DNA of 64,000 nt, taken from the NCBI GenBank assembly GCA_030922375.1, contig JAVEPB010000092.1, forward strand, positions 1 to 64,000, in the 5' to 3' direction. Position 1 is the first letter of the stretch, and each line of letters starts with the position of its first letter. The position numbers were made by a program, and so were the translations under genes. Source of the DNA: a bacterium. GTDB lineage: Bacteria; UBA8248. Below the pieces are notes generated by a model. The model was given only the letters and a program-made list of their open reading frames with translations. It made no database searches and was not told the DNA's origin. Positions 1 through 64,000 of this stretch are shown piece by piece.

Positions 1-700
1 CTTCTCCCTCGAGCGGCTCGGACAGGGGAGCCGCCGAGCCGATTTCGATCTTGATCCGCTCGGCCTCGAACGATCCGATGGAGAGGCCGTGCTCGCGGCG
101 CACGTAGCGCTGGATGCAGGTGTCCATCTCGTCGCCCGCCACGCGCAATGACTCCGAGTAGGCGACGGCGAACTGGGAGATGACCGCCACCTCCGTGGTT
201 CCGCCCCCGATGTCGATGATCATGGAGGCGGCAATCTCCTGAATCGGGAGTTTCGATCCGATGGCCGCCGCCATCGGTTCCTCGATGAGGTGAACTTTAC
301 CCGCGCCGCACTGCAGCGAGGAGTCGATCACCGCCTTCATCTCGACGCTGGTGATACCCGAGGGGACGCAGACCATCATCGTCGGCTGGCTGATCCGCTT
401 TTTGGGGACGACCGAGCCGATGAAATACTTGATCATCGCCTTCGTCACGTCGAAGTCGGCGATGACGCCGTCCTTCATGGGACGGATGGTCTGGATGCTC
501 TCGGGGGTCCGGCCGTACATTTCCTTGGCGCGCTTTCCGACGGCGATGACGTCGCCGCCGTTGTCCGAGTTGAGCGCGACGACGGAGGGTTCGTCGAGAA
601 CGACTCCGCTGTCCTTGGTGTATATCAGCGTGTTCGCGGTTCCGAGATCCATGGCGATCTTCGCGCCGAAAAACGATCTGAAGCGGTTAAACGAGAACAT
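1..700 (-). CDS. mreB: Rod shape-determining protein MreB (5' part; runs off the window)
   Basis: Minus-strand translation from ATG at 700: MFSFNRFRSFFGAKIAMDLGTANTLIYTKDSGVVLDEPSVVALNSDNGG..., the MreB N-terminus with the actin-fold phosphate-1 motif. Missing from the ORF track because it has no stop inside the window. Confidence 0.93.
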   Translation of the reverse strand, partial: MFSFNRFRSFFGAKIAMDLGTANTLIYTKDSGVVLDEPSVVALNSDNGGDVIAVGKRAKEMYGRTPESIQTIRPMKDGVIADFDVTKAMIKYFIGSVVPKKRISQPTMMVCVPSGITSVEMKAVIDSSLQCGAGKVHLIEEPMAAAIGSKLPIQEIAASMIIDIGGGTTEVAVISQFAVAYSESLRVAGDEMDTCIQRYVRREHGLSIGSFEAERIKIEIGSAAPLSEPLEGE

Positions 701-2150
701 TGGATGTCATCCCCCCCGTAAGACACATTTGGTTGATTCCTGAGGACTTGGCTGATTTGAGGGCATTCGAGGCGGCCAGGAACAGCGCATCCGTGTCGCC
801 GGCGTTTTCCGGGAAACAGGAGGCGCCCACGCATGCGCTGAGAGAGGTTTCCCTTTGCCCGATTCGAAGGGGGTTCTCGTTGACCGCCATCAGAATGTGA
901 TCGGCCACCGCCTCCGCGTGCTCGGTGGAGGTCCCCTCCAGAAGGAGGAAAAACCGCGCGCCCTCATAGCGGACCAGAATATCCCCGTCCCTCGCGAAGG
1001 GCTCGAGCAGCCCGAACAGGTGACGGGTCAGCTCCTCGGGGCCGGCCGGTCCGTATTCGCTCCGGATGGAATTCACATCGTCGGGCTCGATGTCCAGCAA
1101 GGCGACGCGCCTCCCTCGCGGGCCGGCGTGCAGGAGAATCTCGTCCATCCGGGTCCGGAGAAATTCGAAGTTGCGCCCGCCGGTGGCGGGGTCGAATTCC
1201 GCCCGCTGCCGCCATTTTTTCTCCCGCCTCACGCGCGCGATGGCGTCCGCTACGGGGACCGCGATCACTTCGGCGCGCTTGAGCGCATAAGGGTCGAACT
1301 GGCCCCGCTGGCGGTTGGTGAATCCGAGGACGCCAATCGGTTTTCCGCCGACGATCAGCGGAACAGCCGCTACCGAGCGCGCGTCAAAACCCGGCTCGCC
1401 TTCCTGGAACAGGGGCCTTTTCTTCAGGTCGGGGAGCCTCAGGGACTCGTTTTTGGAGAGGACGTAGCCGGATACGCTCGAGCGGTCGCTTATCTTGATG
1501 TCGTCCATGAAAAGTTCACCGAACCCGGAGGTGCGGACAAGACGCGAAACGCCTGCTTCCTCGTCTTTTAAAACGAGGAAGCAGGCGGTGAAGGGGACCA
1601 ATCCGCGTGGTACAAGGCAGATCGCGTTGAGCAGCTGATCCTCGCTGTCGCACGAGTGCAGCGAAGCGAGGTAGCTGCCGAACGACTCGACGTTGACGCT
1701 CCGGCGTTCTACTTTCGCCGCCATTAAAGCGCCGTCCACCAGGTAAGCGAATTGCTGGGCGAACCCTGCTAGTATTTTTTGACTTTTGTTGGTGAAGGAC
1801 CACCGTTTTTTACCGTCCACGGCGAGGGCCCCTTTCGTCATCGTCGAGGGAAGGGGGGCCGCCATGAAGGTCTTGATGTCTTCGTCGCGGCCGTAGTAGC
1901 CGAGAACGATGGTGTCCTTGTCGAATTGGTTGATGCTGAGCGGTTCGTCGTTCTCCAGTACCCAGCCCATGAAACCCTGGCCGTGTTTGATTGAGGCGTT
2001 GGGGGTGATGTGGGGGCTCAGGCTGTGAAAGGTGGTCAGTTGGAACTCTTTTCGCCGCTTATTCTCGAGAAACAGACAGGCCGAATAGGCTTCTGTCACA
2101 TTGCTGACCAGGGTAATGAGAGAAAACAGGTCTCTTTCCAGGTTGGTCAT
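687..2150 (-). CDS. GAF-GAF-GGDEF-like protein with degenerate GGDEF motif
   Basis: ORF 687..2183; likely start MTNLERDLFSL at 2150 with AGGA upstream. Two GAF-like blocks and a C-terminal GGDEF-fold region where the signature is RYEGARFFLLL. Confidence 0.8.
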   Translation of the reverse strand: MTNLERDLFSLITLVSNVTEAYSACLFLENKRRKEFQLTTFHSLSPHITPNASIKHGQGFMGWVLENDEPLSINQFDKDTIVLGYYGRDEDIKTFMAAPLPSTMTKGALAVDGKKRWSFTNKSQKILAGFAQQFAYLVDGALMAAKVERRSVNVESFGSYLASLHSCDSEDQLLNAICLVPRGLVPFTACFLVLKDEEAGVSRLVRTSGFGELFMDDIKISDRSSVSGYVLSKNESLRLPDLKKRPLFQEGEPGFDARSVAAVPLIVGGKPIGVLGFTNRQRGQFDPYALKRAEVIAVPVADAIARVRREKKWRQRAEFDPATGGRNFEFLRTRMDEILLHAGPRGRRVALLDIEPDDVNSIRSEYGPAGPEELTRHLFGLLEPFARDGDILVRYEGARFFLLLEGTSTEHAEAVADHILMAVNENPLRIGQRETSLSACVGASCFPENAGDTDALFLAASNALKSAKSSGINQMCLTGGMTSNVLV

Positions 2151-2188
2151 GAAAAATCCTGCACGGGGCGAAGCCGGGAACACCTTGG

Positions 2189-2217
2189 ATATTACATAGA
2201 AGGAAGCGTTGTCTCAA
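2189..2217 (-). promoter_or_regulatory. Predicted sigma70-type promoter for the GAF/GGDEF-mreB transcript
   Basis: Minus strand TTGAGA (2217-2212), 17-nt spacer, TAATAT (2194-2189), in an AT-rich stretch about 40 bp upstream of the start at 2150. Confidence 0.45.
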
Positions 2218-2453
2218 GTAAATTTTTAAGTGTCATCTGTAACTATTTGTTATATATGTCAATAAACGTGAAAATATTTTTCAGACCCCGGGATACCCTA
2301 ATGTGAATTATGCGGTAAAAGTTGTAATTAATTGTTTTTTAATATGTTATAGCGTCAAAACATGAAAGGTATGAGAATCTATATATGGGGATCCAATCAG
2401 GAAATCAAACTATATCTGGGGTTTAAAAAATTCGCGGCCGAACGATGGAACGA

Positions 2454-3023
2454 TCACGCGCCGAGAAGCTTTTCACCGGTCCAGGACCGCCAGTCGCGGA
2501 AGGCGGCGCGTGTGGTGTCGAAGGCCAGGTCATCGAAAGGAATTTCATCGGGCCCGACGAGCCGCAGCTCCGTGCTCTCGGCGAGGGCGCGCGGCTCCCC
2601 TCCGGTTACCTCTCCGGCGTAAACGATCAGGACCGTCGGATTCCCCGGGAAAGAGTAAACGCCCAGAAGCGGACCCATCCTCACATCGACGCCGGCTTCC
2701 TCTTTTGTTTCGCGGGCGGCGGCTTCGCTGACCACCTCGCCGCGATTGACGAAGCCTCCGGGAAAAGTCCAGAGACCCTTTCCCGGGTTGTACGCCCTCT
2801 TGAGGATAATGGCCCTTCCGTCGATGGACGGAATGACGCCGGCCGCGACCTTGGGGTCGAGAAAATGAACGTGTTTGCACTTTGGACCGTCGCAGCAAAG
2901 CTGCATCGAGCCATCGCCCTCCGTCCAGGCGCGATAGACGAGTTCCGAACCGCAGGAAACGCAGAAACGGATGTTTCCCCCGAGGTGAGGGTGGGCCGCG
3001 GGAGGGGGAGAAAGTTCGCTCAT
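2454..3023 (-). CDS. NUDIX hydrolase with N-terminal zinc-ribbon-like segment
   Basis: CVSCGSEL...CDGPKCKHVHFLDP then Nudix box GGFVNRGEVVSEAAARETKEEAGV; start MSELSPP overlaps the upstream stop (ATGA). Confidence 0.85.
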   Translation of the reverse strand: MSELSPPPAAHPHLGGNIRFCVSCGSELVYRAWTEGDGSMQLCCDGPKCKHVHFLDPKVAAGVIPSIDGRAIILKRAYNPGKGLWTFPGGFVNRGEVVSEAAARETKEEAGVDVRMGPLLGVYSFPGNPTVLIVYAGEVTGGEPRALAESTELRLVGPDEIPFDDLAFDTTRAAFRDWRSWTGEKLLGA

Positions 3024-3682
3024 TGAAGGAAGTTTTCGGCGCCTTCCTGGCAATACGGGTTTGTTTCCTTCTCGCGACCGATGGTGGTTTCGGGCCCGTG
3101 GCCGGGGTACACCACCGTATCGTCGGGAAGGGGGAGCAGCTGCGTCCGGATGGAATTCAAGAGGGTTTTGGCGCTTCCCATGTATAAATCCGTCCGCCCG
3201 ATCGAGCCGGCGAAAAGCGCATCGCCCACGATGGCATGGCCGGTCCCGTTTTCGCCGCCCGGCCAGTAGAGGGTGATGTTTCCGGGAGCGTGTCCGTCAG
3301 TCAGTCTGATCTCGAATGTAATATCACCGACCGTCAGACTCTCGCCGGGAGCGAAGAACCCGTCCACTTCGGGAACCTCCGGTTCCGGAAACCCGTACCC
3401 CTGCGCGACGGCGGGCATGCTCCGGAGGTTGTGAAGCTCCGCTTCGTGAAGAAGATAGGGAAGGCCGAGCTTTTCCTTTGCCTCGGCGACCCCCTCGGCA
3501 TGATCGAGGTGGGCGTGGGTGCCGACGAGGCGGGTCAGGCGAAGCCCGGCCGCCCGGGCCGCCTCGATGACGAGGTCCACCTCCGCGCCGGGATCGACGT
3601 AGATTCCCTCGCCGGTTTTCTCGCAGCCGACGATATAGCTGTTCATCTGAAACGGGCCGACGGCCAGGCGTTCGATAATCAT
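3020..3682 (-). CDS. MBL-fold metallohydrolase (glyoxalase II-like)
   Basis: THAHLDHAEG motif, GHAPGNITLYWP, GDALFAGSIGRTD, VYPGHGPETTIGREKETNPY. Confidence 0.9.
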   Translation of the reverse strand: MIIERLAVGPFQMNSYIVGCEKTGEGIYVDPGAEVDLVIEAARAAGLRLTRLVGTHAHLDHAEGVAEAKEKLGLPYLLHEAELHNLRSMPAVAQGYGFPEPEVPEVDGFFAPGESLTVGDITFEIRLTDGHAPGNITLYWPGGENGTGHAIVGDALFAGSIGRTDLYMGSAKTLLNSIRTQLLPLPDDTVVYPGHGPETTIGREKETNPYCQEGAENFLQ

Positions 3683-3797
3683 CGAATGTTTCCATCCATG
3701 AATAGCGGAGGATTCGGCGGAAGAGATCGAGGCGCGGCTCCCGCAAGACGTCTCAAGGCGCTACAGAACCCGCGCGAAAACGTTCGGAAAAATCCGG

Positions 3798-4697
3798 TCA
3801 GGATGACGGCGGAGAAAGAACGATGTCGATGCGCCGGTTCTTGTTCCTTCCCGTTTTGGTCGAGTTGTTCGCGATGGGGCGAAATTCGCCCATGCCCGCC
3901 GCCGATATCCGTCTCGGGTCGATGTTTCCAATCTCGACCAGGAACCGCAGAATGCGCGTTGCCCGGGCCGCCGAAAGCTCCCAGTTGGACTCCCAGCGCT
4001 CGATGAGCCTGTCGCTGATGGGGATGTTGTCGGTATGGCCCTGAACCTGGATTTCCCGGTTAATGTAGCGGTTAAAAATTCGCGAGATTTTTTTGAGATG
4101 GTTTTTTCCGCTGGCCCGAATCCTGGCGCTCCCCGAGGAAAACAGAATAGAGCTGGCGAGACTGATAACGACATTTTCCTCCCGGCGGGATATGGAAACC
4201 GTACCCGACGATGATTCCCTCGAAAACTGCGCGGCCATGTCTTTTTTCAGTTGCTCCTGCAGCCGGAGACGGTCCTCGAACCGGTCCAGCTTTTGGCGCA
4301 TCCCGACGAGGGATTTCTCGAGGGTCCGCTCTCTGTCCCGGCTTTTCTCGACAGCGCTTTTGAGCCGGGCGCTTTCTTTTTGAGCCGACTTGCCCTCCTG
4401 GCTTTGAAAGGAAAGTCGGGTCCGCGTATCGGCCAAGCTCGATTCGAGTTTTTGCCCGTGGCGCCGGGACATGGTGAGCGATTGGGCGAGCTCTTCGTTT
4501 TCCAGCTGGCTGTCCCTGATCTGTTTTCGGAGGTCGTCGGTGCTCCTGCGAAGGGAGGCGATCCGGGTCCGGGAGATGTCCAAATCCTTCCTGAGACCCG
4601 ACGCCTCGGAGACTTTCTTTTCGTAGTCCTCGACGCTCACGCACCCGGAAAGGGCCAGGAGGCAAGCCAGGGCAAGGGCCCCGTATGGTTTATTCAT
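3798..4697 (-). CDS. Lipoprotein with coiled coil and C-terminal OmpA/MotB domain
   Basis: MNKPYGALALACLLALSGCVSVEDYE lipobox; coiled-coil; VQGHTDNIPISDRLIERWESNWELSAARATRILRFL...GMGEFRPIANNSTKTGRNKNRRIDIVL. Confidence 0.85.
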   Translation of the reverse strand: MNKPYGALALACLLALSGCVSVEDYEKKVSEASGLRKDLDISRTRIASLRRSTDDLRKQIRDSQLENEELAQSLTMSRRHGQKLESSLADTRTRLSFQSQEGKSAQKESARLKSAVEKSRDRERTLEKSLVGMRQKLDRFEDRLRLQEQLKKDMAAQFSRESSSGTVSISRREENVVISLASSILFSSGSARIRASGKNHLKKISRIFNRYINREIQVQGHTDNIPISDRLIERWESNWELSAARATRILRFLVEIGNIDPRRISAAGMGEFRPIANNSTKTGRNKNRRIDIVLSPPSS

Positions 4698-5737
4698 CGT
4701 CCCAGCCCCTCCGAAAGAAACCGTTCGGCGTCCGCCACATCTTCTTTGCAGCCGACGAAAAAAGGAACGCGCTGGTGAAGCTCCCCGGGCACGATGTCCA
4801 TAATGCGGTGCCTGCCGTTGCTCGCCGCGCCGCCGGCCTGCTCCACGATGAAGGACATCGGATTGCACTCGTAGATAAGGCGGAGCTTTCCGTTCGGATT
4901 CGCCTTGTCGCCCGGATAAAGGAATATGCCTCCCTTGAGGAGGTTCCGGTGAAAGTCGGCGACGAGGGAGCCGATGTAGCGGGCCGAGTAGGGGCGCCCG
5001 GTCGCCTTGTCGCTTTCCTTGAGGTGGGCGATGTAGCGCGCCACCGGCTCGTCCCACTTCCCGGAGTTCCCCTCGTTGATGCTGTAGATTTTTCCCCGCG
5101 GCGGAATCTTGATGTTGGGATGCGACAGAAAAAACTCACCGACCGAGGGATCGAGGGTGAACCCGTTCACGCTGTTTCCGGCCGTGTAAACGAGCATGGT
5201 CGAAGAGCCGTAAATGACGTACCCGGCGCAAACCTGCTCGGTTCCGGGTTGGAGAAAATCCTCCATCGTCGCCTCGGGGTTCGTGGTCTTTCTTTTCAGG
5301 ATGGAAAAAATGGAGCCGATGCTTACGTTCACGTCGATGTTGGAGGAGCCGTCCAGCGGGTCGTAGACGACGACGTACTCCCCATCGTCCAGGTAGTCGC
5401 CGGAGACGATATAGGGATCGTCCATTTCCTCGCTGGCGAGGGCGGCGACGGACCCGTGGTGATCCAGCGCGCGGCGGAGGACCTCGTCGGCGTAAGTGTC
5501 CAGTTTCTGGACTTCCTCGCCCTGAATGTTCGTATGGCCGGTCAGGCCGAGAATGTCCACGAGGCCCGCCTTGTTCACTTCGGCGTTGATGATTTTGGCG
5601 GCAAGCGAAATCTGGCTGATCAGGGTTGTGAAAACGCCCCGGGCCTGCGGAAATTTTCTCTCCTCTTCCTTGACGTGCCGCTCCAGGGTAATTCCTTTTT
5701 CGAGCTCGGCCTCGGCCGTTGCCGCTTGTGGACTCAT
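4694..5737 (-). CDS. fbp: Fructose-1,6-bisphosphatase class I
   Basis: VVYDPLDGSSNIDVNVSIGSIFSI, GKLRLIYECNPMSFIVEQAGGAAS; start MSPQAATAEAELEKG. Confidence 0.95.
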   Translation of the reverse strand: MSPQAATAEAELEKGITLERHVKEEERKFPQARGVFTTLISQISLAAKIINAEVNKAGLVDILGLTGHTNIQGEEVQKLDTYADEVLRRALDHHGSVAALASEEMDDPYIVSGDYLDDGEYVVVYDPLDGSSNIDVNVSIGSIFSILKRKTTNPEATMEDFLQPGTEQVCAGYVIYGSSTMLVYTAGNSVNGFTLDPSVGEFFLSHPNIKIPPRGKIYSINEGNSGKWDEPVARYIAHLKESDKATGRPYSARYIGSLVADFHRNLLKGGIFLYPGDKANPNGKLRLIYECNPMSFIVEQAGGAASNGRHRIMDIVPGELHQRVPFFVGCKEDVADAERFLSEGLGR

Positions 5738-5815
5738 GGTCTCCGCCTCATTTCGGGAGAGGGTGGTGGACGAACGATGTTTTAACACGGACCGCCAAAA
5801 ACGCGGCGCCGGCCC

Positions 5816-6844
5816 TTATACGGCGACGACCTCCTCTTCCATGGCGGCGGAGTAGGAGCCCGACCGCGCGGCGCCGTTGCACTTGGCGCGATGATACAAA
5901 ACCTTTTGAGCGAGAGGGACGTTCGAGGCCTCGCCGACCCAGGCTTTCAGGGCGGGGGCCTGAAGGGCGCGTCCGTACGAGAAGCTCAGCTCCCAGGGGC
6001 GGGGGCCGGTGGCGTTCATCGCGTTGAGGTGGGCAGTGGCCTCCTCGTCGGTCTGGCCTCCCGAGAGGAAAGCGATTCCCGGAACGCCTTCCGGCACGGC
6101 GCTCTTCAGGCAGCGCAGGGTTTGCTCGGCCACCTCCTCCACTCCCGCCCGCGAGGGGCAATCCTTCCCGGAGAGGACCATGTTGGGTTTGAGGATCATT
6201 CCCTCGAGGAGGACCCGTTGTTTGGAGAGCTCATCGAAAACGCATTTGAAGGTCGCTTCCGAGGCTTCGTAGCAGGCTTCGATCGTGTGGCCGCCGTCCA
6301 TGAGAACCTCGGGCTCGACGATGGGGACCAGGCTGGCTTCCTGCGACAGGGCCGCGAAGCGGGCCAGCGCGTGGGCGTTGGCCTCGATGGCGTAAGAGGA
6401 GGGGAGTCCTTCGCCGATGTTGATGACCCCGCGCCATTTCGTGAACCGGGCGCCGAGGCCGTAGTACTCCTTCAGACGGTCCCGGAGGCCGTCGAGGCCC
6501 TCGGTCACCGTCTCTCCGGGAGCGCCGGCGAGCGATTTCGCGCCTTTGTCCACCTTGATGCCGGGGAGGATGCCCAGCCCGGCGAGGAGAGCGGGAAAAG
6601 GGGTTCCGTCCCGGGCGCTCTGGCGAAGCGTCTCGTCGAAGAGGATGACGCCGCTGATGAAGTCCTCGACGCCCTTGGTGGTGAAAAGCATCTCCCGGTA
6701 GGAGCGGCGGTTTTCCTCCGTGGATGGGACGTTGATCGAATCAAAGCGCTTTTTGATGGTGCCGTCGCTTTCGTCCGCGGCGAGAATTCCCTTGCCGGCA
6801 GCCACCATCTTGATTGCGTTGGTTTCGATCTCATTTGTGGTCAT
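5816..6844 (-). CDS. Fructose-bisphosphate aldolase class I
   Basis: MVAAGKGILAADESDGTIKKRF, TKWRGVINIGEGLPSSYAIEANAHALARFA, VPIVEPEVLMDGGHTIE, FLSGGQTDEEATAHLNAMN. Confidence 0.95.
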   Translation of the reverse strand: MTTNEIETNAIKMVAAGKGILAADESDGTIKKRFDSINVPSTEENRRSYREMLFTTKGVEDFISGVILFDETLRQSARDGTPFPALLAGLGILPGIKVDKGAKSLAGAPGETVTEGLDGLRDRLKEYYGLGARFTKWRGVINIGEGLPSSYAIEANAHALARFAALSQEASLVPIVEPEVLMDGGHTIEACYEASEATFKCVFDELSKQRVLLEGMILKPNMVLSGKDCPSRAGVEEVAEQTLRCLKSAVPEGVPGIAFLSGGQTDEEATAHLNAMNATGPRPWELSFSYGRALQAPALKAWVGEASNVPLAQKVLYHRAKCNGAARSGSYSAAMEEEVVAV

Positions 6845-7115
6845 CGCTCCGCCCCCCTGCAGGATAAATCGTTAAGTATCCGGACTTCGGACCTCTAAGA
6901 TATTAATATAGGATTGAATCCCTCCGAACGGGCTGGAATTTTAACAAATCTTCCGCCGGATAGAAACATTTGGAGAAAGAGAAATAGCCTGAATTTCGCG
7001 GCATATCCTCCCCTCCGCCGGGGGCGGTGTCGATGGTGCCGCCGTGGGTGGCGCTGGGACCGGATCGGGTTGTCGGCGAAATAGTCTATATTCTCCGGTC
7101 GGTATCTGAGATCGG

Positions 7116-7135
7116 GGCCGCCTCGGCAGGCGGCC
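7116..7135. other. Perfect 8-bp-stem hairpin (GGCCGCCT-CGGC-AGGCGGCC) in intergenic region
   Basis: Direct reading; lies about 100 bp upstream of the MFS gene, followed by further GC-rich complementary blocks. Confidence 0.7.
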
Positions 7136-7232
7136 ACCCTTCGCCAAGGGGCGGAGGGGTCGGCGCCCGAAGGCGCGGAAGTGCCGCTCAGTAAGATGGC
7201 GGGATGTCTGGATGACAGGAGGGCGGCCGAGG

Positions 7233-8411
7233 ATGAAAAGGAGGTTTTGGGCGCCCGTCGTCTGGCGGATACCGGCATTTTATTTTTTCCATTTCTTCGG
7301 CGTGGGCGTCACCCTCCCATTCTTGAACGTCTACTACCATTCGGTTGGAATCACGGCGGCCCAGCTGGGTTATCTGAACGCAGCGGCCAGGGTATCGACC
7401 TCTTTGGTGCCTCCGCTGGCCGGAGCGCTGGCCGACAGGCTGCGCCGGTGCCGCGAGATTATGCTCGTCTGTGTGGCGGTGAGCAGCCTTGCCGCCCTGG
7501 GCTTTTGGTGGAGGGGAGGTTTCTGGTTTTTTCTTGTGCTGATTATCTTGTATTCGGCTTCCCGGGGCGCGATTGGTCCCATCGCGGAAAATGTCTCTCT
7601 CCGGCAAATCGAGGCCAGCGGCGGCGAATACGGCCGCCTTAGATGGTGGGGTTCGCTGGGGTTTATTGTCGCCGCCCTGGTGGTCGGAAGGCTTATTGAG
7701 GTGCATTCGATCAGCCTGATGTTTCCTGTCTTGTTCGTCAGCGGGATGTTCCTCATTGGCGTGGTCGGGACCTTTCCCGGAGAATGGGAGGGAACCCAAT
7801 CCGATTTTCGAGGCAACCTGGAAGAGCTCCTGAAGAATAAATCGCTGCTCAATTTTTTCTGCGCCGCCGTTTTGGCCGCGGTGAGTTCGGGGCCGTTTGG
7901 CCTTTATTTCAGCATTTATCTCGGCCAGCTTGGCTCGTCGGCTTTTATTATCGGACTGGCCTGGACTGTGGGCGTTGTCAGCGAGATTTTCTTTTTGTGG
8001 TTCGCCGGCGGCATTCAAAATCGAATCGGGCTTAAAGGGATGATAGCCACGGGGATTTTTGCCTTGGCTCTCAGGTGGGAGTTTACGACCTGGACGACCA
8101 ATGTGCCGATCCTGATTGCGATTCAGGCGCTTCACGGCCTGACATTCGGAATATACCACGTGGGGGCCATTCAATACGTGGACCAGATGAGCGGCGAGGC
8201 GATCAAAAACACGGGCCAGGCGCTGTATAGCGCCGCCACTTTCGGGCTCGGTTCAACCGTTGGGGTGTTGCTGGCCGGATGGCTTCTCCCCTCCCTGGGA
8301 TTTATTGTGTTGATGCATCTGAGTGCGATACTGGCGCTAATCGCGGGAGTTTGGTTTGTCGTATCGACGAACATTCGACCCCCCAAACCCCCGGCGCCCT
8401 CCGGTTCTTAA
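7233..8411 (+). CDS. MFS transporter (nucleoside/PPP-like)
   Basis: About 12 hydrophobic segments; MKRRFWAPVVWRIPAFYFFHFFGVGVTLPFLNVYYHSVGITAAQLGYL. Confidence 0.82.
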   Translation: MKRRFWAPVVWRIPAFYFFHFFGVGVTLPFLNVYYHSVGITAAQLGYLNAAARVSTSLVPPLAGALADRLRRCREIMLVCVAVSSLAALGFWWRGGFWFFLVLIILYSASRGAIGPIAENVSLRQIEASGGEYGRLRWWGSLGFIVAALVVGRLIEVHSISLMFPVLFVSGMFLIGVVGTFPGEWEGTQSDFRGNLEELLKNKSLLNFFCAAVLAAVSSGPFGLYFSIYLGQLGSSAFIIGLAWTVGVVSEIFFLWFAGGIQNRIGLKGMIATGIFALALRWEFTTWTTNVPILIAIQALHGLTFGIYHVGAIQYVDQMSGEAIKNTGQALYSAATFGLGSTVGVLLAGWLLPSLGFIVLMHLSAILALIAGVWFVVSTNIRPPKPPAPSGS

Positions 8412-8423
8412 CGCAAAGGGATA

Positions 8424-8669
8424 TTACGAGAGGTCCGATTTTGGTTTTTGAAGCAAGACCGCGACGCCGCCTTTTTCGCCGGGTTTGGATGAAACGTGTT
8501 GAATACCCTCGGCTTGTGCGCTTATCGGAACGCTGGTCGAGGGCTCCCCTTCGTCGAGCCACACTTCGAGCACTTCGCCGGGCTTCATTTCCTCGAGCGC
8601 GAGTTTTGTCCGCACCCATGTCATCGGGCAAATTTCTCCCAGGAGGTCCAGGGTTTTATCGGGCTCCAT
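8424..8669 (-). CDS. TusA-family sulfurtransferase
   Basis: 81 aa; DLLGEICPMTWVRTKLALEEMKPGEVLEVWLDEGEPSTSVP, with the characteristic CPM/T motif. Confidence 0.87.
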   Translation of the reverse strand: MEPDKTLDLLGEICPMTWVRTKLALEEMKPGEVLEVWLDEGEPSTSVPISAQAEGIQHVSSKPGEKGGVAVLLQKPKSDLS

Positions 8670-8711
8670 TTCCGCTCCATTCCTTAAAATTTAGAGTTGA
8701 TAGCGTGACCC

Positions 8712-9443
8712 ATGGGTGATCCTGCCATTTTTTTGACCGGAACCGGAACCGGCGTCGGAAAAACGGTGGTGGGCTGCGCCCTGGCGCTCCGGTGGGCCGC
8801 CGAGGGGCGCGGGCCCCGGGTTTATAAGCCGGCGGAATCCGGGTGCGAATCCAAGGGCGAGAGCCTTTATCCGGCGGACGCCGCGGCGCTGAAAGCGGCG
8901 GCGGGCGACGGGCGGCCCTTGAATGAGATTTGTCCTTATCGCTACGCGCTCCCGATGGCTCCGGCGCACGCGGCCGAAGAGGAGGGAAACCCACCGGACA
9001 TCGCGAAAATCGTGAACACCATCTGTGAACTGCGTTCCCGTCCGGGCCCTCTTCTCGTCGAGGGAGCGGGAGGGCTTCTCGTCCCGCTGGGGCCGGGAGC
9101 ACGGATGAGCGATGTGGCGCGGCGGTGCGGGCTCGATATTTTGATCGTGGCTCCCCTGGGGCTGGGTACGCTCAACGACACTCAAATGACAGTGCGGGTG
9201 GCCAGGGACGAGGGGCTCGCCATCGCCGGGATTATTCTGAACGATTTGACCGGGACGGAATCCCCCTCCGCGCGGCGGAACCCCTCGGCCATCGAAGAGT
9301 TGTGCGACGCTCCCCTGCTGGGTGTATTTCCGCATATTTCAGGTCTCGAATCCGAGATGAAAAAAAATATGGAGAAGGGGTCGATAGCCGTCCGGCGGCT
9401 CAGCGAGGCGATGGACGGCGTCGGCTGGGATTTGATCGGGTGA
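8712..9443 (+). CDS. bioD: Dethiobiotin synthase
   Basis: FLTGTGTGVGKTVVGCALALRW (P-loop), YKPAESGCE, VEGAGGLLVPLG, GLGTLNDTQMTVRVARDEGLAIAGIILN. Confidence 0.92.
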   Translation: MGDPAIFLTGTGTGVGKTVVGCALALRWAAEGRGPRVYKPAESGCESKGESLYPADAAALKAAAGDGRPLNEICPYRYALPMAPAHAAEEEGNPPDIAKIVNTICELRSRPGPLLVEGAGGLLVPLGPGARMSDVARRCGLDILIVAPLGLGTLNDTQMTVRVARDEGLAIAGIILNDLTGTESPSARRNPSAIEELCDAPLLGVFPHISGLESEMKKNMEKGSIAVRRLSEAMDGVGWDLIG

Positions 9444-9450
9444 GGGTTCG

Positions 9451-10458
9451 TTAACTGGCGTCTTCGGTGGCCGGACCGCCCAGAAAGTGATCTCTCAAAC
9501 TGGTGATTTGCTCGGGGCGGCCCATGGCGTAAAGGATATCCTCCTCGCCGATGGCATAATCCGCGCCCGGGTTAAAAGTCATTTCTTTTCCCTTTCGGGC
9601 CGCCAAAATATATACGCCGGTTTCCTGACTAATCTTTGAGTCTCGAAGAGTGAGCCCCACCAATGGGGAGTTCTTGGGAATCTTGGCCTCTTCAAAATCC
9701 CAATCTTTCGAGGTGTAGCCCGTGATCGTGTCGAAAAAATTCGCCAGCTTGGGCCGAAGGACGGATTCCGCCATTCGAAGGCCGCCCATCGTATAGGGCG
9801 AGATAACGCGGCTGGCGCCCGCGTCATGGAGTTTGGGAATCGCGCTGTCCCGGGCGGCCCTCGCTACGACGAAAAGGCCCCTGTTTAATCGCCTGGCGGA
9901 AAGGGTGACAAATACATTTTCCGCGTCGGTGGGCATGGAGCTGATGAGACCGACGGCCCGCTCCACCCCGGACTCAATGAGTACGGAGTCATTGGTCGCG
10001 TCTCCGACGACTACGGGGATGTCCTCGTCGATGAGTTGCGCGGCTTTTTCCGGGTCGTTTTCTATCACGACGTATGGCCGATTCTCCCGGCGAAACTCAC
10101 GGCATATAACAAATCCGATTCGGCCGTATCCGCAAATAATATGGTGCCCGCGTAGTTTATGAAGTTCGCGCACTCTCTTTCGCCTCCCTAAAATTTGACG
10201 GACGCGCCCCTCGATCATGATCTCGGCGATTCCCGCCATGACGTAAAATACAGCCCCGACACCCATGATGAGAAGCGCGGCGGTGAACATTCTCCCCGCC
10301 TGACTCAGCGGCCTGACCTCCTGGTAGCCGACGGTCGTGACGGAGATGATGGTCATGTAAAAAGATTCGGCTAGCGGCCACCCCTCGATCAGTGTGTATC
10401 CGATCGTTCCGAATGCGGTGATCCCGAAAAGGATTGCGCCGAAATACAAAAAATGCAT
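9451..10458 (-). CDS. Potassium channel with RCK (TrkA-N/TrkA-C) domains
   Basis: Pore MTIISVTTVGYQEVRPLS; ICGYGRIGFVICREFRRENRPYVVIENDPEKAAQL; C-terminal TrkA-C region. Confidence 0.88.
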   Translation of the reverse strand: MHFLYFGAILFGITAFGTIGYTLIEGWPLAESFYMTIISVTTVGYQEVRPLSQAGRMFTAALLIMGVGAVFYVMAGIAEIMIEGRVRQILGRRKRVRELHKLRGHHIICGYGRIGFVICREFRRENRPYVVIENDPEKAAQLIDEDIPVVVGDATNDSVLIESGVERAVGLISSMPTDAENVFVTLSARRLNRGLFVVARAARDSAIPKLHDAGASRVISPYTMGGLRMAESVLRPKLANFFDTITGYTSKDWDFEEAKIPKNSPLVGLTLRDSKISQETGVYILAARKGKEMTFNPGADYAIGEEDILYAMGRPEQITSLRDHFLGGPATEDAS

Positions 10459-10579
10459 GGGCTGGTTTATCTCCCCGAGCCGGCAGGAATTTGGTTACAC
10501 GCATAATATAATGCCAGATAAAGGGATAGCGAACTCTGCGGAAAAAACCAAGTCAATCCGAAGGATTTTGGGGCGATTT

Positions 10580-11557
10580 TCAGCTCTTCCCGATCAAGGA
10601 AAAAAGATCCTCGCCCAGGCGGGTTCGGGCTTCGTCCAGAATGGGCTTGATGGCCTCTACAAAAGCTTTGCGCTCCAATGAAGTCAGGTCGACAACGTTG
10701 ACGCCTTCTTTCTCGAGTTGGACGCGAAGCGCACTTTCCTTGGACAGGGCCAGGTCGCGTTGGACCCGAATGGCCTCTCGGGCCGAATCCCGAACAGCGA
10801 GGCGCACATCTTCCGGCCACGAGTCAAAGCTTTCTTTGTGAACGTACAGACCCCGCGCCCCGAAAAAATGCGCGCTCATGGTGATGTGATTGTGATGGTC
10901 GGTTACCCCGTAGGTGACGGTGTTCGCCAGGGGGTTTTCCTGGGCGTCGACATCGTGAGAGACGATCTTTTCGATACCCTCCTTTAAATCGACCGGAACG
11001 GGAACGGCTCCCAACAGCTCGAAAGTTTTTATGTGAACGTCGTTGGGTTGGAGCCTGATGCGCATACCCTCGAGATCGGCGGGCGATCGCACGGGGCGGA
11101 GCAGGTTGGACAGCTGGCGAAATCCATTGTCCCAGTAACCAAGAACGCGGTAACCGGTGCATTCCTCCGTTTTTTCGGTGAGATATTTTCCCAGTGCGCC
11201 GTCGAGGGCGAAGTGGGCGCTTTCTTCATTTTCAAATACAAAGGGCAGATCGATGATTTCGAGTTGATAGACTTCGGGAAAAAGACTCGTCAGATAACTG
11301 GTGGAGAAGTAGCACATGGTGAGCAGGCCGCACTCCACCATCGAAAGAAGGTCGTCCGCACGGTAGCCGAAATCGAGAATGTTCCAATAAACATCTACGT
11401 CAACAGCGTTACCCAGCCGTTTTTCAAGACACTCCTTGAAATGGATCGAAGCCAGGCTGTGGGTGGAGTCTGGAGGAGAATATCCCGCGAGCCGAAGTTT
11501 GATTGGTTGGGTCATGGGGAATCCTTTTGTTATTCGAGTAATATTCAAGACTAACAC
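10580..11557 (-). CDS. TRAP-type DctP-like substrate-binding protein, no apparent signal peptide
   Basis: LPFVFENEESAHFALDG, GYWDNGFRQLSNLLRPVRSPADLEGMRIRLQPNDVHIKTFELLGAVPVPV, DAQENPLANTV; begins MTQPIKLRLAGYSPP. Confidence 0.85.
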   Translation of the reverse strand: MLVLNITRITKGFPMTQPIKLRLAGYSPPDSTHSLASIHFKECLEKRLGNAVDVDVYWNILDFGYRADDLLSMVECGLLTMCYFSTSYLTSLFPEVYQLEIIDLPFVFENEESAHFALDGALGKYLTEKTEECTGYRVLGYWDNGFRQLSNLLRPVRSPADLEGMRIRLQPNDVHIKTFELLGAVPVPVDLKEGIEKIVSHDVDAQENPLANTVTYGVTDHHNHITMSAHFFGARGLYVHKESFDSWPEDVRLAVRDSAREAIRVQRDLALSKESALRVQLEKEGVNVVDLTSLERKAFVEAIKPILDEARTRLGEDLFSLIGKS

Positions 11558-11747
11558 ATGAAATATAAAGCGTAGACAATCCGGAAAAATTATGTAAAAT
11601 ATTGATTTTAAATGGATTATGTTATCGTTTACGCTATTTGTTTCCTTTCCGGGAAGAATAACATCTCTTGACGCTTTTTTATCTATTGGGCATGGTTCGT
11701 GTCCTGAATTTCGAGATCAGGCTCAGGCTTCTTGGGAGAGTAAAAGT

Positions 11748-12344
11748 ATGGCAACGCTTCAGGAACAACTCTTTGTTCAGGTCGCTACCCGCTCGTTGAA
11801 TCAGCTGGCAAAAAATCTTCAAAAAAAGTACGAACCCAAAAAGGGAGACCGGTTCAGCGTTAAAGGAATCACCTATGAAATCGGTCCGCCTAGATGCGTG
11901 GACGATGGCATTCGATTTGAAATTAGCAGCAAAATTCCGGGTGACGAATTTCCGTCCGGCTATAACGAATCGAAGTACTTCAATGAAATCGAAAAAGTTT
12001 GCCAAAAGTCCTCTAAAAAACCCACCTCCAGCGATATGGAAAACATTATCCGGGAAACGCGCGACCAGGAACGCAAAGAGCGCGATTACGTGAAGTTGGC
12101 CTTTCAATACGAAAAAGGTGAGCTTTACGATGAAAGGGAGATTATAAAAGAAGTCGAGGAGTATTCAAAAAATCCGGACAAGGAAGTTCCTCCCTCCGTG
12201 CCGGGCGCGAACACCCTCGCCGCCAGGCTGATTTTGAACCGCCTTGAAGGAGCCTTGCTTGAATCGGCGGAAAAAAATATTGAGGATCTCATCAAGGCGA
12301 ACGATTCCGTCCGCTCCGGACTCAAGAAACTAAAGGGAAATTAA
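11748..12344 (+). CDS. Hypothetical protein, charged and mostly helical
   Basis: Start MATLQEQLFVQVATRSLNQLAKNLQKKYEPKKGDRF; GC-typical codon use; no family recognised. Confidence 0.7.
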   Translation: MATLQEQLFVQVATRSLNQLAKNLQKKYEPKKGDRFSVKGITYEIGPPRCVDDGIRFEISSKIPGDEFPSGYNESKYFNEIEKVCQKSSKKPTSSDMENIIRETRDQERKERDYVKLAFQYEKGELYDEREIIKEVEEYSKNPDKEVPPSVPGANTLAARLILNRLEGALLESAEKNIEDLIKANDSVRSGLKKLKGN

Positions 12345-12355
12345 TATACTCCTCC

Positions 12356-13588
12356 GTGCCCATGGCCCCGCCTCTCGCAATCACCGGATGCGCGGTCAGA
12401 ACACCACTTGAACATATATTCAACGCCTTGATCCTCGTGGATCGGGGCGTTGTTTCTTATGTAGGGCCTCTTGGCTCGCGCCCGATACCCACCGACGCGG
12501 AAATTCTGGATCTGGGCGGGCTGTTGGCCTGTCCCGGTTTTATCGACCTCCAGGTGAACGGCCTGGATGACAACGCGGTGATGGCCGCCGAGGCCGCCGG
12601 CGTTAGCGCGATGGCCGCGGAGTTGGCCTCGCGCGGGACCACATCGTTTCTTCCCACACTGACGACATCTTCTCAAGACCACCTTTTGGCCTCGGCCTCC
12701 GCCGTGCGCCAGGCGTGGGAAACTCTCGAAAAGGAAAATACCCCTTCGTCCTCGATTTTGGGCGTGCATCTCGAGGGCCCTTATTTTTCGAAAATGATGG
12801 CGGGTGTGCATCCGCCCGAACACATCAGGCCGATCGATATCGAGGAGATCGAACGAATCGCGGAGGCCGCTGGGGGCTGGGGGGTGGAGGGCTGTCCGGG
12901 GCTTGGGCTGGTCACGCTCTCCCCTGAGCTCGATGGCGCTCCCGAGGCGGTCCGTTGGCTTGGCGAACGCGGCGTCCTGGCCGCGATGGGGCATACGGCG
13001 GCCTCGGCCGACAGGGTGGAAAATTTCATATCCGCCGGTGGGGCGTTCGCGGTCCATGCCTATAACCGGTACGGCTCGCCCGGAGAGGCCGACTCTCCGG
13101 AGGCGAGGCCTTCCGATCACCGCTCCCCGGGTCCTATGGCTTCAGTGAGCTCGGACCCCAGACTGATGGCGGGCATCATCGCGGATGGCGTCCACGTACA
13201 CCCGGAAATCGTTTCTGAATTCGTCCAAAAAAAAGGCTGGTTCCGGACGGTTCTCACCTCCGACCTGGTGTCAGGCGGAGGTCTTTCAGGTGAGGAAAAA
13301 ACCCAAGCCTCGGGGTTTGCCGTCAAGCGCGGGGGGGTTTTGACCGGAAGCCGCCTGTCCGTCGGGGAGATGATCCCGCTTATCAGAAAATGGTGCCGGT
13401 TAGACGATAGCCGCATCCTGGCGCTCGCCACCCGGAACCCCGCCAATCTCCTCGGAGCGCCGGGGAAAAGAGGCAGCCTGCGCCCGGGAGCCAGGGCGGA
13501 CATCTGCTTCCTCGATCCGGATTCCCTGGAGGTGTCAGCCGTGATGGCGGGGGGTGAATGGGTTTCGGGCTCCCCGCCCCATGGATGA
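12356..13588 (+). CDS. nagA: N-acetylglucosamine-6-phosphate deacetylase-like amidohydrolase
   Basis: PGFIDLQVNG, GTTSFLPTLTT, GVHLEGPYFS, AMGHTAASAD, ADGVHVHPEIV, RNPANLLGAPGKRGSLRPGARADICFLD. Confidence 0.87.
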   Translation: MPMAPPLAITGCAVRTPLEHIFNALILVDRGVVSYVGPLGSRPIPTDAEILDLGGLLACPGFIDLQVNGLDDNAVMAAEAAGVSAMAAELASRGTTSFLPTLTTSSQDHLLASASAVRQAWETLEKENTPSSSILGVHLEGPYFSKMMAGVHPPEHIRPIDIEEIERIAEAAGGWGVEGCPGLGLVTLSPELDGAPEAVRWLGERGVLAAMGHTAASADRVENFISAGGAFAVHAYNRYGSPGEADSPEARPSDHRSPGPMASVSSDPRLMAGIIADGVHVHPEIVSEFVQKKGWFRTVLTSDLVSGGGLSGEEKTQASGFAVKRGGVLTGSRLSVGEMIPLIRKWCRLDDSRILALATRNPANLLGAPGKRGSLRPGARADICFLDPDSLEVSAVMAGGEWVSGSPPHG

Positions 13589-13641
13589 TTCGAAAGGATC
13601 TTTTATCCCATAGAGGTCTCCCGCCCATACCAAACACTTCC

Positions 13642-13726
13642 CGATCCGTCTAATTCGCCGACGCGTTTATCGGATCGTGGGGGGCTACGAGCATTGCTGC
13701 GACGCCCCCATCTCCGAATCGATCCG
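13642..13726. other. Intergenic element with three mutually complementary 7-bp arms (alternative hairpins)
   Basis: CGATCCG (13642-13648), CGGATCG (13671-13677) and CGATCCG (13720-13726); inner stem TGGGGG(G)C (13678-13685)/GCCCCCA (13704-13710). Confidence 0.6.
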
Positions 13727-14035
13727 GCCCTTCGGGTCGCCATCGGCTATGCGTGACGCGATGTTGCAGCGGTGTTGTACCTGGAAAATAAGGGGACATT
13801 TCGCTCCGAAAATTAGGCGCGCCTACTGGCCGGGGTTTTAGCCGGAAGGAGTGCCTTGGGAGTGTCTTTCAGCGGCCATGGCGGCCCTCTCTGTGAGAAG
13901 CATCATCCGAAAAAGGCAAATCGGCTGAATTTTACAAAGTGGAAGCCGTTGCTACATAATCTCGGATTAGATTATTTAACCTTCATCTCCCTTGATACCG
14001 CCCGTCCATATCGGACCAGTTGAGGGATAACATCC

Positions 14036-15703
14036 ATGAGCAAAAGCGCGGACGTCGACAGGCCGGAGCGGATTAGGTGGCTACCGCCGCTGGTTTTCCT
14101 CGTCAACCTGGGGATGGTGGGTATGCTGAACGCATACACCATCATCGACTTGAAACCCTCGCTTCCCCCGCACGATGCCTCCGGTCTCTATTTATTCCGA
14201 ATCATCCTCTCCGCATTGGCCATCTTGCTTCCAGCCGGGAGCAGTATTTACTATCTTCGGCCCGTTTTCGATTGGATACGCGGCCTTGGTGCGAGTGAAG
14301 CCGATAGCGACAAGACCAATGCGCCTGAGGAGGCTGTTATCCGCGGAGGAAACGCGCCGCTCGCCCTGGCCGTATTCTGTCTGATGACCTGGGCATTTCT
14401 CGACGTTCTTTTCTTTTTTCGGATCTGGACGATATTTCCGACCATCACCCTGGGGATGGTGGTCCATTTCTTCGGATTGCCGATTCTCGCCGGTCTGATT
14501 TCGGCGGCCACCATCTATTTTTTTGCCGAGGCAATTTGCCGGACTTTTGTTTGGCCGCTTTTGTTCGAGAAAATGCCAATTGAAGAAAATCCCCGGCTCC
14601 GGAAGGTGCGTGTCGTTCACCGTCTTTTCCTTCAGATGATAGCGATTTGTTTCCTTCCGCTCGGAGCGGTGGTCTTCACCGCTCTTATCCGGATGGACCG
14701 CCTATTGGCCGCGGATGACCCGATTCTCTTCCGTGTCATCATGGTCATCATCCTGATCGGCGTTTCGGCGTCCCTCGGCGGGGCATGGCTTGCTTGGGCG
14801 GTTGCGCACTCGATGAGCCGCGCCTTGCGTACCCTTGAAACTGCCATGGCGCAGCTGAGAGGGGGCGACTTTTCAGTCCGGGTGCGCGCGAGCGCAACGG
14901 ATGAAATCGGCGCCTTGGAGGAAGGTTTCAACCATACGGCCAAGCGCCTTTCGGAGAGTTACGAGGCCCTCGAGGAGCGGAACCGTGAGCTTGCCGAGGC
15001 GCTTGAACGGGTGGATTTTCTCGAAAAGGTCAAGCGGGGGTTGGATCGATTCGTCCCGGACACGGTGAGCCGTCTCGTCGAGGAAAATCCCGACGATCCG
15101 AATCTCGAGAAAATGGCGAAGGATATTACCGTCCTCTTCTTGGATATCGAAGGCTACACCCGTCTCAGCGAAAGTATACCGCGCGAGCAGCTCAACGAGT
15201 TGATCGAGCGTTATTTCTCTCTTTTTATCTCCGATATTCATGATGAGAATGGCGACATCAATGAAACTGCGGGCGACGGCCTCATGATTCTCTTTCAGGG
15301 CGAGAATCCGGACGAGCACGCTTCCTCGGCCGTCCGTGCCGCTCTCGCTATCGCCGAGAAAACGGAGGCGGCCAACAATTCGGTGGACGATGCCCGGAGG
15401 GCTCATCCGCCCATCCAGGTGAATATCGGTATCGGCTCGGGCGTGTGCCACGTGGGCTCGACCCGGATAAAGGGCGCGGCGGGGGAACGCTGGACGTATA
15501 CCGCCACGGGCCCAGTGACAAACATCGGCGCCCGCCTTTGCGGCTCAGCGACCCGGGGCCAAATTTTTCTCAGCCCGGAGACCGCCGAGCGGGTCAGTGG
15601 AAGATTCCGCATCGAGAAAATAGGACCTCTCGAACTGAAGAACGTCGGGAATCAAATCGAGGCCTGGGAGGTGAAGCCTGACCGGAGGAAATTGGCCCGC
15701 TAG
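14036..15703 (+). CDS. Membrane-anchored HAMP-class III nucleotide cyclase
   Basis: N-terminal TM segments, HAMP-like ALRTLETAMAQLRGGDFSVRVRASATDEIGALEEGFN, cyclase FLDIEGYTRLSE...INETAGDGLMILF...VGSTRIKGAAGERWTYTATGPVTNIGARL. Confidence 0.9.
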   Translation: MSKSADVDRPERIRWLPPLVFLVNLGMVGMLNAYTIIDLKPSLPPHDASGLYLFRIILSALAILLPAGSSIYYLRPVFDWIRGLGASEADSDKTNAPEEAVIRGGNAPLALAVFCLMTWAFLDVLFFFRIWTIFPTITLGMVVHFFGLPILAGLISAATIYFFAEAICRTFVWPLLFEKMPIEENPRLRKVRVVHRLFLQMIAICFLPLGAVVFTALIRMDRLLAADDPILFRVIMVIILIGVSASLGGAWLAWAVAHSMSRALRTLETAMAQLRGGDFSVRVRASATDEIGALEEGFNHTAKRLSESYEALEERNRELAEALERVDFLEKVKRGLDRFVPDTVSRLVEENPDDPNLEKMAKDITVLFLDIEGYTRLSESIPREQLNELIERYFSLFISDIHDENGDINETAGDGLMILFQGENPDEHASSAVRAALAIAEKTEAANNSVDDARRAHPPIQVNIGIGSGVCHVGSTRIKGAAGERWTYTATGPVTNIGARLCGSATRGQIFLSPETAERVSGRFRIEKIGPLELKNVGNQIEAWEVKPDRRKLAR

Positions 15704-15805
15704 CTTGAGCGTTATGCCTTCGCGAATTTCTTCTTTCACGTAAATTTGCGATAGTGGTTCCTCTCTCGTCCGTCTGTCCAGGAACTTTTTCTGAGTGGGC
15801 GTTTC

Positions 15806-17410
15806 ATGTTCGACTTCCTTTTTCGAAAAGCGCTTGTATATGACGGAAGCGGCGCGGATCCCTATATCGGGGACTTGGCGGTCGAGGGGGATATCATCGC
15901 CGAGGTCGCTCCGGTGGGCGCTCCGGGGGGCGCTCAAAACGCCCGCCGGGTTATCGACGCCGAAGGCCTGGCCCTGTCCCCCGGCTTTGTCGATATTCAC
16001 GGCCACTCCGATTATTACCTCTTGATGAACCCTACGGCTCAGGCCAAGGTTCGTCAGGGAGTGACGACCGATGTCGGCGGGAATTGCGGTTATGCCGCCG
16101 CTCCTATCGGCGGAGTCGAGCTCGAGGAGCGCCGCTCGTATTACCGCGAACAGTTCGGTCTGGAAATCCCCTTCTCGCGGCTTGACGAATACCTTTGCCA
16201 TGTCGAGAACACCGGCGTGTCGGTGAACTACGCCCCGCTGATCGGACACAATACCGTCCGCGCCACCGTTATGGGGGGAAGCGGTCGGCCCGCGGGGCCG
16301 GACGACCTCGACCGGATGGATCGCCTGGTTGACGAGGGAATGCGGGAGGGCGCGTTCGGTCTTTCGACCGGCCTGGTTTACGCCCCGGCCTGTTTCGCCG
16401 ATCGCTCGGAGTTGACGGCTCTCTGCCGGACTTCCTCGCGGCATGGCGGATTGCTCGCGACCCATATGAGGAGCGAGGGCGCCGAGCTTTTGGAGGCGAT
16501 TGAGGAGGTTATCGAAATTGCCCGGGACGCCGCGCTTCCCCTTCAAATCAGCCACCTCAAAACCGCGGGCGAGAAAAACTGGGATAAACTGGACGCGGCG
16601 TTCGGGTTGATCGAGGAGGCCAGGTCGTCGGGCCAGGACGTCACCTGCGACCGCTATCCGTATATCGCCTCAAATACCCATCTGAGTGCCCTGCTGCCCG
16701 ATTGGGTCCATAATGGCCAGTTGGAGGAGAAATTGGCCCGGCTCCGCGATCCTGAGATTCGGGCCCGGATTCGAACCGAATTGACGGAGACTTATCCGGC
16801 CCGGGATTATTGGGATCGCGTTTTGATTAGCCGGGTCCATACGGAGAATAACCGTTTTAGCGAGGGAATCACCGTGGCCGGGCTCGCCGAGAAAAGAGGG
16901 ATCGACTCACCGGAGGCCATGATGGATCTCCTTGCGGAAGAAAGGCTGTCCGTTGAAATCCTCATCTTCATGATGAACGAGGAAAACATGCGCCGGGTCA
17001 TGAAGAAACCCTATGTGATGGTCGGCTCGGATGCCGCCGCCTTGACCCATGAGCCCCCTTTGGGTTCGGGGAGGCCCCATCCCAGGAACTTCGGCACGTT
17101 CCCCGCCGTGCTGGGGAATCTGGCGAGAGACGAAGGGCTGATTTCTTTCTCGGAAGCGATACGAAAGATGACCTCCGCTCCCTGCGATAGGTTGGGGATA
17201 ACCAACCGCGGAAGATTGGCGGCCGGAATGAAGGCCGATCTTGTCCTTTTCGACCCGGAGCGGATTTTGGATACTACGACTTACGAGAAGCCCGTTTCCT
17301 ACCCCGCCGGAATACGGATGGTTTTCGTGAACGGTAAGGTTGTCGTCGAGGACGGAGAGCACACAGGAGCCCGCCCCGGCCGGGCGCTCCGCAAATGGGA
17401 TTCCAAGTAA
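15806..17410 (+). CDS. N-acyl-D-amino-acid deacylase / D-aminoacylase family
   Basis: PGFVDIHGHSDYYLLMNPTAQAKVRQGVTTDVGGNCGYAAAPIG, QISHLKTAG, GSDAAALTHEPPLGSGRPHPRNFGTFPAVLG. Confidence 0.9.
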   Translation: MFDFLFRKALVYDGSGADPYIGDLAVEGDIIAEVAPVGAPGGAQNARRVIDAEGLALSPGFVDIHGHSDYYLLMNPTAQAKVRQGVTTDVGGNCGYAAAPIGGVELEERRSYYREQFGLEIPFSRLDEYLCHVENTGVSVNYAPLIGHNTVRATVMGGSGRPAGPDDLDRMDRLVDEGMREGAFGLSTGLVYAPACFADRSELTALCRTSSRHGGLLATHMRSEGAELLEAIEEVIEIARDAALPLQISHLKTAGEKNWDKLDAAFGLIEEARSSGQDVTCDRYPYIASNTHLSALLPDWVHNGQLEEKLARLRDPEIRARIRTELTETYPARDYWDRVLISRVHTENNRFSEGITVAGLAEKRGIDSPEAMMDLLAEERLSVEILIFMMNEENMRRVMKKPYVMVGSDAAALTHEPPLGSGRPHPRNFGTFPAVLGNLARDEGLISFSEAIRKMTSAPCDRLGITNRGRLAAGMKADLVLFDPERILDTTTYEKPVSYPAGIRMVFVNGKVVVEDGEHTGARPGRALRKWDSK

Positions 17411-20400
17411 TGGGCCTTTATTCCTCCCTGTCTTTGGTAGGCGCGATGGCGGTTAGTGCGCTCATCGCTGTCTGGTTGTTCTACAAGCGCTCGCACAGGG
17501 ATGATTTTCCCGAGGAAACCTGGGATCCGTATTTTGATAAAAACGAGAACGGCGGCGAAGGGGGGCCCGAAAGAGAGATCGATGAAATCTCCGGGGAGCC
17601 GGCTGCCGAGCCGGCCGCCGAGGCGGGCCTGGAACCAGCCGATGAGGAACCGGTCACTCCGGCTTCCACTGCGTTGGCCGATCGGATTCAAGGGCTCAGG
17701 GAGGAGCCGCCCTCTCCTGGAGAAGGGATCGCCCCCGGAGGGGAATTCGAGGATACCCCGGAGCCTGCGGACGGACCCGATTCCGGTTTTGAGGATCAGG
17801 TGGAACTGATCGCCGGCGGACCCGTTTCTCCTGAAAATTCCCGAGGTGACCTCGAAAAGGCCGACCTCTCCTTCGCTCCCGATGAGGCGGAGGGCGATTC
17901 CCCCGCCCCCGGGAGCCCGATTGAAACTCCGGCTTATTCACAAAGCGCACCGCCGGATTTAAGTGGAGAGGCCGCCACCGCTCCTCCTGGCGCCCCGTGG
18001 TGGGAGGGGCTTCCTGCCCCCAAGGAAGTTTTTTTCCGGAGAGGTGTGGCTGAACTGATGGGGGTGACCGTCATCGATCCCCCCCCGCAGGCCGAGGCGG
18101 GTCCCGGGGAGGCTTCGGTTCCCGAAGCCTCCACTTTTGAAGCTCCGGCTCCCGAGGCCTCTACGCTAGAGGCTCCGGAGACCGTCGGTGCGCCAGCCGA
18201 TACGGCGGCGGATTCCATTGCCCCGGACGAGGCGGGTGAAGCCGGGGAGCCGCCCGCCTCGGAATTTACCGGAGCGTCTCCCTTCGGGGAGGAAGATTCG
18301 GAAACGCCGCTTTCCCTTGAGGAAGAAGCCTTCGAGGAAGAAGAATCCCCCTTCGAGGAACCTGCCCCTGAAGAGCAGGTTTCATTGACGGACGAATCCG
18401 CTCCCGCCCCGGAAATTTCGGCGGCGGATGAAAGCGATGATTCTTCGTTCACCCTGGAGTCCATCTCCCTTGGCGATGAGCCGGACGAAGCCCCTGTGAT
18501 GTACGAGCCCGAAGGCGCCCCCAGCCGGGAGGAAGAAGGCGGCGGATTCGCCGAACCGGCCATTCAGCAAGAAGAAATGGCCGGAGAGGAATCCTCGGGG
18601 CCGGAAACTTTGGAGACATCCCCTTCGTTCGAGGAAAAAGAATCCCCCTTCGAGGAGTTCTCCCCGGAGGAACCTGCCCCTGAAGAGCCGGTTTCATTGA
18701 CGGACGAATCTGCTCCCGCCCCGGAAATTCCAGCGGCGGATGAAAGCGATGATTCTTCGTTCACCCTGGAGTCCATCTCCCTTGGCGATGAGCCGGACGA
18801 GGCCCCCGTGATGTACGAGCCAGAAGGCGAATCAGCCCCCGCCCCGGCGGAGGATGAGGAAATCTCGCTTTCATCCCCCGCTGACAGCGAATCCTCCGAA
18901 GCGATAGACAATTTTCTTTCGCAAGCGGAACCGCCTTCCTCGGCGTCGGCCGGCCTCGTGGACGATGAGATTGAACCGGCACCGGAGGCCGAAGGGGAAA
19001 TATCTCCCGAACCGGAAGATGAAAGTTATTCGGACTTGGGAGAGTCCGAGGAAATGCCCATGGCTTTCGATCTCGATGCCGGGAGACAGGATTTCATCGA
19101 ATCCGATGAACCGGTGCAAGAGCTTCCCGATGGTCTCGAAGACGGAAAATTCGAATCCGGGGGGGCGGAGGAATTTTCCGAGGCTCCCTCCGGGGTGGAG
19201 GAGGAATCGGCCTCCGGGCCGGGGGAGGAAGCCCCCCCCGCCGGCCTGATGGAACAAATACCAGAAGATCCCGTCGAGACGACCCTTGATTCGTCAGAGC
19301 TTGAAGAAGAGCCCGCCGAGGTAGTCCTCGATCCGGGAGAACTTGAAGAAGAGCCCGCCGAAGCAACCCTCGATCCGGGAGAGCTCGAAGAAGAGTCCGC
19401 CGAGGCAACCCTCGATCCGGGAGAGCTCGAAGAGGAACCCGGGAGCGCGGACGGCGAACCCACCGAGCCCGAAGAGATATCAGCGGAGGCGGTTCTCGAT
19501 CCGCTGGAGATGGAAGAAGAGTCTCCTGAGCAGGCAATCGATTTGGAATCGTTTGGGGCCGAGGCGGAAGAACCCACTCCGGAGGAACCCGCCTTCGCTC
19601 AGCCAGAGGATGTGCCCTCGGATGAAGCCCTGCCCGCCGCCGAGCCGGAGGGGCCCGCCCCGGAGGAGTCCCTTGATGTTTTCTCCGTTCTCGAGCAGGA
19701 GCGCGCCGAAACCCCGGAGGCCATGCCACAGGAATCCATTGGAAACGCAGCCCTTTTTGAGGATTTCGGTGACGAGAGAGTGGAGCCGGCGGCGCCGGAG
19801 CCCTTTGCCGCCGAGCGGGCCGACGAGCGAGCTGGGGCTGGAGCCGATACCGAAGACGCCTTTGGTGAAGAATTGGTATCGGAGGAAATCGCGGCCCAAC
19901 ACGGAGAGACCGGAGCGGAAGCCCCCCGGGAGGAGAAGCAGCCTGTTGAAGAAACGCTGGAACCGGCCGCCCCCTCCGAACCGGCCTCGCCTCCTATCCC
20001 TCTTTCGGGTGAGTCGATGCCCGATATGGTGCGGAATTTCGTCGCCGACTGTTGTCCCGACGATCTTCTGTTGATTGAAGAAGAGTGGGATACCCTTCCG
20101 GCCGGAATCGATAAAATCGCCGCCGCCGGTTGGAGAGATATACAGGAGCGTTTGGAATCGCGCCAGGAAGTCGGGGAGGAGGAATTTCTTCGAATCGGCA
20201 TACTCGAATATTTGATGGGCAATCATGATGCGGCGTTGGCACATCTGAAAGAATCGCTTCGGCGGGCAAAGCGCATGGGCCCTGTTTTAAATGCGCTTGG
20301 CGTAACCAGCTTTGGACGGGGGAAAATCGACCCGGCGATTTCTTACTGCCGGGAAGCGGTACGGGAGGCGGGACCGGACTTGCGGTTGCTGGTTGCCATT

Positions 20401-21162
20401 AACCGGAATTTGGGGGTCCTCTACCAATCCAAGGGTGAATTCGGGCGCGCGGCCGAGGCGACTGCTTCCGCCATCAAATACGTGGGCTCCGAGGGAAGCA
20501 CCCGGTTGTTGGCGAACCTTCATCTCCGGGCGGGGCAGTTGTTCCGGAAACTCGGGGACGCCGAAGCCGCCAGACATCATCTTTCCGAGTCGGCGCATCT
20601 GTTCCTTCGCGAGGGAGACGATGCCGCGCGAATCAGGTCGCTTGTGGCGCTCGCTGCCGCGCAGACGGGTTTAAACGAGGTTGACGCGGCGCTCAAGAAT
20701 CTGAACGAAGCGGCCTTGATGTGCCGGAGGGTGGGTGACAAAAACGGAGAGGCCCTGGTGATGGGGCAGATGGGAATCGCCTATTCCGCCCAGGAGCAAT
20801 ACACCAGGGCGCTTGAATATTACGAGAATGCCATTTCCCTCAACAGGGAGCTTGAAAATCGCAAGGGAGAAGGGGCCAATCTCAGCAACATCGGGAACAT
20901 TCATTATTTCAGGGGCGATCTCGACGAGGCGCTTTCCGCCTACGAGGAGGCGCTCGTGATCAACAAAGAGCAGGATCATCTCATCGGACAGGCGACGATT
21001 ATGGGGAACCTGGGAAGAATTTATCTCGAGCAGGGCAGGGTGGAAGAGGCGATAGAGCGGCTGAACGAATCGCTGGAAATATTCAGGCCATTTGCCGCCA
21101 AAAGCCAGATGGAAAATATCCGGGAAATGCTCGACGAAGCGGTTCGCTCCCGGGACCAATAA
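17410..21162 (+). CDS. Very large acidic Glu/Pro/Ala/Ser-rich membrane-anchored protein with C-terminal TPR domain
   Basis: Start MGLYSSLSLVGAMAVSALIAVWLFYKRS (TAATG overlap with upstream stop); about 850-residue acidic low-complexity region with repeats; TPR array in roughly the last 350 aa (GNLGRIYLEQGRVEEAIERLNESLEIF etc.). Confidence 0.88.
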   Translation: MGLYSSLSLVGAMAVSALIAVWLFYKRSHRDDFPEETWDPYFDKNENGGEGGPEREIDEISGEPAAEPAAEAGLEPADEEPVTPASTALADRIQGLREEPPSPGEGIAPGGEFEDTPEPADGPDSGFEDQVELIAGGPVSPENSRGDLEKADLSFAPDEAEGDSPAPGSPIETPAYSQSAPPDLSGEAATAPPGAPWWEGLPAPKEVFFRRGVAELMGVTVIDPPPQAEAGPGEASVPEASTFEAPAPEASTLEAPETVGAPADTAADSIAPDEAGEAGEPPASEFTGASPFGEEDSETPLSLEEEAFEEEESPFEEPAPEEQVSLTDESAPAPEISAADESDDSSFTLESISLGDEPDEAPVMYEPEGAPSREEEGGGFAEPAIQQEEMAGEESSGPETLETSPSFEEKESPFEEFSPEEPAPEEPVSLTDESAPAPEIPAADESDDSSFTLESISLGDEPDEAPVMYEPEGESAPAPAEDEEISLSSPADSESSEAIDNFLSQAEPPSSASAGLVDDEIEPAPEAEGEISPEPEDESYSDLGESEEMPMAFDLDAGRQDFIESDEPVQELPDGLEDGKFESGGAEEFSEAPSGVEEESASGPGEEAPPAGLMEQIPEDPVETTLDSSELEEEPAEVVLDPGELEEEPAEATLDPGELEEESAEATLDPGELEEEPGSADGEPTEPEEISAEAVLDPLEMEEESPEQAIDLESFGAEAEEPTPEEPAFAQPEDVPSDEALPAAEPEGPAPEESLDVFSVLEQERAETPEAMPQESIGNAALFEDFGDERVEPAAPEPFAAERADERAGAGADTEDAFGEELVSEEIAAQHGETGAEAPREEKQPVEETLEPAAPSEPASPPIPLSGESMPDMVRNFVADCCPDDLLLIEEEWDTLPAGIDKIAAAGWRDIQERLESRQEVGEEEFLRIGILEYLMGNHDAALAHLKESLRRAKRMGPVLNALGVTSFGRGKIDPAISYCREAVREAGPDLRLLVAINRNLGVLYQSKGEFGRAAEATASAIKYVGSEGSTRLLANLHLRAGQLFRKLGDAEAARHHLSESAHLFLREGDDAARIRSLVALAAAQTGLNEVDAALKNLNEAALMCRRVGDKNGEALVMGQMGIAYSAQEQYTRALEYYENAISLNRELENRKGEGANLSNIGNIHYFRGDLDEALSAYEEALVINKEQDHLIGQATIMGNLGRIYLEQGRVEEAIERLNESLEIFRPFAAKSQMENIREMLDEAVRSRDQ
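18361..18516 (+). repeat. Internal duplication copy 1 (156 bp, partner 18673-18828)
   Basis: Encodes PAPEEQVSLTDESAPAPEISAADESDDSSFTLESISLGDEPDEAPVMYEPEG; near-identical at nucleotide level to copy 2. Confidence 0.92.
18673..18828 (+). repeat. Internal duplication copy 2 (156 bp, partner 18361-18516)
   Basis: Encodes PAPEEPVSLTDESAPAPEIPAADESDDSSFTLESISLGDEPDEAPVMYEPEG; only a handful of substitutions versus copy 1. Confidence 0.92.
19285..19440 (+). repeat. In-frame 42-bp (14-aa) tandem repeats, about 3-4 units
   Basis: LDSSELEEEPAEVVLDPGELEEEPAEATLDPGELEEESAEATLDPGELEEEP; degenerate later unit LDPLEMEEESPEQAIDL. Confidence 0.9.
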
Positions 21163-21206
21163 TCGTCCGTTATGAGATTTATCGCGCTTTCCGCCTTTTG
21201 ATTTGT

Positions 21207-21719
21207 CTAGCCTTCGACAAGAGCATCGGCCTCGCGGAGTTTCCTGGAAAGCTCTTTCGCCAGGTGAGTAGTGACCTTGAAGCCAAGCGAAGGCAGGGTT
21301 TCGGCCAAAATGTCGCGTTCTATCGAAAAGAGCAAAGTGCTTTTCGCGGTCTCCGCCGTGGCGGCGCGAGGCGCCTCCTCGAGAATCGCCATCTCTCCGA
21401 AACAATCCCCATGCCCAAGCCTCGAAAGTTCGATGTCGCCGCGGCGAATGACGACTTCCCCGTAAACGATCACGTAAAAACAATTTCCGATATCGCCCTG
21501 GCCGAATATCCTTTGGCCGGGCCGGTACGATCTTCGTCCACAGAGTTTCAGTATCCAGGCAATTTCCCTTTCGCTCATCGCGGAGAAAAAGTCGTAATTC
21601 TCCCGGAGCCTGGCAATGAGTTCGGCGATCGAGGGTATTCCTTCGCGCGTCAGTTGAAAATCCCGCGTTCGCTGCGGGACATCGCCCGAGTTATTGTTCG
21701 TTCCTTTCTTGTCTTTCAT
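21207..21719 (-). CDS. Cyclic nucleotide-binding (CNB/CAP-ED) domain protein
   Basis: KLCGRRSYRPGQRIFGQGDIGNCFYVIVYGEVVIRRGDIELSRLGHGDCFGEMAILEEAPRAATAETAKSTLLFSIERD. Confidence 0.87.
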   Translation of the reverse strand: MKDKKGTNNNSGDVPQRTRDFQLTREGIPSIAELIARLRENYDFFSAMSEREIAWILKLCGRRSYRPGQRIFGQGDIGNCFYVIVYGEVVIRRGDIELSRLGHGDCFGEMAILEEAPRAATAETAKSTLLFSIERDILAETLPSLGFKVTTHLAKELSRKLREADALVEG

Positions 21720-21846
21720 GAATCCCCCTCCCCTTAGCTCGGTTAAGGCAACGGCGTCTTCATGAATATATTATTCTAAAGAAAAGAACTTTCAGAATTT
21801 TCCGTGTGAGCGGGGTCACTTATGGGGAAGGTTGGGATTGGAGAAT

Positions 21847-22470
21847 TTATAGCTTCTTGACTTTTTCTTTTACGACGTTGAGTTGTCTTTGCATCATCCT
21901 GATGGTTTCGTTCGCATCGCGGAGCTTTTCGGAAAGCTGGCGCGCGATGCTCTCCATGATCTTGTTGCCGAACGTCGGCATTTTGGAGTGGAGAATCGTC
22001 CGGGAAATGGAAAAGAGGAGGGAGGGCTCCGCTGCCACCGCCGAGGCGGTGCGCTTTGCATTGTCGAGCAGGGCCATTTCACCGAACACCATACCGGGTT
22101 TCATCCGGGCGACCTCCTTGTCTCCGACGCTGATGATGATTTCTCCCGAGATAACCAGGTAAAATTCGTTTCCATATTCGCCTTCTTTGAAAATTTTGCT
22201 TCCGGCGGTGAAATTCTCCCTTTCGCAAAGCTTCAGGAACTGGCCCACCTCCATTCCCTCCATTTCGGAGAAAAAGGGGTAGTTTTTCTGAAGTTTTTGA
22301 ATCAGGCCGAGCAGCGCTTTTGGAACCGATTTCTCGAACTGAATTCTCTGGACCATGGGGTTCGAGGCCGCCGGGGCCGCCGGAGCTGCCGGGGCCGTAG
22401 GAAATGCTGGAGTCGCCGGAGTCACCGGGGCGCCAGGGTTGGGATTTTTTTTTCCGGCGGGCATGTTCAT
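21847..22470 (-). CDS. Cyclic nucleotide-binding domain protein with Ala/Pro-rich N-terminus
   Basis: LCERENFTAGSKIFKEGEYGNEFYLVISGEIIISVGDKEVARMKPGMVFGEMALLDNAKRTASAVAAEPSLLFSISR; N-term NPGAPVTPATPAFPTAPAAPAAPAAS. Confidence 0.87.
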   Translation of the reverse strand: MNMPAGKKNPNPGAPVTPATPAFPTAPAAPAAPAASNPMVQRIQFEKSVPKALLGLIQKLQKNYPFFSEMEGMEVGQFLKLCERENFTAGSKIFKEGEYGNEFYLVISGEIIISVGDKEVARMKPGMVFGEMALLDNAKRTASAVAAEPSLLFSISRTILHSKMPTFGNKIMESIARQLSEKLRDANETIRMMQRQLNVVKEKVKKL

Positions 22471-22668
22471 TACTCATTGCTCCAAGGGTGATGAATGCGA
22501 GTTTGAAGGATGCCCGAAAAAAACATTTATCGCAGACTCCGTCAGTATCGTCAAAACCCTATTTTTCGCGTTCAATCCATATCTACTTGAAAGATATACC
22601 TAAAAAAAGGAAAGGTGCAATTGTTAGAATTTTAATGCCCACGAAATAACAGTCAAATAATTCAGATT

Positions 22669-23883
22669 TCAAGAAGTCAGGGCGAATTTTTCGGTAATTC
22701 CCGCGAGAATGGCGGCGGCCCTCCGGAGCTCCTCCACCCCGATAAATTCGTCGGGACTGTGCGCTTGCGCGATGTTTCCGGGCCCGATCAGAAAGCATTG
22801 AGAGTTTCCGGTGCGCGCGGCAGCCAGGCCCGCGTCCGTGTAGTAGCTGACACCGGCCGGCCGGGGGGGCGCGCCGGTGATTTCGGCGATGGCCTCGCCG
22901 ATGATTTTCGCTCCCGGCCCCTGAAGGTCGGAGAGGACAGGAGGCCGATCGACCGAGAGGGTCTGGAGCGTGGCCGAGGCGCCCGGAACGTCTTTGCAAG
23001 CCTCCTCGGCGGCATCCGACAATAGGGCGCGAACCTCGGGGATGGTCAGTGGCGGGATGAACCGGACATCCACCTCGATGCGGCAGCTGTCGGGCACGAT
23101 GTTGGTTTTGCTTCCGCCCCGGATAACGCTCGTGACGATGGTGGTTTTACCCAGTAAATCGTGGGTGGCTTCCATCGATGCGGCCATATCCTCGAGGCGA
23201 ACGAGGGTTCTCGCCGCCGCCTGAATAGCGTTAACGCCCATTTGGGGGGCGGCGGCGTGGGCGTTCCGCCCGGAGAAGAGCAGCTCGAACCACATCGCGC
23301 CCTTTTGCGCCGTTTTCAGTTCCAGGCCGGTGGGCTCGCAGGAAATGACGACATCCTCCCTCGCGACCCGCCCGAGATCCACCGCCTTCGACACCCCCTG
23401 CATCCACTGACATTCCTCATCCACCACAAGGCAGGTTCTAACCGACCGCCGGAGTTTCGCCCCTTGGTCCAGTTTCGCTTTCAGGGATTTAACGGCGATC
23501 AGGGCGGCGGCCAGGCCCCCTTTCATGTCGCATGCGCCGCGCCCCCAGAGTTTCCCCTCGGAGACCTCGGCTGAAAACGGATCGCGTGTCCAGCCGTCCC
23601 CGGCGGGAACAGTATCCATGTGGTTCAGAAAAACGAGTGCGGGAGCGCCCGGTGAGGCGTTTAACGGTGAGACGCTTAGTTCGGCGGTGATATTCTGGCG
23701 CCCGTCGATGACTTCATCGCGCTGCACATCGAGGCCCAGTCCCCGAAGAAAGGCTTCGGTGCGCTCCATCATGCCGGCTTCGGTGCCGCCGGGGTTCTCG
23801 CTCCGGACGCGCACGAGCTCGCGGGTCAACGACACGGTTTCGTCAATCAGCGCGCTGTCCATCGCGTCCTCCGGTGGAGACAT
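22669..23883 (-). CDS. M20 family metallopeptidase (ArgE/DapE-like)
   Basis: LVFLNHMDTVPAGDGWTRDPFSAEVSEGKLWGRGACDMKGGLAAALIAVKSL; HSPDEFIGVEEL. Confidence 0.88.
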   Translation of the reverse strand: MSPPEDAMDSALIDETVSLTRELVRVRSENPGGTEAGMMERTEAFLRGLGLDVQRDEVIDGRQNITAELSVSPLNASPGAPALVFLNHMDTVPAGDGWTRDPFSAEVSEGKLWGRGACDMKGGLAAALIAVKSLKAKLDQGAKLRRSVRTCLVVDEECQWMQGVSKAVDLGRVAREDVVISCEPTGLELKTAQKGAMWFELLFSGRNAHAAAPQMGVNAIQAAARTLVRLEDMAASMEATHDLLGKTTIVTSVIRGGSKTNIVPDSCRIEVDVRFIPPLTIPEVRALLSDAAEEACKDVPGASATLQTLSVDRPPVLSDLQGPGAKIIGEAIAEITGAPPRPAGVSYYTDAGLAAARTGNSQCFLIGPGNIAQAHSPDEFIGVEELRRAAAILAGITEKFALTS

Positions 23884-23922
23884 CCGTCTCCAGTTCGCCG
23901 CGAGAGCGTTTTTACGTCCACC

Positions 23923-25122
23923 CTAAAGCACCGAGAGATAATTCTTGCCGGGCGTGATGTTGCCCAGAACGACGGCCCGCTCCGCTCCCGTGGCCGCCGG
24001 AACATTGGCCGGCTCTCCTCTAAGGGCAGCCCATCCGAGGAGGGCGAAAGCGACCGCCTCCACCGCATCGGGAGAGATTCCGCGATCGGCGCTGGTCACC
24101 AGGGGGGCCGAACCTAGCCCTTCCCCGAGGCGGTCCATCATCGAATGATTGTTCACCCCTCCTCCTCCCGCGATGAATTCGGCCGGGGGCGAATCGGCGG
24201 GAAAGTGCGCGCGGATGGTGTGAACGATGCATTCCGCCGAAAATGCCGTCAAGGTGGCCATCCGGTCCTCGGGGGCCATGTCGAGCCTGCCGAAAAGAGC
24301 ATGCGTCTCGTTAAAAAAAGTTTCGCCGAAGGCTTCGCGTCCGGTGCTCTTCGGTGGCGGAAGTTTTAGGTAGGGATGACTCATGAGGGAGGCAAGCGCT
24401 TCCTCGTTCACCCGGCCCCGCGCCGCCATCTCGCCGCCGCGATCAAGGCGCTCCCGCCCGCCCGAAATTTTTCGGGCCAGCGCGTCGAGCGCCATATTCG
24501 CCGGCCCGGCGTCGAAGCCGGTGAGCCCCTTTTCATTCGCCGGGGGGATATAGGTGATGTTCGATATACCGCCGAGGTTGACGAACGCAACCGGCAGGTC
24601 CGGGCGCCCGAAGAGAATCCGGTGCGCCCAGGGAGTGAGGGGCGCGCCCATGCCGCCTGCGGCCACGTCCCGGGCGCGAAAATCCGAGACGACCGTACTG
24701 CCCGTCCGCTCCGCGATTACGGCGGGGTCTCCGATTTGGAGCGTCGAAGGAAGGAGCCGGCCCTTGGGGCCCTCGCCTCCCACGGGCAGATGCCGCACCG
24801 TCTGACCATGGCTGCCGATGAAGTCCACCTCCCTCGGGGGCACCCCCGAGGAGTCCATCAAGGCGAGAGCGGCCCCGGCGAATGCGTCGCCGATCTCGCG
24901 GTGAAGCGAGCAAATCTCCTCGGTGAAAGCGCCGGGCTCCCCGCCCGCGTCGAGCACACGGCGCTGAAGCTCATCCGGATACGGAACGGAAAGGAACGCC
25001 ACAACATCAACTCCGGGCGGAGGGCCCGAGGCGATTCGCACCAGCGCCGCGTCCACCCCGTCCGCCGAGGTTCCCGACATCAGGCCGATGGCCATATGGT
25101 CCCGCGCGGATGAAATATTCAT
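23923..25122 (-). CDS. anmK: Anhydro-N-acetylmuramic acid kinase
   Basis: MAIGLMSGTSADGVDAALVRI, IGSHGQTVRHLP, LQIGDPAVIAERTGSTVVSDFRARDVAAGGMGAPL, VNLGGISNITYIP, GFDAGPANMALDALA. Confidence 0.94.
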   Translation of the reverse strand: MNISSARDHMAIGLMSGTSADGVDAALVRIASGPPPGVDVVAFLSVPYPDELQRRVLDAGGEPGAFTEEICSLHREIGDAFAGAALALMDSSGVPPREVDFIGSHGQTVRHLPVGGEGPKGRLLPSTLQIGDPAVIAERTGSTVVSDFRARDVAAGGMGAPLTPWAHRILFGRPDLPVAFVNLGGISNITYIPPANEKGLTGFDAGPANMALDALARKISGGRERLDRGGEMAARGRVNEEALASLMSHPYLKLPPPKSTGREAFGETFFNETHALFGRLDMAPEDRMATLTAFSAECIVHTIRAHFPADSPPAEFIAGGGGVNNHSMMDRLGEGLGSAPLVTSADRGISPDAVEAVAFALLGWAALRGEPANVPAATGAERAVVLGNITPGKNYLSVL

Positions 25123-25123
25123 G

Positions 25124-27418
25124 TCACCTTTTCGCTTTCGCCGGAGCCTGGCGCCGTTTTCCGTAGATTCGCCGGTATTCATTAAGATAGCCGAGAACTT
25201 TTTTCACGTAATTGCGCGTTTCCTGGTAAGGGATTCTCTCGATGAACACCTCGATGGGCTCATCGCCCCGCTTGTCCCACCATTTTTTGACTGCGTTTTT
25301 GCCGGCGTTGTAGCTGGCGATCGCCGGAACAAGCTCTCCCTTGAAATCTTTTACCAGATCGCCCAGATAACGCGCTCCGAGGCGTACGTTCAATGCCGGG
25401 TCGAACAGCGCTTTGTCCGAGGGCCGGGGAATTTTAAGTTTCCGGGAAAGCCGCCGGGCCGTGGCGGGCATGAGCTGCATGAGTCCGATGGCCCCCGCGC
25501 GGGAGAACGCATTCCGATCGAAAAAACTCTCCGCGCGGATGATGGCGTTGACGAGGAGCGTATCGGCGTCGCCCGGTCTTTTTTTGTTCTGTTGGAGCGG
25601 GAACGCCATTTTCCAAAAAGATGGCGGCAGATCCTTTCCCCCCGACCGGACGGCATCCCAAAAGGATTTGTGCATGATCTTTATCGCCATGTCGTATCGC
25701 TTTCCGTTGAGATACGACCTGGCGGTCCGAAGCTTGAAGTAGGGGGAAGGCCCCAGCCGCTTGAACTCCTCGGCGGCCATGAAATGAAGCCCCATGGAGT
25801 CGAGCATCTCCCCCGCCCGCCAGCGGTTAAGCGAACCCTTGGTGAGGAAGTTCTTCGGCGGGCGAAGCCAGTTCCGGTAGCCGGCCTTGGGACGGGATAT
25901 CGGCTTGGGAGCGAACCCCGACTCGCGCGCCATGCGCCGGAGGGCGGCTATCGCCCGCTGGCCGTAGTACCGGTGCCGGTAGACCTGGGCGCATTTCTGG
26001 TAGAGCGACTCGGCCTTTTCCCTCTCCCCCGCGCGCAGGGCGGCCGCGGCGCCCCAGAAGAGGGCCGAGGAGGCGAGGCGGTGATTTGGATGCATGGCCT
26101 CGAATTTTTCAAATCCCCGGGCCGCTTTGAAATAGTCTTTTTCTCTCAAGAGAATCCACGAGAGTTGCCAGCGGGCATTCGAGGCGCGCGGCGAGAGCGG
26201 GTGTTTTTGAATGACCTCCCGGTAGAAGCGGACGGCTTTATCGTAGTCGCTGTCGTCTTCGCTGACCCGCGCGAGGAGATATCGCGTCCGCGCCGCCCAG
26301 GTCCCGTTGGGAGCCTCCTCCAAAAGCCTGCTTGCCTCCGACTCGAAGGCCGGCTGATCGCGGCGCCGCAGCTGATTCCGGGTCAAATAGAAGCGGACCT
26401 GCGCGCGGGCGGGCGAGTCGGCGGAAAACAGGTGAACGGCTTCCTTGAGCGCCCTCTGGGCTTTTTCGGTCCGGCGGAGTGAATAAAGGGCGAGCGATTC
26501 GTAGAGCGTGACCTCGCGCCGATAGGGGGAGGCCGGAAAGAGGCGCGTCAGTTCACGGTATGCCCCGAGGGCTTTTTCAAAGTGATATTTTTTCTGAAGA
26601 TGCCGGGCTCTGAGAAAATAGTCGCGCGGCCCGAAGGGGCGAAGGGGCGGGTCCAGGGCCTGGCCCGCCTCGCCCGCCCGCTCCAGGGCGCGCTTTGAGG
26701 CGTCGCTCTCCGGGTAGCGGAGCCACAATCGCCGCCATGCGACCGCGGCCTCCCTCATGCGCCCGGCCCTCTCGAAGGCTTTGGCCCTTCGGGCCAGAAA
26801 TTTGCCCGCGTTTTCGTGATTTGGTTCATGGCGAAGCAACTCGCCGAGCCGGGCGGCGGCGCGAAGATATTTACCGCCTCGAAATTCGATCCGGGCCAGC
26901 GTCTCCAGAGAGTCGGGGACGTGCGTACTCGCCGGGTCGACGAGGATCAGTTTTTCCAGCGCTTTTTTCGCCGCTTCGTCGTCCTTGGCGGCCAGCGATG
27001 CCCTCGCCGAAAAATGAAGGATATGGGCCCTAAGCTCGGGCGCCTGGCGAAGGGCCCGCCTGAAATAGGATACGGCGTCCTGGCTTCGATTCAGTTTCAG
27101 GGAAGCGTAGCCGAGTAAAAAAGAGCGGCGGCCATTGAGCGGGGAGGTGCGCTCCTCCAGCCGGGCCGCCAGCTTTTTGTAATTTCGTTTTTTGATGAGA
27201 CGAAGGATATTCCTTGGGAGCGAGGAGAGCTTCTTCGGTTTTTGTTTCTTTTTTATTTTCTTTGTTGTTTCCTTTCTCAATCTGGAGCCGGATTTCGGGG
27301 ACGGCTTCGGGCCGCGGGGCGGGGCCGGATTTTTGGAAGCGGAATGGGAAAGGGAAGCAAAAGAACATGCGGCGGCGAATGTCAGAGCGAGAGCGAAAAC
27401 AACATTCCGCCGAACCAT
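25124..27418 (-). CDS. Soluble lytic transglycosylase (Slt70-like: tetratricopeptide-type helices plus SLT domain)
   Basis: Helical repeat region then IIRAESFFDRNAFSRAGAIGLMQLMPATARRLSRKL...NVRLGARYLGDLVKDFKGELVPAIASYNAG...FIERIPYQETRNYVKKVL. Confidence 0.92.
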   Translation of the reverse strand: MVRRNVVFALALTFAAACSFASLSHSASKNPAPPRGPKPSPKSGSRLRKETTKKIKKKQKPKKLSSLPRNILRLIKKRNYKKLAARLEERTSPLNGRRSFLLGYASLKLNRSQDAVSYFRRALRQAPELRAHILHFSARASLAAKDDEAAKKALEKLILVDPASTHVPDSLETLARIEFRGGKYLRAAARLGELLRHEPNHENAGKFLARRAKAFERAGRMREAAVAWRRLWLRYPESDASKRALERAGEAGQALDPPLRPFGPRDYFLRARHLQKKYHFEKALGAYRELTRLFPASPYRREVTLYESLALYSLRRTEKAQRALKEAVHLFSADSPARAQVRFYLTRNQLRRRDQPAFESEASRLLEEAPNGTWAARTRYLLARVSEDDSDYDKAVRFYREVIQKHPLSPRASNARWQLSWILLREKDYFKAARGFEKFEAMHPNHRLASSALFWGAAAALRAGEREKAESLYQKCAQVYRHRYYGQRAIAALRRMARESGFAPKPISRPKAGYRNWLRPPKNFLTKGSLNRWRAGEMLDSMGLHFMAAEEFKRLGPSPYFKLRTARSYLNGKRYDMAIKIMHKSFWDAVRSGGKDLPPSFWKMAFPLQQNKKRPGDADTLLVNAIIRAESFFDRNAFSRAGAIGLMQLMPATARRLSRKLKIPRPSDKALFDPALNVRLGARYLGDLVKDFKGELVPAIASYNAGKNAVKKWWDKRGDEPIEVFIERIPYQETRNYVKKVLGYLNEYRRIYGKRRQAPAKAKR

Positions 27419-28635
27419 TACTTTTCCGCGGTCCGGGGTCTTGAAGCGGGGCGGCGGCCCTCGATCCGAAACTCTGCCTTGACCCGGCTTCTCGCTTCTT
27501 TATCGAGGAGAATATCGACGCCGGTCATCGCGAGGGCTTTCGCACCGAGGAAAAGGGTTTTTTTCCCGGCCGTTCCTCCCGCGGCTTCGGCGAAGGCCCG
27601 CGTATGCGCGGAGATATCGGGCGATACCATTTGAATCTCGGGATGAATGGTGGGCACATTCTGGCTGGCGTTCCCGACGTCCGATGAGCCCATGGCGAGA
27701 GGAGGAAGCGGATTCGGCTCAAAGACGCCCAAACTTTCGAGGTTCCGCCTAAAGAGAGAGGCCAGCTCCCCGTTCACGCGCATCGGCGCGTAGGTGATCG
27801 GGTTTTTATCGACGCGGACCCTGGTTCCGGTGGAGCGCGCCGCCCCCTTGGCGCAGTTGATGACTCGCTGGAGAATATCCTCAAGGCCTTCCGAGGTTTC
27901 GCTCCGGACGTAAAACCAGGCGGCGGCCTTCTCGGGGACGATATTGGGCGCTTCGCCGCCCTCGGTGATCACTCCGTGGACCTTGTCGCCCGGCGGAAGA
28001 TGCTGTCTGAGAGAGGAGATGGCGTTGAATGCGGCGAGAACGCCGTCCAGCGCGTTGATTCCTTTTTCGGGGGCCGCCGATGCATGGGAAGCTTTGCCGT
28101 AAAAACGAAAGCGAAGCTCCGCCAGGGCGAGGAAATTGACCATCGCACGGGTCTCCCCCGAAGGATGCATCATCATGTTGGCGTCGATTCTCCGGAAAAG
28201 ACCCCTTTTCGCCATGATGACTTTTCCGCCCCCACCCTCTTCGGCGGGCGTCCCGAGGACCTGGACGCCGCCAGTCTCGGGCCCAACGGTATTGGCCAGC
28301 GCGGCGCCGGCCCCGGCGCTGGCCATGGCGATCACGTTGTGCCCACACGCGTGCCCCAGGCCGGGAAGAGCGTCGTATTCGGCCATGAACGAAACCATCG
28401 GCTTGCCTGTGCCCTTTGCCGGCCGTTTGGCCCTGAAAGCGGTGGGCAGGTCCGCCACCCCCATCTCGATGCCGAAGCCCCGCTCCTCCAGGTACCGGGC
28501 GACGGCCGCCGAGGCGCGTTTTTCCTGAAACCCCACCTCGGGATGGCGGTGGAGTTCGAGGGAAAGGGACCAAAGAGAGGGCGCTGCCATATCGATGTAC
28601 CCGGAGACAGCGGATTTGATTCGGTCGAGTTCCAT
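27418..28635 (-). CDS. M20 family amidohydrolase (AbgB/HipO-like)
   Basis: SLELHRHPEVGFQEKRASAAVARYLEERGF, AEYDALPGLGHACGHNVIAMASAGA, GTPAEEGGGGKVIMAKRG. Confidence 0.9.
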   Translation of the reverse strand: MELDRIKSAVSGYIDMAAPSLWSLSLELHRHPEVGFQEKRASAAVARYLEERGFGIEMGVADLPTAFRAKRPAKGTGKPMVSFMAEYDALPGLGHACGHNVIAMASAGAGAALANTVGPETGGVQVLGTPAEEGGGGKVIMAKRGLFRRIDANMMMHPSGETRAMVNFLALAELRFRFYGKASHASAAPEKGINALDGVLAAFNAISSLRQHLPPGDKVHGVITEGGEAPNIVPEKAAAWFYVRSETSEGLEDILQRVINCAKGAARSTGTRVRVDKNPITYAPMRVNGELASLFRRNLESLGVFEPNPLPPLAMGSSDVGNASQNVPTIHPEIQMVSPDISAHTRAFAEAAGGTAGKKTLFLGAKALAMTGVDILLDKEARSRVKAEFRIEGRRPASRPRTAEK

Positions 28636-28717
28636 GACATGGATCCATAGGCGGTGAGACTACCGATTATCGCCGGAGCTTAGAATTGATGTCAACGATT
28701 CGCTGAAAACAACTGTA

Positions 28718-29527
28718 TTGACGGTGATTGTTAAAAAAGTAATACTTTCGCTGCCCGCCCGATGGAGAATGGTCTTGCCGTTTATTCTTGCACCGGCGCT
28801 GGCGGTTGGCGAAAGCTTGCCCGCCGCTCAGGCCGGGATGAATATCTGGAGCCTGGCTTTTGGCTCCGCCGGGGTTGTTTTCGTTGTCCTTATCATCCTG
28901 ATTTTTTTCTCGCTGACCTCTTGGGCGATTATAATCTGGAAGTTCATCGAGCTTCGGCGGGCGAAAATTGCCTGCGATGATTTTCTGCTGACTTTCTGGC
29001 AGGCCAAGCGGCTGGATCAGCTCTACGAGGAGGCCGCCGTCACCGAGGGCAATCCGGTTGTCGAAGTATTCGCGGCGGGCTACCGCGAGGCGGAGCATGT
29101 CCTCCAGGCGAGGACGAGAAACTCGTCCGAGGATTCCTCGATCCTTACCCCCGAGTTGTCGGGTGTGGAGAGCGTGGAGCGCGCGCTCCGGCGGGCGGCG
29201 AACCAGGAAATTTCAAACCTCGAGCGTCTCATTACTTTTCTGGCTACGACGGCCAGCGCGACCCCGTTTATCGGACTTTTCGGAACCGTTTGGGGGATCA
29301 TGAATTCGTTTCGCGACATCGGCACCCAGGGGGCCGCGGGACTCGCGGTCGTCGCTCCCGGGATCAGCGAGGCGTTGATCGCCACGGCGCTCGGATTGGC
29401 GGCGGCGATTCCCGCTGTTATCGCGTATAATCACTTTCAGAACCGCATCAAGGTTCTCTCTGACGAAATAGAGAACTTCACCGCGGACTTTCTCAATCTC
29501 GTCGGCCGCCATTTCATGAGCTTTTAA
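28718..29527 (+). CDS. tolQ: TolQ/ExbB/MotA-type proton channel
   Basis: VERALRRAANQEISNLERLITFLATTASATPFIGLFGTVWGIMNSFRDIG...LIATALGLAAAIPAVIAYNHF; possible internal start at 28838 (MNIWSLAFGSAG). Confidence 0.92.
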   Translation: MTVIVKKVILSLPARWRMVLPFILAPALAVGESLPAAQAGMNIWSLAFGSAGVVFVVLIILIFFSLTSWAIIIWKFIELRRAKIACDDFLLTFWQAKRLDQLYEEAAVTEGNPVVEVFAAGYREAEHVLQARTRNSSEDSSILTPELSGVESVERALRRAANQEISNLERLITFLATTASATPFIGLFGTVWGIMNSFRDIGTQGAAGLAVVAPGISEALIATALGLAAAIPAVIAYNHFQNRIKVLSDEIENFTADFLNLVGRHFMSF

Positions 29528-29543
29528 AGCTCCGGAGCAGACA

Positions 29544-29993
29544 TTGGCCGCTCACATCAACCGCGGCGGCGGCTCACGCCTATCGGACATCAACGTAACC
29601 CCCCTCGTGGACGTGATGCTCGTCCTGCTGATTATTTTCATGGTGACGGCTCCGATGCTCGAGCAGCAGCGGAGCCAGGTGAATGTCGATTTGCCCAACG
29701 TGGCGGCCGCTCCATCGACCGCGGCCGAGGACGCTATTGTCATTACGGTGGATGTCGGCCGGCGGGTTTACATCAACGACAACCAGGTGAAGCAGAAAGA
29801 TCTCGAGGTGAAGCTGATCCACTTGTTTAAAACCCGGGCGCGCAAGGAGATTTTTCTTCGGGCCGATCAAGCGGTACCCTATGGCGATGTGGTGAGGACA
29901 ATGGCGGTCATCCGCAAGGCGGGGATTACGCGCCTCAACATGGTGACCGACCCGCTGGAGCGCAAAAGCGGAAAAACCTCACGCCGCCGATAA
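29544..29993 (+). CDS. tolR: TolR/ExbD
   Basis: SDINVTPLVDVMLVLLIIFMVTAPMLEQQRSQVNVDLP; LRADQAVPYGDVVRTMAVIRKAGI; TTG start. Confidence 0.93.
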   Translation: MAAHINRGGGSRLSDINVTPLVDVMLVLLIIFMVTAPMLEQQRSQVNVDLPNVAAAPSTAAEDAIVITVDVGRRVYINDNQVKQKDLEVKLIHLFKTRARKEIFLRADQAVPYGDVVRTMAVIRKAGITRLNMVTDPLERKSGKTSRRR

Positions 29994-30008
29994 AGCCAGT
30001 TTCGTAAA

Positions 30009-31067
30009 ATGAGCGATAAAACCCCCAATCCCCCCTCCGGAGAAGCCTCCGGCTCCACCCCGCCCCTTAGAGGTTTCGGCGGAGCGCCGTTTAATGGCGG
30101 GGTGCGTATTCTTATCCGCGATAAAAAGTTCCGGTGGGCCTGGGGGGTTTCGGTCGTGCTCCATGCGGTGATATTCGCCGCCGCCGCATGGACGCCCTCG
30201 TCGGCGAATTACCGTTTCTTTGGGAGCGGGACGGCGGTCAGCCTCGTGGGAGCGGACGAAATCCCGGGAGGTTCGGCCCGCGGGAAATCCGGCGACCGCC
30301 CGGAGGATTTGCAACAGCCCAAGGCCACCGGCGGCGGCAAGGCCCGAAAGATCGCCACGCCCGATAAAAAGAAAAAGAAAAAAAAGACCAAGGTGCGCAA
30401 ACGCCGGACCCGGAAGAAAAAATCTCCTCCGAAAAAATCCGTCAGGAAGTTGCCGGTAAAGAAAAAAATTAAGAAAACGAAGAAAAAAAAGAAAAAAATA
30501 AGCAAGCGGCGCCTGGCCCGGCTCAAGCGGCTGAAAGCGCGCAAGGAGCGGTTGAAAAAATGGCGCAGGAGACAACAGAAACTGGCCAAGGGCAAAACGA
30601 AGCCCACCCCCCCCGCCAATCCGAAAAGCCGTAAAACGAAGAGGGGGGGCGGAGACGTCGTCGCGAAAAATACGCCGGCCAAGCCCAAGGCGGGTTACCT
30701 TGGCGAGGGCGGCGGCGACGGCCAGGGTGGCGGGAGTCTGGGCGGCGGGAGCGGCGGGGTCGCTCGGTCCGATATCGACCGCTATTATGGTCTCCTGGGT
30801 GAACGTGTGAGGAATTTTTGGACCGTTCCGCCGAGTTTGACCGATCTCGATAAGCTAAAGACCATTGTGATTTTCGACGTATCGCGCGAGGGTGCGATTC
30901 GCGGGCTCCGCATCGAGAAAACGAGCGGCAACCGGGTATACGACACCGCCGCGCTGCGGGCGGTTCAGCGCGCCGCCAACCCTTCCTTTCCGACTCCGCC
31001 CAATACGGTGACGGAAGAGTGGCTTCCGCTGGGCTTTCGATTTTGCGGGCAGAACTTTTGCCGTTGA
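30009..31067 (+). CDS. tolA: TolA/TonB-like energy transducer with polybasic linker
   Basis: Single TM near N-terminus (FRWAWGVSVVLHAVIFAAAAW), long Lys/Arg-rich linker, TonB C-like NFWTVPPSLTDLDKLKTIVIFDVSREGAIRGLRIEKTSGNRVYDTAALRAVQRAAN; between tolR and tolB. Confidence 0.87.
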   Translation: MSDKTPNPPSGEASGSTPPLRGFGGAPFNGGVRILIRDKKFRWAWGVSVVLHAVIFAAAAWTPSSANYRFFGSGTAVSLVGADEIPGGSARGKSGDRPEDLQQPKATGGGKARKIATPDKKKKKKKTKVRKRRTRKKKSPPKKSVRKLPVKKKIKKTKKKKKKISKRRLARLKRLKARKERLKKWRRRQQKLAKGKTKPTPPANPKSRKTKRGGGDVVAKNTPAKPKAGYLGEGGGDGQGGGSLGGGSGGVARSDIDRYYGLLGERVRNFWTVPPSLTDLDKLKTIVIFDVSREGAIRGLRIEKTSGNRVYDTAALRAVQRAANPSFPTPPNTVTEEWLPLGFRFCGQNFCR

Positions 31068-31072
31068 CGGAG

Positions 31073-32449
31073 ATGATTCTGATGACTCGGACCGTAACTT
31101 GTCGGAGGAGATTTGGCCGCCGCCTCGGGTGGATTGCCGCAGGGGTTGTTTTGTTCGCGTTGGCGGCCGGGGGCGGTTTCGCGGGTCGGGCCGAAGGTGC
31201 GGCCAAGGACCGCGTCTATATGGATTTGTACTCGCCCAGCGCGAGGAGAATTCGCCTCGCCATTCCCGAGCTTCGTCCGCAGGAGGGCCCACGCAGCCCG
31301 ATGGGGCTCCGCATCGCCGAGATAATCGAGTCCGATCTTCAGCGCAGCGGCTTGTTTTTCATCCGGGACCGGAAAGGGTATCTCGAGAATCCGCTTAAAT
31401 CGGGAATCCGAAAAAACGAGCAGCGCTTCAAGGAATGGCTCAACGTGGTCAAGGTTGAGGGACTGATCAAGGGCGGATACCGCATTTCGGGAAATACGAT
31501 TGAAGTGGAAATGTATCTATACGACACCGCCCGCGGGGCGCAGGAACTCGGGAAGCGGTATCGCTATCCCCGTTCGAACTGGAGGTTGCTCGCACACCGG
31601 TTCGCCAACTCCGTGCTCGAGCGGTTCACCGGCCAAAAGGGAATATTCCACACCCAGATCGCCTTCGTGGCCCGCCGCTCCCTAAAACACCGGGGCGAAA
31701 TCTACATTATGGATTGGGACGGCGCCCAGCTCCGCCGCGTCACGCGCAACGGACAGGGCAACAACGCCCCCGCCTGGTCGCCTGACGGCAAATGGCTGGC
31801 CTACTCGTCTTTTAAAACGATGGTGCCCGGCGTATTTATACTTCCGACGAATGGGGGCAGGGAATTTCGCGTGAGTTCGAGGCGGGCCCAGGCGATTGGC
31901 GGGGGTTTCTCCCCGGACAGCCGTTATTTCGCCTACTCCCAGCTCACCGGCCGAAACTATGAACTCTATCGATACGACATGTTTTCCCGTGTGAGGAAGC
32001 GCCTTACTCGAAACTTCGGAATCGACGTTTCGCCGTCCTTTTCTCCGGACGGAAGGAAGATCGTGTTTTCCTCGGGCCGCAGAGGTTCCCCACAGATTTA
32101 CGTAATGAACGTCAATGGTTCGGGAATTCGGCGAATTTCCCAGCGGGGAACATACAATACAGAGCCGGAATGGAGCCCCAGGGGAGATCGAATCGCTTTT
32201 ACCGGCCGTGTAACGGACGGTTCTTCCATCGATATCGTTACCGTGAATCCCGATGGGAGCGACTTGCGCCGCCTGACCGGGGGCCAGCGAAGGAATGAGT
32301 CTCCCACCTGGTCTCCGGACGGCAGGAATATTGCGTTTTCTTCAGATCGCTCGGGCCAGAAATACGTTTATGTGATGACTTCGGCCGGAACCCAGTTAAA
32401 ACGGCTTCAATTGGGACAAGAGCCCTCCTGGTCGCCCTCTCTCCCGTGA
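31073..32449 (+). CDS. tolB: Tol-Pal system beta-propeller TolB
   Basis: Repeated SPDGKWLAYSS / SPDGRKIVFSSGRRGSPQIYVMNVNGSGIRRIS / SPRGDRIAFTG / SPDGRNIAFSSDRSGQKYVYVM WD-like blades. Confidence 0.94.
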   Translation: MILMTRTVTCRRRFGRRLGWIAAGVVLFALAAGGGFAGRAEGAAKDRVYMDLYSPSARRIRLAIPELRPQEGPRSPMGLRIAEIIESDLQRSGLFFIRDRKGYLENPLKSGIRKNEQRFKEWLNVVKVEGLIKGGYRISGNTIEVEMYLYDTARGAQELGKRYRYPRSNWRLLAHRFANSVLERFTGQKGIFHTQIAFVARRSLKHRGEIYIMDWDGAQLRRVTRNGQGNNAPAWSPDGKWLAYSSFKTMVPGVFILPTNGGREFRVSSRRAQAIGGGFSPDSRYFAYSQLTGRNYELYRYDMFSRVRKRLTRNFGIDVSPSFSPDGRKIVFSSGRRGSPQIYVMNVNGSGIRRISQRGTYNTEPEWSPRGDRIAFTGRVTDGSSIDIVTVNPDGSDLRRLTGGQRRNESPTWSPDGRNIAFSSDRSGQKYVYVMTSAGTQLKRLQLGQEPSWSPSLP

Positions 32450-32571
32450 AGTGGCACACAAAAAACACAGGATAGGGCTTGCCCCTTATCCATCAAGGCC
32501 TTATACTTTCGCATCGTGACTTATATGACCGTGGGAGCACCATCCCGCCCTGACTCGGGGCGTATCATGTG

Positions 32572-32597
32572 AAGGGGACGGCTCCCCTTTGGTTTTT
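32572..32597 (+). terminator. Candidate intrinsic terminator between tolB and pal
   Basis: AAGGGGA-CGGC-TCCCCTT followed by TGGTTTTT. Confidence 0.55.
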
Positions 32598-32651
32598 ATG
32601 CTTCCCGCTCCAGTAGAATACTATACAGAGGGCTGCGAGGAGGACGTTTGA

Positions 32652-33242
32652 ATGTTCGCGATGGGATATTTCAAGCAATTTAAATTTGTTGTAGTAGTAG
32701 GAGCTGCCCTGCTCCTTGCGGTGGGATGTGCCCAACAGACGGTAAAATCCGACGAAGCGGTGGCTTCGGCTTCCCCGGCCATGAAAAAGGCGGGGGCTGC
32801 TGCCTCTCCCCGGGCCATGAGCGAAGGGAGCATGACCGAAGCCGAACGCCGGCGGAGCCGGGCGAACTTCAAAAGATCATTGAGCGAATTTGAAGATGGT
32901 CTCGTTTATTTCGACTTTGATCGCTCGGCGATCCGGCCCGATATGCGGGCTGTCCTTGACCGCAAGGCGCAATTTCTCCTCGATTTTTCGACCGTTCGCG
33001 TTCAGATTGAGGGACATTGCGACGAAAGGGGCACCGCCGAGTACAATGTTGCCCTGGGCCACCGCCGCGGCCAGACCGCGAAGGACTATCTGGTCTCGCT
33101 CGGCGTGTCGGCATCGAGAATCGATACGGTAAGCTACGGGGAAGAGCGGCCCGCCAATTCGGCCTCTCACGAGCTCGCCTGGGCCCAGAATCGCCGGGCG
33201 AAGTTCAACGTGATAGGCGGCATTCCCTCGGGGATGAATTAA
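32652..33242 (+). CDS. pal: Peptidoglycan-associated lipoprotein Pal
   Basis: VVVVGAALLLAVGCAQQ lipobox; VYFDFDRSAIRPDMRAVLDRKAQFL...IEGHCDERGTAEYNVALGHRRGQTAKDYLVSLGV...GEERPANSASHELAWAQNRRAKF. Confidence 0.95.
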   Translation: MFAMGYFKQFKFVVVVGAALLLAVGCAQQTVKSDEAVASASPAMKKAGAAASPRAMSEGSMTEAERRRSRANFKRSLSEFEDGLVYFDFDRSAIRPDMRAVLDRKAQFLLDFSTVRVQIEGHCDERGTAEYNVALGHRRGQTAKDYLVSLGVSASRIDTVSYGEERPANSASHELAWAQNRRAKFNVIGGIPSGMN

Positions 33243-33268
33243 GTTTTTTTGCTTTCGCCACTTAAAGG

Positions 33269-33303
33269 ACTCCCCGGCGGAAATCCGCCGGGGAGTTTTT
33301 TTT
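33269..33303 (+). terminator. Strong intrinsic terminator after pal
   Basis: ACTCCCCGGCGGA-AA-TCCGCCGGGGAGT (13-bp perfect stem) followed by a run of T. Confidence 0.9.
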
Positions 33304-33305
33304 CT

Positions 33306-36474
<3,169 letters not shown>

Positions 36475-36570
36475 CGAAACTGCCTGTTTTTATTAGGATT
36501 TCTCGGAAATGGACGACTCAATTCCCTCATCTACTCCGCACCCGGCGTCTTCTGGCAGCGAGCTGACCTC

Positions 36571-37446
36571 GTGAGCAAAATTCGTAAGGCCGTTTTTCCG
36601 GCTGCCGGTCTGGGCACCCGTTTTCTGCCCGCCACCAAGGTGATACCCAAGGAAATGTTGCCCATCGTGGATACGCCTCAGATCCAGATGGGTGTTCAGG
36701 AGGCGCTCGACGCCGGGATCGAGGACATTATATTCATCACCGGCCGGGGCAAGGTCTCGGTGGTCGATCATTTCGATGTCTCCTACGAACTCGAGGACCA
36801 TCTCCAGAACCGCGGAAAATCCGATCTGCATTCGCTTGCGCGGGAGGTCGCCGAAAAGGCGCATGTCGCGGCTATCCGGCAAAAAATCCCGCTCGGCCTG
36901 GGTCATGCGGTTCTCTGCGCCAAATCCGTGGTGGGCAACGAGCCTTTCGCCGTGATTTTGAGCGACGATATTATCCAAAGCCGGCAGCCGGTCATCGGCC
37001 AGATGGCCGAGGCTTACGAGGCGCACGGCGGCGCCATCCTTTCCGTGATGGAGGTGGATGAAGGGGAAATTTCCAAATACGGTTGCGCAACCCCCGCCGA
37101 CGCCCCTTCTCCGGGCCCGCGGCTCACTCCCCTCCAGGGCATGGTCGAGAAGCCACCCGCCAGCGAAGCGCCGTCGAATCTGGCGATCATCGGGCGCTAT
37201 ATTCTTCCGCCCGAGATATTCGGTTGTCTCGAAAATGTTTCCCCCGACGCCAACGGGGAGATACAGCTGACCGACGCGCTCCGTTTGCTTTTAGAAAATT
37301 CCCCGGTGCTCGCCTACGAGTTCGAGGGAAAGCGCTATGACGTGGGAGATAAGCTTGGATTTTTGCAGGCGACCGTGGAATTCGCGCTGGCCCGCGGCGA
37401 TATCGGTCCCCAGTTCAGGGATTATTTGAGGAGCCTGGATCTGTAA
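36571..37446 (+). CDS. galU: UTP-glucose-1-phosphate uridylyltransferase
   Basis: RKAVFPAAGLGTRFLPATKVIPKEMLPIVDTPQIQMGVQEAL, PLGLGHAVLCAKSVVGNEPFAVILSDDI. Confidence 0.95.
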   Translation: MSKIRKAVFPAAGLGTRFLPATKVIPKEMLPIVDTPQIQMGVQEALDAGIEDIIFITGRGKVSVVDHFDVSYELEDHLQNRGKSDLHSLAREVAEKAHVAAIRQKIPLGLGHAVLCAKSVVGNEPFAVILSDDIIQSRQPVIGQMAEAYEAHGGAILSVMEVDEGEISKYGCATPADAPSPGPRLTPLQGMVEKPPASEAPSNLAIIGRYILPPEIFGCLENVSPDANGEIQLTDALRLLLENSPVLAYEFEGKRYDVGDKLGFLQATVEFALARGDIGPQFRDYLRSLDL

Positions 37447-37565
37447 TGACCCCGTCAGAACCTCCGGATGAACCCCATCCTCCGGACTTTTTACAAGAGG
37501 TTCCCACCTCGTGTGTCCCCGGCAGGCAGGGCCCTTGTTTTCGGCCTCGACTTGAGGATTAAGGG

Positions 37566-38840
37566 ATGGAAGCGGACTTAATCCTCCGGATCGCCGCCTT
37601 CGTTTTGTTAATGCTTCTCTCCGCGTTTTTTTCCGCGAGCGAGACGGCTTTTTTCTCCCTCAGCCGTATCCGGGTGCAGATTCTCCGCAAGGAAAGCCGG
37701 CTGGGTGAAAAAATCGCCTCGCTGCTCGATCGCCCGCGCCGGCTGATCATTTCCATCCTGATGGGAAATGAAATAGTCAATATCGTCGCTTCGGCGATAT
37801 TCACGGGCGGGATAATCATCGTATTGGGGGAGGGCCGGAGTTGGCTCGCCCCCATCCTGATGACGCCGATCCTGATGGTGTTCGGAGAAATTTCCCCGAA
37901 ATCATTCGCGGCCCGTTTTCCCGAATCACTGGCCCGGGGTCTGGTGGTTCCGCTGGCCTGGTTTACCAGTATTATCCAGCCGGTCCGCAGGGTATTTCTC
38001 CATGTTGCTAACGCGGTCCTATCTCTTTTGGGGGCTTCGGCGAGGGATCATAGCAATATCCTGATGGAAGACGAATTCCTGACATTGGTCGAGGCGGGTC
38101 TCGAGGAGGGCGAACTGGACGCCACCGAACAGGCCTATATCCGGAATATTTTCGAATTCTACGACAGAAGCGTTGGCGAGATCACGATTCCCCGCACGGA
38201 CATGGTGTGCTGGGAGGCCAGCCTGCCGCTTTCCGAGATATCGAGGCTGGTGCGGGAGTCGGCCCACTCGCGCGTCCCCATATACGAGGGCGACCGCGAC
38301 CATATCGCGGGGATACTTTATCTGAGGGATTTCCTGGGCGTCTCGGGGCAAACGCAATTCGACCTCAATCTTGCATTACCGCGTGAGTTGCTGCGTGAGC
38401 CGTTGATCGTTCCCGAGGGCATGAAGCTCGATGCGCTCTTCCGCATCTTTCGGCAGGAGAGAACCCATCTGGCGATCGTGGCCGATGAGTTCGGAGGGGT
38501 CGCCGGATTGGTGACGATGACCGACCTCCTGGATGAAATATTCGGTGAAATTCGGGACGAATTCGACGAGGAGGAAGAAGCGGATATCGAAAAACAGCCC
38601 GACGGCGCTTTCATATGCAAGGCGCGGGTTCCTTTGTGGGATTTTTCAGAGCAAACCGGCTGGCTTCTACCGGACTACTCCGAGGCCCATTCGGTGGGCG
38701 GCCTGGTGTTCACGCTGATGGGGCATGTGCCCGAACCGGGCGAGAGCGTCCGCTACGGGGGAGTCGAGTTCACGGTTCTCGGGGTGGAGAACACCCGGGT
38801 GGTCCGGCTGCGGGCCATGCGCACCGAGGAGCCAGTGTAA
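37566..38840 (+). CDS. Hemolysin/CNNM (HlyC/CorC) family transporter, paralogue 1
   Basis: LLSAFFSASETAFFSLSRIRVQIL, MGNEIVNIVASAIFTGG, CBS region, LLDEIFGEIRDEFDEEEE, CorC C-terminal domain. Confidence 0.92.
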   Translation: MEADLILRIAAFVLLMLLSAFFSASETAFFSLSRIRVQILRKESRLGEKIASLLDRPRRLIISILMGNEIVNIVASAIFTGGIIIVLGEGRSWLAPILMTPILMVFGEISPKSFAARFPESLARGLVVPLAWFTSIIQPVRRVFLHVANAVLSLLGASARDHSNILMEDEFLTLVEAGLEEGELDATEQAYIRNIFEFYDRSVGEITIPRTDMVCWEASLPLSEISRLVRESAHSRVPIYEGDRDHIAGILYLRDFLGVSGQTQFDLNLALPRELLREPLIVPEGMKLDALFRIFRQERTHLAIVADEFGGVAGLVTMTDLLDEIFGEIRDEFDEEEEADIEKQPDGAFICKARVPLWDFSEQTGWLLPDYSEAHSVGGLVFTLMGHVPEPGESVRYGGVEFTVLGVENTRVVRLRAMRTEEPV

Positions 38841-40105
38841 TGTCTCTCACGATCTTCATTCCCATCGGAATTTTGCTCCTCATCGGCGAGGCGCTTTTTT
38901 CGGGCTCAGAGATAGCCATCATTTCCGCGAACCGCGCCCGCCTTCGCACCCTGGCGAACGAGGGCGACCGCGGGGCCGAAACGGCGCTGCGCCTGATCGA
39001 GGCGCCCGAGTGGCTGATGGGAACGATTCTGACCTGCCACAACGCCTGTTTTGTAACCAATGTGGCGCTGGCGACGCTGGCGGCGATAGAGCTTGTCGGC
39101 CCCAGGTACGGGGAGCTTCTTTCGATCTTGTTGGTTATCCCGTTCCTCGTGATTTTCGGCGAGGTGGTTCCGAAGAGCTATTGCCAGGATCGCGCGGACA
39201 CCCTCGCGCCCCGGCTGGCCCGGATTGTATGGGCCGCGCGGGGGTTGGTGTATCCCATTGTGTGGCTGCTCAACCGTCTGATCCAATCCGTCCTGAACCG
39301 GGGAAGCGAGACAAACCACAGAAGCCCCTTCGTCACCCGCCAGGAGCTTGAGGTCCTCGTCGAGGAGCCCAGAGAGGGCGACCTCCAGGCGGGCGAGCGA
39401 AAGATGATCGGACGCATTTTGTCCTTTGGCGATTTGGATGTCGCGAATGTCATGGTGCCCCAGGTCGAGGTCTCGGCCGTGGACGAAGAGTCCACCATCG
39501 AGGAAGTGATCGAGCGAATCAAGGGGGACGGCCACTCCAGCATCCTGGTCTACAAAGAGGAGATTCATCATATCGTCGGGGCCGTCAACGCTAGGGATAT
39601 CATCGCGATTGGCGAGGAAGCGAACGGCCCGCTCAAAGAAAAACCTGAATTGATGCGCTCTCCCTACTTTGTCCCCGAATCCCAGCCGGCGGACGTCCTC
39701 CTCGAAAACATGCAGCGCGAGAAAGTGAAACTCGCGGTGGTGGTGGACGAGTACGGCGGGTGCGTGGGCGTCGTCACGATGGAAGACCTGGTCGAGGAGA
39801 TCGTCGGGGAGATCAGCGATGAATTCGACGTGGACGAAGGCGGGCTTTTCCAGCGTACCCCGGACGGAAAATTCATGGTGGACGCCCGGATGGAGGTCGA
39901 GGCGGTGCGCGAGGAGCTTTCGATTCCCGTGCCCGAGGGCGACTACGAAACCCTGGGTGGTTACCTCCTCGAGGTGTTTGAGCACATCCCCAAAAAGGGA
40001 GAGCGGGTGACGATCGATGGATGGACGTTCACCGTGGAAGAAGCCACCGAGAGGCTAATCGAGAAAGTCGGCTGCGAGCCGGTTTCGGGGGGCCGGGCTC
40101 CGTAA
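38840..40105 (+). CDS. Hemolysin/CNNM (HlyC/CorC) family transporter, paralogue 2
   Basis: MSLTIFIPIGILLLIGEALFSGSEIAIISANRARLRTLA; LVEEIVGEISDEFDVDEGG; TAATG junction with paralogue 1 (ORF track start 38615 is an over-extension). Confidence 0.92.
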   Translation: MSLTIFIPIGILLLIGEALFSGSEIAIISANRARLRTLANEGDRGAETALRLIEAPEWLMGTILTCHNACFVTNVALATLAAIELVGPRYGELLSILLVIPFLVIFGEVVPKSYCQDRADTLAPRLARIVWAARGLVYPIVWLLNRLIQSVLNRGSETNHRSPFVTRQELEVLVEEPREGDLQAGERKMIGRILSFGDLDVANVMVPQVEVSAVDEESTIEEVIERIKGDGHSSILVYKEEIHHIVGAVNARDIIAIGEEANGPLKEKPELMRSPYFVPESQPADVLLENMQREKVKLAVVVDEYGGCVGVVTMEDLVEEIVGEISDEFDVDEGGLFQRTPDGKFMVDARMEVEAVREELSIPVPEGDYETLGGYLLEVFEHIPKKGERVTIDGWTFTVEEATERLIEKVGCEPVSGGRAP

Positions 40106-40154
40106 AACCCCCCCCGGCGGAAGCGGGGGTGGCGAATAATTTATTAAAGGGGCC

Positions 40155-41225
40155 TCATGCGGAAAGCGGGGCGGGAACCTCGATTCCCGTATCCCTGGAT
40201 ATGCCCTGGAGCGTTTCCCACTGGGCCTCCTCGTAGGGGATGCCGTTTGACCTGGCGTCGGCCATGCGGCGCGCCTCGCGCTCGCCCGGGAGGAGCATCT
40301 CGGGTCCCCCGTACTTCCTGATGTCGCTGACGGTCTCCTCCAGGCGGCGGCGGGCTTCCTCCTCGGGAAACAAGAAGTCTATTCGCCAGGCTTCGAAGGT
40401 CTGGGACACCCGGCTTTTAGGCGTCTCCCGCATGTTTTTGATTCGCCCGGTGGATCCCCCGCCGATGACGTTGTCCAGCTCGACGAGAATATTCAACCCC
40501 GATCCCTTATAGCCGAAAGTCTCCCCTCCCAGGGGAAGAACCGAACCGCCGATCAATCTTTCGTAGGGAACCACTCCTTCGAGCACGTTGCCGTCCTTGT
40601 CCTTGAAATAATCGGGAGGGATGGGGGTGCCCGATCTCGTGGCGCGAATCGCCGGGCTCACCGCGCGTTGCGTCGTGGCGATATCGATGACGATGGCTTC
40701 ATCGCCGCAGGGAAGTCCCCAGGCGATGGGGTTTGTTCCCAGCCGGACGCGGCATCCGCCATATGGCATCATCCAGGCGCCCGAGGTGCAGGTGGCCCGG
40801 GCGGCGAAACCCCGCGCGATTAGCGCCTCGACATATACACAGGCCGCCCCGAAATGATTCGCGTCGTGGACGTGGACCCGGCCACAGCCGTATTTCTCGG
40901 CCAGATCGCCCGCGAGCTGGGCGGCTTCCATCGCCGCCGCGGGTCCGAGGCCGCCGTTGGCGTTTATCGCGGCGACAGCCCACCCGCTGTTCCGCTTCAT
41001 CTCGGGAAGCGCCTTTATATCGATGGCGTCCTGCCGGGTTCGATCAACGAGCTCTCTCAATCCGGTGCCCCCGGCGACGCCGTGGCTGGATATTCCTCTC
41101 AAATCGGCGGCGGCGAGCACTTCCGCCGTTGTTCTGGCCCGATCCGCCGCCGCCCCGAGCGATTGAGTCACATCCGAGGCGAAATCGGTCAGCGCTTCCG
41201 GCGAGATGCGTCTGGAATTCTCCAT
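40155..41225 (-). CDS. Ldh family (malate/L-lactate/ureidoglycolate-type) NAD(P)-dependent oxidoreductase
   Basis: ADLRGISSHGVAG, GRVHVHDANHFGAACVYVEALIARGF, GGCRVRLGTNPIAWGLPCGDEAIVIDIATTQRA. Confidence 0.9.
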   Translation of the reverse strand: MENSRRISPEALTDFASDVTQSLGAAADRARTTAEVLAAADLRGISSHGVAGGTGLRELVDRTRQDAIDIKALPEMKRNSGWAVAAINANGGLGPAAAMEAAQLAGDLAEKYGCGRVHVHDANHFGAACVYVEALIARGFAARATCTSGAWMMPYGGCRVRLGTNPIAWGLPCGDEAIVIDIATTQRAVSPAIRATRSGTPIPPDYFKDKDGNVLEGVVPYERLIGGSVLPLGGETFGYKGSGLNILVELDNVIGGGSTGRIKNMRETPKSRVSQTFEAWRIDFLFPEEEARRRLEETVSDIRKYGGPEMLLPGEREARRMADARSNGIPYEEAQWETLQGISRDTGIEVPAPLSA

Positions 41226-41239
41226 GAATAAAACGCTTT

Positions 41240-41950
41240 CTATTTTTTATAGGGAATGCATAAGGTGAACGATACGCCTCCGCCCGGAGGGGTTTCTACA
41301 ATTAATTCCCCGCCCCAAAGCCTGGCGGTGAGGTACGAGCGGTAAAGACCGATGCCCACTCCTTCGAAGCCTTTGGCCTCCTGGAGACAGGCGTCAAGCC
41401 ATTCGAGGACAGTGCCGGTCCCGGCCGGAGGAGAATGCGCCGCGCTATTTTCGGTGGAAAAGCAAATGTTATCTTCATCGCGGGACAAACGGACCAGAAT
41501 GGTTCCCCCCTCAGGGGAGAGAAGTATCACCGCGTCGAGCAGGTCGTTAATCAGAGTGGCGAGCCGGGCTTTGTCGCCCGTGACGTGGAGGGCCGAGGAC
41601 GGCATTTCCGGCTGAAACCTGTAGCCGTGAAGGCGCCGTAGCCGCTTGCTGATTTGCTCGCTGAGAAGGGCGGCCAAATCGACGGTCTCCTCTTTATCAA
41701 TCAACTCCCCCGATTCAATCGCGGCGGTATCAACAAGATCGCGGATGCAGCGGTCCAGTCTGTAAACGGGTTCCGAGAGCTCGGCCAAACTCTCGCGAAG
41801 CACAATAAGGTTGGTTTCGTTGGTCAGATCCTGGAAGCGGCTTCGAAACTCGGCGAAAGGTTCGCCGAGGTCGCGGCTCACGAGCCGTAAGAAGAGCGAA
41901 TCCTTTCGGGCGTTTTGTTCGGCGGTATGATCCTCGGACCCATCGTTCAC
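41240..41950 (-). CDS. Soluble degenerate histidine-kinase-like protein
   Basis: Overall DHp/HATPase arrangement (LVSRDLGEPFAEF..., DKARLATLINDLLDAVILLSPEGGTI, GVGIGLYRSYLTARLWGGELIVETPPGGGVSFTLCIP) but key residues replaced. Confidence 0.72.
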   Translation of the reverse strand: MNDGSEDHTAEQNARKDSLFLRLVSRDLGEPFAEFRSRFQDLTNETNLIVLRESLAELSEPVYRLDRCIRDLVDTAAIESGELIDKEETVDLAALLSEQISKRLRRLHGYRFQPEMPSSALHVTGDKARLATLINDLLDAVILLSPEGGTILVRLSRDEDNICFSTENSAAHSPPAGTGTVLEWLDACLQEAKGFEGVGIGLYRSYLTARLWGGELIVETPPGGGVSFTLCIPYKK

Positions 41951-42052
41951 CTTGATCTCCCGCTGGCTGAAAGCACCCTTCGCGGCCGGGGTCAGGCGTG
42001 ATTCTCCGCGATCTTCATATGGCTGTCAAAAACGGGCGAGCGGGCGCCCGGC

Positions 42053-42502
42053 CTAAAAGGAAATATTTTGCGCCTGCAAATCCCCGGCGGCGTCGAGAAT
42101 GACTCTGGCCGTTCCCCGCGTCATGGGCTCGAGGTTTTCCAGCTCCTCCAGCGGGACCCACCTTGCCTCGGTGATGTCGCTTCGGGGTTTGAGCGAGCCT
42201 CCCGAGGGGCGGCATACGAAATCGACGAGGACATAGTGATACTGCACCCGGTCCCAGTTGTCCCGCGTGATGCGGTCGAGAACCGCGCAACGCGAGACGA
42301 TCTCGACGGTGAGGCCCGTTTCTTCGAGCACCTCACGCTTGCATGCCTCCTCGAGCGTCTCGCCCAGTTTGAGGGCCCCGCCGGGAACGCTCCAGTTTCC
42401 CGCTCCCGGGGCCTTGCCCCTCCGCGCCATCAGGACTTTTCCTTCGCTGAAGATGATGGCCCCGACCCCGACAATGGGCCGAAGGGGATATTCGCGGCTC
42501 AT
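42053..42502 (-). CDS. NUDIX hydrolase (ADP-ribose pyrophosphatase-like)
   Basis: PIVGVGAIIFSEGKVLMARRGKAPGAGNWSVPGGALKLGETLEEACKREVLEETGL. Confidence 0.92.
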   Translation of the reverse strand: MSREYPLRPIVGVGAIIFSEGKVLMARRGKAPGAGNWSVPGGALKLGETLEEACKREVLEETGLTVEIVSRCAVLDRITRDNWDRVQYHYVLVDFVCRPSGGSLKPRSDITEARWVPLEELENLEPMTRGTARVILDAAGDLQAQNISF

Positions 42503-42586
42503 ATGGCCTCCCGTATTTGTTTATGTTAACACCGGTGAGAAACCAGACCGTAGCATTCCATCCGCCGCCGGAAAAGTATAACGGCG

Positions 42587-43459
42587 TTGCTCGGCGAAAT
42601 CCTGACGGAGGATAAATTGCCGCCGGAAATCGTTTTTGCGCTCCTGTCCATGTGCTTTCTCGGCACGAGCGATTTTCTCTATAAATGGGGCCAAAAGTGG
42701 GATTTGCGGGGCGGCCCGTTCATGTTGGTGCAGAATTTCGCCTATATGCCCACCGCCTTCGGCCTTGCCTTGCTTCGCTCGGAGCTGGCGTGGAACCCCG
42801 GTCTCTGGTTCGGCCTCCTGAACGGCGTTCTCGCTTTCACGGCATTCCTCTTTATCCTTCTGGCGATGCGGCGGGGGGAGGCCGTCACGCTCATACCCAT
42901 CGTGCGGCTGAATTTCGCGGTGACCGCCCTTATGACGATCACCCTGATCGGGGAGGAAGTGACCCTGCTCAAGGGCGCGGCTCTACTCTTGGCGGGCTCG
43001 GCGGTGCTGGCCGGGGGGTCGGGCATTTTCTCCGGCAGGGGAGACCGGCGCGCCCTCGCCCTGGCGGTGGGTGCCATGGTCCTGTTTGGGTTTGTCGGGT
43101 TATTCATCAAAATCGGGCTCGGCTTGGGGGCGAACCCCGCGGCCATGACACTCGCGCAGAGCCTGGGCGTTTTCTGCATGGCGCTTCCGTATGCGATCCG
43201 ATCGGGTGACCCGATTCCCCGGCGCGGGGGGGCGCTGTGGGTCCCCCTTGTTTGCGGGGTGCTCACCTCTTCGAGCTATGTCTCGCTATCGGTCGGATTC
43301 ACCTATGGGGACGCCGTGGTGATAGCGCCCATCGCTCAGTTGAGTTTCGTCCTCACGGGGCTGCTGGCGATTATCTTTCTCGGGGAAAGACTCTCCCCGC
43401 GAAAGGGGCTCGGCGTGGCCTGCGCGGTTCTGTCTATTCTGATCTTCGCGGCGGCCTGA
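42587..43459 (+). CDS. EamA/DMT-family transporter
   Basis: About 10 hydrophobic segments; C-terminal YGDAVVIAPIAQLSFVLTGLLAIIFLGERLSPRKGLGVACAVLSILIFAAA. Confidence 0.85.
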   Translation: MLGEILTEDKLPPEIVFALLSMCFLGTSDFLYKWGQKWDLRGGPFMLVQNFAYMPTAFGLALLRSELAWNPGLWFGLLNGVLAFTAFLFILLAMRRGEAVTLIPIVRLNFAVTALMTITLIGEEVTLLKGAALLLAGSAVLAGGSGIFSGRGDRRALALAVGAMVLFGFVGLFIKIGLGLGANPAAMTLAQSLGVFCMALPYAIRSGDPIPRRGGALWVPLVCGVLTSSSYVSLSVGFTYGDAVVIAPIAQLSFVLTGLLAIIFLGERLSPRKGLGVACAVLSILIFAAA

Positions 43460-43465
43460 AGCGGG

Positions 43466-44644
43466 TCAGATCACCCCGTCCCGGCGCAGCGCGTCCACAT
43501 CATCGGCCGCCATCCCCAGCCATTCGCCCAATATCTCACTGGTGTGGGCTCCCAGGGCGGGGCCCGTCCAGCGGATTTCCTGCGGCGTTTCTGACATGCG
43601 CGGCGCGGTATTTTGCATGGGCACCTCCCCGAAATCGGGGTCGGTTATATTTTTAATAAGCTCTCTTTCGCGAAAATGAGGATCGGCAATAATATCCTCG
43701 ATATCGTAAATCGGCATCGCGGTGACGCCCCCCTCCACGAAACGGCCCATGTTCTCCTCGCAGGTGCGTTGGCCGATTTCGGCGGCGACGATCGCGTCGA
43801 GTTCGGGGTTGTTGGCGACCCGGGTGATGTTGTCCTTGAACCGCGGATCGGAAATGAGGTCGGCCCGATCCAGGCCCTTGACCAGGCGCTCGAACATGGG
43901 CTGGGTCGAGGCCGAGATGGCGATCCATCGGTTGTCGCTCGTCGGATAACAGTTTCGAGGGGAGGAGTTTTCGGAAAGATTCCCGGTGCGTTTGTATTTT
44001 TTGCCGTTCAGCACGAACTCGGCGGCGTGGGGGCCGATGATGGTGAATAAGGGTTCGTAGAGCGCCAGATCGATGACCTGGCCTTTTCCGCCGCCGAGGG
44101 CGTCCCGCCGGTAGAGGGCGAACATGGTGGAGGCGACCCCGTAGAGGCCCGCCGTCATGTCCGCGATGGGGACCGGCGGCAGCAGCGGCGGAGAGTCGGG
44201 GAATCCGTTCAGCGCGCTGAAGCCGGAGGCCGCTTCGACCAACGTGCCGAACCCGGGGCGATCCCGGTAGGGGCCGTCCTGTCCCCAGCCGGAAATCCTC
44301 ACGATGACGAGGCGGGGGTTCACCTCGTGGAGCTCGCCGGGGGACAGGCCCCACGATTCGAGTTTGCCCGGAAAAAAATTCTCGGCGAGTACATCCGCCT
44401 CCGCCGCCAGATTTTTTAAAAGCGCTTGTCCCTCCACCTTAGTCAGATCGAGGGTGATGGATTTTTTTCCGCGCCCGTAGACCTTCCACCACGAAGGACT
44501 CCAGGCCCGGAGGGTGTCCCCCCGGCGGGGGACCTCGACCTTCACCACGTCGGCGCCCGCGTCGGCGAGCAGCATTCCGTAATAGCCGCCGACGATGAGG
44601 CGGGTCAGATCGAGAACTTTCACGCCCTCGAGAGGAGCCGTCAT
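43466..44644 (-). CDS. CaiB/BaiF family CoA-transferase (family III)
   Basis: LEGVKVLDLTRLIVGGYYGMLLADAGADVVKVEVPRRGDTLR, LDLTKVEGQALLKNLAAEADVLAENFFPGKLESWGL, GTLVEAASGFSALNG. Confidence 0.94.
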   Translation of the reverse strand: MTAPLEGVKVLDLTRLIVGGYYGMLLADAGADVVKVEVPRRGDTLRAWSPSWWKVYGRGKKSITLDLTKVEGQALLKNLAAEADVLAENFFPGKLESWGLSPGELHEVNPRLVIVRISGWGQDGPYRDRPGFGTLVEAASGFSALNGFPDSPPLLPPVPIADMTAGLYGVASTMFALYRRDALGGGKGQVIDLALYEPLFTIIGPHAAEFVLNGKKYKRTGNLSENSSPRNCYPTSDNRWIAISASTQPMFERLVKGLDRADLISDPRFKDNITRVANNPELDAIVAAEIGQRTCEENMGRFVEGGVTAMPIYDIEDIIADPHFRERELIKNITDPDFGEVPMQNTAPRMSETPQEIRWTGPALGAHTSEILGEWLGMAADDVDALRRDGVI

Positions 44645-44995
44645 CCGTGTCGCCTCGCGGCGCGATTTGAGACAAGTCTTCGCATGCTCTCCGGCCTTTG
44701 CATGACTCCTGGTCTCCGCATGACCTCCGGCCTCCGCCGTCCGGGCCGGAGACGGGCTCCGCGCCGGGAAAAGAAATTTCGAGAAGATCAGAGCATACCA
44801 TGGCCCCCCGGCCCCGGCTTGTGCTGGGGGAAGACGTTTAGTTTTAATGGTTTACGGCGATCCGATTCGAAGGTTTCCGGCTGGAGGAATCCGGTATATA
44901 TATTCGGGTCCGCCAGAGGATAGGATTCGGGTTTCTAGGAAGATCGAAATTTTCGCCCCCCCCGGGGGCTTTCTTCGTGCCGGGATGATTCTCAC

Positions 44996-45589
44996 ATGAC
45001 GGTGAAATTAAAAAGAATTTGCGTGTTCACCGGTTCCCGCGAGGGAAGCCGCGCCGTTTACCGCGAGGCGGCCAGGAATTTGGGCGAAACCCTCTCCGGC
45101 AGGGGCATCGGCGTCGTCTACGGCGGCGGGCATATCGGTTTGATGGGGGTTCTCGCCGACGCGGCCCTCGAGGGCGGGGGCGAGGTGATCGGCGTTATTC
45201 CGCAGGGTATCGTCGACCTCGAGGTGGCCCACGAGGGCGTGACCGAGCTTCGCATCGTCAAGACAATGCACGAGCGCAAGGCCCAGATGGCCGACCTTTC
45301 AGACGGTTTCATCGTCCTTCCGGGCGGCCTCGGAACGCTCGAGGAGATGATGGAGATAATCTCCTGGGTCTATCTCCGGTTCATCAGCAAACCGATCGGG
45401 TTGTTGAATGTGGAGGGCTACTTCGATCCGCTTTTGTCGTTTTTCCGCCACGCGGCCGGAGAAGGGTTCATGCCGGAGAGCTACGATAAGTTGTTCACGG
45501 TAGGCGAAAATTCCGATCTTCTTATTTCCGGGATGGAGGGCTACTCCCCGCCGGACGGCGCTCTCGTGCGCGGATTTGACACCATTTAG
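44996..45589 (+). CDS. LOG family protein (cytokinin riboside 5'-monophosphate phosphoribohydrolase type)
   Basis: ICVFTGSREG, GIGVVYGGGHIGLMGVLADAAL, MHERKAQMADLSDGFIVLPGGLGTLEEMMEIISWV (PGGxGTxxE). Confidence 0.94.
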   Translation: MTVKLKRICVFTGSREGSRAVYREAARNLGETLSGRGIGVVYGGGHIGLMGVLADAALEGGGEVIGVIPQGIVDLEVAHEGVTELRIVKTMHERKAQMADLSDGFIVLPGGLGTLEEMMEIISWVYLRFISKPIGLLNVEGYFDPLLSFFRHAAGEGFMPESYDKLFTVGENSDLLISGMEGYSPPDGALVRGFDTI

Positions 45590-45606
45590 GGGTATTGAGT
45601 GGGGAA

Positions 45607-46278
45607 CTACTCCCATTCAAGGGCTTTCAGATACCCCACCTCCGGGATGTCGGCCAGCGGAGCGAGCCCCATCGTTTTTTTATGCGCCTGGATGGTTTTC
45701 AGGTGCGCGTAACACTCCCAAAGCGTGTGCCGGAAGACGTATTCCAGGTCGTAGTGGAATAGGTCCGGGTCCGTTTCATCCCTCCAAAATCCCCCCGGAT
45801 GCGACTTCAGGGTGACCCTCTCCGTCCATTCCCTGGCCCCGTCGCCCGAGGCCCATCGCTGCTCTCCGGGTATCCGGCGCGTGAAGGTCTTCTCCCGAAG
45901 GCCGCCCAGCGTTTCCCCGCCGAGTATCTCAATGGCGAGGCCGACCGCGTCTTCAAGCGCGGCCAATAAATCGCCCATCTCATAAAACCGGCCGGGGTCA
46001 AGACACCGATCGCCGCCCCCCGTGTCGAGCAGCGATTTATCCCGCGGCAGGTTCTCCCCGAACAGCCCTTCGCCTACCAGGCCGACATACCAGCGGTAAT
46101 GCACCCAGGCGATATGGCTGACCTGCTGTCTGATCGACCATGCGCCCCAGCTTTTTCCGGGTTGTGTTCTGTCGAGTTGCCCGGCGTTGAGCCCGCTGAT
46201 CTCGCGTTCGTACATGGCCGGAATTCCGGGATATCCGGGAAACATCTCCCGCCCCGGCGTCGATAGGCTTTCGGTCAT
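45607..46278 (-). CDS. DinB family protein
   Basis: WSIRQQVSHIAWVHYRWYVG; LFHYDLEYVFRHTLWECYAHLKTIQAHKKTMG, four-helix-bundle with His metal-ligand pattern. Confidence 0.75.
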   Translation of the reverse strand: MTESLSTPGREMFPGYPGIPAMYEREISGLNAGQLDRTQPGKSWGAWSIRQQVSHIAWVHYRWYVGLVGEGLFGENLPRDKSLLDTGGGDRCLDPGRFYEMGDLLAALEDAVGLAIEILGGETLGGLREKTFTRRIPGEQRWASGDGAREWTERVTLKSHPGGFWRDETDPDLFHYDLEYVFRHTLWECYAHLKTIQAHKKTMGLAPLADIPEVGYLKALEWE

Positions 46279-46407
46279 ATCGGATTCTCATTCATATCAA
46301 ACCCCGATTTTGAGATGCGGAAGGGAATTTTCCTTTCCCGGCATTCTGTCCAATTTTCCCCCGCCGCGCTATGGCCGCTGGTCCCGGCGTGAGATAGTTC
46401 ATTTTCT

Positions 46408-47319
46408 TTGCACCCTTCTAATCGCGGCGGGCTTGTCTTGTTTGAGTTGTTTTCATCCATTCCTCCGGAATACCGCGCCCTGCTGGGGAGCTTTTTCTTC
46501 GCCTGCAATCAAATCCTCGTCCGCAGGTTGACGGACAGGGCCTCCCCTCTGACCGTGACGATCATGACCAATTTCTGGATGTCCGTCACCGCACTTTTCC
46601 TGATTCCGCTCTCGGACTCGTTCGAGGGAAATTTTCTCCGCGCGCTTCTTTTTTTCGCGGGTGTGGGTTTATTGGGTCAGGCGACGGCCCGGTATCTGGC
46701 CTATTCATCGAACAAGATGATCGGGGTGAGCCGGACAAACACCGTTGTCGCGGGCTCTCCCATCGGCGCCTCGCTGATGGGCGTCGTGATATTGGGCGAG
46801 CGGCCCGCGCCCGAGGTGGGGATCGGCATCATCCTGATCGTCGCCGGGTTGATTTTCATGACGAGCGAGCGGGGAGAGGGGAGGCAACCCCTCAAGAGCT
46901 ACACATTCGCGTTCGTGGCGATGCTCGCCTTCTCGGTAACGCCTTATCTCCGGAAGGGGGGGATGCTGGCGCTGAGCGCCCCCGCGTTTGGGGTCATTTT
47001 CTCCACCATCATCGCCAACTCGACCCTGTTGGTGACCTCGCGGGCGATGCCCGGAGCCCATAAATTTCGCCTCAACCGCTCCATGGCGCTGGCGAGTATC
47101 CCGGCGGGGGTTTTCGGAATGGCCGCGGCGATCAACTTCTGGACCGCCCTCAGGGACGGCCCGCTTACCGTAATCTCCCCGCTCATCCGGATGACGCCGA
47201 TTTTCGTGCTCCTCCTCTCGATGATTCTTCTCAGGGGCAAGGAGATCATCACGAAGCGGTTGGTTCTGGCGACCTTGATTGTCGTGGCGGGGGCGGCGCT
47301 GATTACGGCGAATCCGTGA
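46408..47319 (+). CDS. EamA/DMT-family transporter
   Basis: About 10 TM; TNTVVAGSPIGASLMGVVILGERPAPEVGIGIILIVAGLIFM; MTPIFVLLLSMILLRGKEIITKRLVLATLIVVAGAALI. Confidence 0.85.
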   Translation: MHPSNRGGLVLFELFSSIPPEYRALLGSFFFACNQILVRRLTDRASPLTVTIMTNFWMSVTALFLIPLSDSFEGNFLRALLFFAGVGLLGQATARYLAYSSNKMIGVSRTNTVVAGSPIGASLMGVVILGERPAPEVGIGIILIVAGLIFMTSERGEGRQPLKSYTFAFVAMLAFSVTPYLRKGGMLALSAPAFGVIFSTIIANSTLLVTSRAMPGAHKFRLNRSMALASIPAGVFGMAAAINFWTALRDGPLTVISPLIRMTPIFVLLLSMILLRGKEIITKRLVLATLIVVAGAALITANP

Positions 47320-47447
47320 TTCCCGCTCGCGCGGATTGACCGTATCCCCCTTCGTTTGCGACACTTCCTCCATCCGAACCGTTTGATCCGAAGCTGCGGG
47401 GGATTTATCGGACATCCCCGGCGCATTCCGCATTTCGAGGAGAGAGG

Positions 47448-47930
47448 ATGAAAGCACTCAAGATCGTTCCCGAGCGGTGTACGGGCTGCATGAGGTGCGA
47501 GCTGGCCTGCTCTTATATGCAAATCGGCGCCTTTCAGCCCTCTAAGTCCGTAATCCGGGTTTCGGCGTTCGAGGGTCATACGAGCTATTCACCCTACACC
47601 TGCCCCCAGTGCGACGAGGGGTGGTGTTTGACGGCCTGTCCCGTCGAGGCCATTACGATTAATTCCGCGGGCGCGAAGGATGTGATGGACACCGCGTGCG
47701 TGGGTTGTAAGCTGTGCACCATCGCGTGTCCGTACGGGACGATTTTCTACGATCCGGACCAGCACACGGCGTTCAAGTGCGATCTTTGCGGCGGGGCGCC
47801 CGCCTGCGTGGACGTGTGTCCGAGGGATGCCATCTTGTATGAGGAAGCCGAAACGGCGGATTGGGTTGGGCCGTTCGCGGCGGAGCGGGCTCACGGCCCC
47901 GGCGGGGCTCTTGCGGCGGGGGTGAAATAA
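47448..47930 (+). CDS. 4Fe-4S dicluster ferredoxin-type electron-transfer subunit (AorA-like)
   Basis: Four cysteine clusters: CTGCMRCELACSYMQ, CPQCDEGWCLTACP, CVGCKLCTIACPYG, CDLCGGAPACVDVCPRDA. Confidence 0.9.
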   Translation: MKALKIVPERCTGCMRCELACSYMQIGAFQPSKSVIRVSAFEGHTSYSPYTCPQCDEGWCLTACPVEAITINSAGAKDVMDTACVGCKLCTIACPYGTIFYDPDQHTAFKCDLCGGAPACVDVCPRDAILYEEAETADWVGPFAAERAHGPGGALAAGVK

Positions 47931-49258
47931 TGGCCAAACGTCACGTGATCGTCGGCGGGGGGACCGCCGGCTGGAATGCGATTACCACGATTCGGGAAAT
48001 CGACAGGGGAGACTCGGAGATCGTTCTGGTATCCGCCGAAAATCCCTATTCGCGGATGGTTCTTCCCTACTACCTCTCGAAGGAGATCGGCGAGGCCCAC
48101 GTCTTCACGGCGAGCGAAACCCGCCTTGAAGCGCTCGGGGTGGAGACGCGGTTTGGCCGCCGGGCGGCCAGTCTGAATCCCAACGACAACAAGCTCATCC
48201 TCGATGACGATGAAGAGATCGCCTACGACGATCTTCTGATCGCCACCGGCTCTTCGGCGGTCCGGCCGCAGGTGCCCGGGGCCGACGGCGCGAATGTTCA
48301 CAGCTTCTGGACACTCGATCAGGCGCGGGAGGTGACCGCCAGCCTCAAGCCCGGCGTGCGCGTGGCGATGGTCGGCGCGGGCTTCATCTCCTTTACGATC
48401 TTGAATGCCCTGATCAAGCGGGGCGCCGAACTCACCGTCATCGAGATTGCGCCGAGGATACTTCCCCGGATGGTGGACGATACCGGGGCCGAAATCGTTC
48501 AGGGCTGGCTCGAGGAGCGGGGCGTGAAGATTCTGGCTGGGGCTGAGATCACCTCCATCGAGGACGCCTCCGGAGGAGGAAAAATCCTCAAGCTCAAGGC
48601 CGGCGCGGACATCGAGGCCGATCTCGTGATCATGGCGACGGGAATCAAAACGAACCTTGAATGGCTTGAGGGCTCGGGGGTCGAAATGAACGGCGGCGTT
48701 GTCATCAACGATCACCTTCGTTCGAGCGAATCCAATATATACGCCGCCGGCGACGTTGCGGAGGGGCCCGAACGGGTGGGGGACGGGAAGGCGGTCCACG
48801 CCATCGAGCCCACCGCCATGCAACACGGCAGGGTGGCCGGCGCGAACATGGCCGGGGTGGACACCGCCTATGAGGGCAGCCTGCTGGTGAACATCGTCGA
48901 TGTACTCGATCTTGAGATTGCCAGTTTCGGCAACTGGAACGACGAGGAGGCCGAAGTCATTCAGGACGTTAAAAAGGACCGCCCCGCCTACCGCAAACTT
49001 CTTTTTAAAGAGAGGAGGCTCGTCGGGGCCATTCTCCTCGGGCGGACCCGGGACATCTGGGCGACGAACGACGCGGGAATGCTCAAGGGACTCATTCAGA
49101 GCGGCTGCGATCTTTCCGAGTGGAAGGAGCACCTGCGTGGCAATCCTTTCGATATCAAGCGCGCAGATCTCGCCGTGGGCGCCGCCGGGGCTCTGCTGCC
49201 GGAAACGCTTCTGGGCCGGCCCTCGGTCCCCGAGCGGGATATCGCTGTCCAACAATAG
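47930..49258 (+). CDS. FAD/NAD(P)-binding pyridine nucleotide-disulfide-type oxidoreductase (AorC-like)
   Basis: MAKRHVIVGGGTAGWNAITTIREID, LIATGSSAVRPQVPG, VRVAMVGAGFISFTILNALIKRGAELTVIE, SNIYAAGDVAEGPE; TAATG junction with ferredoxin. Confidence 0.92.
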   Translation: MAKRHVIVGGGTAGWNAITTIREIDRGDSEIVLVSAENPYSRMVLPYYLSKEIGEAHVFTASETRLEALGVETRFGRRAASLNPNDNKLILDDDEEIAYDDLLIATGSSAVRPQVPGADGANVHSFWTLDQAREVTASLKPGVRVAMVGAGFISFTILNALIKRGAELTVIEIAPRILPRMVDDTGAEIVQGWLEERGVKILAGAEITSIEDASGGGKILKLKAGADIEADLVIMATGIKTNLEWLEGSGVEMNGGVVINDHLRSSESNIYAAGDVAEGPERVGDGKAVHAIEPTAMQHGRVAGANMAGVDTAYEGSLLVNIVDVLDLEIASFGNWNDEEAEVIQDVKKDRPAYRKLLFKERRLVGAILLGRTRDIWATNDAGMLKGLIQSGCDLSEWKEHLRGNPFDIKRADLAVGAAGALLPETLLGRPSVPERDIAVQQ

Positions 49259-49288
49259 AATCGGCCATAACATCGGGAGATACCGACA

Positions 49289-51175
49289 TTGAGCGACTCA
49301 CACGCATATGCAGGGCAAATCCTGAGGGCGGATCTTTCGGCCGGTAAAACATGGGCCGATCCGTTCACGCCTGAGGACCAGCGGAAATATATCGGCGGCG
49401 CGTGCCTGGGGGCGAAAATCCTCTGGGAGGAAGTGCCCCCCGAGGTGGAATGGGATCACCCGGACAACCGCCTCGTCCTGGCCACCGGGCCGCTTGCGGG
49501 CCTTCCCGTCTGGGGCACGGGCGGGCTCACCGTTGTCACGCGGGGTGCGTTGACGGGCGGGGCCACAAATACGAACGCCAACGGTTTTTTTGGCGCCAAC
49601 CTCAAGCACTGCGGCTATGACGCCATTGTCCTCCAGGGGCGCTCGGAGGGCTGGGTGTACGTTCATATCCAAGATGGCCGGGTGGAGCTCAAGGACGCCA
49701 CCCACCTCCTGGGGAAGGACACCTGGGAGACCCAGCAGGCCCTCGAAAAAGAAATCGGTCTCAGCGGACACCAGCTCAGCGTCTATTCAATCGGTCCGGC
49801 GGGCGAGAACCTGGTGCGCTTCGCCGCCATCCAGGGCGACTACGGCCATGTGGCGAGCAAGAATGGCTGCGGGGCGGTCATGGGGTCCAAGAAGGTCAAG
49901 GCCGTGGCCATCGAGCGGGGCGACAAGGCGCTCACGGTCGCCCACCTGAAGGCGCTCTACGCCGCGGCGGACGAGATCACCCACAGCCTCCGGACCGACC
50001 CGAGCACAAAGGGTCTTTATATGTTCGGAACGCTGGGCGGGGTCCGGAACCAGATAGCGGGGGGATCGCTTCCGATTCGCAATTACACGACGAACGTATG
50101 GCCCGAGGGAGTGGATACCAAGAAATGGGAGGGACGAAGCCTCCGCGAAGGGTTCGATCACCGCGGCCATCAGTGCAACTCCTGCGGGATGTACCACTGC
50201 CACATGCAGGTGATCGCCTCGGGGGCCCACAAGGGGGAGATCGTGGATGAGCCCGAGTACGAGGGCTGGGCCGGCGCGGGCTGGGTCACCGGCGCCACCG
50301 ATCCCCAGGAGGTTTCCTGGATGAACACCCAGATCGACCGGGCCTGCGTGGACGTGAACGAGTGGGGCTGGCTCTGCGGATGGGTGATGGAATGCCAGCA
50401 GAAAGGCTACATCAGCGATAGTGACCTCGGCTTCCGGCTTGAGTGGGGGGATATCGAAGGGTCGAACCGCCTGCTTCAGATGATCAGCCGCCGCGAGGGG
50501 ATGGGCGATCTGCTGGCCGAGGGGGTGAAGCGGGCCTCGGAAAAACTCGGCGGCGAGGCGGCTGACTGCGCCATTTACACGATGAAGGGCGATTCGCCGC
50601 GCGGGCACGACCACCGCGCCCGGTGGGAGGAGATGCTGGACACCTGCACCGGCGGCGGTGGGACGCTGGACACCGCTCCCCCCGTTTTCCCGACCGAGAT
50701 GGGCATGCCGGCCCGGGTGGAGCCCCAGGACCCGGAAGCCGTTCCCAAGATGGTGGGCACCATGCGGGGGAGGCGGCATTTCGAGGATTCGTTGGGCATT
50801 TGCGCTTTCACCTCCCGTACCCGGCTGGATATTCTCTGCCGCTCGGTCGAGGCCGCGACGGGCTGGGACATCCGGCGCGAGGAGGCGATGAATCTGGGCC
50901 GCCGCTCGGCGGCCTTGATGCGCGCCTTCAACCTGCGTTGCGGCATCGGGCCCGAGCTCGAGCGGCCCTCGAAGCGCTACGGCTCGACGCCCGTGGATGG
51001 CCCGGTGAAAGGAGTATCCATCATGGACCAATGGGAAAAAATGCTTGATATTTGGTATGAGACCGTCGGCTACGACCGGGCGACGGGCCGGCCTACCGCC
51101 GAGACGCTGACGGAGCTGGGTCTCGAAGAGTTGATCGAGCCTCTCTGGGGCGAGGGAGCGGCGGCCAGGACATAA
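49289..51175 (+). CDS. Aldehyde:ferredoxin oxidoreductase family (tungsten/molybdopterin)
   Basis: YIGGACLGAKILWEEV, LATGPLAGLPVWGTGGLTVVTRGALTGGATNTNANGFFGANLKHCGYDAIVLQG, ASKNGCGAVMGSKKVKAVAI; 628 aa. Confidence 0.94.
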   Translation: MSDSHAYAGQILRADLSAGKTWADPFTPEDQRKYIGGACLGAKILWEEVPPEVEWDHPDNRLVLATGPLAGLPVWGTGGLTVVTRGALTGGATNTNANGFFGANLKHCGYDAIVLQGRSEGWVYVHIQDGRVELKDATHLLGKDTWETQQALEKEIGLSGHQLSVYSIGPAGENLVRFAAIQGDYGHVASKNGCGAVMGSKKVKAVAIERGDKALTVAHLKALYAAADEITHSLRTDPSTKGLYMFGTLGGVRNQIAGGSLPIRNYTTNVWPEGVDTKKWEGRSLREGFDHRGHQCNSCGMYHCHMQVIASGAHKGEIVDEPEYEGWAGAGWVTGATDPQEVSWMNTQIDRACVDVNEWGWLCGWVMECQQKGYISDSDLGFRLEWGDIEGSNRLLQMISRREGMGDLLAEGVKRASEKLGGEAADCAIYTMKGDSPRGHDHRARWEEMLDTCTGGGGTLDTAPPVFPTEMGMPARVEPQDPEAVPKMVGTMRGRRHFEDSLGICAFTSRTRLDILCRSVEAATGWDIRREEAMNLGRRSAALMRAFNLRCGIGPELERPSKRYGSTPVDGPVKGVSIMDQWEKMLDIWYETVGYDRATGRPTAETLTELGLEELIEPLWGEGAAART

Positions 51176-51215
51176 TGGGGGCGTCCGAAATTCATGCGCC
51201 TGCCGGGAGACAACC

Positions 51216-51530
51216 GTGAGCGCGGACAAGCCGAGCGTCAATATCGAATTCCTCGCCTGGGCGACGGTGTTCGTCGGCGGTGACGGGAGCGAGAGCCGGG
51301 AGTTCGTCGAAGATATTCGGCCCGGCGATACGTTACGGGCCGTCCTTAAGCGCCTCAGCCGCCGCTACCGCGATCTCGACAAAGCGCTCTGGGATCGGGG
51401 CTCGGACGCCCTCAGCGAGCACATCGAGATCGCCGTGAACGACGCCCTGCTGGGGATCAATCACACGCTCGAGAGCGGGGTGAAGGACGGGGACCGGATC
51501 ATTCTCATGGGACAATACATGGGAGGATGA
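51216..51530 (+). CDS. MoaD/ThiS-like sulfur-carrier protein
   Basis: Beta-grasp-like small protein ending VKDGDRIILMGQYMGG, with terminal Gly-Gly; immediately after AOR. Confidence 0.85.
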   Translation: MSADKPSVNIEFLAWATVFVGGDGSESREFVEDIRPGDTLRAVLKRLSRRYRDLDKALWDRGSDALSEHIEIAVNDALLGINHTLESGVKDGDRIILMGQYMGG

Positions 51531-51589
51531 GGTTTCAGGCAAGCGAGTGGGGGCCAACCAAGCGGCCCCCGAGCGAACGGCTGATAAGC

Positions 51590-51619
51590 GCGCGTCCCCG
51601 AGGGACGCGCCTTTTTTTT
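51590..51619. terminator. Intrinsic terminator closing the AOR cluster
   Basis: GCGCGTCCC-CGA-GGGACGCGC followed by CTTTTTTTT; second GGGGGCC...GGCCCCC hairpin just upstream (51549-51570). Confidence 0.85.
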
Positions 51620-51628
51620 GAATCGCTC

Positions 51629-53026
51629 TCAGTCGAGCGAGGTTTCGCCCAGCTCTTTCAGGAAGGTCTTGAACCACCATTCGGCGCTGTGGCGGACAAC
51701 TTTTTCCAGTAGAATTTCGTGCCGCTCGACCCGCTCCTGGAGCGGCATCGAGAGGGCCCGAGCGATCCCGTCGGCGACATCTTCCGGCAGGTAGGGATTG
51801 ACAATCACCGCCTCGGTCAGGTCCTCGGCCGCGCCCGTGAATTTGCTCAGGACGAGGACGCCGGGGTCTTCCGGGTCTTGTGCCGCGATATATTCTTTCG
51901 CAACGAGGTTCATGCCGTCGCGGAGGGGGGTGACGAGGCAAGCGTGGGCCTCGCGGTAAAAGACGCTGAGCCGATCGTGGGGGTAGGAGCGGTAGAAATA
52001 CCGGATCGGAACCCAGTCGTGCTCGGCGAATTCACCGTTGATGCGGCCCACGATGCTTTCCACGGATTTTTTTTGATCGATATATTCGGGAACTTCGCTG
52101 CGCGAGGGGGCGCATATCTGAAACATGCATACCTTGCTCCGGTATTCAGGGTGGTGTTGGAGCAGCGCCTCGAACGAGAGAATCCGCTGCGGTATCCCCT
52201 TGGTGTAGTCGAGACGGTCCACCCCGAGGATGATCTGCGCGTCGCCCGCCTCTTCCTGAAGCCCGCGCCTGCGGCGGCCTGACTGGGTTTTCGCGGCCCC
52301 AGGTTCGAAGCGCTCTGGGTCCACGCCGATCGGGATCATGTGCACACGCTGCTTGCGCCCGCCGGCCCGGAGGTATTTTCCGTCCCATGAAGAGTCGATG
52401 AGGCGTTGGCTCGTATAGACGTAGTTGTCACGGTAGGTCCGGGTGTGGAGGCCGACGAGATCGTAATCCATCATGCCCTCCAGGACCTCTTCGGGCTCCG
52501 GAAGAATTTGCCAGGTTACGTACGAGGGAAACGGAATATGGAGGAAAAAGCCGATAGGCCCTTCGTGTCCCAGCCGTCTGAGCTCCCGGCCGAGGAGGAA
52601 AAGATGATAGTCGTTCACCCAGACTGAATCGTTTTTCTTTAGGTAAGGCATTAGCTCCTGGGCGAAACGTGCGTTGACCAGATTGTAGGCGAGATTTTCC
52701 TCCCGGTGCAGCTGCACCTCGCTATGAAAACTGTGAAGCAGGGGCCATAGCACCCGGTTGCAGAATCCGTTGTAGTAGGAATTGATCTCGCGCCTGGTGA
52801 GGTCGAACCCGACGATTTGAGTTTCTTCGAAACTCCACGATGCGTTTTTTTTCTTCTCTCCCTGTCTGGATTTTCCGCTCCACCCGAACCAGACCCCTCC
52901 CCCGCTGAGCTCGAGCGCCGAGATCAGGGCGGAAACCAGCCCGCCGACGCTTTCTTTTCGGGAGCGCGGGGAGTCCTTCTCAGGGAGGGGTGGCAGACGA
53001 TTGGAGACGACGACAAGTTTGCTCAT
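51629..53026 (-). CDS. otsA: Trehalose-6-phosphate synthase / GT20 glycosyltransferase
   Basis: [91 protein letters not shown]. Confidence 0.93.
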
Positions 53027-53341
53027 GGGCGGTGTTCCTCGCAGGTGCGTGCTGCCTGGAGGACTCCACGGTGGCTCAGCCCCAAAAGGCCGCCGCCGGG
53101 GTGCGGCAATCAACCGATTGAGACAATATCCTCAATCAGTCTCTTATTCTGACATGAACGAAGGGCCCCGCCAAGGGAGCGGATTGAGGTAAGGACCGAT
53201 TCGGTTTGCGCGGCCAGATCCCTCCGGAGAGAATTGACGCCGGATGGGCACTTTGTTAGCGTCCGCCTTTCCAGGGGTAATTCCTCTCGTCAATGTTTTT
53301 CGTCCCGAATGGCCGCCCCACAGAAATCCGGAGGTTTTTTC

Positions 53342-54598
53342 ATGGTTTCCGCTCTAGAAATGATGGACCCCGAAATTTTTGGCGCGATGGAAAAAGAAAC
53401 CACCCGGCAGGGGGACGAACTCGAACTCATCGCTTCCGAGAATTACGTTAGCGCCGCGGTCATGGAAGCGGCCGGCGGCACCATGACGAACAAATACGCC
53501 GAGGGCCTGCCCGGAAAGCGCTACTACGGCGGCTGCGAATTCGTGGACATCGCCGAGTCCCTGGCCATTGAGCGCGCCAAGGCCCTATTCGGCATGGATC
53601 ACGCCTCGGTTCAGCCCCATAGCGGAGCGCAGGCCAACGCCGCGGTCTATTTTGGTCTCCTCGAGCCGGGAGACACGATTCTGGGCATGAACCTCTCTCA
53701 TGGCGGCCACCTGACTCACGGCCACCCGGTCACGTTTTCGGGGAGATGGTTTAATGTCGTTGCCTACGGCGTTGATCCCGAGAACCACGTCATTGACTTC
53801 GAGGAAGTCGAGAAACAGGCCAAGGAGCACAGGCCGAAGATGATTATCGTGGGCGCGAGCGCCTACCCGCGATCCATCGACTACCAAAGGTTTCGCCAGA
53901 TTGCCGACGAGGTGGATGCGGTGGTCATGGCCGATATCGCCCATATCGCCGGGCTTATCGTCGCGGACGCGCACCCCTCGCCCGCCGGGCACGCCCACAT
54001 TGTCACCACCACCACCCACAAGACACTTCGCGGCCCCCGGGGGGGCATCATCCTCGCCGACGAGGAACACGCCGCCGCCATGAGCAAGGCGGTTTTTCCG
54101 GGAATGCAGGGCGGTCCGCTGATGCACATCATCGCGGCGAAGGCGGTGGCGCTCAAGGAAGCCGCGTCCGACGGGTTTCGCGGCTATGCCGCCCAGATTG
54201 TTAAAAACGCCAAGGCGCTGGCGGAGACGCTAAAAGGAAGAGGGGTTCAGATGGTGTCGGGCGGAACGGACAATCACCTGCTTCTGCTCGACCTGCGCGA
54301 AGCCGGCTTCAGCGGACGAAAAGCGGAGGGCGCTCTCGGCCGCGCCGGGATCACGGTCAACAAAAACGCGATTCCCTTCGATACCCGAAAGCCGACGCTC
54401 ACCAGCGGAATCCGGATAGGAACGCCCGCCCTGACCTCGCGGAAGATGAAGGAGCCCGATATGCAGGTGATCGGCGGCTGGATCGCCGATATCTTGAGCG
54501 ATGTCGGGAACGAAGACCTCACCGCTTCCGTCCGCGCGGATGTCCGGGAACTCTGCGCGAAATTCCCCATGGGGCCGGGCGGCGCAAGACCGGAGTGA
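53342..54598 (+). CDS. glyA: Serine hydroxymethyltransferase
   Basis: [81 protein letters not shown]. Confidence 0.96.
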
Positions 54599-54683
54599 TC
54601 CGGAACTTTTCCGGGCGCATTTTTCGCAGATTAATCCGCACCTTCCGGGCTTCGGCGTATTCCTGCCGTCCCTCGTATTCCGT

Positions 54684-56102
54684 CTAGTCTCCGTATGGCG
54701 CCATTTGGAAGCGAACCGCGCCCGCCTTCTCCAACTGGTGAACCGCCGCGATGGTTTTGTGATCGTGAAGCGGCGGGCCGATGAGTTGGGCTCCGAGCGG
54801 TAGATGACTATCGCTGAAGCCGACCGGAAATGAAGTGGAAGGAAACCCCAGGAAGTTGATATGCCGGGTCAGGGCGATCAAGTGGCCCCGCGCGGGGTAT
54901 TCCTTTCCGGCGATGGTGACCGTTTTCGCCGACCGGAGCGGCGCCGGCATCGGCGTCGCAGCGGCCAGGACAATATCCACCTTTCCGAAAACCTCCTTGA
55001 GCACCCGGGCCGTCCACTGCGAGCGGAACCGCTGGGCCTGGATATAGGTGGGCGCGGGGACGAAAAATCCGATCAGCAGCCGCTCGAGCACCATCGGGTC
55101 GTAATCGTCCGGTCGCGCACGGACATCCTTTTCGTGAAAGGCCGAAGCCTCGGACATCATGAAATTCGTGGCCGTATCGTAGGCGGTTTCGAGATCGGGA
55201 ATGTCCACCTCGATAACCCGGGCTCCCGCGTCGGCCAGGGCCCGGGCGGTTTCCTCGACGGCCTCGACCACGGCGGGGTCCGACTGATCGGAGTAGTAGC
55301 TTCGCGCGTGGCCGACCCGGACTCCCTTGAGCGGCGCGTCCAGGGCCCCGATGAAGTCGGGAGCCTCGACCTGGAGCGAACTGGGGTCCTCGGGGTCCGG
55401 GCCCGCGATGGCGGACATCATCAGGGCGCAATCCTCAGCGGTGGCCGCCAGGGGGCCGAAGCTGTCCAGCGACCATGAAAGCGGAAAACAGGCCGCCTTG
55501 GTCACCAGCCCGAAGGTGGGTTTGTGGCCGACGGCTCCACAGAGGGATGCGGGAATCCGGATCGAGCCGCCCGTATCCGAGCCGATGGTGATGGAGGCCT
55601 GCCCGGTTAAGACGGCGTTGGCCGAGCCTCCGCTGGAGCCGCCCGAGACCCGCTCCGGATCCCAGGGGTTCTTCTGGTCGCCGTAGTGGGGGTTGTGGCC
55701 GGAGGGGCCGAAGGCGAATTCGTGAAGATTGAGTTTTCCCAGGATAACCGCCCCCGCTTCCCTGATCATCCGGGTGAGCGGAGCGTCCCCGGTGGCCACG
55801 TTGTCGCGGTAGATCAGGCTTCCGGCGGTGGTGCGGAGTCCGGCCACGTCGATGAGGTCCTTCAGACCGACCGGAACGCCCAGGAGCGGCCCCTGCGCGG
55901 AACCCGCCGCAACGCTTCGATCAACCCGGCGGGCCTCGCTCAGCGCGCCTTCACGGTCCAGGGTGATCCAGGTGTTAATGTCCGGCCCGATTTTTTCGGC
56001 GCGCTCGAGAAATGCTTCAACCGCCTCGAGCGCGGAGATTTTCTTCGCCCGGATTTGCCGGGCGAGTGCGGCCGCCGGCAGGCGCGTGATGTCATTCGCC
56101 AT
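54684..56102 (-). CDS. Amidase signature family (GatA-like)
   Basis: GVPVGLKDLIDVAGLRTTAGS, GGSSGGSANAVLTGQASITIGSDTGGSIRIPASLCGAVGHKPTFGLV (Ser-cisSer-Lys signature). Confidence 0.93.
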   Translation of the reverse strand: MANDITRLPAAALARQIRAKKISALEAVEAFLERAEKIGPDINTWITLDREGALSEARRVDRSVAAGSAQGPLLGVPVGLKDLIDVAGLRTTAGSLIYRDNVATGDAPLTRMIREAGAVILGKLNLHEFAFGPSGHNPHYGDQKNPWDPERVSGGSSGGSANAVLTGQASITIGSDTGGSIRIPASLCGAVGHKPTFGLVTKAACFPLSWSLDSFGPLAATAEDCALMMSAIAGPDPEDPSSLQVEAPDFIGALDAPLKGVRVGHARSYYSDQSDPAVVEAVEETARALADAGARVIEVDIPDLETAYDTATNFMMSEASAFHEKDVRARPDDYDPMVLERLLIGFFVPAPTYIQAQRFRSQWTARVLKEVFGKVDIVLAAATPMPAPLRSAKTVTIAGKEYPARGHLIALTRHINFLGFPSTSFPVGFSDSHLPLGAQLIGPPLHDHKTIAAVHQLEKAGAVRFQMAPYGD

Positions 56103-56292
56103 GGCCCGGGCTCCTCAGGATGGCGCGGTGGCCCATCGGCTCCGAGCCGGGCGCCAGGCCGGCCACGGCCTGATCGTTGGCCCGGTCGAGAGTCTCCAGA
56201 AGCGCGGCGAGGCCGGCTCGCCGATCGGCGTTCAGCGGTTTTCCGAATATTTCTTGGTGGCGGCGCGAAATTTCTTCGTCGGAAACGGACAC
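56092..56292 (-). CDS. Small 66-aa protein overlapping the amidase start
   Basis: MSVSDEEISRRHQEIFGKPLNADRRAGLAALLETLDRANDQAVAGLAPGSEPMGHRAILRSPGHGE; stop overlaps amidase start by 11 nt. Confidence 0.6.
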   Translation of the reverse strand: MSVSDEEISRRHQEIFGKPLNADRRAGLAALLETLDRANDQAVAGLAPGSEPMGHRAILRSPGHGE

Positions 56293-56501
56293 GAGACATT
56301 CTCCGTGAATTGAGGGTTTAAACCGGAATTTGAAAAAATATACTAGCTTGTCCTTTCCGCCGGACGCAAATCTCGGGCGACTTTCTCAAAGGCCCGGCTT
56401 TAAGCCCGGCCATGGGTTCCAGCCTTGAGCTCTAGCCTTGAATCCCGGCCATGAAAGGTGGAAAATCACCTCATCGATTCGGTCCGCCCCGGGAATTTGA
56501 A

Positions 56502-57149
56502 ATGCTCCATGCTGGGTTGATCCGGCGCGCCGGTCCGCTGGCGTTGGCGGGAATTTTGGTTTTTCTCCTCGGGGGATGCACCTATGTCCTCAAGGAGACT
56601 TTCACCCGCGGGCTTCAGGACAGAACCGGTGACGAGCAGCTGGAAGACGCCCGGATAGATGTGGTTTTCACCGAAAAAATCAACAAGATGAACGCGGACC
56701 TGATCTACGACGTTTTCATCGATGTTTGGAAGGGGCGGGTCATGCTGACGGGGGTGGTGGACGACCCCGGGCTGATCCCGGCCCTTTCCCGGCTGGCGGG
56801 CGAAGACGTTCATGCAAGGGCCGTTTATAACGAGATCCAGGTTGTGCCGCGGAGGGAAAAGGGGGTTTTAGAGAACACCCTCTCGCCTCTCCAGAAGCTC
56901 AAAGATATGTTTATCGAACTGGATGTCAAAACAAAACTTTTTTCGGACGAAAACGTGAAGTCGGTCAATTATCATCTGCGCTCGGTGCTGAACCGGGTCT
57001 ACGTCATCGGGCGCTCCGGAAGCGCCGGGGAGCGCCGCCTCGTGATCCGGCACATATGGGAGACGCAGGGCGTCAAGAGCGTGAAGGAATTTATCGAAAC
57101 CGCGCCGCCGGCCCGGGCGAAGTCCACCGCCGGTCTGACGCGGAACTGA
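56502..57149 (+). CDS. BON-domain lipoprotein (DolP/YraP-like)
   Basis: GPLALAGILVFLLGGCTYVLKE lipobox; VWKGRVMLTGVVDDPGLIPALSRLAGEDVHARAVYNEIQV and SVLNRVYVIGRSGSAGERRLVIRHIWETQGVKSVKEFIE (two BON-like repeats). Confidence 0.85.
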   Translation: MLHAGLIRRAGPLALAGILVFLLGGCTYVLKETFTRGLQDRTGDEQLEDARIDVVFTEKINKMNADLIYDVFIDVWKGRVMLTGVVDDPGLIPALSRLAGEDVHARAVYNEIQVVPRREKGVLENTLSPLQKLKDMFIELDVKTKLFSDENVKSVNYHLRSVLNRVYVIGRSGSAGERRLVIRHIWETQGVKSVKEFIETAPPARAKSTAGLTRN

Positions 57150-57175
57150 ACCAACCATTCATTATTGGAATTTTA

Positions 57176-58189
57176 ATGACTCGCCTCGGAATACTGGACC
57201 AATCTCCGATTCGAAGTGGGGGCACGGCGGCGGACGCCATCCGCGAGACGGTGCGGCTGGCCGAGGCGGCCGAGCGCCTGGGCTATCACCGCTACTGGGT
57301 GGCCGAGCACCACAGCCACCCCGGCCTGGCGGGGCCCTCGCCCGAGCTCATGGTTGGCCAGATCGCCGCGCGCACGAATAAGATACGAGTGGGCGCGGGC
57401 GGTGTCATGCTCAGTCACTATAGCCCGCTCAAGGTGGCGGAGAATTTCCGGGTGTTGGAGACGCTCTATCCGGGGCGAATCGACCTGGGAATCGGCCGGG
57501 CGCCGGGCGCGGACCGCCTCGCCTCCCGCGCGCTGGCGAACGGCGGAAACCCGCTGTCCGTGGAGGACTTTCCGAGAAAAGTCTCCGACCTGCTCGGCTA
57601 CCTCGGCGACGGCCTCGAACCGGGCCACCCCTTCGAAAGCCTCCGGGCGATGCCGGACGGCGAGACCCAGCCGGTGACCTGGCTGCTCGGCTCGAGCGAT
57701 CAGAGCGCCATCCTCGCCGCGCATTTTGGCTGCCCGTTTTCCTTCGCCCACTTCATCAACAATCGCGGCGCGGCGCAGGTTCTGGATATCTACCGCGGGA
57801 ATTTCAGGCCCTCGCCCCGCCTCACTGCGCCGGAGGCCAGCCTGGGCGTGTTCGTTTTTTGCTCCGAGGACGGAGAGGAAGCCCGGCGCCACGCGGCGAG
57901 CCGGGGGCTGTTCTTCCTCAGGACCCGCATGGGGGAGACGGGGGGCGTACCCTCCCCCGAGGAGGCGCTCTCTTATCCCTACACCGAGATGGAGCGCGCC
58001 TTCGTGAACGACACCCTGAGCCGGACCATCGCCGGCACCCCCGAGGAGGTGAAGGAGCGGATGCTCGCGCTGGGCGAGGAGGCCGGGGTCGATGAGTTTG
58101 TCGTTGTGAACCAGTGCCATGACTTCGGCTTCAGGCTGAAAACCTACGAGCTCCTGGCCGAGGCCTTCGGGATAGAGGCGCGGGGGTAG
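57176..58189 (+). CDS. LLM-class flavin-dependent oxidoreductase (luciferase-like)
   Basis: MTRLGILDQSPIRSGGTAADAIRETVRLAEAAERLGYHRYWVAEHHSHPGLAGPSPELMVGQIAART. Confidence 0.93.
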   Translation: MTRLGILDQSPIRSGGTAADAIRETVRLAEAAERLGYHRYWVAEHHSHPGLAGPSPELMVGQIAARTNKIRVGAGGVMLSHYSPLKVAENFRVLETLYPGRIDLGIGRAPGADRLASRALANGGNPLSVEDFPRKVSDLLGYLGDGLEPGHPFESLRAMPDGETQPVTWLLGSSDQSAILAAHFGCPFSFAHFINNRGAAQVLDIYRGNFRPSPRLTAPEASLGVFVFCSEDGEEARRHAASRGLFFLRTRMGETGGVPSPEEALSYPYTEMERAFVNDTLSRTIAGTPEEVKERMLALGEEAGVDEFVVVNQCHDFGFRLKTYELLAEAFGIEARG

Positions 58190-58215
58190 CGGCGCGAAGG
58201 TAACTAGAAGCTTTC

Positions 58216-60021
58216 CTAGGCGTGTTTTCTCGCCTTGAGCTCGGTCTTGCGGAAGCGGAAGGCGGCGGGCGCGACTTCGAGGCATTCGCCTTCTTTGAGG
58301 AACTCGATGGCCTGCTCGAGGCTGAACTGGCGCGGCGGGACGATCTGGGCGCCGATGTCGGCGCCCGAGGCGCGCATGTTGGTGAGTTTTTTCTCTTTCG
58401 TGATGTTGATGTCCATGTTCTGCTCCCGGCTGTTTTCGCCGATGATCATCCCCTCGTAAACCTCGTCGGTCGGCGAGACGAAGAGAACCCCCCGATCCTG
58501 TAGATGCTCGATGGCGTAGGCGGTGACTTTTCCGCCCCGGTCGGCGACGAGGGCGCCCGTGATCCGGCCGGGAATATCTCCCGCCCAGGGCTCCCAGCCT
58601 CCGAAGAGGGTGGTGAAAATGCCGGTGCCCCGCGTGTCGGTGAGGAATTCGTTTCGGTAGCCGAACAGCCCCCGGCTCGGGATTTTGAACCCGAGGCGGG
58701 CGCGGCCCCGGCCCGGGTTGGCCATCTGGGTCATCTTGCCCCGGCGCTCGCCGAGTTTTTGGGTGACGATGCCGATATAATCCTCGGGAATGTCGATGAC
58801 GGCGTTCTCGACCGGCTCGAGGGTCTTGCCCCCCTCGGCGCGCGTGATGACCTCCGGCCGGCCGACGGTGATCTCGAATCCCTCGCGGCGAAGCTGCTCG
58901 ATAAGAATGGCGAGCTGAAGCGAGCCGCGCCCCGACAGGCGGAAAGCGTCGGAAGAGGCGGTCTCCTCGGCCACGATGGCCGGGTTGTTCAGCGCTTCCC
59001 TGAAAAGGCGCTCCCGGATCTGTCGCGAGGTGAGCAGCTTTCCGCTCCGGCCCGAGAATGGAGAATCGTTCACCCGGAAAATCATCGTAATCGTCGGCTC
59101 ATCGAGAACGATTGGGGGAAGCGGGCGCGGGTCCTCCGGGTCGGCGATGGTGTCCCCGATGCTGATCGGATCGAAGCCCGCGACGGCGACGATATCCCCC
59201 GCCCGGGCCTCCTGGATTTCCTTTCGCTGGAGACCTTCGTAGCCGTAGAGGACGGTCACCTCGGCGGTTTGGCTCTTGCCGCCGGCGCCGATCAGGGCGC
59301 ATTTCCCGCGGGCGCGGATCGAGCCGTTCCACACGCGACCGATGGCGAGGCGGCCGACGTAGTTGTCGTATTCGAGTTGTGCGACGAGGAGTTGAAGCGG
59401 CGCGCCCTCATCGAACTCCGGCGGGGGAATGGTCTCGAGCAGGGTCTCGAAGAGAGGCTCGATGTTTTCCGCCAGCGCATCCGGGGAGGCGCCCGCCCGA
59501 CCCTCCTTGGCGATGGCATAGAGGACGGGGAATTCAAGCTGATCTTCATTCGCGTCGAGGTCGATAAACAGATCGTAGACCTCGTTCAGCACTTCTTCCG
59601 CCCGCGCGTCCGAGCGGTCCACCTTGTTGATAACAACGACGAAGGGAATCTCGCGCTCGAGGGCCTTTCCGACGACGAACCGCGTCTGCGGAAGCGGGCC
59701 CTCGGAGGCGTCAACGAGGAGGAGGGCGCCGTCCACCATCGAGAGCACCCGTTCGACCTCGCCGCCGAAATCGGCGTGGCCCGGCGTATCGACGATGTTG
59801 AAGGTCGCATCGCCGTATTTGATCGCGCAGTTTTTCGCCATGATCGTGATGCCTTTTTCGCGTTCGAGGTCCATCGAGTCGAGAACGCGGCTGGCTACAG
59901 CCTGTCCCTCGCGGAAGATTCCGCTCTGCCAGAGCATGGAATCGACGAGGGTGGTCTTGCCGTGATCAACATGGGCGATGATGGCGAAGTTTCGAACGTC
60001 GCTTCGGGTGCTGATGGCCAT
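58216..60021 (-). CDS. typA: Ribosome-associated GTPase TypA/BipA
   Basis: [76 protein letters not shown]; full EF-G-like architecture. Confidence 0.96.
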
Positions 60022-60405
60022 GGACGGCTCCTGGGTTCTCTTCAATCTTTCGCTTATATAAGGCGCCGCCCGCCCGCGGAGGGCCGGGGCGGACGGATAA
60101 TGGCTGAAAAGGGGAGATGGTTCAAGGGAAAAATCATGATTTGGCCATATTTTCCGGGGAGAGCGGGTTCCCTCTCGATAGCCTGTTATCATGTGCCGGC
60201 CGACAAAATTGCCCTGCACGTTCGGAACACAGGGCGGGGATGCTATGCTGGGCGCACGATCCAGCTTGCCGTTCCGCTCAAAAGCGAAGCCGGGCCGAAC
60301 GGCGCTCCCTTTCGCATGGAATGCATCACGAAATTATAGATACCGGGCGCGGGAGGGTGGGCGCTCCCGGACGCTTCCATTTCCCCGCCCGGCGGAGAGG
60401 CTTTA

Positions 60406-61245
60406 ATGAAACAGTTGACCGACCGCGTTTTTTACATGAACAGGTACCCCACGGTGGGGATAGTCGTTACCTCCGGCGGCGTCATCGCCATCGACGGGCC
60501 GATGAAGCCCGGCGACGCGATCGAGTGGCGCGACTTCATCGCTTCAAAGGGCCCCCTTCGATATAACATCAACACCGAACACCATCAGGACCACATCACA
60601 TCGAACTGGTATCTGAAGGCCGATAAGATAATTTCGAGCGAGGTGACCTACGCGGATTTTCTCACCTCCCTGACATCGTTGGAGGTGACCCGGGAGCGTA
60701 TGTTGAACTACGATCCGGGTTGCGGCGACCTGTTGGAGGGATACGAAATCCGGTGGCCCGACATCACGTTCAAGAGCCGGATGACGCTTCGGCTCGGGGG
60801 TGAGACTTTTCACCTCATCCATTCGCCCGGCCACACGCGGGGGCAAACCGTGGTACACGCCGTCGAGGCGCGCGTCGCTTTCACGGCCGACAACATCACT
60901 CCGGGAAATTATCCCTTTTTTCACTCCGCCGCCGTTTGGGAATGGTTCGAGTCGCTTGCTCTTCTCGAGTCGCTCGATGTGGACTGGTATGTGCCGGGGC
61001 ACGGCGAACCCTGCGGAAAGGACGAATTCCCCCGGCAGCGGGAGATAATGTTCGACATCATCAACGAAATAAAAGAACTTAAAAACCGGGGCCTCGGCCG
61101 GGAGGAGGTCCAGGAGCGGGTGAACTACATCGATCGCCCGGGCCTCGATCACCCCCGTTTGCTGGGGCCTCGCGCCTACGAACTGCAAAAAGGGGGCGTG
61201 GGGAATATTTACGACGCGCTGGGCGATCATCCCTCGGGGCCGTGA
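60406..61245 (+). CDS. MBL-fold metallohydrolase
   Basis: NINTEHHQDHITSNWYL, LIHSPGHTRGQTVVH, VAFTADNIT, VPGHGEPCGKDEFPRQREIM. Confidence 0.83.
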   Translation: MKQLTDRVFYMNRYPTVGIVVTSGGVIAIDGPMKPGDAIEWRDFIASKGPLRYNINTEHHQDHITSNWYLKADKIISSEVTYADFLTSLTSLEVTRERMLNYDPGCGDLLEGYEIRWPDITFKSRMTLRLGGETFHLIHSPGHTRGQTVVHAVEARVAFTADNITPGNYPFFHSAAVWEWFESLALLESLDVDWYVPGHGEPCGKDEFPRQREIMFDIINEIKELKNRGLGREEVQERVNYIDRPGLDHPRLLGPRAYELQKGGVGNIYDALGDHPSGP

Positions 61246-61414
61246 CACTGCCGTTAGATTGCCCTGATTCATTGGGTCCGGCCCGTTTCGGCCGCGTGAA
61301 TCGCCGCTTTTCCGATATTGCCCATCGGCCCGCCTTGTAGTCGCCGGAGCGCGGAGGGTAAAATGGGTCGAGTCGCAGTTTTAATTTAGGTCGCCTTAAC
61401 CGGAGTGGTTTTCC

Positions 61415-62329
61415 ATGGAATATATTCATGTCGATGAAATCCCGGAGTTGAACGACCCGTTTTTTGTCCTGGCTTTTGAAGGTTGGAACGACGCGGCCCA
61501 GTCGGCGACCATCGCGGCGAGGTACCTGGTGAACCGTTTCGACGGCAAGCGGTTTGCGAGGTTCCAGTCGGAAGATTTTTTCCAGTTCTCGGATCAACGG
61601 CCGCACGTCCGCCTCGGCACCGACGGTAACCGCGTGATCACCTGGCCCGAAAATTCGTTTTATTATTGCAAACATCCGGAATTGACGCGTGACCTGGTGG
61701 TGTGCGTTGGCGTTGAGCCTCAACTGATGTGGAAGTCGTTCAGCCGGAGCGTCATGGAACTCATCCGCAGGTGCGGCTCCGGGCTGACGGTGACCATGGG
61801 CGGGCTGCTGGCGGAAAACCCTCATGACGAACCTCTGGAGCTTGTATGCCTCGCGACGGAGCCGCGACTGGCCGGGCTCACGGGCGTCCAGGTGACGAAA
61901 TACGAAGGGCCGACCGGAATCGTTGGCGTTATTCACACCGAACTCCAGGATGCCCGCATACCGGCCGTGAGCCTTTGGGTCAACATTCCCCAAAAAATTT
62001 CATCGCTTCCGAATCCCAAGGGGGCCTATGCGCTTCTCGAGCGTCTCGAGGCCGTCAGCGAAATCAAAATCGACCTGGACGAGCTCGGGCGATCCGCCAA
62101 TCAATTCGACGAGAAAGTTAAAGAGGTTATCGAACAGCAACCGAGCATCGAGCGGTTCCTCTCCCAACCTTTCACGGCACAGGACGACGGGGACGACATG
62201 GATACGGCTTCGGGCGAGGATGAATCCGCGGAAGAGGAATCACCCGAAAAACTGCCCTCGGGCGATGAGCTCGCGGACGAAATCGAATCCTTTCTCCGGC
62301 GCCGGAGCAACGGCGAAGCTTCCGATTAA
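61415..62329 (+). CDS. PAC2-family (proteasome assembly chaperone-like) protein
   Basis: LNDPFFVLAFEGWNDAAQSATIAARYLVNRF, FFQFSDQRPHVRL, LTVTMGGLLAENPHDEPLELVC; C-terminal acidic tail ending PSGDELADEIESFLRRR. Confidence 0.88.
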   Translation: MEYIHVDEIPELNDPFFVLAFEGWNDAAQSATIAARYLVNRFDGKRFARFQSEDFFQFSDQRPHVRLGTDGNRVITWPENSFYYCKHPELTRDLVVCVGVEPQLMWKSFSRSVMELIRRCGSGLTVTMGGLLAENPHDEPLELVCLATEPRLAGLTGVQVTKYEGPTGIVGVIHTELQDARIPAVSLWVNIPQKISSLPNPKGAYALLERLEAVSEIKIDLDELGRSANQFDEKVKEVIEQQPSIERFLSQPFTAQDDGDDMDTASGEDESAEEESPEKLPSGDELADEIESFLRRRSNGEASD

Positions 62330-62473
62330 ACGCTTCCGGCTCCGGCGGCCCGGGCCTGCCTGCCTGATAATCGCAATCGCTCAATATTTGTTCGCCGAAA
62401 GGGGGGATTCCCGCCTCCCCGAACGGGGGACAGCTTTTATTCTCCTTTTTTCGAGTGTTGGGGCCCCGCTGGA

Positions 62474-63544
62474 TTGGTGATGCGCGCTTTTGTCCTGGCG
62501 GCGGGCCTTGGCGTCCGCCTGGGTCCGCTCGGAGAGATTGTTCCCAAGGCGCTCCTGCCCCTGGGCGGTATGCCGATGATTCGTTTTGCCCTGGACAGGC
62601 TCGGCCGCGCGGGGGTGAGCGAGGCGGTTGTCAATCTTCACCACCGCGCGGATATGGTCAGGGCCGCGCTCGGGGAATCCGTCTGCGGCGTTAAAATCCT
62701 TTTTTCCCATGAGCCCGAAATACTGGGAACGGCCGGCGGCCTGAAAAAAGCCGAGGATTTTCTTCGGGAGGGCGGCGGTCCGTTTTTCGTTTTAAACGCT
62801 GACATTTTGAGCGGCGCGGACCTCGGGGCCGCGCTGGCCCGCCATGAGGAAGGCGGTTTTTTGGCGACGCTGATTCTCCGCGCTTCGGCGGACGCTGAAA
62901 AATACGGCCTCCTGGCGGTGGATGAGGCGGGACGGCTCCGGAGGTTTCTTCGCGCAAGCGCTCCTGGTGAAGGCGGCGGCGCGGCGAGAGAGGCGATGTT
63001 CACCGGACAAAGCGTGATGTCGCCCGAGTTCCTCGATCATATTCCGGCGGGGCGGCCCTGCGGAATCTCGGAGGAAGTCTACCCGCCCCTGATTGAGAGC
63101 GGCGCTCCGATTGGCGGTTTTTTGACGGAAGCCTACTGGGCCGATGTGGGTGCTCCGGCCAGGTATTTGGATGCCACGGAGGACCTCATCGCCGGGCGGC
63201 ATGTCCCGGCGATCGATTGGCCGGCCGGGGAGGATACGCTTGTCGAGGGCCCGCCCCTGCCGTGGGGTGAGGGGTTGCTCCGCCCGCCCGTTCTCATCGG
63301 CGAGGGAGTGCGTCTGAGGCGTGGCGCCACCGCCGGGCCTTTCGCGGTTTTGGGGAGCGGTGCTATTCTGGGCGAAGGGGCTTCCGCTGAGAATTCAGTC
63401 ATCTTTCCCGGCGGCGGGGTGAGCGATGCAGTGTCTTTGGATCGGTGCATCGTGGGACCCGCCGCCATTGCCGCTCCTGTGGGCGACAAGCGGTGTTTCG
63501 AGTCCGTTTTCGCCGGTGGGAGCGCGGAGCCGATTTCTTTTTAA
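62474..63544 (+). CDS. NDP-sugar pyrophosphorylase / nucleotidyltransferase
   Basis: MRAFVLAAGLGVRLGPLGEIVPKALLPLGGMPMIRFALDRLGRAGVSEAVVNLHH, EPEILGTAGGLKKAEDFL, VLNADILSG, left-handed beta-helix-like C-terminus. Confidence 0.92.
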   Translation: MVMRAFVLAAGLGVRLGPLGEIVPKALLPLGGMPMIRFALDRLGRAGVSEAVVNLHHRADMVRAALGESVCGVKILFSHEPEILGTAGGLKKAEDFLREGGGPFFVLNADILSGADLGAALARHEEGGFLATLILRASADAEKYGLLAVDEAGRLRRFLRASAPGEGGGAAREAMFTGQSVMSPEFLDHIPAGRPCGISEEVYPPLIESGAPIGGFLTEAYWADVGAPARYLDATEDLIAGRHVPAIDWPAGEDTLVEGPPLPWGEGLLRPPVLIGEGVRLRRGATAGPFAVLGSGAILGEGASAENSVIFPGGGVSDAVSLDRCIVGPAAIAAPVGDKRCFESVFAGGSAEPISF

Positions 63545-63565
63545 AATAATGGAGCGGAAGATTTA

Positions 63566-64000
63566 ATGAGCCAGGTCACTTTGCCGGATACGAAAGACAG
63601 ACCGGAGCCGACAACGAAAACCACTCTCCCCGCGGGACGCTCGCCGGTTCTGGCGCGTGAGGGAATCGTGGCGACGAGCCAGCCGCTGGCCGCCACGGCG
63701 GGGTTGCAAGTCCTCCGCGAGGGGGGAAACGCGCTGGACGCCGCCATCGCGGCGGCGGCGGCGCTCAATGTCGTCGAGCCGCAATCCACCGGCATCGGCG
63801 GCGACATGTTCCTGATTTACTGGGATAACAACGAAAAAAGGCTCGTCGGCCTCAACGGCAGCGGCCGCGCTCCGCAAGGCGCCACTCTCGAGCGCTACCG
63901 GAGCGAGGGGTTCACCGCCGTTCCCGGGGAGGGAATCTTCGCGGTCACGGTCCCCGGCGCGTTCGATGGCTGGTGCTCGGCCCTTGATCGCTTGGGGAGC
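63566..64000 (+). CDS. Gamma-glutamyltransferase family (5' part; runs off the window)
   Basis: REGIVATSQPLAATAGLQVLREGGNALDAAIAAAAALNVVEPQSTGIGGDMFLIYW...LNGSGRAP; no stop in window so absent from ORF track. Confidence 0.92.
   Translation, partial: MSQVTLPDTKDRPEPTTKTTLPAGRSPVLAREGIVATSQPLAATAGLQVLREGGNALDAAIAAAAALNVVEPQSTGIGGDMFLIYWDNNEKRLVGLNGSGRAPQGATLERYRSEGFTAVPGEGIFAVTVPGAFDGWCSALDRLGS

Follow-up and report, generated by a model that had tools for sequence, protein, structure and literature searches.

The gene at 17410 to 21162 on the forward strand of the analysed stretch of DNA (the window, 64,000 nucleotides) was found to encode a protein that is very probably a membrane-tethered scaffold or adaptor. 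Its architecture, with one N-terminal helix, a disordered acidic tether of variable length carrying motifs, and a superhelix of eight TPRs with caps, is solid at the level of sequence and structural model. The reading we prefer, at close to an even chance, is that of a lineage-specific TPR scaffold tethered to the inner membrane and acting in the recycling of cell-wall fragments or in envelope maintenance. Taken by itself and judged from the genomic context, the service to recycling or envelope maintenance is given rather less than an even chance, and a role tied to the adjoining cyclase is unlikely at best.

Gene and reading frame

The forward-strand open reading frame spans 17395-21162, and residues are numbered throughout from the ATG at 17395, that is in the 1255-aa version. 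The protein probably starts at the second ATG, 17410, since in L034, a relative from the same genus, the first ATG has no in-frame counterpart, and the other genera begin at the equivalent of the second. The ATG at 17410 also shares bases with the stop codon of the upstream amidohydrolase gene (TAATG), which together with L034 favours the originally predicted start over 17395. The features of the gene are the following.

17410..21162, forward: scaffold gene (membrane-tethered acidic-linker TPR protein), 1250 aa, or 1255 aa if the in-frame ATG at 17395 is used
17425..17481, forward: N-terminal membrane helix, residues 11-29, mean Kyte-Doolittle 2.13
17485..17532, forward: basic patch KRSHRDD and juxtamembrane motif FPEETWDPY, residues 31-46
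17533..20022, forward: acidic, proline-rich, predicted disordered linker, residues 47-876 (from composition and AlphaFold2 pLDDT)
17995..18078, forward: linker motif 1, PWWEGLPAPKEVFFRRGVAELMGVTVID, residues 201-228 (from the shuffle test)
18340..18517, forward: 178-nt duplication in the linker, copy 1
18652..18829, forward: 178-nt duplication, copy 2, 92% identical to copy 1
19263..19441, forward: 42-nt (14-residue) tandem array in the linker, 4.3 copies
19675..19767, forward: linker motif 2, DVFSVLEQERAE...ESIGNAALFEDF, residues 761-791, containing the predicted helix 762-770
20023..21159, forward: C-terminal domain, residues 877-1255, with N-cap, eight TPRs and C-cap helix (from Pfam and AlphaFold2)

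An error of the gene model was ruled out, as all relatives whose gene is complete have the same frame joining membrane helix, linker and TPR domain, and dN in the linker is 0.22 against a dS of 0.66 between close relatives. No orthologue with a complete gene lacked the TM or the TPR part. Several antisense open reading frames of 115-254 aa lie opposite the linker on the reverse strand (17934-20244); they reflect its codon bias and are unlikely to be genes.

Membrane helix and acidic linker

No second hydrophobic helix was found in the scaffold protein, the Kyte-Doolittle value elsewhere being at most 0.97, and a helix was present at the equivalent position in 14/14 relatives tested, complete genes or fragments, including G006. 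The approximately 10 residues ahead of the helix hold no lysine or arginine and KRSHR stands just after it, so that by the positive-inside rule the N-terminus is predicted to lie outside and everything after the helix in the cytoplasm. The juxtamembrane FPEETWDPY is kept in the genera labelled g1, g2, g5 and g6 and not in g4.

The linker of about 830 residues consists of 30% D/E and 2% K/R. Computed over residues 37-880, it holds 252 D/E and 20 K/R with a pI of 4.05, and E, P, A, S and D together make up 66%. It is predicted to be disordered: in an AlphaFold2 model of residues 190-1255, pLDDT was below 50 for 662 residues, nearly all of them in the linker (190-867), and the only sizeable linker helix predicted was 762-770 with pLDDT about 50. 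Linker length varies from 346 to 840 residues among relatives, and all are acidic throughout (D/E 21-31%, K/R 2-8%). The linker in the window has been enlarged by duplication, by way of the 178-nt repeat and the 14-residue tandem array, the array being mostly an expansion of the window genome. The protein had been described from its sequence as an N-terminal TM helix, a short basic patch and some 850 repeat-bearing residues rich in E/P/A/S/D and poor in basic ones, followed by a TPR array, and each of these parts was borne out by the analysis.

Conserved motifs within the linker were assessed against shuffled sequences. Motif 1 (WWE-L-AP…VAELMG) outscored 300/300 shuffles in each of 7 relatives from 5 genera, and motif 2 (DVFSVL-x-ERAE…) outscored all shuffles in g1, g5 and g6, with a weaker signal in g2 and g4. 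In the same test, two control segments from the linker did no better than shuffles. A third candidate, SFTLES, is conserved within the genus only and was dropped as a lineage-wide motif.

C-terminal TPR domain

The TPRs are located at about residues 928-1233, with TPR_12 as the top Pfam match (E 1e-33), and residues 873-1255 were modelled by AlphaFold2 with a pLDDT of 94.7 as eight TPR hairpins flanked by N-cap helices and a capping helix. Beyond generic TPRs, the scaffold protein matched no named family. The nearest fold was the TPR domain of LGN/Pins, with TM scores of 0.60-0.64 at about 20% identity, and LGN/Pins was also the top PDB sequence-profile match among natural proteins. TPR domains of LGN/Pins hold extended peptides in their concave groove (PMC6525239). 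In the scaffold, groove-lining positions carry 7-9 K/R versus 1-5 D/E in 16/16 sequences, and the outer face is reversed; a net-positive groove within a net-negative outer surface suits an acidic or mixed ligand, and the modelled domain probably takes an extended peptide of this character. Conservation of the groove positions as a set was not significant (p = 0.10) and was rejected as proof of ligand binding. A literature search on LGN with an acidic superhelix found nothing.

Distribution in the lineage

The C-terminal domain was present in 16/18 lineage genomes, and all genomes with the domain belong to one family within one phylum of the taxonomy used. In the remaining two, the contigs end inside the scaffold gene: G002 has the N-terminal part at the contig end, and in G006 a protein with the helix and the basic patch starts directly after the amidohydrolase before the contig ends. 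The layout was identical wherever the gene is complete. A profile of the N-cap gave zero matches in 272 genomes outside the lineage, and a literature search under the lineage name found no papers. The scaffold is a protein conserved across an uncultured phylum-level lineage.

Gene neighbourhood

The surrounding genes with a bearing on function are listed below.

12356..13588, forward: NagA-like N-acetylglucosamine-6-phosphate deacetylase, the usual upstream gene
14036..15703, forward: HAMP and class III nucleotide cyclase, between nagA and the amidohydrolase in the window genome only
15806..17410, forward: amidohydrolase (Amidohydro_3, N-acyl-D-amino-acid deacylase-like), the translationally coupled constant partner
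21207-21719 and 21847-22470, reverse: two stand-alone cNMP-binding proteins, convergent with the scaffold gene
22669..28635, reverse: M20 peptidase, AnmK, Slt-type lytic transglycosylase and a second M20 enzyme, conserved cell-wall turnover neighbours

The amidohydrolase gene lies immediately upstream of the scaffold gene in every relative whose assembly covers the site; in the relatives measured, the two genes overlap by up to 16 nt or are separated by up to 17 nt. Its product was closest to model PRK09061, with a score below cut-off; we take this model to be the D-glutamate deacylase family. Nearly all lineage relatives also keep, upstream, the gene found here at 11619-12344 on the forward strand, which codes for a 241-aa protein without Pfam match. 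Since the loci of G003 and G008 (L033 and L037) have no nagA but retain the 241-aa protein and the amidohydrolase, the amidohydrolase and the scaffold make up the constant pair. NagA, AnmK and Slt are known to act in the turnover and recycling of peptidoglycan. Past the recycling genes, a Tol-Pal cluster is found at 30009-34334 on the forward strand (TolA/TonB-like, TolB, OmpA-type Pal and a CpoB-like TPR protein), and it is near the recycling genes in several relatives too.

The cyclase was found at the equivalent place in 0/16 related loci. The distance from nagA (where present) to the amidohydrolase is about 90-100 nt in relatives, and for this reason the cyclase gene seems to have been inserted here recently; on the gene orders compared, it is incidental and outside the conserved unit. 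Close cyclase orthologues occur on other contigs in G003, G004, G008 and G011, g4 genomes gave weak cyclase matches only, and G005 gave no match at threshold. Both cNMP-binding proteins lack a DNA-binding domain and have a canonical-looking FGE...R-A phosphate-binding stretch, and their genes are syntenic in four genera in one to three copies, with none at the g4 locus. That the scaffold unites the HAMP cyclase and the stand-alone cNMP-binding proteins in cyclic-nucleotide signalling would accord with the cyclase gene upstream and the two cNMP-binding genes downstream in the window, and with the synteny of the latter. It is nevertheless very unlikely, as the cyclase is missing from all the related loci and without a match at threshold in G005, the cNMP genes run in the opposite direction, and g4 keeps the scaffold without a close cyclase orthologue or local cNMP genes. 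A cyclase scaffold was rejected as the main reading because the cyclase is not syntenic, and the original prediction, in which a scaffold role was notable given the adjoining cyclase, did not hold up in this respect.

The translational coupling to the amidohydrolase and the peptidoglycan-recycling and Tol-Pal neighbourhood make a recycling or envelope task the likeliest one, although gene neighbourhood does not prove joint function. In such a scaffold for recycling or envelope maintenance, the helix would serve as the inner-membrane anchor, leaving tether and TPR domain on the cytoplasmic side. A client would be bound by an extended stretch of peptide, probably acidic or mixed, lying in the net-positive concave groove; further partners might dock on the conserved motifs of the linker, and how far the protein can reach would depend on the anionic tether. 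Cytoplasmic enzymes of cell-wall-fragment recycling, or envelope-maintenance factors, could in this manner be gathered at the membrane. If recycling enzymes are so gathered, the system would exemplify how peptidoglycan salvage can be organised in space.

Comparison with known systems

FimV, HubP and TspA consist of a membrane helix, a long acidic cytoplasmic region of variable length, with imperfect repeats in HubP, and a C-terminal TPR domain, and a FimV homologue without periplasmic domain is reported from Acinetobacter (PMC12918733). The scaffold has the same order of parts. It differs in lacking LysM, any other periplasmic domain and FimV_core, and in having eight TPRs with a lineage-specific N-cap, conserved linker motifs and other gene neighbours. 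The absence of a LysM motif, noted at the outset, was confirmed by a profile scan of the N-terminal 230 and 880 residues, which gave none even at E 10, and in the FimV profile search FimV_core (TIGR03505) was not among the NCBIfam matches to the whole protein or its last 86 residues at E 10. A phylum-wide genome search for FimV_core was empty, as were its control searches, and the verdict is drawn from the scans of the protein itself. In view of the Acinetobacter homologue the missing LysM alone is not fatal to FimV membership, but the absence of FimV_core counts against it. The original proposal of a FimV/TspA-like scaffold consequently stands for the layout of anchor, acidic stretch and C-terminal TPR and falls for membership of the FimV family, which was rejected on the lack of both LysM and FimV_core; to call the protein an analogous membrane scaffold is reasonable.

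By the same analogy the scaffold might act as a polar landmark of FimV/HubP type, marking the pole and bringing machinery for motility, pili, the chromosome or signalling to it, and the shared order of anchor, acidic repeat-bearing linker of variable length and C-terminal TPR, as well as the Acinetobacter FimV without periplasmic domain, speak for it (PMC12918733). Besides the missing FimV domains, the genomes themselves stand against such a role: PilT was above cut-off in 0/18 lineage genomes, and FliF was found in 4/18 and is missing from the other 14, including the window genome. A landmark for pilus or flagellum is for these reasons unlikely for most carriers, and the polar landmark as a whole is an unlikely reading. 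The layout is found here without a FimV domain, in genomes mostly without pilus-retraction and flagellar genes, which suggests that the FimV-like layout of anchor, acidic tether and TPR arose more than once.

ZipA has a single N-out helix, a charged stretch, a proline-rich disordered linker and a cytoplasmic C-terminal binding domain. The scaffold shares this topology and order of parts and differs in its C-terminal TPR, its far longer and strongly acidic linker and the want of a direct link to division genes. A division or septal tether like ZipA, with FtsZ or another cytoplasmic division protein kept at the membrane by the TPR domain, would fit the shared topology known in general for ZipA, the occurrence of FtsZ in 18/18 genomes and the Tol-Pal genes in the neighbourhood. 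It is made distinctly unlikely by the C-terminal fold, which is modelled entirely as TPR and matches TPR families only, with no FtsZ-binding domain of ZipA found, and by the lack of any division gene adjoining the scaffold gene.

In kinesin light chain, the TPR groove reads short tryptophan-acidic motifs and is regulated by a linker (PMC13078783). The scaffold linker likewise retains a WWE motif beside its TPR domain, a likeness that is short and unproven; there is no motor partner, and docking of the linker motifs on the TPR domain within the molecule had no support in the AlphaFold2 model of residues 190-1255. It would be highly speculative, and is the least probable of the readings, that the conserved linker motifs fill the positive groove and are released only when a client, for instance a cell-wall enzyme, takes their place. 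The protein would then be a self-regulated membrane-anchored TPR switch devoted to peptidoglycan recycling, and a bacterial equivalent of TPR adaptors gated by a linker, of which kinesin light chain is one.

Like the scaffold, LGN/Pins (GPSM2) has eight TPRs with N- and C-capping helices (PMC6525239). It is eukaryotic, lacks a membrane anchor and has other linker and C-terminal parts; GoLoco, its G-alpha-binding part, had no Pfam match in the scaffold protein, which stops at the TPR cap. On the modelled structure the likeness is one of fold and probably of peptide binding, and not of demonstrated descent. The membrane-anchored acidic-linker TPR architecture is known as a kind, and the protein described here is a distinct variant of it, restricted to the lineage, whose C-terminal domain, linker motifs and gene partner are its own.
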